Of a DNA stretch of 33,838 bases, positions 1 to 33,838 are shown piece after piece; within the stretch, counting starts at the first letter, position 1; the number at the start of each line of letters is the position of its first letter. Where the stretch lies: positions 1 to 33,838 of the IMG/VR virus record IMGVR_UViG_3300042564_000688; one strand, given 5' to 3'. The notes beneath the pieces were generated by a model. That model saw only the letters and a program-made list of their open reading frames with translations. It made no database searches and was not told where the DNA came from. The stretch is from a virus. The position numbers and the translations under genes are program-made.

Positions 1-547
1 GGGTATTTATTGGTGGCATTTGATGGTAGTCAAATTCAATGATAAACTTGTTGCCACCATAGGTTCTTGCTGTGCCAAAGTCAATAATGTCTCTTGCCTC
101 TTCTAATTGATAAACCTTAAATCTATGAAAATAAAACATGCTGTTTATAAAGTTAGGGCTTTCTTCTGTTCCTAAGTTAACCTTACGGATAGAGCACCAG
201 TTGTTAACTTCTTCTGCAGACTCATCTAGCCTGTCCATTAATCTTAAAACTGCCTCTTGTATTTTTATCATATTTACCGTTGAGTTTTCTGCTGTGGCAT
301 AAAAATAATACAAAATTTGCTCTGTTTTTATATGCGGGAATTTACTTTTATTCATTCTTGACAATCTATCATAAACACACATAACCCCATCCTGAGATGA
401 TGGAAATGTATTAGTTAGATCATCAAGGGTTGATGGGGATGATGGGAAAAATGGAAGCCTAGTAAAACCAGCAAGATCTTCTACCTTTGTCTGTAGATAT
501 TTGTTAATCCAAATTAATGGAGTATTAAGTAGATCTGTATCAGCCAT
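1..547 (-). CDS. Neck or tail-terminator-like protein, 3' part cut by the window edge
   Basis: An open frame of 182 codons runs from ATG 547 off the left edge. It starts MADTDLLNTPLIWINKYLQT and shows no recognised catalytic motif. The start lies inside the end of the preceding gene (ATGGCTGA, 8 bases shared), so translation is probably coupled. Its place is fourth after the capsid, following the adaptor and two neck genes. In HK97-like gene order that slot usually holds the tail terminator or tail-completion protein, so that role is inferred from position only. The sequence is soluble and mixed alpha/beta in character, with no signal peptide or membrane segment. The C terminus cannot be seen. 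An alternative is a further head-closure protein. Confidence 0.75.
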   Translation of the reverse strand, partial: MADTDLLNTPLIWINKYLQTKVEDLAGFTRLPFFPSSPSTLDDLTNTFPSSQDGVMCVYDRLSRMNKSKFPHIKTEQILYYFYATAENSTVNMIKIQEAVLRLMDRLDESAEEVNNWCSIRKVNLGTEESPNFINSMFYFHRFKVYQLEEARDIIDFGTARTYGGNKFIIEFDYHQMPPINT

Positions 548-1217
548 TTATTAGCCCCGCATTCGTTATCCATTTATATCCTACGGACACTCCTTTTGAT
601 CTTCCATAAGTTTTGCCTGCAACAATATTCTTTTTGTATAATACTGGATTTTCTAAATATGCGGCTACCCCGCTTGATCTTAAAAATGCTTGAGTAAAAT
701 ACTTGGTAAAGAAAGAGTCAACTACATTTTCAAAACCACCAGTGGTTGCATCTCCTCCTGGGCTATCAACTGTGACGTTATTTTTAGTAAAAACCGTTTC
801 TCCATTTTCTTCAAAAACCAAAACATTAGAATCTTTTGGAGTAATAACAACTGAAATGCCTTGTTCCATAATTCTTGCTTTATCGTAGAATGGAACATTT
901 GATCCATTTTTAATTGATGAAGATTGCTTAAAGTTTGTCATAAATGATAATCCCAAATTGCTTACCGTATAGTTTATATCATATAGTCTTGCATCTGGGC
1001 TTCCTACTTTAGACCACTCATATATGTGGTGAAGTGCTTTAGGGTTTGCTCTTGCATTTGAGTCAATATACTTTTCTAATATTTCTTTTACATTTAGTCC
1101 AAGGTTTTTAAAAAATACTGATTTGCCCGCTTTTACCCCATCTAGATATCCCAGAGAATATTCAACAATGTTGTTCATTTCTTTTGTAAATTGCTTAGTG
1201 TTTACGGATACTCTCAT
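540..1217 (-). CDS. Neck / HK97 gp10-like virion protein
   Basis: 225 residues starting MRVSVNTKQFTKEMNNIVEY. The lysine- and asparagine-rich N-terminal helical part is followed by a region with short beta-prone stretches (ISVVITPKDSNVLVFEENGE). This arrangement recalls the HK97-gp10-like neck proteins, but the match is by eye and weak. The ATG overlaps the TAA of the previous gene by one base (TAATG), which implies translational re-initiation within the head-completion operon. The gene lies between a head-closure-like gene and a terminator-like gene, so a role in closing the head or joining it to the tail is the simplest inference. It could instead be a minor structural protein. No transmembrane segment or enzymatic motif is seen. 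Confidence 0.8.
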   Translation of the reverse strand: MRVSVNTKQFTKEMNNIVEYSLGYLDGVKAGKSVFFKNLGLNVKEILEKYIDSNARANPKALHHIYEWSKVGSPDARLYDINYTVSNLGLSFMTNFKQSSSIKNGSNVPFYDKARIMEQGISVVITPKDSNVLVFEENGETVFTKNNVTVDSPGGDATTGGFENVVDSFFTKYFTQAFLRSSGVAAYLENPVLYKKNIVAGKTYGRSKGVSVGYKWITNAGLING

Positions 1218-1663
1218 TATATGTCCGATGCCTGATTCTCTGAACGTCGGATAGCCAAAGCATAATAGTCTGGATCTCCAAATGGTCCTATGATTGGAGA
1301 CTGAGATTCTATTTCATAGATTGTTGACTTACCAGCCCTGACTCCAGAAGTTTCTATATATAGGGGAACATCTGTTCTTGTTCTAATATTTGTTATTACT
1401 ACGTTTGTTATTGCGTCTGCATTATTTTCTTGTGAAAATCTAATGTCTCTTTTTGTTCTGCCCATTAAAACCTTTTTTAATGTTATGTTTACGTTTGGCT
1501 TTACTTCTTCGTCTACCGTTCCATCTTTAGAAAAATTACAAATTATTGTTTTATTAAAAACCCAAGTTTTTTGAACATTGCCGTAGGCTCCTTGTTCAAC
1601 TATTGGATAGTAAACATCTGCTTTCATGGGATACATGAAGTCTGTATCTTCGCATGATTCCAT
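1217..1663 (-). CDS. Head-closure-like (stopper) protein
   Basis: 148 residues starting MESCEDTDFMYPMKADVYYP. The composition is beta-rich with many short strands (YYPIVEQGAYGNVQKTWVFN), as expected for the small beta-barrel head-closure proteins that sit under the adaptor ring. Size and position directly after the adaptor gene fit this family. No sequence motif proves it. The start overlaps the TAA of the 325-residue adaptor gene by one base. An RGK-like stretch near the middle (MGRTKRDIRFSQ) gives a basic patch that could face DNA or a partner, which is inference only. Alternatives are a minor head protein or a tail-completion protein. Confidence 0.8.
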   Translation of the reverse strand: MESCEDTDFMYPMKADVYYPIVEQGAYGNVQKTWVFNKTIICNFSKDGTVDEEVKPNVNITLKKVLMGRTKRDIRFSQENNADAITNVVITNIRTRTDVPLYIETSGVRAGKSTIYEIESQSPIIGPFGDPDYYALAIRRSENQASDI

Positions 1664-2640
1664 TATAAAATCCCAGGCTTGACAATGTTATTAACGTACT
1701 TACTTAAAATTTTATCTACTAGAATATTGCCAGTTCCATCAAGTAATCTTTTGTCGTACTCAATTTTAAACTGCTCTGTGCTATAGGATTTTATGTATCT
1801 CTTATAGTAGTCAAGTTTTCCACACTTAATGTCATTAATTAACATCTTTGTTGCATCTTGAATGTCATATGGTACTACTTTGTATCCAGTTTCTAGAAGA
1901 AGAATATAATCTGTTCCTTCAGAAAATGCTACTCCAGCACTAACCGTTTGAACATTTCCGCTGTCTTCTGTATCAAATAAAGAAATTGAGTCTGAGTATC
2001 CTAGGGGTATTCTTGCTGGTTTTCTTTCTGCACGGTTTAAAGCATCTACTGTTTCCACAGGATCCTTTGTAATTGCAGTCTTATCTTTTGTTATTAAATA
2101 GTTATATGTAGTTAGTGCTGCTGGATCTTCTGATGAGTCATATACCAGTTCTGCATTTTCATGTACCGTTAAAATTTTATGGACTTTATCCCATAATGGA
2201 ATATAGTCAGTTCCTTGACCAACAACTTCTAGATATGTTCTCTTATAATAAAAACCATCAACAACGGAATCAATTATCGCTCTTGCAAGATTCTCATACT
2301 CTGTATATTCTGTAATTTCTGTTGGTGTTGTTCCAAGTGTTGCTGGATCTACATATGGTCTTACAATGTCTAAGTTATCTTCTAGAACAATGTCTCCACG
2401 AGAATCTTCAACTCCAGAAACCGTAATACTTTCGTAAATTGTAACGGGATAAGACTTATCATATTTAAGAAAATTGTCAGTGAGTGTATAGGTTAAAACT
2501 TTCTGAGCATTAGAAACACGAATAATCTCAAGTTCTGTCTGTTCTAATAGGTCCTCAATTACAATAATATACTCTGTAGATGCATCTGGAACATTATAAG
2601 AAAGAGTTAATGGGTATGGTGGAAGTCTAAGTATTTGCAT
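1663..2640 (-). CDS. Head-tail adaptor (connector) with an added N-terminal beta domain
   Basis: 325 residues. The adaptor signature is split between the helix NLARAIIDSVVDGFYYKRTY near residues 115-135 and the C terminus, where YYKRYIKSYSTEQFKIEYDK is followed by DGTGNILVDKILSKYV. This tyrosine/lysine-rich pattern ending in TGN..VD..L..Y is typical of phage head-tail adaptor proteins that dock onto the portal. Residues 1 to about 105 are a separate beta-rich segment (LTLSYNVPDASTEYIIVIED) not usual in the family, and a beta-rich insertion (about 135-255) lies between the two helical parts. The protein is therefore much longer than typical adaptors of roughly 100-200 residues. The gene starts in a one-base TAATG overlap with the preceding gene. 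Confidence 0.85.
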   Translation of the reverse strand: MQILRLPPYPLTLSYNVPDASTEYIIVIEDLLEQTELEIIRVSNAQKVLTYTLTDNFLKYDKSYPVTIYESITVSGVEDSRGDIVLEDNLDIVRPYVDPATLGTTPTEITEYTEYENLARAIIDSVVDGFYYKRTYLEVVGQGTDYIPLWDKVHKILTVHENAELVYDSSEDPAALTTYNYLITKDKTAITKDPVETVDALNRAERKPARIPLGYSDSISLFDTEDSGNVQTVSAGVAFSEGTDYILLLETGYKVVPYDIQDATKMLINDIKCGKLDYYKRYIKSYSTEQFKIEYDKRLLDGTGNILVDKILSKYVNNIVKPGIL

Positions 2641-2972
2641 TATTTACCGTAATAATTCGCTAATTCTTCAGGTGTCGCAATGCGGACCTGCTTACGTGTT
2701 AGCCATTTTTCTGATGCTTCTTTGGTTACAATATTATAACCTGGGGTTAGTTGGCCAACCTTTACCCAATGCATACTTTTAGTTGAATGTATTGCAATCT
2801 TTTCGTTTGTTTTACTTGGCTCAATAACTTCTTTTTTGGGATCTGGAATAAAACTGCCTATTGTTTCCAATATTTGTAGTTTTGTTGTTGCCCCATCTAG
2901 GTTGATATTATTCTTTTTGGCATAGGATTTTAACTCAAAAACAGTTTTTGTAACTAATTCCTCAATTGTCAT
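2640..2972 (-). CDS. Small HeH/SAP-like domain protein between capsid and adaptor genes
   Basis: 110 residues from the third of three consecutive ATGs. That start lies 8 bases from AGGAGG, the best spacing. The first ATG, at 2978, lies only 2 bases away. Residues 1-40 (TIEELVTKTVFELKSYAKKN then a LDGATTKLQILE stretch) look like the helix-extended-helix fold of HeH/LEM/SAP or Rho N-terminal domains, which bind nucleic acid or protein. The C-terminal half (MHWVKVGQLTPGYNIVTKEA) is a short beta-rich segment. Genes of this kind occur beside capsid genes in several phages, where their role is unsettled; head decoration or connector assembly are possible. The gene has its own extended -10 promoter and is the first of the head-completion operon. 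Confidence 0.85.
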   Translation of the reverse strand: MTIEELVTKTVFELKSYAKKNNINLDGATTKLQILETIGSFIPDPKKEVIEPSKTNEKIAIHSTKSMHWVKVGQLTPGYNIVTKEASEKWLTRKQVRIATPEELANYYGK

Positions 2973-2980
2973 CATCATAT

Positions 2981-3000
2981 CCTCCTAAGTTATTATACCA
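2981..3000 (-). promoter_or_regulatory. Extended -10 promoter fused to a Shine-Dalgarno, head-completion operon
   Basis: Reading the minus strand, TGGTATAAT (3000-2992) is followed by AACTT and AGGAGG (2986-2981), then the ATG cluster at 2978-2970. There is no good -35. The extended TG motif should compensate. The predicted leader is only about 12-16 bases. Confidence 0.7.
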
Positions 3001-3011
3001 GAATGTGAAGA

Positions 3012-3039
3012 AGGAGGGCAGTTGTTACACCGCCCTCCT
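3012..3039 (-). terminator. Stem-loop after the capsid gene, likely terminator or 3' stabiliser
   Basis: Perfect 8-bp inverted repeat AGGAGGGC / GCCCTCCT with a 12-base loop, 20 bases after the capsid stop codon. On the minus strand it is followed by TCTTCACATTC, not a clean U-tract. It may therefore terminate only partly, or act as a 3'-end stabiliser of the capsid mRNA. The next promoter begins just beyond it. Confidence 0.6.
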
Positions 3040-3059
3040 CATTCAATTATTTATGAGTA

Positions 3060-4226
3060 TTACTCAGAAGTAGAGTTTGCATCTGCATAAGCAACTGCAT
3101 CTAGTTCTTCCCATTGAATACCAAAGCGGACGAATACTGTGTATTCAATTGTATCCTTCTTTGGCTTGTATTCACGGTTTACAGTAATATCACGCTGGAA
3201 TCCCCATACACGGTTTGATGGGAATGTCAAGTCGACGAAACCATCTGGGTAGTAAGGAACTTCCATTACATCAATTCCTAATACACGAGTTGTACGTGCA
3301 TTACCAATTGTCTGTGCGTTTCCATCAAGGTAATCTTGACGGTTTGCAGGTGTACCTGCTGGGCGACCAGCAAATGCTTCTGCGATTGCATCGCCTAGTG
3401 TACCGTTATTTGAAACGATACCCTGGAAAGCATCTGTGCCAGCGTAGAACTTTAGGTTCGACTTAACTGCACGATACTTACGTGGCATTGCTAGAATGAT
3501 GTTCTGCATTACTGTTGGTGTCCAAGCATCATTTGTTACAGTAACAACTGACTCATGAGCATCGTTTACATATGCTCCTCCTGTGTATACAGAATTTGTA
3601 GTCTGCGCTACGAAACCTTGCATAATTGACAAGAAGTCACCTGTAGCACCGTCACCATTAATGGCAAGGTCTTCAATATCGTTTGCGAATGCATTTGTCA
3701 TCAAGCGAACTAGATGATCTTCAAGTGCTCCACCTTCAATATTGTCTTCTAGTGATTCTGTAGAAACTTCCCAATCAAGACGAATCTTCTTTGTAGTAAG
3801 TTCTACCTTTGTAAATGTTGCACCAGCGTTTGTGTAGTTTGGACTACCCTGCGCTGCTGCACGAATGACACGCTCTCCAACGTTAACCTTTTCGATTTCC
3901 ATTGTGTTTGCTCTCATTGTAACTTTACGACCATCTTTGGCGAGTACTGTTGCATCCCACACGTAGTCGATGAAGCGACGAGCCTGTTCTGGTGCAAGAA
4001 TACCTCCTGCTGCCCCAGTTGGGTTAACAGCATTTGCTCCAGATGTTACACCGAAGTTTGCTGTTGCTGTGTTACCGAGTTGTGATCCAACAGACGCTGC
4101 TGCTGAGTCTAGACCTGTAGCACTACCAACACCTCCTGATACGAGTGAGCCCTGGGAGTTAAGTTCTGCTCCTGAGCCACCTGAACCTGGATAGTTCTTG
4201 GCTATATCTTTATCTTGTTCTGACAT
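3060..4226 (-). CDS. Major capsid protein, HK97 fold
   Basis: 388 residues. The first 75 or so are Gly/Ser/Ala-rich and probably flexible. The folded part begins around GGILAPEQARRFIDYVWDAT, a typical start of phage capsid proteins. Supporting features are the strands and helix KVELTTKKIRLDWEVSTESL with EDNIEGG (E-loop and spine helix region), the polymer-like AMPRKYRAVKSNLKFYAG (A-domain) and the C-terminal NREYKPKKDTIEYTVFVRFG, all usual in HK97-fold capsids of actinophages. It forms the icosahedral shell and is assembled with the protease/scaffold encoded just upstream. Its Shine-Dalgarno is the strongest of the window, fitting a highly expressed gene. A stem-loop follows its stop codon. 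No proteolytic delta domain can be defined by eye; the Gly-rich N terminus may be removed or remain disordered. Confidence 0.93.
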   Translation of the reverse strand: MSEQDKDIAKNYPGSGGSGAELNSQGSLVSGGVGSATGLDSAAASVGSQLGNTATANFGVTSGANAVNPTGAAGGILAPEQARRFIDYVWDATVLAKDGRKVTMRANTMEIEKVNVGERVIRAAAQGSPNYTNAGATFTKVELTTKKIRLDWEVSTESLEDNIEGGALEDHLVRLMTNAFANDIEDLAINGDGATGDFLSIMQGFVAQTTNSVYTGGAYVNDAHESVVTVTNDAWTPTVMQNIILAMPRKYRAVKSNLKFYAGTDAFQGIVSNNGTLGDAIAEAFAGRPAGTPANRQDYLDGNAQTIGNARTTRVLGIDVMEVPYYPDGFVDLTFPSNRVWGFQRDITVNREYKPKKDTIEYTVFVRFGIQWEELDAVAYADANSTSE

Positions 4227-4230
4227 TATT

Positions 4231-4239
4231 TCACCTCCT
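4231..4239 (-). promoter_or_regulatory. Near-perfect Shine-Dalgarno of the capsid gene
   Basis: AGGAGGTGA on the minus strand is fully complementary to the canonical 3' end of bacterial 16S rRNA (UCACCUCCU). It lies 4 bases before the ATG (about 7 counted from GGAGG). It is the longest such match noticed in the window and marks the gene expected to be translated most. Confidence 0.8.
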
Positions 4240-4252
4240 AGTGAATATATTG

Positions 4253-4792
4253 TTAATTAAATAGGTCGGAATTTTTGAGGAAACGTCCGCCCCATAGGGA
4301 TTTCTGAACCTTTACAGGCTCAAACTGCACGATCTCGCCTAGATCGCCAGACTTGCGGAAAGCGGTATCTTGCTCTACGGCATCTACTCTCTTTCCAAAC
4401 TCATTGAACTGACCCTTGACCTGTGTTACTTCTGTAGACACAGTTTCAACGGACTTGCTAAGTGCTGCAACCTGCTCATTAAGAGACTTAATGGTTGTAG
4501 CGAGATCGCCAAAGGCATTAGTAAGAGAGTTCTTGATTTCAGCAACTGCATCTGCAACTGATTCATCTGACTTTGCTACAGCAAGTTCGGCTTCAACTTC
4601 TGCAACAACGCTCTCTTCTTCTACTACTAGAGCAGAAGGAACTGCACCACCATCATCAGACTTTTCAACAACAGTATCTGCTGGTGCTTCGTCAACGACT
4701 GCAGGAGTTTCTACTTCTGCTGGCTGTGCCTCTGGAGTAATTTCAACATTTTCAACTGCAGCATCTAATACTGCTTCTGTTGCTTCTGTCAT
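4253..4792 (-). CDS. Nested in-frame scaffold protein (internal start in the protease gene)
   Basis: An internal ATG at 4792, in frame with the protease gene, is preceded 8 bases upstream by AAGGAGG, a full Shine-Dalgarno that the protease start itself lacks. The product would be 179 residues starting MTEATEAVLDAAVENVEITP. It has an acidic, proline-containing linker (about residues 1-75), a coiled-coil segment (about 95-150) and a basic, aromatic end (VQKSLWGGRFLKNSDLFN) that could bind the capsid protein. This mirrors lambda, where scaffold Nu3 is made from an in-frame start inside protease gene C. Expression of a free scaffold in excess of protease is the expected function. The evidence is sequence-level only, but the ribosome-binding site is hard to explain otherwise. 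Confidence 0.75.
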   Translation of the reverse strand: MTEATEAVLDAAVENVEITPEAQPAEVETPAVVDEAPADTVVEKSDDGGAVPSALVVEEESVVAEVEAELAVAKSDESVADAVAEIKNSLTNAFGDLATTIKSLNEQVAALSKSVETVSTEVTQVKGQFNEFGKRVDAVEQDTAFRKSGDLGEIVQFEPVKVQKSLWGGRFLKNSDLFN

Positions 4793-5563
4793 TTTATTTA
4801 CCTCCTTGGTAATCTTAATTGTACTAATGCCTTTAGCACTATCAACTAAGAACTTTATCATGTTTGCTTTTTCGTCATCATTTTTTTCTACAAAACCAAT
4901 GTTTTCCATGTTCTTACCATTGATTGGGCTTGCTTCTGTTTCTGAGTCAGAGACTAATACAATACCGTTTTCGGAATCGTAAAAAACATTTTCAATAACA
5001 GTATCTGCAGATGTTCCAGTTACAACACTCTGACCATTTACCTTTTCAACAGAAATAATACTTGCAAATTGATTTGCTGGGCTATCAACTAATGACAATT
5101 CATAAAGATCATAATCTTTAATAATGCGAATTGACTTGTCTAGGTCTGCATTATATGCATCGTCCCAAACCTTAATATTGCCACCAATAGAAAAACCAGT
5201 GTATGTGCCATCTAGGACTTTCTCCCAGGCATTCTGTGCACCCTTTGAAACATAAGCAGAGACATAAACTCCGTTATAAAACTTCTTTGAATTTGGATCA
5301 AAATAGCGATCTTCTTTAAATGAGATCATTCTTCCTACTGCTGATGGCTGATGCATTTCTCTTAGGTTGCCCTTGAAATTTTTGAATGCTTGAACACTTG
5401 CTTCTGCTGTAACAATGTCATCTTGCTTGTCAATGTTATCAAGAGATGCAAAGCCAGAGACCATTCGGCGTTCTACGTCTACCTTACCAATAGGCATTGA
5501 CAGACGTAGGCTATCCTTGTCTGTTGTCCAATTTGCCTTATTTATCATCATATCAGAATCCAT
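4253..5563 (-). CDS. Prohead protease (XkdF-like) with C-terminal scaffold region
   Basis: 436 residues. Residues 20-175 carry the prohead protease pattern: VDVERRMVSGFASLDNIDKQ, then a His in REMHQPSAVGRM, a Ser in GTYTGFSIGG and DLYELSLVDSPANQ. The His and Ser are the likely catalytic pair of the herpesvirus-assemblin-like fold. From about residue 258 the chain becomes acidic and repetitive (Glu/Ala/Val), then coiled coil (LNEQVAALSKSVETVSTEVT), the usual build of a scaffold. The fused layout matches phages in which protease and scaffold share a frame. No Shine-Dalgarno precedes ATG 5563. A TATAAT overlaps that very ATG, so a near-leaderless start at ATG 5551 (residue 5) is a good alternative. 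It lies between portal and capsid as expected. Confidence 0.9.
   Translation of the reverse strand: MDSDMMINKANWTTDKDSLRLSMPIGKVDVERRMVSGFASLDNIDKQDDIVTAEASVQAFKNFKGNLREMHQPSAVGRMISFKEDRYFDPNSKKFYNGVYVSAYVSKGAQNAWEKVLDGTYTGFSIGGNIKVWDDAYNADLDKSIRIIKDYDLYELSLVDSPANQFASIISVEKVNGQSVVTGTSADTVIENVFYDSENGIVLVSDSETEASPINGKNMENIGFVEKNDDEKANMIKFLVDSAKGISTIKITKEVNKMTEATEAVLDAAVENVEITPEAQPAEVETPAVVDEAPADTVVEKSDDGGAVPSALVVEEESVVAEVEAELAVAKSDESVADAVAEIKNSLTNAFGDLATTIKSLNEQVAALSKSVETVSTEVTQVKGQFNEFGKRVDAVEQDTAFRKSGDLGEIVQFEPVKVQKSLWGGRFLKNSDLFN
4801..4807 (-). promoter_or_regulatory. Internal Shine-Dalgarno for the nested scaffold
   Basis: AAGGAGG on the minus strand, 8 bases before the in-frame ATG at 4792 and deep inside the protease reading frame. 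Strength and spacing equal those of true gene starts here. It decides that the C-terminal half of the protease gene is probably also translated on its own. Confidence 0.75.
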
Positions 5564-5570
5564 TATACCA
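5562..5570 (-). promoter_or_regulatory. Extended -10 promoter overlapping the protease start codon
   Basis: TGGTATAAT on the minus strand, whose last bases form the ATG at 5563. A transcript started here would begin about 7 bases later and could be read from ATG 5551 or 5548 with almost no leader. No Shine-Dalgarno is present. Confidence 0.55.
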
Positions 5571-5592
5571 AATGTTTTATTAGATTTCTCAA

Positions 5593-7212
5593 TTACTGAG
5601 ACGATCTACCCTCACCCGCAGGATTGCGTCCAGCAACTGTACTTGGGGAGTCAGAATTGTTATTTGTTCTTTCTGTATCTCTTGCTCTATTCCCAGAAAG
5701 ATTTGCAGCAGCATCAGTTGCCTGTCTTGGAGTCATGACAAATGGCTCATCTCCATCTTTGCGTTGTGGCAAATCAAGAGCCTGACGAGCCTCGTTTGGC
5801 ATCATAATTTGAGTCTTAACAAGTCTTTCAAGAATCTGCGATTGAGCAATTTCATCTGTAAGAGTTAGTTCATTAAACTTAAGTTCAAGAACATCTGTTT
5901 TTTCTTTAATAATCTTATTAACGACCTTCTCTAAATGATGTTGTGCTGGTCTAGCAACCTGCTCTTTAAATGTACGATCTTGGGAGAGTGCTGCCGCCAA
6001 ACCAGAATCTGAGCCACCAAGTTTAGATATAGGAACCTGGTGAGCAATTAGAATGTCATCACGATTTTGTTTACGATACTCCTTGAAAGATCCTTCTTGA
6101 ATACCGTTTTCAATTGGCTCCATCTTAAACTCAACCTTGTTCTGGTCTGTATCTCCAGGAAGTGGAATATAAAGAGTTCTGTGAGACTGAGACTTAAGCC
6201 CAGTTTGTAAAAATCTAAACATCTTGTCTTCTGCATCTCCAGAAAGTTTTGCACCTTTCAGGGTAATGATGTATCGTGGTACAGCCTTGTTTTCAAAATA
6301 ATCAATGTTATATCTTGATGCTAGTTGGTCACCAATTAATGACGGCATTGCAGAAACAATATCTGGAATTCCATAATAAGTATTTAGTGGAGAGTATGAC
6401 TTAAGGTGAATAATTTCATTTGCACGGCTATCTGCTGTTACTGGGTTTGGATTGTTTGCACCAAAATTTCTAAAGTAAACAACGGCCTGACCAATAATTT
6501 GAAGGTATCCATCATTAAGTCTACGAACACGAACAGTAGTGGCTGGTATGTGACCAATGTAACCAATATCGCCTTTAAGTGTTCTACCTACTTCAATAAA
6601 GCCGTTACCTGTTGCTTCAACATCGGTATAAACCTTTTCCATAATTTTTGTAAAAGAGTCGTCATCGTTTAGGTTTTCTAACCAATCACGAAGTTCAATC
6701 TTTGCTCTTTCAATTCTGCTTCTTGCTCTACCAGTTGCGCCTTCATCTTCTGAAGTTTCTAATCTTAGTGAAGTTCTATCTGTAACATCAAACCTGTAAC
6801 CAAGACCTACAATGTTTTCTACCTTTGCATCAATTGCAGCGTGGTTTGAAAAACATGTGTCATAAAAATTTGCTAGTTCATACATGTTGTATGGTGGTGT
6901 AATTACATCAAATAGACCGTATCCGTTCCTGTATACAGTTCCAGGATTAAGAGCCTTTGATCCAGCATCGTCTACTCCAGCAGGTACTGCATTTGCAGAA
7001 TCTAGATACGCTGGTGTTGGAGATACTGCTTTGCTAATCTGTCTTACTACCCGACGGCGAAAGTTTTGATCTAAGCCAGAGTATTCTTTTAATTCTTCCC
7101 AATTTTTATTAAATGGGTCGCTACCCTTAAACTGGCTATCCTCTTGTTCTTGAGTATTTAAACTTGCTCTAACATACTGGAAGTTATCATCATCAGTCAC
7201 TTTCGTACGCAT
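5593..7212 (-). CDS. Portal protein (HK97/PBSX-type)
   Basis: 539 residues, the usual size of siphovirus-type portals. Diagnostic stretches are NMYELANFYDTCFSNHAAID (clip/wing entry helix), a segment with EVYTD-like helices and GNGFIEVGRTLKGDIGYIGH, then EIIHLKSYSPLNTYYGIPDI and the stem helix SLIGDQLASRYNIDYFENKA, typical of PBSX/Phage_portal_2 proteins. The C terminus (about 495-539) is low-complexity Asn/Arg/Ser, likely disordered. It forms the dodecameric channel at one capsid vertex and starts procapsid assembly. The gene overlaps the previous one by 20 bases. ATG 7212 is only one base from its GGAAGGG; a GTG at 7200, overlapping the previous stop as GTGA, has better spacing and may be the real start. 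Confidence 0.92.
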   Translation of the reverse strand: MRTKVTDDDNFQYVRASLNTQEQEDSQFKGSDPFNKNWEELKEYSGLDQNFRRRVVRQISKAVSPTPAYLDSANAVPAGVDDAGSKALNPGTVYRNGYGLFDVITPPYNMYELANFYDTCFSNHAAIDAKVENIVGLGYRFDVTDRTSLRLETSEDEGATGRARSRIERAKIELRDWLENLNDDDSFTKIMEKVYTDVEATGNGFIEVGRTLKGDIGYIGHIPATTVRVRRLNDGYLQIIGQAVVYFRNFGANNPNPVTADSRANEIIHLKSYSPLNTYYGIPDIVSAMPSLIGDQLASRYNIDYFENKAVPRYIITLKGAKLSGDAEDKMFRFLQTGLKSQSHRTLYIPLPGDTDQNKVEFKMEPIENGIQEGSFKEYRKQNRDDILIAHQVPISKLGGSDSGLAAALSQDRTFKEQVARPAQHHLEKVVNKIIKEKTDVLELKFNELTLTDEIAQSQILERLVKTQIMMPNEARQALDLPQRKDGDEPFVMTPRQATDAAANLSGNRARDTERTNNNSDSPSTVAGRNPAGEGRSSQ

Positions 7213-7591
7213 CCCTTCCGTGTGTCTTTAATGTTTTCTGTGCATCTGCAATTGCGCCTAGGTCATTAACATTTGGAATTAAACCTTGGATCATTCTGTC
7301 TTTTTGTTCTGAATATTCTTCTTCTGAAATTCTTGTTAATCCTGGAACAAAGACCGCTTTGCCTTCCCCATCATCACCATTAAATACTGCAGCCTTTTTA
7401 AGTTCTGCAATCTTTGAGATGTCACCTTTTTGAGCGGGAATGTTTAATACAGAACCAGTTCCGTCAGTAAACCACTTTCCATCTGACTTCTTGTACACGT
7501 ATAGACCCCAGTCATAATGCTTATCAATGACCTTACGTCGTACATTTTCGACAATAGGTTTACCAGTTTTTGGGCTAAATAGAGAATCCAT
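7193..7591 (-). CDS. Small virion-associated protein upstream of portal, function unknown
   Basis: 132 residues from ATG 7591 (MDSLFSPKTGKPIVENVRRK). Two earlier codons (ATG 7597, GTT) are possible, but a TATACT -10 lies exactly 7 bases before ATG 7591. This fits a leaderless start, and no Shine-Dalgarno exists for either ATG. The N-terminal half is beta-prone and polar (HYDWGLYVYKKSDGKWFTDG). The C-terminal half is helical and charged (RISEEEYSEQKDRMIQGLIP). No known family is recognised. The stop codon lies inside the portal gene, so the two are probably co-translated. Position suggests a head or connector accessory protein; nothing in it looks like a small terminase or an HNH nuclease. Confidence 0.8.
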   Translation of the reverse strand: MDSLFSPKTGKPIVENVRRKVIDKHYDWGLYVYKKSDGKWFTDGTGSVLNIPAQKGDISKIAELKKAAVFNGDDGEGKAVFVPGLTRISEEEYSEQKDRMIQGLIPNVNDLGAIADAQKTLKTHGRDAYESD

Positions 7592-7598
7592 AACCATA

Positions 7599-7607
7599 AG
7601 TATAGCA
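7599..7607 (-). promoter_or_regulatory. Extended -10 promoter for the gene ahead of portal
   Basis: TGCTATACT on the minus strand, just after the stop codon of the LamG protein gene and 7 bases before ATG 7591. There is no ribosome-binding site, so a leaderless mRNA is likely. It may drive the whole portal-protease stretch. Confidence 0.55.
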
Positions 7608-7609
7608 GA

Positions 7610-10600
7610 CTATACTGGTGTGCCTACCGATACTGACCAACTAGTGTCATTATAGACTCTCATCTTGTCAGCATCAAACACCATGCCTTCTTCGTCATCA
7701 ATGATAATCTTATTAGTTCCCATGTAGTTGTTATAAACCTCTTGTGAGTTTACCCCATACAAGGCTGAGGCTAATGTAAACAAGGTGCTATCCCAAGAAT
7801 AATTGTTTAGCCAGAATTCCCAATCCTGCTGGATTTCTCCATCTTGCTTAACTCTGCTCCAAGGTCTAGTGCTTCTAGATTGCAACTGCTGAAGATTATT
7901 TGCTTGGTAAAAGGAGATGTTATTAAATATTGCTGGGCTATTTAAGTTTATAGATCCTAAGAATAAGTCAAGGTTTAAGGCCGTTCCAAAGTTTATCCCT
8001 AGTACGGCCCATTCGTTTAAGGTTAATACTGGATTATAAACAATTTTTCCGTTTACAAAATATGAAAGGTCATTAAAATCTGAGTTATCGCTTTTATTTT
8101 TTGCAAAAACTTTGCCTCTTTGCCCAAACTCATCATTTGCAACGATATTAAAAATAATGGTATCTGCCTTATATTTTATTTCAAATAAACTTATTGGAGT
8201 TAATGGAAAAGATCTTTTATCATACTTAATCCAAGATTGAAAAGCACTTACTTTATAATTTTCTGCAACAGATTGATTAATAGGCATAGAAATACCACGG
8301 TCAAAATTGTAGTCAAAATCTCCACGAACTTGAATTCCAGATGTTTTATTGAAATAGAGATAAGGTGTGCTTCCTTTATAAATGCTAAAAGGATTTTTTC
8401 CTTTGTAGTCATAATATATACCAGAACGCTTGTATGGAAATAGATCAGTTCCAAACCTTGTTCCAACTGGATTAAATGAATTTTCATTAAAAGACTGAGA
8501 AGCAAGTTCTAGTTTCTTAAGAGATACTGGTTTTGTTAAGATTCCACGAACATTAAAATCAAGACTATAAACAATTGCTAAATCATTAAAGTCAACATCT
8601 TTTCTTGGATAAATTAAAGTATTATCAACAACCTCAAACTTTGTTGTACCCCAAGATGCGTATTCAGAAACGTCAATAACTGAGTTTTCTTTTGCAGAAA
8701 CTGTAGTTGTAAATGTTTCAGGTAAAGCATTTGCTCCATCGCTAATATACTGGAAAGTTATATAACTTCTAATTGATGCCTGTTCTGTATTATATTCATA
8801 ATTTTTTAAAGACTTTTGGGATAGGTCTTGGTAATTACTCCAACCCGTAAATAGTGCATTATCCAACTCACCATAAGTCTTTTCTGTTAAGACTCTATAC
8901 TCATTTTTTAGTCCTTGATACGTCCAGGATCCAACAGTTTCTGATTGTAGTAGGCTAGATGTAGATGGATATCCAAGATTAAACTGTAAGAAGTCTAAGT
9001 CATAAAAAGAATTTCCAATATCATTTTGAACATATTGTCCAAAATAAGATAAAGGTAGGTAGTCTTCCCAGTGCCCTGAAACTCCAATATCGAAGAATAA
9101 CTTATTATATGCAAATGTTGGTAAAAGGGTATAACTTGCTGTGTGCGCTAAAAGTGCAAGGGCATTTTCTGAATACTCAATTCCGCTTCCAGTATAAGTA
9201 TCAACAATCGCAGTTCCGTTATTTTCAAAATATGAGGATATCTCATTTGAGTTTAATGCTGTTGAAAGACCAACAGAAAAAATATAACCCTTAAAGGTTT
9301 TATCTCCAGAGTTATCTCCGCCAACGTAGAGGCTTAAGGAGTTTTGATTTCCAAAGAATGTAGCAACATTTCCACCATTTTCTAACACAAGATTTTGAAT
9401 ATTAATTCCTGCTGCAAAAAGTTCTTGAAGTCCAATGTGGTCTGTTCGATAAATTTCTTCTGAAACTCCACCGAAAACTAAAGAGTAAACAATATTTAGT
9501 CCGTCTACATTAACAGTAAAATAGTTTCCTGTGCTTTGATTATATATTTTAAATAATATCTGTTCTTCATCATCGGCTCCGCTGCCCTGATTATTTATTT
9601 GAAAGACTCCGTAGATAGAAGCCACTTGATCATTTAATATATTAAAATTTGAAAAGTTAATATATGCTCCTTCATTATTCCAGGAGTTATTAGGATTTAG
9701 TGATATAAACCTACTGTCAGTACCAAGGTCTCCGCTTGCTATGTTTGAATATAGGGTGTCTGAGTCATCATATAAATCTTGAAGTGTTTTTGTACCCGTA
9801 AAAATTGTTGGCAAAACATATTCAGGAGTTGTTAACGAGGTTGCGGTTGTTGACAAGTTATCAAAACTTCCCTGTTGCCATTGTGCAAAACTTGGATAAT
9901 TATAATTAGCAGTATAGTCTGCAAACGGATAATCAATTACAGCAGAGGTTCCGCTATAGGCAGAATCAATATTTTCTGATGAACCTACACCCTGACCATA
10001 AACCCAACGTCTTTTTGCAACAATATCTGGAACTCTGTAGGAGTAAATAGCAACAGCATCTATCTCAACTGGAGTTACATCTTCGTGTGCATAGAACCCA
10101 AGCCAGTTTTCTTCAACTCCAGAGGCTAAACTAATTGATGAAGTAATAAAGTCTAAAGATATAACCTGTTCTCCATTTATCATTACTATTGCGTTATTAT
10201 TAGTTAAAGCAATATGGATTAGCATTGGCCTAAACCATTCACCAACAAAGTGTGAAGCAAAATTACCGCCAATGAAAAGTGTTAAAAATCCACCTTCCAC
10301 ATACAGCCCGTCTTCGCTTCCAATAGGCCCAAATATTCTTTTTGCTGAATTAGTTTCTGAACTAATTCTTGCCCAAAACTCAATAGTATAATTATTATAT
10401 CTTCCTTCTTCATGCAAAAACCCTTTGCCAGGAAAAATAACTGATGGGTTGTTTCCGTTTGGTAAAAGTTTTGTAATACCAGATGCACCAAAAACTAATG
10501 GAATTCCAGTATTCCTTGCAGCAAGATAATTTCCATCAACTAAATAATATGCGGTATCTGAGGAGATTCCATAAGCGGATGCTGCAACAACATCATTAGT

Positions 10601-11251
10601 TGTTGTTAAGTCAATGTTTGCTGGAAATGTTTCTGAATCTATGCCAAGAGATATTGCATTAAACTCTTCAGACCATTGACCAACAGTTATGCCATTAAAA
10701 TATAATTCATAGTCTCCAGTGGTGGCTCCACCAGAAGTTGTTATAATTTTTATGACTACTCTTAAATCTGTGTTTTCGTCAGGGATCTCAAATGTCTCAG
10801 ATATAAAACCCCAATCCTGAAATAAAGAAGTTGGAAAGACTTTTAAATTTTGAATTATCTGAGATGTTGTAGTGTCTGTGTATTCATAGCCAATAGCAAC
10901 TGACTGAATATAAGGAGTATTTGAATAAAAATGTGTTGCTACACAAAATGTTCCAAGTCTTGAATCTAGATCTTGAAAATTTACTATCTCTGGACTGATT
11001 AATGTTGCCTCATTTGTTGCCCCTACTGGTACGTTACATCTAATATTTGTATTGTAACTGGTTGAAAATGGTTCCCCTGCAAAAGAGGTGCCAGAGTAAG
11101 CCGTGCAATTTGTCTTAGACCAAAGGCCAAGTATGTTCCTTTGTGCCTCTGAGATTAAACTTATGTAATCAAGTTTCTCGTCTAGTGCCCAAAGAACCAG
11201 AGGGTGTTCACTAAAGATCTTCTCTGCATATAAATTGGATGGGTTAGACAT
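7610..11251 (-). CDS. Large minor tail protein with LamG/concanavalin-like domains
   Basis: 1213 residues. The N terminus (SNPSNLYAEKIFSEHPLVLW followed by ALDEKLDYISL) resembles the start of large minor tail proteins of actinobacteriophages. A LamG/concanavalin-A-like jelly roll is clear at about 240-415: YNNYTIEFWARISS, then a DGLYVEGGFLTLFIGG strand pair, EWFRPMLIHIALTNNNAIVM and INGEQVISL. Two more jelly-roll-like regions are suggested at about 540-690 and 990-1140 (FQSWIKYDKRSFPLTPISLF; LNEWAVLGINFG). Such folds bind glycans, so a tail-tip or fibre role in host-surface recognition is inferred. It lies between the reductase and head genes, with its own TGCTATAAT and AGGAG start signals. 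No signal peptide, membrane segment or protease motif was found. Confidence 0.85.
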   Translation of the reverse strand: MSNPSNLYAEKIFSEHPLVLWALDEKLDYISLISEAQRNILGLWSKTNCTAYSGTSFAGEPFSTSYNTNIRCNVPVGATNEATLISPEIVNFQDLDSRLGTFCVATHFYSNTPYIQSVAIGYEYTDTTTSQIIQNLKVFPTSLFQDWGFISETFEIPDENTDLRVVIKIITTSGGATTGDYELYFNGITVGQWSEEFNAISLGIDSETFPANIDLTTTNDVVAASAYGISSDTAYYLVDGNYLAARNTGIPLVFGASGITKLLPNGNNPSVIFPGKGFLHEEGRYNNYTIEFWARISSETNSAKRIFGPIGSEDGLYVEGGFLTLFIGGNFASHFVGEWFRPMLIHIALTNNNAIVMINGEQVISLDFITSSISLASGVEENWLGFYAHEDVTPVEIDAVAIYSYRVPDIVAKRRWVYGQGVGSSENIDSAYSGTSAVIDYPFADYTANYNYPSFAQWQQGSFDNLSTTATSLTTPEYVLPTIFTGTKTLQDLYDDSDTLYSNIASGDLGTDSRFISLNPNNSWNNEGAYINFSNFNILNDQVASIYGVFQINNQGSGADDEEQILFKIYNQSTGNYFTVNVDGLNIVYSLVFGGVSEEIYRTDHIGLQELFAAGINIQNLVLENGGNVATFFGNQNSLSLYVGGDNSGDKTFKGYIFSVGLSTALNSNEISSYFENNGTAIVDTYTGSGIEYSENALALLAHTASYTLLPTFAYNKLFFDIGVSGHWEDYLPLSYFGQYVQNDIGNSFYDLDFLQFNLGYPSTSSLLQSETVGSWTYQGLKNEYRVLTEKTYGELDNALFTGWSNYQDLSQKSLKNYEYNTEQASIRSYITFQYISDGANALPETFTTTVSAKENSVIDVSEYASWGTTKFEVVDNTLIYPRKDVDFNDLAIVYSLDFNVRGILTKPVSLKKLELASQSFNENSFNPVGTRFGTDLFPYKRSGIYYDYKGKNPFSIYKGSTPYLYFNKTSGIQVRGDFDYNFDRGISMPINQSVAENYKVSAFQSWIKYDKRSFPLTPISLFEIKYKADTIIFNIVANDEFGQRGKVFAKNKSDNSDFNDLSYFVNGKIVYNPVLTLNEWAVLGINFGTALNLDLFLGSINLNSPAIFNNISFYQANNLQQLQSRSTRPWSRVKQDGEIQQDWEFWLNNYSWDSTLFTLASALYGVNSQEVYNNYMGTNKIIIDDEEGMVFDADKMRVYNDTSWSVSVGTPV

Positions 11252-11255
11252 GGTT

Positions 11256-11278
11256 CTCCTATCCCCCTTATTATAGCA
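11256..11278 (-). promoter_or_regulatory. Extended -10 promoter and Shine-Dalgarno of the LamG tail protein gene
   Basis: On the minus strand TGCTATAAT (11278-11270) is followed by AAGGGGGAT and AGGAG (11260-11256), then ATG 11251. The promoter lies in the 36-base gap after the reductase gene, so the tail gene can be expressed separately from it. Confidence 0.65.
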
Positions 11279-11287
11279 GGATACGGC

Positions 11288-13318
11288 CTAATATAATTTA
11301 ATCTCACAAGCATCTGTTGAGCAGTACTTTTCAGATTCTGCATCTAAATTATCTTTACCGTCATAAATTGCAGACCAGTCAATCTTGCCAATTGTGCCAA
11401 CGTAAGAGTTATATTCTTCTCTAGTAATCTCTGTATAAGGCTGTTGAAGATAAGTTTTGTTACCCATTGGAAGAAATGAGACTGCCTTTAGTTGACCCTC
11501 ATACATATTTAGGGCTGGAGCAATAAACTTTGTTTCTTCTTCTTTGTCAAATGAAAGAGTAACGGAAACGCCATTATCAGACCAATACTTTTGGGCTGTT
11601 GCTGCCAAACCAATTTTTTCAAATAAACTAACCTGTTTTTCAGAACGTTTGTGTCCTGATGCAACTGGGAAGTAAACCACTGAGGTATTTGCTGATACTA
11701 CATCGTCTTCAATTTTATATCCCGCTGCTTTAAATAAATACATCATTGGATCTGTATTACCAAAACGAATAGCACGAAGATAAAACTCTCCACCAGGTCC
11801 CCAGTGAACTCCAGGAGTTGCACCTGATAAAAGAGAAACAGATCCTGAAGGTTTGACGGTAGTTACACGAACAGATTCACGAACACATAGCCATTCTGAA
11901 TACTTATGGTCATAGTGACGAATCTTTTCATATCCTTCGTCCATCCACTCACGCAATGCTGGAAGTCCGCTATTATCTGCAAAAGATGCAATGCCTGTTA
12001 GAGATGTTCCAATACGACGGTTTCTTTGCATAATACCGTTTGTCTGTTGCCAATGTGTTGGCATTAATGTTACGGTTTTTCCATAAAGATATGCAAACTT
12101 CAATGTCTTGAGGAAGTCCTCCTTAGACTCATGACGGTTTAAGTGCACTTCTACAAGTGTACAAAGTTCATAAGATTCTAATGGCTGCTCCGCACAAGGA
12201 TTGAATCCCATGATTCTGGAATCTTTATAATCTGGTGCATCTTTTAATCTTCCGTACTCTCTTGCCACGTCTAGCCAAATAAATCCTGGCTCTCCGTTAT
12301 CTGCAATTAAATCCACATAGTCTTCATATTTTGTTCCAACTGTTGCTGAAATAGAATTATTAGACATCCAAGCCCATCCTGGCTTTTCTGAATCATAGGA
12401 ATTACGTTCTGGGAATACTTCTGGATTTTTAAGATTAATGAAACCTTCATCCTCTGCTGCGCCTAATGCAAGGGTAGCGGAACGACGAACATTTCCAGAA
12501 ACAACACAGGTACCAATTAGATTAACAAGGTCAACAATTGCACGACTATCTAATAGTTCCCCCGCTCTAGAGCCAATTACATTTCTAATACGTGTATGGA
12601 GATCAATCAGTGGTGCTGGACCGCTGGCTACCCCTCCAAAGCCTTTAATCGGTGCTCCTAGAGGACGGATAAGGTCATAGGTAAACTCTTGAATAGGCTG
12701 GTTTTGACGAAGGTATGAATTTATTAAATATCTTACAGATTCAACCCATCCTTCACGGGTATCTGGGATTTCATAAACTACTGCTGGCTCTGTAGGTGCA
12801 TAAATAGACATTTGTTTGTCTTGTCCAAGGGTGTCAAATCCAACCCCAATACCCAACATTAATGCATCCATTACCCAAGCAAATAATGCACCAGGGTCAT
12901 TACGATCAATATCTCTAGTTGAAACCATTGCACAATTTTGAAGGGAAGCAGAGTTACGTTTTTCCATAGTCATAGGGGTTCCAAATGCCCATAAGCCACG
13001 TCCTGGCGGTGTCCACTTTAGTTCATACATTCTTTGGAATGCCTCTTGTGCAGACTTTTGAGCCTTGTTATCATTCCAAGGTAAACGATTATCTTTAGCA
13101 TGATTCTTCTGAACTGAATACATACCCTCAATTACACGGCGACAGACTTCATGCCATCGTTCTTTTGTACCGTCTTCTTTTACTCTAGAATATGTACGTA
13201 TAAATGTAACTTCTCCTAAAGAGTTAGATCCAGCATCTGTAAAACCAAATGGTGCTGGAACATTATTATATTTATTTACAAATTCTTCTGATAGACGAAA
13301 CGAAAAAACTTCTGACAT
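11288..13318 (-). CDS. nrdJ: Adenosylcobalamin-dependent ribonucleotide reductase, class II monomeric
   Basis: 676 residues, complete. It reduces ribonucleotides to deoxyribonucleotides for phage DNA synthesis using a B12-derived radical, in the cytoplasm and without oxygen dependence. Seen residues match the Lactobacillus leichmannii enzyme: Cys129 in SLQNCAMVST and Cys386 in ESYELC (redox pair), Asn373, Cys375 and Glu377 in GFNPCAEQPL (substrate Asn, thiyl-radical Cys, Glu), the phosphate-binding TVKPSGSVSLLSGATPGVHW, and the C-terminal Cys666/Cys671 swinging pair in YCSTDACEIKLY. All key residues are intact, so it should be active. It is slightly shorter than the roughly 740-residue bacterial enzyme. 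It sits oddly among tail genes with its own promoter, which marks it as a metabolic insertion. No cobalamin riboswitch fits in its roughly 50-base leader. Confidence 0.95.
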   Translation of the reverse strand: MSEVFSFRLSEEFVNKYNNVPAPFGFTDAGSNSLGEVTFIRTYSRVKEDGTKERWHEVCRRVIEGMYSVQKNHAKDNRLPWNDNKAQKSAQEAFQRMYELKWTPPGRGLWAFGTPMTMEKRNSASLQNCAMVSTRDIDRNDPGALFAWVMDALMLGIGVGFDTLGQDKQMSIYAPTEPAVVYEIPDTREGWVESVRYLINSYLRQNQPIQEFTYDLIRPLGAPIKGFGGVASGPAPLIDLHTRIRNVIGSRAGELLDSRAIVDLVNLIGTCVVSGNVRRSATLALGAAEDEGFINLKNPEVFPERNSYDSEKPGWAWMSNNSISATVGTKYEDYVDLIADNGEPGFIWLDVAREYGRLKDAPDYKDSRIMGFNPCAEQPLESYELCTLVEVHLNRHESKEDFLKTLKFAYLYGKTVTLMPTHWQQTNGIMQRNRRIGTSLTGIASFADNSGLPALREWMDEGYEKIRHYDHKYSEWLCVRESVRVTTVKPSGSVSLLSGATPGVHWGPGGEFYLRAIRFGNTDPMMYLFKAAGYKIEDDVVSANTSVVYFPVASGHKRSEKQVSLFEKIGLAATAQKYWSDNGVSVTLSFDKEEETKFIAPALNMYEGQLKAVSFLPMGNKTYLQQPYTEITREEYNSYVGTIGKIDWSAIYDGKDNLDAESEKYCSTDACEIKLY

Positions 13319-13325
13319 GTATTTA

Positions 13326-13330
13326 CCTTT
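13326..13330 (-). promoter_or_regulatory. Shine-Dalgarno of nrdJ
   Basis: AAAGG on the minus strand, 7 bases before ATG 13318. It is weaker than the AGGAGG sites of the capsid and connector genes, fitting moderate expression. Confidence 0.6.
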
Positions 13331-13349
13331 CTAAGCAAATTTAGATGAG

Positions 13350-13385
13350 TACTTTGAGTTTTCCAAAGTAGTGTTAAGTATATCA
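13350..13385 (-). promoter_or_regulatory. nrdJ promoter with a stem-loop at the mRNA 5' end
   Basis: On the minus strand TGATATACT (13385-13377) is an extended -10. The perfect 7-bp repeat TACTTTG / CAAAGTA with a 7-base loop (13370-13350) starts where transcription should begin, about 7 bases after the -10. The mRNA would therefore start with a hairpin, 19 bases before the Shine-Dalgarno. This may protect the 5' end or tune expression. Confidence 0.6.
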
Positions 13386-13398
13386 CAAATTTACAAAG

Positions 13399-13423
13399 AA
13401 AAAAACTCCGTTTTATGCGGAGT
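13399..13423 (-). terminator. Rho-independent terminator after the Mtd-like fibre gene
   Basis: On the minus strand ACTCCG-CATAAAA-CGGAGT is followed by at least six U (13404-13399). It is a 6-bp stem, GC-rich for this genome, with a 7-base loop and a clean U-tract. It ends the tail-fibre transcript just before the nrdJ promoter and so insulates the reductase from upstream transcription. Confidence 0.85.
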
Positions 13424-13475
13424 TTAAATCTGTTAACCTTTTGTTAAGGGTTAGTACTTTTAATTTTATTAAGTG

Positions 13476-15773
13476 CTACGCACCGATTAGCATAAGTTCG
13501 CTAAATGCTGCACCACTTGGTGCTGCTGCTTGCCAGGATGCAGTTGTTCCATTTGAAGTCAAAAGATATCCATTTGCTCCAATTGAAATTTTTCCTATAG
13601 TATTATCTGCGGTACCAATAAGTAAATCTCCAACAGCATCAATAGTGCTAATACTTGGAGTTGTAAGAACTGGAGAGTCTAAAGTTAAACCAGCAATTGT
13701 AGTTACTGTTGCACCTGAAGCAACTGATGTTGAACCAATAGTTGGTGCTGAGTATCCTGAAACAGTTCCCCAAGAAAGTGTTCCTGAGCCATCTGTTGTA
13801 AGATATTTGCCAGAGTTAGATGTCTGGTCTGGAAGAAGTGCAGTTGCTGCAGTCATTGCTGTAGTTTGACCAGTTCCACCGTTTGCAATTGCAATTGCTG
13901 TACCAGTCCATGTACCAGATGTGATTGTTCCTACAGATGTAAGAGAAGATGCTGTAACTCCAGAACCAAGTGTTGAACCTGAAAGAACTGAGGTTCCTGC
14001 AATTTCATAGACCTTACCAGTTAATAGATTGAAGTCTTCTGATGAAGTCCAGGCATCTGTAGCATCTACCCAGTTAAGCGTCTTATCTGTTGCACCCTTT
14101 AACGTAATACCGCCACCATTAGCAGTTGTATCTGTAGGTGTTTCAACATCTGCAAGAATAATGTTCTTATCTTCAACAACTAGGTTGGTTGAGTTAAGGT
14201 TTGTTGTAGTTCCATTAACTGTTAAGTTACCAGAAAGTGTTAGGTCTGTTCCTGATACTGCTCCTGTAAATGTTGCACCTGAAAGTGCTGCTACGTTTGC
14301 TGCTAAAGCAAGAGTTCCTGTGCCATCAGGAAGAGTAATAGTTCTATCAGCAGTTGGCTCACCAGCAGTTAAAGTTGTTTCAAATTCATCTGCCGTTGTA
14401 CCTTCAAAAATAATTGTATGTGGAGATGGTAAATAAATACCATGAATTGTTGGTGTTTGACCAGTTGCGGTAATTGTTGGTCCATTAATTGTTGGAGTGG
14501 TTAAAGTTTTATTTGTAAGTGTTTCAGTTTTTGAAGCAGTTGACTTATCATCTAGTTGTGTCTGAATTGCTGAAGTAACGCCATTAAGGTATCCGATTTC
14601 AGTATCTGAAACATCTGCTACCTTAGCCTGAATTGCTAGTGTGTCTACGTCAAACTTACTTGTTCCAGCATTCCAGTTAATTCCAGTACCAGCCAAAGTA
14701 GACTGATCTACTGCAGCACCGCTTACTGATGAATCAACATATTCTTGTGTTGCAAGAGTGCCTGTTGAGTTAGGAAAAGTTAGTGTGCGATCTTCAGTTG
14801 GATTTGTTACTGTAAGAGTTGTTTCGTGAGCATCATCTCCACCAGAGCCTTCAAAAACAATCCCTGAATCTGAAATATATAGACCTGATACTGTTGGGCT
14901 AGTTAAAGTTTTATTTGTTAAAGTTTCTGTTCCTGCTAGTGTAGCAAGGTCTGCGTCAGTAACCGCTGTGTTAAATTGTGCGATTGTTCCTGATACTGTA
15001 TTTGAGGCAAGAGAAACTGTCTTATTTGTAAGTGTTTCTGAACCTGCAAGAGAGGCTACATCAGCATCAGTAACTGCAGTGTTCAATTGTGCAAGAGTTG
15101 ATGTAACTGTGTTTGAGCCAAGTGATATTGACTTGTTAGTTAAAGTTTCAGTTTTAGATGCAGTTGACTTATCGTCTAATTGTGTTTGAATTGCAGAAGT
15201 AACTCCATTGAGGTATCCAATTTCTGTATCTGAAACATCTGTAACTCTAAGTTGAACTGTTCCACCATCATCAGGGAAAGTGATAGTTCTATCGGCTGTT
15301 GGATCTGTGACTGTTAAAGTGGTTTCAAAATCGTTTGCTGTTGCACCTTCAAAAACAATGCCTGTTGTAGCATTAATTGTTGTGCTGTTAATAGTAGTAG
15401 TTGTACCACTTACTGTTAGGTTTCCTGAAACTGTAAGATTTCCACTGCCGTCAGCCAAAACCACTGTTCCTGTTGCATCAGGTAAAGTAATTGTTCTGTC
15501 AGCAGTTGGATCTGTTACGGCAACTGTAGTCTCAAAGTCGTTTGCGGTAGCACCTTCAAATGTAATACTTGAACCAAAAGCAGGATTTGCTGTTGAGTTA
15601 CCATCAATAAAATAGTCTAGGCTTGACCAGTTATTTACGCCATCGCCAATCTTAAACTTATTGGTATCTGATTCCCAGCCGATTTCACCAGAATTAAGAA
15701 CTGGGCCTGCTCCAGCATTAGTAGATATCCACTGTGCTGCAGTACCTCTGCGCTGTTGCATTCTTGTTGCCAT
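13476..15773 (-). CDS. Long tail fibre with Mtd-like N-terminal domain and repeats
   Basis: 765 residues. Residues 1-55 (MQQRRGTAAQWISTNAG, then LNSGEIGWESDTNKFKIGDG) match the N-terminal domain of the major tropism determinant family, which attaches receptor-binding proteins to the virion. The rest is fibre repeats: FEGATANDFETT followed by DPTADRTITLP four to five times, ETLTNKT with SPT or SLG five times, and two near-identical copies of DVSDTEIGYLNGVTSAIQTQ. A LTVNGTTTNLNSTNLVVEDK module follows at about 525-590, also found in the neighbouring 636-residue fibre. The end is Gly/Ser/Thr-rich. It is expected to form a trimeric beta-rich fibre on the tail. It has TGTTATAAT and AAAGGAG start signals and ends at a strong terminator. 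No reverse transcriptase or variable repeat is present. Confidence 0.88.
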   Translation of the reverse strand: MATRMQQRRGTAAQWISTNAGAGPVLNSGEIGWESDTNKFKIGDGVNNWSSLDYFIDGNSTANPAFGSSITFEGATANDFETTVAVTDPTADRTITLPDATGTVVLADGSGNLTVSGNLTVSGTTTTINSTTINATTGIVFEGATANDFETTLTVTDPTADRTITFPDDGGTVQLRVTDVSDTEIGYLNGVTSAIQTQLDDKSTASKTETLTNKSISLGSNTVTSTLAQLNTAVTDADVASLAGSETLTNKTVSLASNTVSGTIAQFNTAVTDADLATLAGTETLTNKTLTSPTVSGLYISDSGIVFEGSGGDDAHETTLTVTNPTEDRTLTFPNSTGTLATQEYVDSSVSGAAVDQSTLAGTGINWNAGTSKFDVDTLAIQAKVADVSDTEIGYLNGVTSAIQTQLDDKSTASKTETLTNKTLTTPTINGPTITATGQTPTIHGIYLPSPHTIIFEGTTADEFETTLTAGEPTADRTITLPDGTGTLALAANVAALSGATFTGAVSGTDLTLSGNLTVNGTTTNLNSTNLVVEDKNIILADVETPTDTTANGGGITLKGATDKTLNWVDATDAWTSSEDFNLLTGKVYEIAGTSVLSGSTLGSGVTASSLTSVGTITSGTWTGTAIAIANGGTGQTTAMTAATALLPDQTSNSGKYLTTDGSGTLSWGTVSGYSAPTIGSTSVASGATVTTIAGLTLDSPVLTTPSISTIDAVGDLLIGTADNTIGKISIGANGYLLTSNGTTASWQAAAPSGAAFSELMLIGA

Positions 15774-15778
15774 TTGTG

Positions 15779-15806
15779 CTACTCCTTTAGTAGTTATATT
15801 ATAACA
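15779..15806 (-). promoter_or_regulatory. Promoter and Shine-Dalgarno stem-loop of the Mtd-like fibre gene
   Basis: On the minus strand TGTTATAAT (15806-15798) is an extended -10. Just after the expected start point CTACT-AAAGG-AGTAG (15793-15779) can fold into a 5-bp hairpin with part of the Shine-Dalgarno AAAGGAG in its loop. The leader is short, so folding could affect ribosome access. Confidence 0.55.
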
Positions 15807-15827
15807 GATAATTAGTTAAAATTATCT
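15806..15827. other. AT-rich stem-loop around the stop codon of the 153-residue gene
   Basis: Perfect 8-bp repeat AGATAATT / AATTATCT with a 6-base loop AGTTAA. It spans the TAA stop codon and abuts the next promoter. There is no U-tract on either strand, so it is not a classical terminator. It may be a weak transcript end or chance in AT-rich DNA. Confidence 0.4.
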
Positions 15828-16273
15828 ATTGCAATTCCGCCATTCCATTCCATTGCCCACTCATTTAAGTCATAGTATCCAGCATCTTCTGCTGAAGAAA
15901 ATATTGAGTCGTAATATCCAGCATCTTGGTAAACGCTGACAATAAGTCCATTTCCACCAATTGATGTATCGTGGATGTGTTGTCTAAGATCTGCTGTATC
16001 TGCAAAAGTTGCAATCATAATCCAGTCAGCAGCATCTGTTGAATAGATAGATAAATGTCTTGTTACAGTATCAAACCATAACTGTCCATTTACTGGGCTT
16101 CCTGGGGCTGTTGATGCTGGGGCAGCAATGGCTCCTTTGCTATCTACATAAAGTTTTGTTGTTGCATGTCCATTTTGTGTTGGGGTGCCAACTGTGACAG
16201 CCTGACCAAAAGTACCGCCTTCGGCTACTGATAGCCCATGCTTTACTTTAAAGTCTCTATTAGTTGTTGCCAC
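15812..16273 (-). CDS. Short tail-fibre-associated protein, GTG start
   Basis: 153 residues starting with GTG (MATTNRDFKVKHGLSVAEGG). A GGGAG Shine-Dalgarno precedes it in the 19-base gap after the upstream fibre gene. The N terminus resembles that of the 636-residue fibre (MATVTKDFRVKAGLVVEG), so both probably attach by the same short domain. The middle (GSPVNGQLWFDTVTRHLSIY) is a common fibre motif for a small beta domain. The C terminus holds two DAGYYDS/DAGYYDL repeats and ends in an aromatic, acidic stretch (LNEWAMEWNGGIAIDNFN). A role as short side fibre or fibre tip is inferred. No chaperone motif is seen. Confidence 0.82.
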   Translation of the reverse strand: MATTNRDFKVKHGLSVAEGGTFGQAVTVGTPTQNGHATTKLYVDSKGAIAAPASTAPGSPVNGQLWFDTVTRHLSIYSTDAADWIMIATFADTADLRQHIHDTSIGGNGLIVSVYQDAGYYDSIFSSAEDAGYYDLNEWAMEWNGGIAIDNFN

Positions 16274-16292
16274 AGTTGACTCCCGTCACTAA

Positions 16293-18203
16293 TTATGCTT
16301 CGATGTAAGTTCTATGGATCTTAACAGCGGTATCTGCTGCTGCTGCAGTTACCTGCAGAAGAACATTTCCGTTGTCATAAACAGCATCTGTTGTTCCAAG
16401 TGAACTTTCTCCGCCTATTACATCTGCGTATTCTGTTAGGTAAACGTTATTGCTTCCATCAACGGCTACAAGAATTTCAATTACTTCAATGGCTCCAGCC
16501 TTCTTCATTTGAACAATGTACTTAGCAGCAGAATATGTTGTTGCTGACCATGTATCAATTGTAGTTGCTGAAGTTCCAGCAGTTGCTGTTGCATCACCTA
16601 TTGATGTATTATCAAGTGTGATTGCTGTTGCAGTCAATGCTCCTGAAAGAGACAAAGTTGTACCGCTTGCTGCACCAAGTGTTGGTGTAACAAATGTTGG
16701 ACTAGTGGTAAACGCTACTGTTCCAGATCCTGCTTCATCAGTTAATGCTGCTGCAAGGTTTGCAGAAGATGGTGTTGCAAGAAATGTGGCTACGCCAGTT
16801 CCAAGACCAGAAACATCGTTTGCAATTCGCACTGTAAGTGTGTTGCTTGCGCCATCAATTGTCTTGTTTGTAAGAGTTTGTGTTGCTGCTGTTTCTAGTG
16901 TACCGTTTAGGTAGAAAGCCTTGCCAGAAGCAAGGTTAACATGCTCAGAGAATGTCCATGCATCAGTTGCATCTACCCAGTTGATAGTCTTGTCTGTAGC
17001 ACCCTTAAGAGTAATACCACCACCGTCAGCACCTGCATCTGTTGGTGTTGCTACTGAACCAAGTGTAAGGTTCTTATCGTCAACTGTGATTTCTGTTGAG
17101 TTAATTGTAGTTGTTGTACCGTTAACTGTTAGGTCCCCTGAAAGAACCAAAGATGTACCAGTTGCAGCACCAATGTTTGGTGTTACAAGTGTTGGGGTAT
17201 TAGCAAAAACAAGTGCTCCAGTACCAGTCTCGTCTGAAATAATTCCAGCAAGTTCTGATGAGGATGTTGCTGCAAGTACGTTTAACTTATCTGTTGTTAC
17301 AACAAGTGTCTTTGTGTTTGGAATGCTTGTGCCATTAATAGAGTCAGCAGTAGCCACACCAAGTGCTGGAGTTGTAAGTGTTGGACTTGTAAGAGTCTTA
17401 TTTGTAAGGGTCTGTGTATTTGTTGTTCCAACTACCGCACCAGTTGCACCGTGTGCTTCTGTAAGATTGCCGTGAGTTGTAAGGTCTGAAGATGAAGCCT
17501 TAGCATCTAACTGAGTTTGGATTGCTGAAGTTACACCATCAACATAGTTAAGTTCTACGGCAGATGCTGTGAGTGATGTGCCAGCAATTTGTAATGTTGT
17601 AGCATTTACTTCTCCTGCTGAACCATAAACTACTGCTTTGCTATTTACAATAGTACCCGCTACTGAACCATCTATTAAGTTAATTTCTGTAGCGGTTGCT
17701 GTAACTGCAACATCTTCATTAATTTTTGGTGATGTTAATGTTTTGTTTGTTAGTGTCTGTGTGTTAGTTGTACCAACTACTGCACCTGTTGCGCCATGAG
17801 CCTCTGTAAGGTTTGCATGTGTTGTAATGTCTGAAGTAAGTGCTACTGTACCAGTTGCATCTGGGAGTGTGATTATATTATCTGCTGTTGGGTCTGTTAC
17901 TGCAAGAGTTGTTTCAAAATTATTTGCTGTTGCGCCTTCAAATTCAATACTTGAACCAAATACACCAACTGCTGCTGGGGCTGACCACTCAACGCCGTAT
18001 GTGGCACCTGAGTTTGCTGTAAGTACTTGACCATTTGAGCCAATGCCTAAACGAGCAACTGCATCGTCTGCACTACCAACAATCAAATCACCTTTAGCGT
18101 CAACGACACCTGCTGTGATTACGTTCTTTCCATTAACAGTCGCAGTTGATCCCTCAACTACCAGTCCTGCTTTTACTCTAAAATCTTTTGTTACTGTTGC
18201 CAT
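16293..18203 (-). CDS. Tail fibre with repeated modules
   Basis: 636 residues starting MATVTKDFRVKAGLVVEGST. Early motifs VVDAKGDLIVGSADDAVARL and SNGQVLTANS are common in cyanophage- and pelagiphage-type fibres. Two near-identical blocks LTEAHGATGAVVGTTNTQTL lead into TNKTLTSP. The LSGDLTVNGTTTTINSTEIT module with DGGGITLKGATDKTINWVDA is shared with the Mtd-like fibre. The last 90 residues (SAAKYIVQMKKAGAIEVIEI, then VYLTEYADVIGGESSLGT) form a C-terminal domain that recurs in the next gene upstream, here probably the distal domain. A good AAGGAGA precedes ATG 18203, 16 bases after the previous stop. It probably forms a trimeric fibre; the receptor is unknown. Confidence 0.87.
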   Translation of the reverse strand: MATVTKDFRVKAGLVVEGSTATVNGKNVITAGVVDAKGDLIVGSADDAVARLGIGSNGQVLTANSGATYGVEWSAPAAVGVFGSSIEFEGATANNFETTLAVTDPTADNIITLPDATGTVALTSDITTHANLTEAHGATGAVVGTTNTQTLTNKTLTSPKINEDVAVTATATEINLIDGSVAGTIVNSKAVVYGSAGEVNATTLQIAGTSLTASAVELNYVDGVTSAIQTQLDAKASSSDLTTHGNLTEAHGATGAVVGTTNTQTLTNKTLTSPTLTTPALGVATADSINGTSIPNTKTLVVTTDKLNVLAATSSSELAGIISDETGTGALVFANTPTLVTPNIGAATGTSLVLSGDLTVNGTTTTINSTEITVDDKNLTLGSVATPTDAGADGGGITLKGATDKTINWVDATDAWTFSEHVNLASGKAFYLNGTLETAATQTLTNKTIDGASNTLTVRIANDVSGLGTGVATFLATPSSANLAAALTDEAGSGTVAFTTSPTFVTPTLGAASGTTLSLSGALTATAITLDNTSIGDATATAGTSATTIDTWSATTYSAAKYIVQMKKAGAIEVIEILVAVDGSNNVYLTEYADVIGGESSLGTTDAVYDNGNVLLQVTAAAADTAVKIHRTYIEA

Positions 18204-18219
18204 TTTATTATCTCCTTGG

Positions 18220-18666
18220 TTAAGCCTTCAAACCAGTACGCATGTAGCGTAAGGTAATCGGGGTCTGACTCACCACGGGAACTACAGTTAGTGAGACTGT
18301 ATCTCCTGCTCTAGAGACGCTAATGGTGCCAATATTCCCATCATTGTCTACTGTCCCATACTCACTGACATTATCATTTGTGCCGTCAGGGACTATGGTT
18401 AATTCTGTTGTGTAATATTTATTAGCACCACCAGAAGTTTTTTTAATTGAGATCACATACTTAACTGATCTCCATTCTGAGGCAGTAAAATTATCAAAGA
18501 TTGTACTGTTCTCAATACCAGCGATTGTTACTTCGTTATTGCCATCTGAACCAAGATCTGTTGATCTTGCAGATGAACTGTCAATTAAGTCAACATAGTC
18601 TGCTTGAGTTGGTCTATCCCCTGTCTGAAACAGGGCCTTTACGCTTGCTATTGATATTTTCGCCAT
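18220..18666 (-). CDS. Short tail fibre carrying the same distal domain
   Basis: 148 residues. The N terminus (MAKISIASVKALFQTGDRPT, then QADYVDLIDS) is a short attachment segment of a kind common in phage fibre proteins. From about residue 55 (FTASEWRSVKYVISIKKTSG, then YYTTELTIVPDG and VSEYGTV) it aligns with the C-terminal 90 residues of the 636-residue fibre: the same KY(V/I)..(I/M)KK, E(L/I), DG, EY order. The two are therefore paralogous distal domains on different shafts. The ATG lies 6 bases after TGATATAAT with no Shine-Dalgarno, so a leaderless mRNA is likely. It is the first gene of the stretch running to the terminator at 13.4 kb. Receptor binding is inferred, not shown. Confidence 0.83.
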   Translation of the reverse strand: MAKISIASVKALFQTGDRPTQADYVDLIDSSSARSTDLGSDGNNEVTIAGIENSTIFDNFTASEWRSVKYVISIKKTSGGANKYYTTELTIVPDGTNDNVSEYGTVDNDGNIGTISVSRAGDTVSLTVVPVVSQTPITLRYMRTGLKA

Positions 18667-18672
18667 GCCTGA

Positions 18673-18681
18673 ATTATATCA
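18673..18681 (-). promoter_or_regulatory. Extended -10 promoter, leaderless start
   Basis: TGATATAAT on the minus strand ends exactly 6 bases before ATG 18666. There is no Shine-Dalgarno and no clear -35. This is the cleanest extended -10 with leaderless spacing in the fibre region. Confidence 0.65.
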
Positions 18682-18687
18682 TATATT

Positions 18688-18909
18688 TCAAAGTATATAG
18701 TTAGAGAAGCCAATTATCTGCAATGGAATTGCTGGTATGTTGCCAAGGCTGTTAGGTATCTTAGTTGCTGTAAATCTTATTCTAAAGGGTAGGAGTGAAT
18801 TTATACTTACCCCACGATTTGTGTCAACAATTTCTACATTTGGAAAAGAAACAGTTTCAACCACTCTTGTAAAAACAGGAGTATTGCTTTTTATTGTAAC
18901 GCTTGCCAT
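18688..18909 (-). CDS. Small unknown protein in tail-gene cluster
   Basis: 73 residues starting MASVTIKSNTPVFTRVVETV. The start codon overlaps the stop of the gene before it by one base (TAATG), so it is translated by coupling. The sequence is beta-prone (RIRFTATKIPNSLGNIPAIP) with no Cys, signal peptide or membrane helix. No family is recognised. By location and size it may be a small baseplate or fibre-attachment piece. It is the last gene of its operon, since a new promoter follows at once. Confidence 0.75.
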   Translation of the reverse strand: MASVTIKSNTPVFTRVVETVSFPNVEIVDTNRGVSINSLLPFRIRFTATKIPNSLGNIPAIPLQIIGFSNYIL

Positions 18910-19322
18910 TAATTTGTAACATCTTCAAGAAGAGTTATCTTGCCTTGGGCAACCGTCCAAACAAGGGTATCTTGTGGAAGACGTAACTCAATATCAAAAA
19001 TATCATCTGTTCTTAACTGTGCGGTTTGGGCTGCAGTTAGGTTAATCTTAAACTCTCCGTCTTCATCATCTTCATCTTGTGCAGGATTAACTGTAAAAAG
19101 TATTGTTGCGGTGTCCGTAATTATTTGAGGATCAACTATTGTGGTTGGTCTTTTAAATTCTGCCTCTATTGTCCAATCAGGAATATTTAAAGGCTGCTGC
19201 GTATCATCTGTTAGGTAGACCATAAAGGATGCTGTATCTCCTTTTACAATAGTCCAATTAACAAATGGTGGTGCTTCACCAATGTCGTATGTAGATGCGC
19301 CTTGACCTCTATAAGTTGCCAT
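18909..19322 (-). CDS. Baseplate-upper-protein-like beta sandwich (RGDT family, paralog 1)
   Basis: 137 residues from ATG 19322, which overlaps the previous stop as TAATG; a longer GTG-started version (19352) would lie inside that gene and is unlikely. After a short lead (MATYRGQGASTYDIGEAPPF) comes NWTIVKGDTASFMVYLTDDT, the mark of small baseplate beta-sandwich proteins such as the N-terminal domain of BppU. The same (R/K)GDT..F/L pattern occurs in the genes at 31191-31544 and 32408-32824. The middle has an acidic run (NPAQDEDDEDGEFKINLT) and the end is ITLLEDVTN, like the DVT/DVS ends of its paralogs. It is probably a fibre-holding element at the tail tip; this is family-level inference. 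Confidence 0.82.
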   Translation of the reverse strand: MATYRGQGASTYDIGEAPPFVNWTIVKGDTASFMVYLTDDTQQPLNIPDWTIEAEFKRPTTIVDPQIITDTATILFTVNPAQDEDDEDGEFKINLTAAQTAQLRTDDIFDIELRLPQDTLVWTVAQGKITLLEDVTN

Positions 19323-19849
19323 TATGCTAAACCTGCTTTCATTGATCCCCACGTTCCATTGCCTTTTGGCTGTCCAACTACAATTATTCCAGTTGATGCA
19401 TTTGACTTAGCAACAACTGCTACCGCCCCTGATCCACCAGCAGGAATTGTATCTGTAAGTCCTCCACCATTTGCAACGTATAGGATTTCTCCAGCGGTAT
19501 ATGAAGAAGTATCAATATTTTCAAATATACCAGAAACAATTATTACTCCATCTGACCCGTTAGTAATTGCTGCCTGTGTTATTCCTATCATTGGGAAAGT
19601 TGCTAAATCATCTGAGTCACATTTTGCAATTGTTGGTTTTGTTGAGTACCCTGAAATATATACAGGAGTTCCTTTTGCAATTGTTGAGCCTGTTGCATTT
19701 CTAACTTCAAGTGAAATAAAAGGAAGACCAACATTTGAAATAACATCTTCTATCCGCTCAGCAAGTGATTGAATGTCTCCATGGACATTTACAGGGTCAG
19801 TTAAAACGGGATAAGGAAGATCATAAGTAGTAGTTGCGCCAGTAGCCAT
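19322..19849 (-). CDS. Tail-associated beta-rich protein
   Basis: 175 residues starting MATGATTTYDLPYPVLTDPV, followed by an HGDIQSLAERIEDVIS helix typical of phage fibre attachment segments. From residue 45 it is a beta-rich domain with regular Gly turns (ASTIAKGTPVYISG-like: TIAKGTPVYISGYSTKPTIA, FPMIGITQAAITNGSDGVII, TAGEILYVANGGGLTDTIPA), a layout seen in many virion proteins of DUF2190-like build and in fibre heads. It starts a three-gene coupled operon. Its TGGTATAAT promoter lies 10 bases before the ATG without a Shine-Dalgarno. Exact function is unknown. Confidence 0.8.
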   Translation of the reverse strand: MATGATTTYDLPYPVLTDPVNVHGDIQSLAERIEDVISNVGLPFISLEVRNATGSTIAKGTPVYISGYSTKPTIAKCDSDDLATFPMIGITQAAITNGSDGVIIVSGIFENIDTSSYTAGEILYVANGGGLTDTIPAGGSGAVAVVAKSNASTGIIVVGQPKGNGTWGSMKAGLA

Positions 19850-19859
19850 AATACTTATT

Positions 19860-19884
19860 ATTATACCACTTTCCGACGTGGAAA
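19860..19884 (-). promoter_or_regulatory. Minus-strand promoter with an operator-like inverted repeat
   Basis: TGGTATAAT (19868-19860) lies 10 bases before ATG 19849. Directly upstream lies TTTCC-GACGT-GGAAA (19870-19884), a perfect 5-bp inverted repeat with a 5-base centre, where a regulator could block polymerase. The divergent endolysin promoter begins 30 bases further on. Confidence 0.5.
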
Positions 19885-19914
19885 TTAAAAAGTTATAGAA
19901 ATGTTACCTAAAGT

Positions 19915-19970
19915 TTGACTTTGAGGCCAAATTCATGTTATAATTAATACATGCTACCAACGGGTAGCAT
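19915..19970 (+). promoter_or_regulatory. Consensus sigma-70 promoter of the endolysin gene with 5'-end hairpin
   Basis: TTGACT (19915-19920), an 18-base spacer and TATAAT (19939-19944) with an upstream TG make the best full promoter in the window. Starting where transcription should begin, ATGCTACC-AACG-GGTAGCAT (19951-19970) forms a perfect 8-bp hairpin with a tetraloop. It lies 9 bases before AGGAGG. It may stabilise the mRNA or serve as an operator. Confidence 0.8.
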
Positions 19971-19993
19971 TTGTTCTCTAGGAGGTTATTATT

Positions 19994-20539
19994 ATGAGAA
20001 GAGACAAGAAGGCTTGGATTGGAATCCTAGCATTGGTAGGAGTTGTGGCACCTTTTAGCAACTTTGCGAATGCATCAACTACTGAAAACAACTTACTAAT
20101 TAAACAGGCTGAAAACCCTGCTGCCACCCACAAGGTGGCTTTTGTTGTTTCTAAAGCAAAAATGTTAGAACGTTATGAAAACAAAACAGATCTTACAGAT
20201 CTTGAGTTAAAGAAGTTGCTTTCTTTGGTGGGATTTAAAGGCAACGACTTAGTAGTAGCCTGGGCTATTGCTAAGAAAGAATCTAATGGTCGTCCTTTAG
20301 CATTTAACGGAAACCATAAGACTGGGGACTCTTCCTATGGAATGTTCCAAATTAATATGATTGACAACCTGGGTCCAGATAGACGTGATAAGTTTGATCT
20401 TGACTCTAACGCTGAACTATTCAATCCCGTAAAAAATGCGGAGATTGCATACTATATGTCCAATGGTGGAGACGATTGGTCTTCTTGGAAGGGTATTACT
20501 CCAAAGACCAAAGAGTGGATGAAGAGGTTTCCTAAATAA
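19994..20539 (+). CDS. Secreted lysozyme-like endolysin (transglycosylase fold)
   Basis: 181 residues. The N terminus MRRDKKAWIGILALVGVVAP is a classical signal peptide: basic start, hydrophobic core, and ANA as a likely cleavage site after residue 27. The catalytic domain at about 78-170 has WAIAKKESNGRP (Glu96 the probable acid) and GDSSYGMFQINMID, the G(Y/L)(F/M)QI pattern of goose/SLT-type lysozymes. It should cleave the glycan strands of peptidoglycan outside the membrane for host lysis. With a Sec signal, export need not wait for a holin, although a holin-like gene exists at the right end. It is one of only two plus-strand genes, with its own consensus promoter, AGGAGG site and terminator, so it is controlled apart from the tail genes. 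A virion-associated lysin is less likely given the signal peptide. Confidence 0.9.
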   Translation: MRRDKKAWIGILALVGVVAPFSNFANASTTENNLLIKQAENPAATHKVAFVVSKAKMLERYENKTDLTDLELKKLLSLVGFKGNDLVVAWAIAKKESNGRPLAFNGNHKTGDSSYGMFQINMIDNLGPDRRDKFDLDSNAELFNPVKNAEIAYYMSNGGDDWSSWKGITPKTKEWMKRFPK

Positions 20540-20556
20540 TTTTTAGGTAATAAAAT

Positions 20557-20592
20557 ACCCCCTTGGAGAAATCCTTGGGGGTTTTTATTTTA
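20557..20592. terminator. Strong terminator between convergent endolysin and tail genes
   Basis: ACCCCC / GGGGGT (20557-20562 and 20577-20582) with an inner GGA/TCC helix capped by GAAA. On the plus strand the U-rich tail TTTTTATTTTAT follows. On the minus strand the tail is TATTTTATTA. It ends the endolysin mRNA and probably also the opposing adhesin/chaperone transcript. Confidence 0.9.
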
Positions 20593-20603
20593 TATTAAAT
20601 GGT

Positions 20604-20972
20604 TTAATTGATATCTACCCATGAGGTAGTTTCTTCGTCCCATGTATAAATTATATAATTTGATTCATCTGGTATTGGAGGGTCAACTGGTGGATTCCAA
20701 GTACAGGTTGCTTCATCTAGTAACCAAGATGGGTAAGGTTTTGGTGAGATAAAAGCATCTCTAATCGCATCATATGACATTCCAATAGCGGCATATTGTT
20801 TACGAAAGTTGTTATTATATGAGGTTTGTTTCCAATTGGTATACCCGCCAGACCAGTTTTCTAGCCACACAAGTCCTGAAGCCTCTTCATTTAAAGGATC
20901 TAATTCTAAGTTATTAATTACAATAATATCAATAACAATATTATTTTCATCTAATTTTGCAAAGTGTGCCAT
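20604..20972 (-). CDS. Putative adhesin-assembly chaperone, copy E (IVxNN subtype)
   Basis: 122 residues from ATG 20972, which overlaps the adhesin stop as TAATG; an upstream extension to 21002 would run inside the adhesin gene. It starts MAHFAKLDENNIVIDIIVIN and contains the family core WKQTSYNNNFRKQYAAIGMS, YD.IRDAFISPKPYPSWLL, DEATCTWNPP and the ending YTWDEETTSWVDIN. Four complete paralogs lie in this window, each directly behind a Gly-rich adhesin. Their constancy beside variable adhesins suggests a dedicated folding or attachment factor, as for tail-fibre assembly proteins. This is inference, and the family may instead be a structural cap. It pairs with an adhesin ending SGSITF. A bidirectional terminator follows. 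Confidence 0.85.
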   Translation of the reverse strand: MAHFAKLDENNIVIDIIVINNLELDPLNEEASGLVWLENWSGGYTNWKQTSYNNNFRKQYAAIGMSYDAIRDAFISPKPYPSWLLDEATCTWNPPVDPPIPDESNYIIYTWDEETTSWVDIN

Positions 20973-22417
20973 TAGAAAGTTATACTCCCGCTTCCAGTCC
21001 ATGTATATGTTCTATATCCACCACTAACAGATACGCTTGGGCTTCCAGTTGTTGCTACTGGTGCATTAAGATTGCTTGAATAACGAATGACTACTATTCC
21101 GCTATGACCACTGCCACCAGGGCCATATGTGCCCCACGGATTTACTTGGCTTGACCCACCGCCACCGCCGCCGTAGTATGTAGCGTTTCCACCAGGTCCA
21201 CCATTATGACCAGATCCAGCACCACCACCACCAGAGCCACCAGGTGCTGGTGATCCGTAGTTTGTCCAACCAGTACCGCCACCACCACCTGCATAAGTTA
21301 CAGATGAACCAGTTATTGAACTAGCCCTACCTGCGCCGCCGTAAGCCTCAGTTGAAGCAAAGGAGCCATCACAATTATTAGTAATTCCGCCTTGCCCACC
21401 TGCTCCACCGCCGCCAGACCCGCCGTAATAACTACACGCTCCAAATTGATTTTGTTTTCCACCATCATTTCCTTGCCCAGCAATTCCATTTCCGCCGTAA
21501 GACCCACCTCCACCAGAGCCACCGTTTCCACCAGTATCGCTGTAACCGCCATAGCCGCCGCCGCTGCAGGAGATTGAAGAGAATGAAGATCCAGCGCCGC
21601 TATTTCCGTTTGCACTACCACCTGCACCGCCTGCTCCACCGCCACCCACTCCTACTGAATAAACAACGCCAGTACTTACTCCTAGAGTTCCTTCTAACAT
21701 TCCGCCGCCACCGCCACCGCCCATGGTGCCGCCGCCGCTGGTGGGACTTAGTGCGCCGCCGCCGCCGCCAGCAACTACTAGGTACTCAACAGAAGAAACT
21801 GTAAAGACAGATGTAACAGAGTTAGAAGCACTGCTTGCAGCAGATGCACCATTTGCATTAGTTGCAGTGACTGTGTAGGTACGAGAACCACCAGTAAGTT
21901 CAGTTACTGTGATAGGGCTGGATGCTCCAGTATTAGAACGTCCAGAAGATGAAGTTGCAGTATAGCCAGTGATAGCAGAGCCACCAGTAGCAGCAGATGC
22001 AGTAAAGGGAACTGATACAACTCCAGATGTACCACCAGAGGCAGTGCCAATAGTTGGAGCAGAAGGGACAGTGGTTGCAGTTATAGAAGAAGAAGCGCTT
22101 GAAGCAGGACTAGTTGCAGATGTATTTGTTCCAGTAACAGTAAAAGTATAAGAAGTGGCAGATTGAAGACCTGTTACAGTCAAGGGTGATCCAGCACCAG
22201 AGGCTGTAAATGATCCAGGAGAAGATGTTGCTGTGAAAGATGTAGAGGTTCCGCCTGTAGGAGATGCCGTAAATGCAACGGTAGCAGAACCATTATTATA
22301 AGCCCTAGAAGTACCTACATTTGTAGCGGCACCAATAGTAGGTGCATCAGGTACATCAGGAATTGCAGTACCACTCTTAGTTATACCAGATGCATTTGCT
22401 CTTTTAATGTTGGCCAT
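20972..22417 (-). CDS. Glycine-rich FN3 adhesin, copy E
   Basis: 481 residues. After MANIKRANASGITKSGTAIP come two fibronectin-III domains (about 25-118 and 119-205; the first with NVGTSRAYNNGSATVAFTAS, the second with SGRSNTGASSPITVTELTGG). Then SSVEYLVVAGGGGG opens a region of about 215 residues dominated by Gly runs (about 215-430). The end is HSGIVVIRYSS and a conserved tail GGYRTYTWTGSGSITF. The Gly-rich part resembles polyglycine-II adhesins such as phage S16 gp38, which bind host surface proteins. The family is inferred from composition. The ATG lies 6 bases after TATAAT without a Shine-Dalgarno. It carries Cys in the Gly-rich part (SSISCSGG, GACSYYGG, NNCDG). Confidence 0.87.
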   Translation of the reverse strand: MANIKRANASGITKSGTAIPDVPDAPTIGAATNVGTSRAYNNGSATVAFTASPTGGTSTSFTATSSPGSFTASGAGSPLTVTGLQSATSYTFTVTGTNTSATSPASSASSSITATTVPSAPTIGTASGGTSGVVSVPFTASAATGGSAITGYTATSSSGRSNTGASSPITVTELTGGSRTYTVTATNANGASAASSASNSVTSVFTVSSVEYLVVAGGGGGALSPTSGGGTMGGGGGGGMLEGTLGVSTGVVYSVGVGGGGAGGAGGSANGNSGAGSSFSSISCSGGGYGGYSDTGGNGGSGGGGSYGGNGIAGQGNDGGKQNQFGACSYYGGSGGGGAGGQGGITNNCDGSFASTEAYGGAGRASSITGSSVTYAGGGGGTGWTNYGSPAPGGSGGGGAGSGHNGGPGGNATYYGGGGGGSSQVNPWGTYGPGGSGHSGIVVIRYSSNLNAPVATTGSPSVSVSGGYRTYTWTGSGSITF

Positions 22418-22423
22418 GTAAGT

Positions 22424-22429
22424 ATTATA
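22424..22429 (-). promoter_or_regulatory. TATAAT with leaderless spacing, adhesin E
   Basis: TATAAT ends 6 bases before ATG 22417, with no Shine-Dalgarno. The same layout precedes adhesins D and C, as AGTATTATA on the plus strand. Confidence 0.6.
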
Positions 22430-22447
22430 CCTTATCTTCTGTTAAAA

Positions 22448-22795
22448 TTATACCCAAGAAATTGTTGTTTCATCCCAAGTGTAGTCTTTAGGATCTGTTT
22501 CATCAAATATTGGATAATCAATTGGTGGTTCCCAATTGCAAGTATCTTCATTTAATAACCAAGACTCAAAAGGTTTTGGTGGAATAAAAGCATCTCTGCC
22601 TTCATCGTATTTATAGCCAATACCTGCATAGTTCTTGCGGATATTGTTGTTGTAACTTGTACGTTTACAGGTTTGACCTCTAAAGTTTCCATACCAAGTT
22701 TCTGTATCTAAGCCTTCAATGGTTTCTGTTTCGTCAATACCAGCAATAACTTCTGTAACAATGTTGTTGCTATCTAAGAATGCGTAATATGCCAT
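22448..22795 (-). CDS. Putative adhesin-assembly chaperone, copy D (WYGNFRGQ subtype)
   Basis: 115 residues from ATG 22795, inside the TAATG overlap with the adhesin D stop. It starts MAYYAFLDSNNIVTEVIAGI and differs from copies B and E in its first half: DETETIEGLDTETWYGNFRG replaces the IVVNN region. The shared core follows (RTSYNNNIRKNYAGIGYKYD, RDAFIPPKPFESWLLNEDTC, YTWDETTISWV). It has two Cys. Copy C has the same first half, and both C and D stand behind adhesins ending VSW(A/S). That pairing is the main reason to think the N-terminal half reads the adhesin C terminus. No signal peptide or membrane helix. Confidence 0.84.
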   Translation of the reverse strand: MAYYAFLDSNNIVTEVIAGIDETETIEGLDTETWYGNFRGQTCKRTSYNNNIRKNYAGIGYKYDEGRDAFIPPKPFESWLLNEDTCNWEPPIDYPIFDETDPKDYTWDETTISWV

Positions 22796-23979
22796 TATGC
22801 CCAACTCACATTTCCAGTACCAGCAGTAATAGTTGATACTTTAAATCCACCACTTGGTGCTGCTGTTGTACCTGTTAAACCAGCACCAATTGTAATTGTT
22901 TTATTGTCAGGATATTTAAGAATAACAATACCCGAACCGCCAGTACCACCATTGCCACCACATTTTGTGCCACCGCCTCCACCGCCAGTATTTGCAGTAG
23001 CGCCATAGCCAGAATGTCCGTTATTACGGCCTCCACCGCCACCTCCTGCGCCGCCACCACCAGGAGATCCTGTTTCGGCTTCGTAACTACATCCATTTTG
23101 ACCTGCACCTCCAGTACCGCCACCACCACCACCATAAGTAACTGATACCCCTGTAATAGAAACTGCTACACCTGAACCACCAGCACCGCCATTATCAACA
23201 CTTCCATTATTACCAACGGCACCAGCACCGCCGCCGCCGCCAGCGCCAGCACCCGAAGGACCAAACACATTACTGTTATTTGAACCCGAACCACCTCGGA
23301 AGCCTTGACCAGAAGTACCTGCTGGTTGAAGATTAGAGTTATTACAGGAACCTCCGCCGCCTGAGCCTCCAGAAGTATTAACTGTACCACCACCCAAAGA
23401 TGTAACAGTAGAAAATACAGAATTAGAACCGTTAGTCGAAGCAGGACCACCTGCACCAACAGTTACTGTATAACCAACACCACCTGTAACAGGTAATGCG
23501 GTTTCTAAACTTCCACCGCCGCCAGTTGCAGTAACGGTTGAACGCAGACCACCTGCTCCACCACCGCCACCACCTGCTGGAGCCATTCCTCCACTACCTC
23601 CGCCTGCACCACCAGCAACAACTAAATAATTAATAGTAAGTGCAGGAGTTATTGCATTAGATGCAGCAGATTCTGGACCAACAGCAGTTGAGTTTGTTCC
23701 TTTAACTTTAAATGTATAGGCAGTTCCATCTGTTAATCCAGCAACTGTAATAGGAGAGGCACCTGTTCCTGTAAATCCACCAGGAGTAGAGGTTGCTGTA
23801 AATGTTGTTACTGTGCCACCAGTTGCTGCTGCTGTATATGCAACTGAAACTGAATTACCAGTTGCTAAATCTGTGACGGCACCAATAGTAGGAGCATCTG
23901 GAACATCAGGAATAGGAGTAATGCCTGACATAACGTTCCTTAATGAAAATTTTTCATTGCTTGCTCTACGTACTGACAT
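22795..23979 (-). CDS. Glycine-rich FN3 adhesin, copy D
   Basis: 394 residues, the shortest of the five. After MSVRRASNEKFSLRNVMSGI comes a single fibronectin-III domain (about 24-112, VPDAPTIGAVTDLATG to SNAITPAL). INYLVVAGGAGGGSGG then opens the Gly-rich domain (about 115-345) with Cys-containing loops (GGSCNNSN, QNGCSYEAE, TKCGG). The end is SGIVILKYPDNKTITIGAGL and GGFKVSTITAGTGNVSWA, a different C-terminal class from copies A, B and E. A tail-tip adhesin role is inferred. The TATAAT at 23991-23986 is 6 bases before the ATG and there is no Shine-Dalgarno, suggesting a leaderless mRNA that also carries its chaperone gene. Confidence 0.87.
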   Translation of the reverse strand: MSVRRASNEKFSLRNVMSGITPIPDVPDAPTIGAVTDLATGNSVSVAYTAAATGGTVTTFTATSTPGGFTGTGASPITVAGLTDGTAYTFKVKGTNSTAVGPESAASNAITPALTINYLVVAGGAGGGSGGMAPAGGGGGGAGGLRSTVTATGGGGSLETALPVTGGVGYTVTVGAGGPASTNGSNSVFSTVTSLGGGTVNTSGGSGGGGSCNNSNLQPAGTSGQGFRGGSGSNNSNVFGPSGAGAGGGGGAGAVGNNGSVDNGGAGGSGVAVSITGVSVTYGGGGGGTGGAGQNGCSYEAETGSPGGGGAGGGGGGRNNGHSGYGATANTGGGGGGTKCGGNGGTGGSGIVILKYPDNKTITIGAGLTGTTAAPSGGFKVSTITAGTGNVSWA

Positions 23980-23985
23980 ACTAGT

Positions 23986-23991
23986 ATTATA
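23986..23991 (-). promoter_or_regulatory. TATAAT with leaderless spacing, adhesin D
   Basis: TATAAT ends 6 bases before ATG 23979, separated by the palindrome ACTAGT. No ribosome-binding site is seen. Confidence 0.6.
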
Positions 23992-23997
23992 CTCTGT

Positions 23998-24348
23998 TTA
24001 TTCCGTTGGAATTTCTACCCAAGAGGTAGTTACTTCATTCCAGATATATAGTTTGTCATCTGTGGGTCTAGGTGTAGGTGCTTCCCACAAACAAGTTTCT
24101 TCATTTAATAGCCATGAATCAAAAGGTTTTCCTGGTATAAAAGCATCACGAGTTTCATCGTAAGTAAATCCGATACTAGCGTAGTTTTTACGTATGTTTC
24201 CATTGTAAGAAGTACGAACACACTTCTGTCCCCTGAAATTTCCATACCAAACTTCAGGAGTTAATCCATCAATCAGTTCAGTCTCGTCAAGTCCAGTAAT
24301 AACTTCAGTTACTCTATTATGATCGTCTAAAAGTGCGTAATGTGCCAT
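23998..24348 (-). CDS. Putative adhesin-assembly chaperone, copy C (WYGNFRGQ subtype)
   Basis: 116 residues from ATG 24348 (TAATG overlap with adhesin C). It begins MAHYALLDDHNRVTEVITGL, then DETELIDGLTPEVWYGNFRG, like copy D. The core RTSYNGNIRKNYASIGFTYD, RDAFIPGKPFDSWLLNEETC and the ending IWNEVTTSWVEIPTE follow; the last five residues match copy B (WVEIPTE). The mix of a D-like front and B-like end suggests recombination among paralogs. Function is inferred from its constant place behind the adhesins. Confidence 0.84.
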   Translation of the reverse strand: MAHYALLDDHNRVTEVITGLDETELIDGLTPEVWYGNFRGQKCVRTSYNGNIRKNYASIGFTYDETRDAFIPGKPFDSWLLNEETCLWEAPTPRPTDDKLYIWNEVTTSWVEIPTE

Positions 24349-25769
24349 TATGACCAACTCACAGTTCCACTACCAGAAGTGATAGTTGTTGTTTTAAATC
24401 CACCAGCAGGACCAGATGTTGAACCAGAAACCCCACTAAGTGAGATTGTTTTAGAGTCTGGATATTTAAGAATTACGATGCCAGAACCTCCATTACCGCC
24501 ATTTGCTGAACCGCCTGAATAACCAACACCACCACCTCCACCGCCAGTATTAGCACTACCAGCAGGTCCAGTTGTTGAAGAAGATCCTCCATTAGCACCG
24601 CCGCCTGTACCACCAGTACCAGGACCAGAAGCATTTTGATTACCACCACCACCGCCACCTGCGTAAGTAACACCGTTAATTGATGAAGCAGCACCGTTAC
24701 CACCAGAACCTGCAGGGAATTGTGGAGCCAGTCCTCCAGCATCACCACCTGCAGCACTTTTACCGCCACCACCAGCGCCTGCATATCTTGAAGAAAGAGT
24801 ATTAGTTCCACCATTACTTCCTTGGCCACCAACTCCAGCACCGCCACCACGAGAACCGCCTGCACCGCCACCACCAGCACCGCCGCCAGAACCGCCGCCG
24901 CCGCCGCCTGCGTTATCATTGCCTCCAGCACCTCCGCCGTATGCAGTTATAGAATAAAAAACGCTATTTGAGCCTGTTGATGAAGCACCGCCACCACCAC
25001 CAACCGTAACGGTATGGTTAGTAGAAGCAGGAACCTGACTTACTGAACCATCTAACATTCCACCTGCGCCGCCGCCACCGCCAGTATTGTTAGAACCGCC
25101 TCCACCTCCTCCAGCAACAACTGTATAACTAACTGTAAATCCAAAAGTAGAAGTTAAAGAATTAGATGCAGAAGATGCAGCAGATGTACCGTTTGCGTTA
25201 GTTGCAGTAACTGTATAAGTATAAGTACCACTAGTAATTTCAGTTACTGTAATAGGGCTGGATGCTCCAGTATTAGAACGTCCAGAAGATGATGTTGCAG
25301 TAAAAGTTGTTATAGCAGAACCACCTGTTCCGCCTGCGGTAAATGGTACAGATACAACACCACCTTCTCCGCCGCCAGATGCAGTTCCAATAGTAGGGGC
25401 TTGAGGAACAGTTGTTGCTGTTATAGAAGAAGATGCAGCAGATTCAATACCTACTACGCTTGTAGATGTAACTCCTGTTGCTTTAAATGTATAAGATGTT
25501 GCACTTTGCAATCCCGTCACGGTAAGTGGAGAAGCACCACTAGCAGTATATGAACCTGGTGTACTAATAACATTATATGTAGCAGGAGTTCCACCTGTTG
25601 CAACCGCTGTTATTGTAACAGTAGCAGAACCATTGTTATATGCACGGCTAGTGCCTACGTTAACAGCGCTAACTGTTGGGGCATCAGGAAAGTCCATGAT
25701 CTCGGATACTGCTGTTAGACCATCTGGAGTTCCTTCAATGCGTTCATCGTTTGCTCTACGTATTGACAT
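24348..25769 (-). CDS. Glycine-rich FN3 adhesin, copy C
   Basis: 473 residues. The start MSIRRANDERIEGTPDGLTA is close to copy D. Two fibronectin-III domains follow (about 27-118 and 119-208). The second shares a 41-base identical DNA stretch with adhesin E around ASSPITVTE. The Gly-rich domain (about 215-430) opens with SYTVVAGGGGGGSNNTGGGG and lacks Cys, unlike D and E. The C terminus is SGIVILKYPDSKTISLSGVS and GGFKTTTITSGSGTVSWS, the same class as copy D. TATAAT (25781-25776) is 6 bases before the ATG. It is probably a receptor-binding tip protein; alternatives are a capsid or tail decoration. Confidence 0.87.
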   Translation of the reverse strand: MSIRRANDERIEGTPDGLTAVSEIMDFPDAPTVSAVNVGTSRAYNNGSATVTITAVATGGTPATYNVISTPGSYTASGASPLTVTGLQSATSYTFKATGVTSTSVVGIESAASSSITATTVPQAPTIGTASGGGEGGVVSVPFTAGGTGGSAITTFTATSSSGRSNTGASSPITVTEITSGTYTYTVTATNANGTSAASSASNSLTSTFGFTVSYTVVAGGGGGGSNNTGGGGGAGGMLDGSVSQVPASTNHTVTVGGGGGASSTGSNSVFYSITAYGGGAGGNDNAGGGGGGSGGGAGGGGAGGSRGGGAGVGGQGSNGGTNTLSSRYAGAGGGGKSAAGGDAGGLAPQFPAGSGGNGAASSINGVTYAGGGGGGNQNASGPGTGGTGGGANGGSSSTTGPAGSANTGGGGGGVGYSGGSANGGNGGSGIVILKYPDSKTISLSGVSGSTSGPAGGFKTTTITSGSGTVSWS

Positions 25770-25775
25770 ATTAGT

Positions 25776-25781
25776 ATTATA
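25776..25781 (-). promoter_or_regulatory. TATAAT with leaderless spacing, adhesin C
   Basis: TATAAT ends 6 bases before ATG 25769, with the spacer ACTAAT nearly the same as that of adhesin D (ACTAGT). No Shine-Dalgarno. Confidence 0.6.
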
Positions 25782-25787
25782 TCTTAT

Positions 25788-26165
25788 TTATTCCGTTGGA
25801 ATTTCTACCCAGGAAATTGTTGCTTCATCCCAGGTATAATACTTAGGATCTGCTTCATCAAGTATTGGATAATCAACTGGTGGTTCCCATTTACAGGTTT
25901 CCTCATTTAGAATCCAAGATTCAAATGGTTTTGGTTCAATAAAAGCATCACGTTCTTGGTCATACAAATAATCAATTCCCGCATAGTTCTTACGCATGTT
26001 TCCATTATAGGAAGTCTGCGCCCAGCGACCACCAAATAGATTGAAACAAAAGTCAATGCCCTTTTGCTCAGACTCTTGATTATTTTCATCTAGTATTTCA
26101 CTGTTATTGACTACAATAACTCTTAGTACTTTATTGTTGTCATCTAGTTCTGCAAAATGTGCCAT
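25788..26165 (-). CDS. Putative adhesin-assembly chaperone, copy B (IVxNN subtype)
   Basis: 125 residues starting MAHFAELDDNNKVLRVIVVN, then NSEILDENNQESEQKGIDFC and FNLFGGRWAQTSYNGNMRKN. The core RDAFIEPKPFESWILNEETC and the ending YTWDEATISWVEIPTE are shared by the family. It differs from copies C and D in the first half and agrees with copy E (NN.E, long acidic loop, WxQTSYN). It is the only copy with a separate Shine-Dalgarno (AAGGAG overlapping the adhesin B stop) rather than a TAATG overlap. Similar small genes are common beside fibres in aquatic phages and are mostly unannotated. A chaperone role is inferred. Confidence 0.85.
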   Translation of the reverse strand: MAHFAELDDNNKVLRVIVVNNSEILDENNQESEQKGIDFCFNLFGGRWAQTSYNGNMRKNYAGIDYLYDQERDAFIEPKPFESWILNEETCKWEPPVDYPILDEADPKYYTWDEATISWVEIPTE

Positions 26166-26178
26166 TTTTTATTTCTCC

Positions 26179-27792
26179 TTAGAATGTAATTGAGCCTGAG
26201 CCCGTAAATGTATAAACATAGTTTGAACCTGAAGTGTTAACTGCTGGTCCGCCAGTCGTTGAGTTTGCTGCTCGTGCTGCACTAATAATAACTACACCTG
26301 ATGAACCACTACCTGCTGCTGCGCCGTCATCACCACGCATAGAACCTCCGCCTGAACCAGTGTTGGCTACACCGCTAGTTGGTGTACCGCCTGCTGATGC
26401 GCCGTTTCCACCAAGGCCTGAACCACCTGAACCTGCAGCGCTATCGCCAGAGCCACCGCCTCCGCCTCCTGCAGAGGTTATTGAAGTACCTGAAATAGAA
26501 GTTCCCACTCCAGGACCACCAGTAGTTACGTTACCAGCACCACCTGCACCTCCACCACCAGATGAGTTTTGAACGTTGTAACCTGCTCCACCATTATTTT
26601 GTGGTGAACCAGAAACACCTCCTGTACCAGAAGTACCTGGACCAGAGAATCCGCCGTTACCTGCTCCACCAGTTAAACCAAGTGCACTTGATGCAGTTCC
26701 ATTTGCTTTAGTATTAGTACCTGTAGATCCTGCTCCACCACCACCTACTGTAATTGTGTATGTTGCAGGAGTTAGGTTAGTTGAACCTGAGTAATAACCA
26801 CCTGCACCTCCACCTGCTCCGTAACAGGCACCTGGGGTACCTTTACCACCAGAACCAGCACCACCAATTATAAAGTAAGAAACAGCAACAGTAAAGGCAG
26901 ATGTAACAGAGTTAGAAGCACTACTTGCAGCAGATGTACCATTAGTATTAGTTGCAGTAACTGTATAAGTGTAAGAACCAGCAGTAACCTCAGTTACTGT
27001 AATAGGAGAAGATGCTCCTGTATTAGTACGTCCTGAAGATGAAGTTGCAGTATACGAAGTAATAGCAGAACCACCTGTAGCACCAGCAGTAAACGGAACT
27101 GATACTACACCAGATGTACCACCAGTAGCAGTTCCAATAGTGGGAGCCTGTGGAACAGTGGTTGCTGTTGTAGATGCAGATGCAGCCGATGCAGTAGAAA
27201 CGCCATTACCATTTGTTGCAGTAACTGCATATGTGTATGCAGTTCCTGACTGCTGACCTGTTACAGTAAGTGGACTTGACGCACCAGTTGCTGTGTAAGA
27301 ACCAGGGGTACTAGTAACTGTATAACCAGTAATAGCAGAGCCACCATCAGCAGCAGAAGCCGTAAAAGCAACAGATGCAGATCCATTATTATATGCACGA
27401 CCAGAACCATTATTAGTAACTGCTCCAATGGTAGGTGCTTGTGCAGTGGTAGTTGCTGTAATAGAGTTAGATGAAGAAGACGCTGGCCCACTTCCTGTTG
27501 AATTAGTAGGCACTGCTGTAAAAGTGTAAGAAGTTCCAGTCTGTAATCCTGTTACTGTCACAGGAGATGCAGATGTAGCCGTAAATGAGCCTGGGTCACT
27601 TGTTACTACGTAAGAAGTTGGAGATCCACCTGTTGCACCTGCAGTTACAGTTATTGTTGCAGCACCATTGTTATAAGCACGAGAGGTACCTACGTTTGTT
27701 GCAGTACCAATAGTCGGGGTATCTGGAACGTCAGCAATAGGAGTAACACCTAACATGACGCTCTTGAGTGAAACCTTGTTAGTGATAGTCAT
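26179..27792 (-). CDS. Glycine-rich FN3 adhesin, copy B
   Basis: 537 residues, the longest of the set, with three fibronectin-III domains (about 22-118, 119-215 and 216-300). NVGTSRAYNNGAATITVTAG in the first and GSGRAYNNGSASVAFTAS in the second show they are duplicated units. VSYFIIGGAGSGGKGTPGAC then opens a Gly-rich domain (about 305-495) that is less Gly-dense than the others and richer in Ser/Thr. The end is SSGVVIISAARAANSTTGGP, then SNYVYTFTGSGSITF, the same terminal class as copies A and E. It has a Shine-Dalgarno (AGGGG, 8 bases) and follows a 109-residue gene. The extra FN3 unit probably lengthens the stalk. Confidence 0.87.
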   Translation of the reverse strand: MTITNKVSLKSVMLGVTPIADVPDTPTIGTATNVGTSRAYNNGAATITVTAGATGGSPTSYVVTSDPGSFTATSASPVTVTGLQTGTSYTFTAVPTNSTGSGPASSSSNSITATTTAQAPTIGAVTNNGSGRAYNNGSASVAFTASAADGGSAITGYTVTSTPGSYTATGASSPLTVTGQQSGTAYTYAVTATNGNGVSTASAASASTTATTVPQAPTIGTATGGTSGVVSVPFTAGATGGSAITSYTATSSSGRTNTGASSPITVTEVTAGSYTYTVTATNTNGTSAASSASNSVTSAFTVAVSYFIIGGAGSGGKGTPGACYGAGGGAGGYYSGSTNLTPATYTITVGGGGAGSTGTNTKANGTASSALGLTGGAGNGGFSGPGTSGTGGVSGSPQNNGGAGYNVQNSSGGGGAGGAGNVTTGGPGVGTSISGTSITSAGGGGGGSGDSAAGSGGSGLGGNGASAGGTPTSGVANTGSGGGSMRGDDGAAAGSGSSGVVIISAARAANSTTGGPAVNTSGSNYVYTFTGSGSITF

Positions 27793-27814
27793 TTAAATTA
27801 CCCCTAACTGGTTA

Positions 27815-28144
27815 TTAAGAAATTTCGCTACCGAATAATGAAAATGATAGGTTTGCTGTTGAAGCATATACACGTACGACATCTGTTGTCGCTAGTGTTA
27901 CACCAAGTGTTAACGCAGTTGTATCAGAAGCAGCAACTGTTGCACCGTAAACGATGTAGTGCTTTGCTTCTGCTGTCGCACCTGCTGGGCTTACCGCAAT
28001 GCGGTATGTAGCAGCAGAGGCTGCCTGGTTGCAGATGATGATCGTTGAGATCACAGCAGAGGTTGATGACGGAACTGTGTAAAGCGTAGTCAGCGTTGTT
28101 GCCGCTGGTGCTGCTTGAGCAATTGTCTTGTATGTTGTTGCCAT
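27815..28144 (-). CDS. Small virion protein of a family common beside phage fibres
   Basis: 109 residues starting MATTYKTIAQAAPAATTLTT, followed by LYTVPSSTSAVISTIIICNQ and ending STANLSFSLFGSEIS. The pattern (Q..PAATT.TTLYTVP..T.AVISTI, a YRIAVSPAGA strand, then a T.D.VRVYAST..LSF..FG.E end) is recalled from many cyanophage- and pelagiphage-like genomes, where it is uncharacterised; one small beta sandwich is likely. It lies between adhesins A and B in place of the chaperone that would be expected after A. It starts from AAGGAG 7 bases before the ATG and is preceded by a promoter-like region with a hairpin. Confidence 0.83.
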   Translation of the reverse strand: MATTYKTIAQAAPAATTLTTLYTVPSSTSAVISTIIICNQAASAATYRIAVSPAGATAEAKHYIVYGATVAASDTTALTLGVTLATTDVVRVYASTANLSFSLFGSEIS

Positions 28145-28165
28145 TTATATCTCCTTTTTATACAT

Positions 28166-28184
28166 ATAATGATTTTGTCATTAT
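28166..28184 (-). promoter_or_regulatory. Stem-loop in the leader of the 109-residue gene
   Basis: Perfect 7-bp repeat ATAATGA / TCATTAT with a 5-base loop. It lies 3-13 bases from the expected transcript start of the promoter at 28194-28212, another leader that seems to begin with a hairpin. The 12-base string TTTTGTCATTAT recurs at 28258-28269. Confidence 0.5.
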
Positions 28185-28193
28185 TGTAATGGT

Positions 28194-28212
28194 GCTATAC
28201 CAAATTGTACCA
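28194..28212 (-). promoter_or_regulatory. Tandem extended -10 elements ahead of the 109-residue gene
   Basis: On the minus strand TGGTACAAT (28212-28204) and TGGTATAGC (28202-28194) lie one after the other in the 190-base gap after adhesin A. The first matches the extended -10 better. They can restart transcription for the adhesin B to E array. Confidence 0.5.
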
Positions 28213-28296
28213 TATTTTTATATTAGTAGGTTGACTTATTCCCTTTTAATTTTTGAATTTTGTCATTATAGATATTTTTATTATGTATTTAATCGT

Positions 28297-28332
28297 TTAA
28301 TCAATTTCTACCCAAAAGGTAGTTTTTTTGCT
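28297..28332 (-). pseudogene. Remnant of a fifth chaperone gene behind adhesin A
   Basis: Eleven codons and a stop read SKKTTFWVEID on the minus strand, against ETTSWVDIN at the end of copy E and VTTSWVEIPTE in copy C. The DNA match ACTACCT..TGGGTAGA is clear. It continues about 25 bases past the stop (ATTAAAC-ATT-AATA) into the downstream flank of copy E, so this is a deletion scar of the whole gene rather than chance. It is in frame with adhesin A, which is closed by two TAG codons (28338-28333). Nothing upstream of codon 11 survives. Confidence 0.7.
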
Positions 28333-28335
28333 CTA

Positions 28336-29709
28336 CTAGAATGTTATACTTCCGCTTCCTGTCCAAGTGTAATTATGATACCCGCCGCTATTTGAATATG
28401 AAGCGCCAGATTGTGATGAAGCAGCAGTGAAAGTATTTGAATATCTAATGGCTACTATTCCTGAACCACCTGCACCTGCATCGCCTGCCTGATATGCAGC
28501 ACCGCCACCGCCACCTCCAGTATTAACAGTTCCTGCAGTGCCTACTGAAGAAGCATTAGAACCTGCACCCCCACCTCCAGAACCACCAGCAGCGCCGCTT
28601 TGGTTAGAGTTACCACCACCGCCACCACCTCCGCCAAAGGTTCCTGCAAATGTACTTGTGCCAGCACCGCCAATACCGCTAACAAGGCCAGATGCACCAG
28701 CGCCACCAGCGCCACCACCTCCGCCAGCCCAAATACCAGAACCAACGGTACCGTTTGATCCATTTCCACCTGAGTTGCCTTGACCACTTGTTCCTGTAGC
28801 ACCAGTTCCACTAGGAGTATAACCACCGCCACCAGAACCACCTGTAGAAGCAGCCCCACCACCAGTACCTCCTGCACCACCACCTGTTGCAGTAATAGAG
28901 CCAAAGACAGAGTTCTGTCCGTTAGTAGAACTACCAGATCCAGAACCGCCACCACCAATAGTTACATTAACGGTTCCACTTACACCTACTGATCCAGTTA
29001 GAACTCCACCTGCACCTGCGCCGCCGCCTGCGCCTCCATTTTGACGGCCACCACCGCCGCCGCCTGCAACTACTACGTATTCTACAGAAGAAGGGGCAGT
29101 GGCTGCTGGAGTTACGCTATTGCTTGCACTAGATGCAGATGAAACACCGTTAACATTTGTAGCAGTTACTGTAAATGTATAAGCAGTTCCATTTGATAAT
29201 CCTGAAACTGTGATAGGACTTGCACCGCTGCCTGTTGCTCCTCCAGGAGATGCAGTAGCAATAAATGAAGAAACTGCAGCACCACCTGTTGCCCCCGCTG
29301 TGTAAGTAACAGTTGCAGAAGAGTTAGCACCCGTAGCAGTTCCAATTGTTGGTGCTTGTGGAACTGTAGTTGCAGTAATACTATTTGAAGCCGATGAAGC
29401 AATAGATGAACCTGAAGCATTATTTGCTGTAACCGTAAATGTATAAGAAATACTTGATTGCAAACCAGTTACTGTAATAGGTGAGGAAGCAGAACTGCCT
29501 GTGAAACCACCAGGACTAGAGGTTGCTGTAAATGAAGTTGCTTCTGGTCCACTTGCAGCAGCAGTAAAGGTAACCGTTGCAGATCCATTATTGTAGGCAC
29601 GAGAAGTGCCAACATTAGTAGCAGTTCCAATTGTTGGGGCTTGTGGAACTAATGATCCACCGCCAAATCCAAATGCACGAGACCCAACTATACTAATGAG
29701 TGGACTCAT
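28336..29709 (-). CDS. Glycine-rich FN3 adhesin, copy A (lacks a complete chaperone)
   Basis: 457 residues. The start MSPLISIVGSRAFGFGGGSL differs from the other four. Two fibronectin-III domains follow (about 20-112 and 113-203; VGTSRAYNNGSATVTFTAAA in the first). SSVEYVVVAGGGGGG opens the Gly-rich region (about 205-415). The C terminus is GSGIVAIRYSN, then GGYHNYTWTGSGSITF, nearly the same as copy E. The ATG follows directly on the TAA of the 299-residue fibre gene, with no Shine-Dalgarno, so it is probably translated by coupling. Behind it lies only a scar of a chaperone gene, so it may be inactive, use the chaperone of copy E, or need none. Confidence 0.86.
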   Translation of the reverse strand: MSPLISIVGSRAFGFGGGSLVPQAPTIGTATNVGTSRAYNNGSATVTFTAAASGPEATSFTATSSPGGFTGSSASSPITVTGLQSSISYTFTVTANNASGSSIASSASNSITATTVPQAPTIGTATGANSSATVTYTAGATGGAAVSSFIATASPGGATGSGASPITVSGLSNGTAYTFTVTATNVNGVSSASSASNSVTPAATAPSSVEYVVVAGGGGGGRQNGGAGGGAGAGGVLTGSVGVSGTVNVTIGGGGSGSGSSTNGQNSVFGSITATGGGAGGTGGGAASTGGSGGGGYTPSGTGATGTSGQGNSGGNGSNGTVGSGIWAGGGGGAGGAGASGLVSGIGGAGTSTFAGTFGGGGGGGGNSNQSGAAGGSGGGGAGSNASSVGTAGTVNTGGGGGGAAYQAGDAGAGGSGIVAIRYSNTFTAASSQSGASYSNSGGYHNYTWTGSGSITF

Positions 29710-30609
29710 TTAAGCAAATTTCGTTTGGGCCTCAAGGACTGTAAAAGTCGCATTAGCAGTTTTAATGATTGTAACTGAATAAGAATCAATAGAACTTGCA
29801 TTGCCAGAAGTAATTGCTGTACCGCCTTGAATTTTTGGAGTAACTGCATTGCCATCTATTGTAATTGCTGTTGGGTAATAAGGAGTTGCACCATTGGTAT
29901 TCATAAATACTAAAGTAATAGAATTTCCAATTGCCATAAGTGAATTAAGGGTTGTTCCAGAATCGCCACGGAAGTTAAGAGTAAAGTTAGCAGATGCATT
30001 AGTTGTATAATAAAGAATAGACTGAGTAACAATATCAAAATTAACTGTTCCTGTTGCTGCAGTTGCAGATATTGTCATAAACTCTTGTGGAGACTTTAAG
30101 GTTTTATTAGTTATAGTTTCTGTTCCCGCAAGAGTTGCAAAGTCTGCATCAGTAACTGCTGTATTAAATTGTGCAATTGTTCCTGATACCGTGTTTGAAC
30201 CAAGAGCAACTGTCTTATTTGTTAAAGTCACAGAATTTGAAAGACCTACAGATGGGGCTGCCCATTTAACTCCAAGAGTTTGTGCTGAATCGGCTGTTAA
30301 AACAAAGTCATTGCTTCCAACTGCTAGATTATCAACTGCATCATTTGCAGAGCCTATAATTAAGTCGCCTTTAGCATCAATAATAGATTTGGCTACACTA
30401 TCACCTCCACTAAGGTTTGTAACCTGTGTTTGAAGATAGTTTAATGTATGGGCAATTGATGGTTCTATAAGATTTGCGGTATTTGCATTTGCTGTATTGT
30501 ATGATGAAGATCCGTAGTGATATAGTCTAAACGCTGCTTGAATGTCAGCATTGTCTGCGTACCCAGGTATTTGTGTGGGATAAATTGCGCCAATAGATTC
30601 AGATGCCAT
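29710..30609 (-). CDS. Tail fibre protein with shared repeat modules
   Basis: 299 residues starting MASESIGAIYPTQIPGYADN, with a helical segment to about 70 (IAHTLNYLQTQVTNLSGGDS). IIDAKGDLIIGSANDAVDNL and SNDFVLTADSAQTLGVKWAA are the same modules as in the 636-residue fibre. TLTNKTVALGSNTVSGTIAQ and FNTAVTDADFATLAGTETIT are nearly identical to units of the Mtd-like fibre. From about 180 it is a beta-rich distal domain (FDIVTQSILYYTTNASANFT, then GNSITLVFMNTNG). It is the first gene of the adhesin array and has TGATATAAT plus AAGGTGA. Role as a shaft or anchor for the following adhesins is possible but unproven. Confidence 0.86.
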   Translation of the reverse strand: MASESIGAIYPTQIPGYADNADIQAAFRLYHYGSSSYNTANANTANLIEPSIAHTLNYLQTQVTNLSGGDSVAKSIIDAKGDLIIGSANDAVDNLAVGSNDFVLTADSAQTLGVKWAAPSVGLSNSVTLTNKTVALGSNTVSGTIAQFNTAVTDADFATLAGTETITNKTLKSPQEFMTISATAATGTVNFDIVTQSILYYTTNASANFTLNFRGDSGTTLNSLMAIGNSITLVFMNTNGATPYYPTAITIDGNAVTPKIQGGTAITSGNASSIDSYSVTIIKTANATFTVLEAQTKFA

Positions 30610-30615
30610 GTCATT

Positions 30616-30635
30616 TCACCTTATTCATTATATCA
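30616..30635 (-). promoter_or_regulatory. Extended -10 promoter and Shine-Dalgarno of the 299-residue fibre
   Basis: TGATATAAT (30635-30627) overlaps the stop codon of the gene before it. AAGGTGA (30622-30616) lies 6 bases before ATG 30609. Confidence 0.65.
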
Positions 30636-31191
30636 CAACCGAAACAAATAAATGGACAGAGGATTCTGTTGCAAGGGGTGTCCAGACGCCATCGTACTTT
30701 GCTGCTTCAAGACTTATAACAAGGTTTGATCCAGATACTGCAATTGAAGAAATAGAACTTGCTAGGGGCTTTGAATTAATAATAGAATGTTGAACAGTAA
30801 AATTGTTTGCCCCTAAACCAGTAACTGATGTTATGTTTGTTATTGGAATAATTATCATTCCGCTTCCATAATCAGCATCTGATCCTGCTCCAAAAGTTAC
30901 AGTATGTATTTTTGAATATATTGCGGGAGCAATCTTTAAAACCTCTACCCAAGTATCTCCGCCAGGCTCTGAAACGTATTGGTATAAATATCCATAATCT
31001 GATCCAGGTGCAGAGTTAATATATAGGTCATTTAATATTTTGGTTGATATAGCAACCGAGTTTGGATTTCCAACACCGACAAAAACTTTGCTACCACGAG
31101 TTCCAGTTGGACCAATATCAACAAGAAGTTCAATTGTTTCTGGTCCAGATAAAACAGTTAGGTCATCATTAGACAATACTACATCTGGCAT
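30628..31191 (-). CDS. Tail-associated protein with a short Gly-X-Y-like start
   Basis: 187 residues starting MPDVVLSNDDLTVLSGPETI. Residues 21-45 (ELLVDIGPTGTRGSKVFVGV, then GNPNSV) form a strand and the short Gly-rich turn of many baseplate/fibre attachment proteins. The remainder is beta-rich (YGYLYQYVSEPGGDTWVEVL, then TVTFGAGSDADYGSGMIIIP), ending in a hydrophobic strand (VHLFVSVVI). Start and previous stop overlap as TAATG, so it is coupled to the RGDT-family gene ahead of it. It has no Cys or signal peptide. A fibre-base or tail-tip protein is the likely identity, without firm family evidence. Confidence 0.82.
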   Translation of the reverse strand: MPDVVLSNDDLTVLSGPETIELLVDIGPTGTRGSKVFVGVGNPNSVAISTKILNDLYINSAPGSDYGYLYQYVSEPGGDTWVEVLKIAPAIYSKIHTVTFGAGSDADYGSGMIIIPITNITSVTGLGANNFTVQHSIINSKPLASSISSIAVSGSNLVISLEAAKYDGVWTPLATESSVHLFVSVVI

Positions 31192-31544
31192 TAAACCGCT
31201 CCAGTTACGTCATCTGTTACTGTGATGGATCCTGTCAAAAGTGTAAAAATAACACCTGCTCCATTATCAATCTGAACGTCATAAACATATGTTGTTCCAG
31301 CAACAAGTTGTCTTCCTTGTGTGCCAGTAATGGTACAAGTAACAATGTCTGTTGCTGTATCTACCGTGGCTGTTGCTGCAACTTGAGTACCAGTGCTACC
31401 ACGCACATTTGCAATAGTAAAGTCTGCGTTGCCTTCATAAGCATCTAGGGAAAATGTTGTTCCATTTGCGTTTTTGGGACGGATGATAAATTGATACGTA
31501 TCACCACGGTAGTAACTAAAATTATATGTGCCTGGAAATGCCAT
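31191..31544 (-). CDS. Baseplate-upper-protein-like beta sandwich (RGDT family, paralog 2)
   Basis: 117 residues starting MAFPGTYNFSYYRGDTYQFI, then IRPKNANGTTFSLDAYEGNA. The YRGDTY.F.I pattern near the N terminus and the final ITVTDDVTGAV mark it as a paralog of the genes at 18909-19322 and 32408-32824. The fold expected is the small beta sandwich of BppU-like N-terminal domains, which hold receptor-binding proteins to the baseplate. It has the strongest start signals of the tail region: TGGTATAAT, then AGGAGG. It is followed by a coupled 187-residue gene, probably its partner. The RGDT motif is structural, not an integrin-type adhesion site. Confidence 0.84.
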   Translation of the reverse strand: MAFPGTYNFSYYRGDTYQFIIRPKNANGTTFSLDAYEGNADFTIANVRGSTGTQVAATATVDTATDIVTCTITGTQGRQLVAGTTYVYDVQIDNGAGVIFTLLTGSITVTDDVTGAV

Positions 31545-31548
31545 TATT

Positions 31549-31569
31549 CCTCCTAAGTTTATTATACCA
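31549..31569 (-). promoter_or_regulatory. Extended -10 promoter fused to a Shine-Dalgarno
   Basis: On the minus strand TGGTATAAT (31569-31561), AAACTT and AGGAGG (31554-31549) precede ATG 31544. The unit TGGTATAAT(A)AACTTAGGAGGA is almost identical to the one before the gene at 2972, 28 kb away. Confidence 0.7.
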
Positions 31570-32313
31570 CTAACAGATTGAAATATAGATTCCTTTTAAT
31601 AGAATTGAACTTTCTAAATCTGTCCTTGCTTGAGGCTTTAGCCCATAACTTTTAATTTTTTGACTGTCTATATATACTGTTTGTAATACTGAAATATCGT
31701 AAGAATACTGATATTTAAGGTTTGCCACATAGGATGTTGGAGAGTTTTCATATTTTTCATTAAATGTTCTAAACCACAAATCCGTATAGTTTGAACTAGT
31801 CGTAATTGTAAAGTCGTATCTTATATCTGCCTTGGCCCCAATTTTTAAACCTTTAAAGTTAAACATGCCTACATCTGGTAACCATAAAGAGGGCAGACTT
31901 TTTGGAATATAGTCTTCAAGGTAAAAGGTTGGATCTGTATTAAAATTAATAGATACCCAACCATCATCGCCTCTTTCTGGTCCTAGGCTAGTTATTCTGT
32001 CTGAATTATTTTTGTAATAAGCCCAACCTGGATATTGTCCAGATGGTGAATCATAGCCCTCTCCGCCTTTACCTGACTCACCACGAGGTCCCTGCGGTCC
32101 TGCCCTACCCGTATCACCTTTTGGACCTTGCGGACCAGTCTCGCCCTTTTCTCCTGGATCACCTTTAAGTCCTCTTTCGCCTCTTTCGCCATTTAGTCCA
32201 GGAACAGGTATATACTCTTTTAAATTTGTAGGTTGTTGAGCAGCGGATTCTTGAATTGCTTGAGAAAACCCTTTTCTTTTAAGGGGTTGTGGGGAGTCCA
32301 TGCTTTTTGCCAT
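31570..32313 (-). CDS. Collagen-like tail protein
   Basis: 247 residues. Residues 39-86 are sixteen uninterrupted Gly-X-Y triplets (GERGERGLKGDPGEKGETGP continuing to GKGGEG), rich in Lys/Glu/Arg pairs that stabilise a collagen triple helix without hydroxyproline. A 38-residue basic start precedes them and a 160-residue C-terminal domain follows (GQYPGWAYYKNNSDRITSLG, then DDGWVSINFNTDPTFYLEDY, YDFTITTSSNYTDLWFRTFN). The protein should form a trimeric stalk with a beta-rich head. Phage collagen repeats are common in tail fibres. There is no Shine-Dalgarno; the ATG is 11 bases after the preceding small gene, and a TAAGAT lies 5 bases upstream. Confidence 0.88.
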   Translation of the reverse strand: MAKSMDSPQPLKRKGFSQAIQESAAQQPTNLKEYIPVPGLNGERGERGLKGDPGEKGETGPQGPKGDTGRAGPQGPRGESGKGGEGYDSPSGQYPGWAYYKNNSDRITSLGPERGDDGWVSINFNTDPTFYLEDYIPKSLPSLWLPDVGMFNFKGLKIGAKADIRYDFTITTSSNYTDLWFRTFNEKYENSPTSYVANLKYQYSYDISVLQTVYIDSQKIKSYGLKPQARTDLESSILLKGIYISIC

Positions 32314-32324
32314 AGACTATCTTA

Positions 32325-32411
32325 CTACTTTGACTGTGTTCTATAAACTTTAGTTCCGACTTTAATTACAGGAGGAATATTTACTTGGGCTGGTGTTACT
32401 TTAACTATCAT
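32325..32411 (-). CDS. 28-residue small protein overlapping its neighbour (ATGA)
   Basis: A 28-codon frame begins with ATG 32411, overlapping the stop of the upstream RGDT-family gene as ATGA, and ends with TAG 11 bases before the collagen-like gene. The product is MIVKVTPAQVNIPPVIKVGT followed by KVYRTQSK: basic, Val/Pro-rich, extended rather than helical. It fills the gap between two coupled tail genes exactly and leaves no other reading. The coupling supports translation. A role as a short strand or linker peptide in the tail tip is only a guess. It is below the length usual gene finders accept. Confidence 0.65.
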   Translation of the reverse strand: MIVKVTPAQVNIPPVIKVGTKVYRTQSK

Positions 32412-32824
32412 AACGTACCGCTTACATCACCTATTACACAAATTGTTCCAATAACTGGTGTCCACTGAGTAACTTCATCTCCTCCGCCACCAGATACACC
32501 ATCTCCAGGAATTGTGGCCTGAAGATCAAATCTTAACTCTGCAACAACTGGCTTATACTTTGTTCCGCCCCAGTTCTTTGTAATTTCTCCTTTTGCAATA
32601 ATATAAACAACGCCTTCTTCATAGGACTCTATTGTTAATAAATCTAGAACATCCGATAATGGATCATAAGATGTTGCCTCAAAGGTCCAACCAGAAGTAT
32701 CGTAAAGTGTAACCTCATCGTCTTCAAAAAACTCTATCTTAAGCGTTGCTGTATCTCCACGAACAACGTTCCATTGAATGTTGGCTGGTGTGGCACCAAG
32801 TTTTTCGGTTGTAGGGGTACACAT
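32408..32824 (-). CDS. Baseplate-upper-protein-like beta sandwich (RGDT family, paralog 3)
   Basis: 138 residues from ATG 32824 (MCTPTTEKLGATPANIQWNV). An upstream in-frame start (32887) adds 21 residues through a GC-rich hairpin and the promoter, so it is rejected. A TGGTATAAT ends 7 bases before ATG 32824, the leaderless layout. NIQWNVVRGDTATLKIEFFE is the family motif, DTSGWTFEATSYDP follows as in BppU-like domains, and the end GTICVIGDVSGTL matches its paralogs. A Gly/Asp-rich loop (GDGVSGGGGDEV) is near the end. It is the first gene of a block with the 28-residue and collagen-like genes, suggesting they assemble together at the tail tip. Confidence 0.83.
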   Translation of the reverse strand: MCTPTTEKLGATPANIQWNVVRGDTATLKIEFFEDDEVTLYDTSGWTFEATSYDPLSDVLDLLTIESYEEGVVYIIAKGEITKNWGGTKYKPVVAELRFDLQATIPGDGVSGGGGDEVTQWTPVIGTICVIGDVSGTL

Positions 32825-32831
32825 AATATCG

Positions 32832-32840
32832 ATTATACCA
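32832..32840 (-). promoter_or_regulatory. Extended -10 promoter, leaderless start of RGDT paralog 3
   Basis: TGGTATAAT on the minus strand ends 7 bases before ATG 32824. No Shine-Dalgarno is present. Confidence 0.65.
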
Positions 32841-32855
32841 TAATTCATAACTGGA

Positions 32856-32876
32856 CACCCTAGGCGCCGTAGGGTG
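32856..32876. repeat. GC-rich inverted repeat upstream of RGDT paralog 3
   Basis: CACCCTA / TAGGGTG, a perfect 7-bp stem around GGCGCCG, followed on the plus strand by a G-run (32877-32881). It is a small GC island in very AT-rich DNA. No U-tract on either strand, so it is not a typical terminator. Confidence 0.5.
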
Positions 32877-33142
32877 GGGGGTAGCAACCTAGAGTGCCAG
32901 CATAAGCATTATAACATTAATTTATGCCAGTAAATAAAGTTTTATAACAAAAGGTTATATATGCCATAATTAAGCGTATAACACCAGGTATATAAAAGAG
33001 TTATCAAATCGTTATAATCCTATATGTCCGTTTTGTTACTATAAGTCTATTTTAGCCAGGTATCAAATAGTGTATACTAAATATATATAAGAAAAGAATA
33101 TACTGTAGTTAAGGTTTTTAAAAGATAGTTTATATATAGTAG

Positions 33143-33427
33143 TTATTTAGAACGAGAAACAAAGTCTAATAACACTTCGTACATATGATCAAGTTTATCA
33201 CTAGTTGCCTTACGCAAAACCTTTGCTTCTTCTTGCTCACATTTAATTGATTTAATTTCATCACGCATACTGGTTCCGCCGTTGGTTTTAGTTTCGGCGC
33301 GGATATCTTCTACGGCTTCGATGATAGGTTTAACTTGAATCTTTATGTACCAGCGAATCGCCCCAATTATAATTGCGCCAATTGAAAGCAAAGCGAGAAT
33401 AAATTGAGCCCAGTCAGTTGCTGTCAT
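33143..33427 (-). CDS. Holin-like membrane protein
   Basis: 94 residues from ATG 33427 (MTATDWAQFILALLSIGAII). An upstream extension to 33550 is in frame but crosses a TATAAT at 33442-33437, 9 bases before this ATG, and is unlikely to be used. One hydrophobic helix spans about residues 7-28. A charged cytoplasmic helix follows (WYIKIQVKPIIEAVEDIRAE, a TNGGTS turn, then a long coiled coil to the end). This build, with VKP and a NGG.S.R turn, resembles DUF2746-type holins of actinobacteriophages. It would open the membrane or collapse its potential at lysis, working with the endolysin at 20 kb. A virion membrane-piercing or spanin-like role is an alternative. Confidence 0.8.
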   Translation of the reverse strand: MTATDWAQFILALLSIGAIIIGAIRWYIKIQVKPIIEAVEDIRAETKTNGGTSMRDEIKSIKCEQEEAKVLRKATSDKLDHMYEVLLDFVSRSK

Positions 33428-33436
33428 AATAACACT

Positions 33437-33442
33437 ATTATA
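33437..33442 (-). promoter_or_regulatory. TATAAT -10 of the holin-like gene
   Basis: TATAAT on the minus strand lies 9 bases before ATG 33427, with a directly adjoining TG rather than the usual TGn. No Shine-Dalgarno is visible, so the leader would be only about 2 bases. Confidence 0.5.
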
Positions 33443-33520
33443 CATTATTTTTATTTCAAATTCGGCGGGATACGAGTTAAGCCGAAAAATAGAGTATACA
33501 AACCTCCCCCTGACAACATA

Positions 33521-33535
33521 AGAGTAATATACTCT
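33521..33535. promoter_or_regulatory. Operator-like palindrome between divergent genes
   Basis: AGAGTA-ATA-TACTCT, a perfect 6-bp inverted repeat with a 3-base centre, lies between the holin-like gene and the zinc-ribbon gene. One arm recurs at 33491 (AGAGTATAC). Size and place fit a regulator site, but AT-rich DNA makes chance possible. Confidence 0.35.
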
Positions 33536-33549
33536 AGTAATGTCAAACA

Positions 33550-33579
33550 TTGGAATTATATATCTACATAGGCTATAAT
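33550..33579 (+). promoter_or_regulatory. Plus-strand promoter of the zinc-ribbon gene
   Basis: TTGGAA (33550-33555), 18-base spacer, TATAAT (33574-33579), then 7 bases to ATG 33587. No Shine-Dalgarno, so translation should be leaderless. Confidence 0.65.
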
Positions 33580-33586
33580 GGGATAT

Positions 33587-33784
33587 ATGAGTGATGACGT
33601 AAAGCCATGGGACCTATTTAATGGATCTCCAAGATCTCCAGAAGAAGTAGCAGCAGAGCGATTAGAAATTTGTAAAGGCTGTGAGTTCTTTAGACCAAGG
33701 ACACAAACATGCCAGAAGTGTGGTTGTTTTATGGCTGCTAAGTCTATGTTGCAAAATGCTAAGTGTCCCGTTGGGAAATGGTGA
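33587..33784 (+). CDS. Small zinc-ribbon protein
   Basis: 65 residues from ATG 33587 (MSDDVKPWDLFNGSPRSPEE). An ATG nine bases earlier overlaps the TATAAT box and would lie before the transcript start, so it is rejected. Six Cys are arranged CKGCEFF, then CQKCGC and a late Cys (AKCPVGKW): C29-x2-C32, C42-x2-C45-x-C47, C60. Four of these can hold one zinc ion. Similar small Cys-rich proteins (DUF6171-like) occur in cyanophages and other aquatic phages, with unknown role. It is one of two plus-strand genes. A nucleic-acid or protein adaptor role is possible but unproven. Confidence 0.85.
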   Translation: MSDDVKPWDLFNGSPRSPEEVAAERLEICKGCEFFRPRTQTCQKCGCFMAAKSMLQNAKCPVGKW

Positions 33785-33785
33785 C

Positions 33786-33838
33786 TTATCCTTGTTTACC
33801 GAAATTAAATACGCCTTCAGGATCAAAGACGTTTATTG
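33786..33838 (-). CDS. C-terminal end of a further minus-strand gene, cut by the window edge
   Basis: Sixteen codons (INVFDPEGVFNFGKQG) and a TAA stop are read on the minus strand into the right edge. The peptide looks protein-like (DPEGVFNFG turn), but it is too short to classify. It is convergent with the zinc-ribbon gene, leaving one base between the two stop codons. Confidence 0.5.
   Translation of the reverse strand, partial: INVFDPEGVFNFGKQG

Follow-up and report, generated by a model that had tools for sequence, protein, structure and literature searches.

Across an array of five glycine-rich adhesin genes in a freshwater-type actinobacterial phage and more than 100 other phage loci compared with it, we find that the type of the adhesin's C-terminal tail is matched to the type of a small partner protein, a correspondence that is new here. 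To judge from sequence comparison, the inherited block is the adhesin tip tail together with the N-terminal half (N-half) of the partner, not the gene pair, and the partner C-half recombines separately. We consider it probable that the array is a variable receptor-binding locus in which the partners act as chaperones or transient caps for the adhesin tip and such blocks are exchanged.

The window, i.e. the whole stretch of 33,838 nucleotides that was analyzed (IMG/VR record IMGVR_UViG_3300042564_000688), carries the array between conserved flank genes, with five co-oriented adhesin ORFs on the minus strand in the transcript order A5, A4, A3, A2, A1 (Table 1); the ORF list bears out the coordinates given in a preliminary description of this DNA. 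Each adhesin begins with a short anchor at the N-terminus, followed by 1 to 3 fibronectin type III (FN3) spacers, a polyglycine-rich domain and a C-terminal tail. The FN3 counts described earlier for A1 to A5 (2, 1, 2, 3, 2) are reproduced by an HMM made from the window's own segments and hence partly circular, and Pfam reports two FN3 stretches each in A4 and A5 and one each in A1, A2 and A3, with several sub-cut-off. The array adhesins contain the Gly-rich repeat domain that is a feature of polyglycine-rich phage adhesins, with Pfam Gly_rich_2 above cut-off in four of the five and slightly under in A2 (23.2 vs 24.3). Compared with the PDB, the A2 model (pLDDT 90) has as its top hit 9d93_Qb, the tail tip of mycobacteriophage Bxb1 (E 1.6e-3, prob 0.99, TM 0.40 by target).

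Table 1. Features of the adhesin array and its surroundings, in transcript order.
Feature	Coordinates	Strand	Basis or remark
Upstream flank gene U, conserved	30628..31191	-	query for sister loci
Upstream flank gene, 299 aa, phrog_5906, conserved	29710..30609	-	abuts A5
Adhesin A5, 2 FN3 + Gly-rich domain, type-I tail (..YTWTGSGSITF)	28336..29709	-	first of array
Scar of a deleted p1-like partner: its final ~9 codons plus post-stop sequence	28275..28328	-	reads ..TTFWVEID(stop)
phrog_1276 small protein, 109 aa	27815..28144	-	common at equivalent slot in relatives
Adhesin A4, 3 FN3 + Gly-rich, type-I tail	26179..27792	-	ORF, Pfam, FN3 HMM
Partner p4, type E (..EILDENNQESEQKGIDFC), phrog_7759	25788..26165	-	profile match
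TATAAT, leaderless-type -10 box, 6 nt before A3 start, putative promoter	25776..25781	-	exact match
Adhesin A3, 2 FN3 + Gly-rich, type-II tail (..TITSGSGTVSWS)	24348..25769	-	ORF, Pfam, FN3 HMM
Partner p3, type W (..GLDETELIDGLTPEVWYGNFRGQKC)	23998..24348	-	TAATG overlap with A3
TATAAT, 6 nt before A2 start, putative promoter	23986..23991	-	exact match
Adhesin A2, 1 FN3 + Gly-rich, type-II tail (..TITAGTGNVSWA)	22795..23979	-	ORF, Pfam, FN3 HMM, model
Partner p2, type W, N-half p3-like, C-half nearest p4	22448..22795	-	TAATG overlap with A2
TATAAT, 6 nt before A1 start, putative promoter	22424..22429	-	exact match
Adhesin A1, 2 FN3 + Gly-rich, type-I tail	20972..22417	-	ORF, Pfam, FN3 HMM
Partner p1, type E	20604..20972	-	TAATG overlap with A1
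G+C-rich hairpin between A/T runs, possible terminator	20560..20581	.	between convergent p1 and lysozyme-like genes
Downstream flank gene D, conserved	19322..19849	-	query for sister loci

A1 to A4 are each followed by a paralogous gene of ~120 aa (p1 to p4), all assigned by profile (1e-38 to 1e-46) to phrog_7759, a family without known function, and A5 is followed by a 54-nt remnant instead. This scar matches the p1 3' end and post-stop sequence at 43 of 54 nt, which 0 of 1000 shuffles equalled. Four small paralogs and one scar had been described before, under a title that gave each adhesin its own partner; that wording is too strong, because A5 has just a partner remnant. The translational joining proposed for the pairs was likewise recovered, as a TAATG overlap in A1-p1, A2-p2 and A3-p3 and as a Shine-Dalgarno inside the stop at the A4-p4 junction, TTCTAAGGAGAAATAAAAAATG. 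Identity among the partners of the window is 32-69% in the N-half and 57-79% in the C-half; a variable N-half with a conserved C-half is a Tfa-type feature, and binding of the fibre by the N-half is predicted. The persistence of A5 without a partner counts against the chaperone or cap reading. An independent contig (L089) has the order A3-p3-A2-p2-A1-p1 identical to that of the window and a further locus (L009) contains M109-A4-p4, so that a large part of the array is genuine and not produced by assembly. At the same slot, relatives carry 0 to 5 adhesins (48 distinct loci, the window being at the top of the range), with one in L178 and L282 and none in others.

Among the adhesins that carry an exact TATAAT box the N6 spacing is identical in 7/7, and the equal spacing of the A1, A2 and A3 boxes suggests that these genes may be expressed separately. 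A sigma-70 promoter scan of the array gave fewer sites than shuffles, with solely TATAAT-N6-ATG standing out, and this motif no longer stands out when one mismatch is allowed. For gene D, TATAAT is present in 69 of 71 relatives. The total of a hairpin scan was no higher than in shuffles.

Partners of this family accompany Gly-rich genes well beyond the window. Directly downstream of a Gly-rich ORF, the position of a Tfa-type gene relative to its fibre, lie 132 of 165 distinct complete partners (60 joined by TAATG), and the 30 testable partners placed elsewhere all have such an ORF within 1.5 kb upstream; as a control, 56% of the other ORFs of those loci have one within 2.5 kb. By the preliminary description's own criterion, cassettes that do not occur as pairs in related genomes would have refuted it; the comparison did not refute it, as 162 of 162 testable distinct partners accompany a Gly-rich ORF, and on bacterial genome contigs one lies upstream of the partner in 20 of 20 testable cases. 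Some marine loci have a 2OG-Fe(II) oxygenase-like gene between adhesin and partner. Such loci are not instances of a partner without an adhesin, the Gly-rich ORF being found one or two genes further upstream, and an apparent natural adhesin-partner fusion in L117 proved to be out-of-frame ORF read-in. Other loci hold several same-type adhesins without their own partner and one partner common to them.

Matching was assessed between the last 45 residues of the adhesin and the first ~48 of the partner. Tail type I occurs with partner type E in 33 pairs and tail type II with partner type W in 63 (56 by pattern, 7 W by eye), with no I/W or II/E cross-pairs among these 33 + 63 typed pairs; an independent collection agrees in 9/9 pairs (6 + 3), none against. 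Lineage is controlled for by a test within single-genome arrays, where the true pairing ranks best in 9 of 10 (rank product 1.8e-5). Tail and partner N-half covary with a rho of 0.51 (bootstrap 0.39-0.62), compared with 0.16 in the adjacency control between the N-half and C-half of the same partner, and within type II alone the two values are 0.61 and 0.26. Since this covariation far exceeds that between the partner halves, the inherited block crosses the gene boundary. With a looser type classifier, two further pairings came up: a II/E pair in L117, where the adhesin is tail-less and was misclassed, and an I/D pair in L028. Tail-less adhesins occur with several partner types, which counts against the chaperone or cap reading. 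Within the window, A2 and A3 have type-II tails; A1, A4 and A5 all have type-I tails, and A5 could therefore be served by p1 or p4. The partner had been called dedicated to its adhesin, which is upheld as matching by tail type and not as a one-to-one relation.

The N-half of p2 is 69% identical to that of p3 and 32% to that of p4, and its C-half is 79% identical to p4 and 71% to p3. The second adhesin of L009 joins an A1 N-terminus to an A3-type tail and an A3-type partner N-half. Recombinants of this kind, together with the 0 to 5 adhesins per slot, support the earlier proposal of a reservoir of receptor-binding cassettes, in the form of a gene stock that varies in number and recombines. Of the pair as a cassette, the matching of partner to adhesin stands, but the gene pair as the unit does not, as the exchange block ends inside the partner gene. 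It seems, then, that gene boundaries do not delimit the module in which such receptor-binding genes are naturally inherited.

Partner genes resemble known fibre chaperones in arrangement and differ from them in fold. In the cyanophage Pam3 tail fibre gp24 and its chaperone gp25 (PDB 7YPX, PMC9608196), as in the array, a Gly-rich fibre has a small helper gene beside it, and gp25 likewise has a variable N-half and a conserved C-half; its variable N-domain grips the TNF-like and Gly-rich fibre tip (PMC9608196). However, Pam3 has a single pair, gp24 has a helical N-terminal shaft in place of FN3 units, and gp25 has an alpha-helical, Tfa-like C-domain whereas the partner C-half is beta and without homology found. 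The partner model (pLDDT 94; beta/alpha N-half, beta C-half) departs from the Tfa-type fold of N-terminal beta-sandwich and C-terminal helical trimerisation domain, the latter being absent from it, and compares with Pam3 gp25 at E 3.2 and TM 0.34. Beyond this fold comparison, homology to Tfa, DUF4376 or a PDB chain was sought and not found: Pfam gave no match to Tfa or DUF4376 in 102 partner-family members, and hhalign against Mu Tfa (nil, probability 0.5%) and a PDB profile search with the partner (nil) agree. That the partner has no sequence or fold match to a known chaperone counts against the chaperone reading.

The Mu G segment (S-U / S'-U', L322) also swaps alternative fibre ends along with their own chaperone, but with two sets switched by inversion through its own invertase, whereas here five co-oriented cassettes vary in number as well as sequence, with a block of inheritance whose end lies within the partner gene. 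Invertible cassettes of the Mu type do not fit five cassettes on one strand, and no invertase-like ORF was noticed, without dedicated search, in the window, a genome fragment. In the Alteromonas phages V22 (gp26/gp27) and A5 (gp8/gp9), fibre and downstream helper move as a module between phages, and the V22 helper is not in the final complex, a transient cap being proposed (PMC7289586, PMC10579305); these helpers belong to another family (DUF4376-containing, ~22 kDa) and occur as single pairs, in contrast to the phrog_7759 array. S16 gp38 and Bxb1 share with the adhesins a polyglycine-rich receptor-binding domain (receptor binding by the adhesins being predicted from family); they differ in FN3 spacers, and we found no array or phrog_7759 partner described for them in the literature consulted.

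By analogy with Pam3 gp24/gp25 and Mu S/U, the partner most likely chaperones or caps the tip in a manner specific to tail type. In this reading the array would be a hypervariable locus for receptor binding, grown to five adhesins in an actinobacterial phage; in each adhesin the polyglycine-rich domain would bind the receptor and the tail close the tip. Each partner would chaperone or transiently cap that tip, its variable N-half recognizing the tail, so that partner types match tail types, and its conserved C-half being common to all types. Cassettes may be gained, lost and recombined through sequence that is conserved in FN3 units and in partner C-halves, whereby Gly-tip, tail and partner N-half would move as one block, and A5, its partner lost, could probably use another of the same type.

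It is unlikely that the partner is instead a permanent distal virion tip protein that stays on the adhesin and aids receptor binding. Type matching fits a permanent complex equally well, partner expression appears TAATG-coupled to the adhesin, and Mu Tfa is retained on the fibre, with possible receptor contact (PMC10579305); yet virions of Pam3 lack gp25 (PMC9608196), conservation of the partner C-half from one type to another is not what a tip in contact with a receptor would show, and A5 does without a partner. We also regard as improbable that matching reflects physical linkage alone, i.e. a diverged block lacking homology for crossovers and no mutual dependence. The tail and N-half segments do adjoin, with breakpoints that seem to fall where FN3 units and partner C-halves are conserved, but the partner halves adjoin too and are nearly uncoupled (0.16 vs 0.51), the coupling is even stronger in type II, where homology exists, and partner starts are conserved enough to cross over, with 0 I/W or II/E among about 105 pairs. 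Action on a non-adhesin target (e.g. anti-defence or regulatory), with adhesin proximity a chance of operon order, is very improbable: the partner has no known homology and the oxygenase-like gene intervenes in some marine loci, but all testable partners lie near a Gly-rich ORF, in phages of many hosts and on bacterial contigs, and partner sequence tracks the adhesin tail.

Whatever the partner's role, all five adhesins might be displayed together on one virion for a wider host range rather than held as a reservoir. We think this possible, though somewhat less than an even prospect: the five ORFs are all intact and A1, A2 and A3 each have an equally spaced -10 box, but relatives get by on a single adhesin there (L178, L282) or on none, and the anchors, a matter of docking, vary from cassette to cassette.

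Under the chaperone or cap reading, phrog_7759, its function so far unknown, receives a likely function. Phages with this family have Synechococcus, Prochlorococcus, Pelagibacter, Roseobacter, Methylophilales and Actinobacteria as hosts, cultured examples being Pelagibacter phage Greip EXVC021P and Synechococcus phage Bellamy. The chances seem about balanced that phrog_7759 and its short relatives form a widespread, hitherto overlooked class of chaperones or caps for the tips of polyglycine-rich phage adhesins, in which tail and N-half follow a lock-and-key code, with service in trans and block exchange. If so, one chaperone type would serve in trans all adhesins of its tail type, phages could stock adhesin arrays with few chaperones, and tip, tail and chaperone N-half would be exchanged as a block ending inside the chaperone gene.

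The matching provides a sequence rule for helper-adhesin pairing that would aid the annotation of genes for host range, since Gly-rich adhesins easily escape BLAST; tblastn with one adhesin against phages gave no match, probably because low-complexity masking strips the Gly-rich part. The longest ORFs of three partners begin a few codons upstream of the true starts, which for p1 to p4 are 20972, 22795, 24348 and 26165.

Partners, the ~120-aa proteins (phrog_7759; p1 to p4 beside adhesins A1 to A4), are associated with Gly-rich adhesins: of the 165 distinct ones whose N-terminus is complete, 132 lie directly 3' of a Gly-rich ORF, 60 of them with a gap of 0 (TAATG). The 33/165 others, many of them 3' of a 2OG-Fe(II) oxygenase-like gene, were considered as counter-examples and rejected, since a Gly-rich ORF stood at most 1.5 kb upstream in 30/30 testable cases (those with enough upstream sequence), against a background of 56% of same-strand ORFs with a Gly-rich ORF within 2.5 kb. 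In independent bacterial genome contigs, 20/20 testable loci agree, the Gly-rich ORF being upstream of the partner. Many adhesins scored as unpaired are followed by a shorter protein of 60-110 aa like the partner N-half, by E-values from a 21-sequence set that are indicative only; such proteins follow tail-less adhesins in L174, L188, L217, L300, L311 and other loci. Marine-type loci (L037, L056, L067, L041 and others) have an ~85-aa gene, often with a 2OG-Fe(II) oxygenase-like gene, between adhesin and partner, and L014, L015 and L022 carry two different tandem partners after one adhesin, then more type-I adhesins without their own partner.

Adhesin tails and partner N-halves (the first ~48 residues) are matched in type. 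Among 125 distinct pairs we counted I/E in 33, II/W in 56 by pattern plus 7 missed by the pattern and read as W by eye, and tail-less adhesins with D in 9, E in 7 and W in 3; there were no I/W or II/E cross-pairs, and 10 pairs had tails outside the patterns. The patterns were written after inspecting the data and were checked out of sample, by eye, on the bacterial contigs, which gave I/E 6, II/W 3, tail-less/D 1 and none against; one of these contigs (L332) joins a type-I tail to a further partner class. Judged from other genomes, the real pairing scored highest in 9/10 multi-pair genomes (rank product 1.8e-5). Partnerless type I and II adhesins had a matching-class partner in the locus in 24/25 and 14/17 cases, a weak comparison in loci mostly found via the partner.

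Tail and partner types, and positioned features in the window
Feature	Positions	Description
Adhesin C-tail type I		ends ..WTGSGSITF
Adhesin C-tail type II		ends ..TITAGTGNVSWA
Tail-less adhesin		ends at ..IVIIRY
Partner N-half type E		..ELLDENGxESExKGIxFC
Partner N-half type W		..GIDETELIEGLxPExWYGNFRGQxC
Partner N-half type D		..DEGYQWLIDNLGGTW
109-aa phrog_1276 protein	27815-28144	inside array; many relatives also have it at this slot, some of them in two copies
TATAAT, A1	22424-22429	exact, 6 nt before start
TATAAT, A2	23986-23991	exact, 6 nt before start
TATAAT, A3	25776-25781	exact, 6 nt before start

The last 45 adhesin residues covaried with the partner N-half (rho 0.51, bootstrap 0.39-0.62), compared with 0.16 (0.07-0.27) between the halves of the same partner and 0.11 between adhesin N-terminus and partner N-half. 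Type II alone gave 0.61 for tail and N-half and 0.26 for partner halves; type I alone (33 pairs) had no graded tail/N-half signal (0.08). Finer segments fall into two blocks, tail plus partner N-half and partner C-half, bounded at a conserved TSYNGNIRKNYAG stretch. Linkage inside a diverged block offers a partial alternative account of the matching. Partner halves recombine: the N-half of p2 shares 69% identity with p3, a partner of its own type, and 32% with p4, but its C-half is nearer to p4 (79%) than to p3 (71%). The second adhesin of related locus L009 has a first FN3 unit 86-94% identical (DNA) to A1 and is A3-like beyond, with an A3-type tail and A3-type partner N-half (81-88%). Judged by identity, these recombinants show directly that the inherited block crosses the gene boundary and that partner halves recombine.

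The chaperone (gp25) of cyanophage Pam3 grips a TNF-like and Gly-rich tip through a variable N-domain, trimerises through a conserved C-domain and is absent from the virion (PMC9608196). This logic fits the partners, with a variable N-half matched to the adhesin tail and a conserved C-half. The N-half would be in physical contact with the tail, the partner is probably a chaperone or cap, A5 may be served by p1 or p4, and Gly-rich adhesins would bind receptor. The partner model (pLDDT 94.4; beta/alpha N-half, beta C-half) matches uncharacterised phage proteins only, and Pam3 gp25 is in its PDB list without significance (E 3.2). The A2 model (pLDDT 90), with an FN3 domain, Gly-rich region and C-terminal strands, has its best PDB match in the tail tip of mycobacteriophage Bxb1 (E 1.6e-3); polyglycine-rich domains are reported in Bxb1 (PMC13252515, PMC13243795).

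Cassette number varies among sister loci, metagenomic contigs fetched with conserved flanking genes U (30628-31191) and D (19322-19849). Across 48 distinct complete U-to-D loci, Gly-rich adhesins numbered 0 in 31, 1 in 11, 2 in 2, 3 in 1, 4 in 1 and 5 in 2, the window, with 4 partners, being one of the last two. L178 holds one adhesin-partner pair only, 3' of the same upstream gene as the window array; in L168, which shares 98% identity with the window in gene U, a different, unrelated FN3-only protein fills the slot, which by this comparison is a recent wholesale replacement. The variable number and the contents of L178 and L168 argue that the locus is a replaceable, putatively receptor-binding slot that is expanded in the window. 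Most of the array is reproduced independently in L089 (p3 100% identical) and L009 (p4 96% identical).

The preliminary description's account of five adhesins, their coordinates and FN3 numbers, TAATG joins and partner scar 3' of A5 was confirmed. Transcript order on the minus strand is A5, scar, 109-aa gene, A4-p4, A3-p3, A2-p2 and A1-p1, then a hairpin and a convergent lysozyme-like gene. TATAAT occurs 4 to 8 nt before ATG 15 times in the window (3.4 +/- 1.7 expected), some being TAATG gene overlaps. The gap is 6 nt in 7/7 lineage adhesins with an exact box, present at only 10% of adhesin starts; this spacing is where a leaderless transcript would begin. Gene D relatives have exact TATAAT in 69/71, mostly 9 to 10 nt before ATG, and gene D must start its own transcript. 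Boxes before A1-A3 and gene D suggest that internal cassettes may be transcribed separately.

The host is probably an actinobacterium, because the capsid protein is nearest Streptomyces phages (43%) and the class II ribonucleotide reductase nearest Mycobacterium phage Gaia and Actinomycetia phage DSL-LC01 (about 60%). The length of related contigs, up to 105 kb, shows that the window, a 33.8-kb virus record, is a genome fragment. A collagen-like Gly-X-Y tail-fibre protein is encoded upstream of the array (31570-32313).

Follow-up and report, generated by a model that had tools for sequence, protein, structure and literature searches.

A probable relic of a fifth adhesin-partner gene at a former edge of a viral adhesin island

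The window analysed here, by which we mean the whole 33.8 kb of a record of an uncultured bacterial virus (IMG/VR IMGVR_UViG_3300042564_000688, positions 1 to 33,838), carries an island of adhesin genes and their small partners. On the minus strand the order is up117, up187, up299, adhesin A, the short relic that is the subject of this report, sp109 and the adhesin–partner pairs D, C, B and E, and this array abuts a lysozyme-like lysin gene that is itself on the plus strand (19994–20539; Pfam SLT_3, 3.1e-16). The left border of the island is the conserved upstream neighbour up299 (29710–30609, minus strand), and the right border is the lysin terminator (20560–20581, plus strand). The portal protein is closest to those of Streptomyces phages, at 44% identity, which suggests that the host of the virus is actinobacterial. 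A B12-dependent ribonucleotide reductase gene (11288–13318) lies amid the structural genes.

All members of the four pairs are on the minus strand. Adhesin D (26179–27792) is of the SITF type and is 93% identical in a related locus, L176, and its partner D (25788–26165) is of the MAHFA class. Adhesins C (24348–25769) and B (22795–23979) are, by sequence, of the GTVSW and GNVSW types, and go with partner C (23998–24357; MAHYA class; 48% identical to partner E, 2.7e-29) and partner B (22448–22804; MAYYA class; 52% identical to partner E, 4.4e-35). Nearest the lysin are adhesin E (20972–22417), of the SITF type, and partner E (20604–20972), an intact gene for 122 aa that starts with the ATG at 20972. 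A similarity search of the window finds these four intact partner genes, and the relic would be the fifth. Adhesin A itself (28336–29709, minus strand) combines an fn3 domain (5.5e-10) with a glycine-rich domain (Pfam Gly_rich_2, 2.7e-11) and a SITF-type C-terminus, and it stands without a partner; Gly_rich_2 is found in adhesin E as well, and fn3 is above the cut-off in A only.

The protein sequence of adhesin A ends in ...TWTGSGSITF, and two TAG codons follow on the minus strand (28333–28338), the adhesin's own stop at 28338–28336 and a second one at 28335–28333 that aligns with a TGG (Trp) codon in the intact partner ends of E and of L085, a locus with the same neighbours. Behind them, at 28332–28297 on the minus strand, the reading frame of adhesin A continues as SKKTTFWVEID-stop, the final 11 codons and the stop of a partner gene. 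A first-pass annotation had placed a deletion scar of a partner gene here, in frame behind the adhesin and closed off by two TAG codons, and in its coordinates and its reading it was exact. TAG as a sense codon was considered and rejected: no tRNA gene was found in the window, and TAG closes 5 of the 33 genes examined, so that it is kept as a stop. Lacking a start codon and having two stops ahead of it, the relic is untranslated as such.

The relic itself is too short for a test with the profile of the partner family, and its homology to intact partners is observed at the level of the DNA. Together with its flank, it aligns with the end of partner E in a gapless block of 54 nt, 44 of which are identical (score 34) and about 22 of which lie beyond the stop, as had been claimed when the end was matched to copy E and similarity was noted past the stop. 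The comparison with shuffled sequence that had been proposed as a check leaves this claim standing: with the scar dinucleotide-shuffled 20,000 times, scores averaged 10.6 (sd 1.8) and peaked at 23. Partner E is not the nearest match, however, since the partner end of L085 is identical at 46 of the 54 positions (score 38, against a shuffle maximum of 23, n = 20,000). When the end of partner E is slid along the entire window, on either strand, the scar is the top site besides E itself; the ends of partners C and D score 20 and 17, and unrelated sites reach at most 16. The sequence 3′ of 2,879 distinct ORFs of at least 150 aa in the fetched loci scores at most 24, and does so via the lysin-side flank alone. 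A profile of partner tails was also matched to the DNA behind 230 distinct ORF ends that are glycine-rich and have no partner, where the best scores were 21.6, in a locus named L436, and 17.1, in the window, with the next at 9.0; of 13,800 shuffled ends a single one scored 15 or more, and all stayed below 18.

The reading that the similarity is a chance product of AT-rich DNA can appeal to the peptide. The motif T[TIL]xWV closes 11 distinct non-partner ORF tails in a set of 139,711 distinct tails, the scar and two cut-off true partners being among the 11, and permuted versions of the motif close 9 to 15, so that the peptide taken alone appears too common to be more than weak evidence for a relic. 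The nucleotide scores of 34 to 38 and the tail profile, in which a single shuffled end came to 15 or more, tell a different story, and together they exclude chance similarity as an explanation; we regard it as extremely improbable. By codon position, the mismatches number 4, 2 and 3 between the relic and E, and 4, 3 and 1 between the relic and L085, whereas the intact ends of E and L085 differ at 0, 1 and 4, that is, mostly at third positions. The numbers are small, and the spread is as expected of a frame that would no longer be under selection.

A stem of the form CTACC-n5-GGTAG is found in the end of partner E (20615–20629) and in the relic (28308–28322), with T residues after it on the plus strand. 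The tail may have been retained, on the loss of the partner, for a function as nucleic acid, namely as a hairpin that terminates transcripts or serves to mark the borders of modules. The perfect 5-bp stem is shared by partner E, the relic and the second relic described below, and it occurs in 5 of 32 TTxWV tails where 1.7 (sd 1.3) are expected from codon use. This excess is modest, however, the fold of the scar is unconvincing when set against shuffles (z of −1.5 on the minus strand and 0.5 on the plus strand), the L085 tail has no stem, and terminator-like sites in the region number 11 against 8.4 (sd 2.7) by chance. With a slight excess only, unremarkable folds and no match to an Rfam family, the hairpin was rejected as a conserved element, and we hold such a role for the tail to be very improbable.

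The synteny of the locus was examined in relatives. In L085, the nearest relative, the order is up299 (89% identical), adhesin, full partner and lysin, and hence an intact partner gene stands at the syntenic spot, with an adhesin on one side and the lysin on the other; relatives with a full gene here had been named as a further check on the scar, and L085 supplies one. The marks of a gene relic are accordingly all found, namely homology to an intact gene, a sequence that is untranslatable as such and a relative in which the gene at this position is intact. L085 is not the direct ancestor, as the C-terminus of its adhesin is unlike that of adhesin A. In two other loci, L086 and L087, up299 lies directly before the lysin with no adhesin between them.

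Downstream of the relic lies the 3′ flank of the lost partner (28275–28296, minus strand), which resembles the flanks of partner E and of L085 and ends at AATAAAAA. Immediately ahead of the lysin terminator, the usual sequence in relatives is AATAAAAA and then C residues, irrespective of the gene on its other side; the flank of the relic thus ends at the point where relatives meet the lysin terminator, and it diverges after that. The similarity past the stop, which had been tied to copy E, is not specific to E and is the edge beside the lysin terminator. This edge can be seen at work in L247, which is 99.3% identical to the window over 11488–20590 and then continues into a different island past the lysin terminator edge, and the switch marks the edge (20590) as a real exchange border. 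Consequently, we read the relic and its flank as the former right end of the island, at which adhesin A was once the last adhesin. The earlier claim that recombination had removed a complete partner gene stands in so far as a fifth partner stood here and was lost, but not in its completeness, as the last 11 codons and about 22 nt of flank remain.

The same anatomy is found in one other case, L436 and the window being the only ones among the 230 partnerless glycine-rich ORF ends to carry such a tail. In L436 (5345–5385) a headless partner tail, ATTSWVEVQ-stop, stands immediately behind the adhesin stop, and beyond it lie a terminator and, on the opposite strand, a lysin-like gene. In its relative L416 the partner at that spot is complete and ends in ATTSWVEIQ, and the two loci share DNA from the partner tail into the lysin side; no partner was found anywhere in the L436 record, a 20.8-kb piece. 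The relic in L436 and its intact counterpart in L416 indicate that a partner has been lost, and its tail retained, on at least two occasions. Partnerless adhesins are in themselves frequent. Fetching by the C-terminus of adhesin A alone yielded 65 loci. Of the 64 distinct cases that result when the window is added, 36 show a partner gene at 60 nt or less, 27 (window included) show none and 1 is too short. Counted without the window, a partner gene lies directly behind the fibre gene (within 60 nt) in 36 of 63 A-like loci and is absent in 26, 1 again being too short. These counts use only the set fetched by the adhesin C-terminus, loci L005–L084 having been fetched by the partner itself. A partner is present elsewhere within the fetched stretch in 15 of the 27 partnerless cases. 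With 26 of the 63 other loci lacking an adjacent partner, a missing neighbour does not imply a dead adhesin.

Beyond the old edge the window changes its affinities. The joint is located in 28254–28274, between a segment like L085, whose match ends at 28275, and a block like L176, whose match ends at 28253 and extends over 23953–28253 at 81%. This block comprises spacer, sp109, D and C; the genes upstream of the spacer in L176 are unrelated to those of the window. The AT-rich spacer (28145–28253, minus strand), common to L176, leads the cassette and probably contains a promoter, and the first gene of the joined cassette is sp109 (27815–28144, minus strand), which is 90–91% identical in L176. 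A 13-nt direct repeat, ATTTTGTCATTAT, flanks the spacer at 28172–28184 and 28257–28269, one copy lying inside the junction.

A junction of this kind raises the question of an assembly chimera, in which the contig would join two phages near 28254–28340. The nearest relatives do differ to the left and to the right of the junction, and no fetched contig spans 25643–33838 at 95% or more: near-identical records stop at 25642, and no independent fetched contig covers the scar or the junction. Pattern scans for the scar, exact or degenerate, returned just 3 intact partner ends (two distinct contigs and the L085 contig), with no match in genome_contigs, and the spacer pattern matched the L176 contig only. 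A DNA match to 28200–28500 was not found among named phages, whose relatives of the partner (35 records) are all below 60% identity. By itself, however, a chimera would not cut a partner down to 11 codons that directly follow a clean adhesin stop, the same anatomy is present in another phage, L436, and mosaic content is usual in these islands. We consider a chimera quite improbable.

The reading that we favour with good confidence is that the relic is the dead 3′ end of a fifth member of the partner family phrog_7759, lost by recombination from an ancestral A–partner–lysin order to which a cassette of the L176 type was joined. In our reconstruction, the ancestral island, from up299 to the lysin, would have consisted of adhesin A, then its partner and then the lysin terminator, as it does in L085 today. 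Recombination would have excised roughly 320–330 nt of the partner, an estimate based on how long partner E and the L085 partner are, with one end of the gap just 3′ of the adhesin stop and the other some 11 codons short of the partner stop; the tail and the flank would have stayed. The L176-related block (spacer-sp109-D-C, continuing into B-E) would have joined behind the old edge, at 28254–28274, either in a separate event or in the same exchange as the loss of the partner.

The gene may also have been lost without a deletion, if a partnerless glycine-rich adhesin was swapped in by a recombination whose right crossover fell inside the tail of the resident partner. Such a joint keeps the relic as a relic, its sole difference being the mode of gene loss, and it accords with the frequency of A-like loci that lack an adjacent partner, with the homology between L436 and L416, which starts inside the partner tail while their adhesin ends differ, and with the variation of islands as blocks among relatives. 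Adhesin A has a SITF end, however, which is usually accompanied by a partner, and partner tails make poor crossover sites, not being unusually conserved in DNA (0.50–0.62 in six-codon windows of the tail against 0.575 overall). The idea that partner tails serve as crossover sites conserved in DNA was therefore rejected, the tail windows showing about the gene-average conservation or less. We regard the swap as possible, if somewhat doubtful; an in situ deletion and a joint that brought a partnerless adhesin up to the tail of a former partner cannot be told apart. The breakpoints of the two relics are no more than about three codons apart, and both tails have the same CTACC/GGTAG stem. One may speculate that partner tails are preferred breakpoints, where edge adhesins are swapped and the chaperone is lost while its last 9–11 codons are kept, and that the stripped adhesins draw in trans on chaperones of the matching class, which they would have in common; we think this improbable.

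The partners belong to phrog_7759, a family to which PHROG assigns no function, and all 66 aligned partners match its profile, partner D at 3.2e-46 and partner E at 6.8e-41 over residues 1–120. Neither of these two has a Pfam-A match at E 0.001, tail-fibre assembly families included. An AlphaFold2 model of partner E (pLDDT 94.8) resembles gp25 of cyanophage Pam3 (Z 5.6, below 8; rmsd 1.8 over 54 residues) and, less closely, the fibre chaperone of phage Mu (Z 2.1, rmsd 3.4 over 55 residues). Among 69 aligned PDB chains, which are the top chains of Foldseek only and leave room for families outside them, these two alone reach a Z of at least 2, and both are tail-fibre chaperones; Foldseek taken alone gives no significance (Pam3 E 0.88), and no sequence similarity to PDB chains is detectable. 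The report on Pam3 describes gp24 and gp25 as a tail fibre and its chaperone, the latter with a variable N-terminal beta-sandwich that binds the distal fibre and a C-terminal alpha-helical trimerisation domain (PMC9608196; PDB 7YPX). As in that pair, there is here a glycine-rich fibre with a small chaperone-like protein whose model resembles the N-terminal domain and whose N-terminus covaries with the adhesin C-terminus. Unlike gp25, the partner has, in the model, a C-terminal half of strands and loops, with no helix after residue 40, and at the relic the gene is cut to 11 codons. The partner is thus predicted to have the domain by which tail-fibre chaperones of the Pam3 gp25 type bind the fibre, and it is probably a small tail-fibre chaperone or tip cap; lacking the helical C-terminal domain, it is not filed as a member of the gp25 family, with which it may share its way of working as a putative function. 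This gives a widespread PHROG family with no assigned function a candidate one, that of a fibre-binding chaperone.

Adhesin ends and partners are paired by class. In 151 pairs, SITF-like adhesins go with MAHF-type partners in 94 cases and with HY in 1, and GxVSW-like adhesins go with MAHY-type partners in 19 and with HF in none; 37 of the 151 fall in neither adhesin class, and the classes were defined after inspection of the sequences. In a Mantel-type test on 113 of the 151 pairs, short proteins and near-duplicates having been dropped, the last 40 aa of the adhesin correlate with the first 50 aa of the partner at r = 0.45 (permutation maximum 0.22). The stretches just before the last 40 aa give 0.07 and 0.05, which is weak evidence given that glycine-rich stretches are low in complexity, and the first 100 aa of the adhesin give 0.15, near the null edge (maximum 0.16). 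Linkage of neighbouring genes could account for part of the pairing.

By normalised C-terminal score, adhesin A is nearest to E (0.55), followed by D (0.36), C (0.22) and B (0.20), and partners D and E are of the same MAHFA class and are both still in the genome. As adhesin A is of the SITF type, nearly always paired with MAHFA, and D and E remain, it is probably folded in trans or unaided. Help in trans from D or E, of which the first-pass annotation had named only E, with dead weight as the other choice, is plausible, with about as much for it as against it; independence of a chaperone is somewhat less likely, and that the adhesin is dead weight seems unlikely. Alteromonas phages V22 and A5 are described as having homologous fibres of which that of V22 is chaperone-dependent and that of A5 is not (PMC10579305). 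The same source offers a likeness in the exchange of host-recognition modules between phages and a precedent for an adhesin outliving its helper; the chaperone gene is reported intact in both of those phages, whereas here it was lost beside one of five adhesins. The window thus presents a natural experiment, in which one adhesin without its neighbour stands beside four with theirs, on whether partners are one-to-one or shared by class.

Islands of tail proteins for host recognition are reported in marine phages and in phages of ‘Ca. Nanopelagicales’ (PMC3909814, PMC10202952), and like the present one they vary among close relatives; those accounts describe recruitment gaps and gene content, and here there is a gene relic at an island border. 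The relic is of an ordinary kind, a case of modular decay that is well resolved, and what the case usefully adds is a former edge of the island, a second, independent relic and the pairing by class of adhesin ends with partners. The relic places the growth of a host-recognition island in time and direction, giving its old end and the site where the cassette of a second phage joined, and the codons of a lost helper behind one of five adhesin genes show how these viruses shuffle their host-recognition parts. At the other end of the partner genes, the first codons (MAHFAK; for example at 20972) are conserved in DNA, third positions included (0.66 against an average of 0.41), and the start often lies in a TAATGGCAC overlap with the adhesin stop; this start is possibly a site of translational coupling or of crossover.
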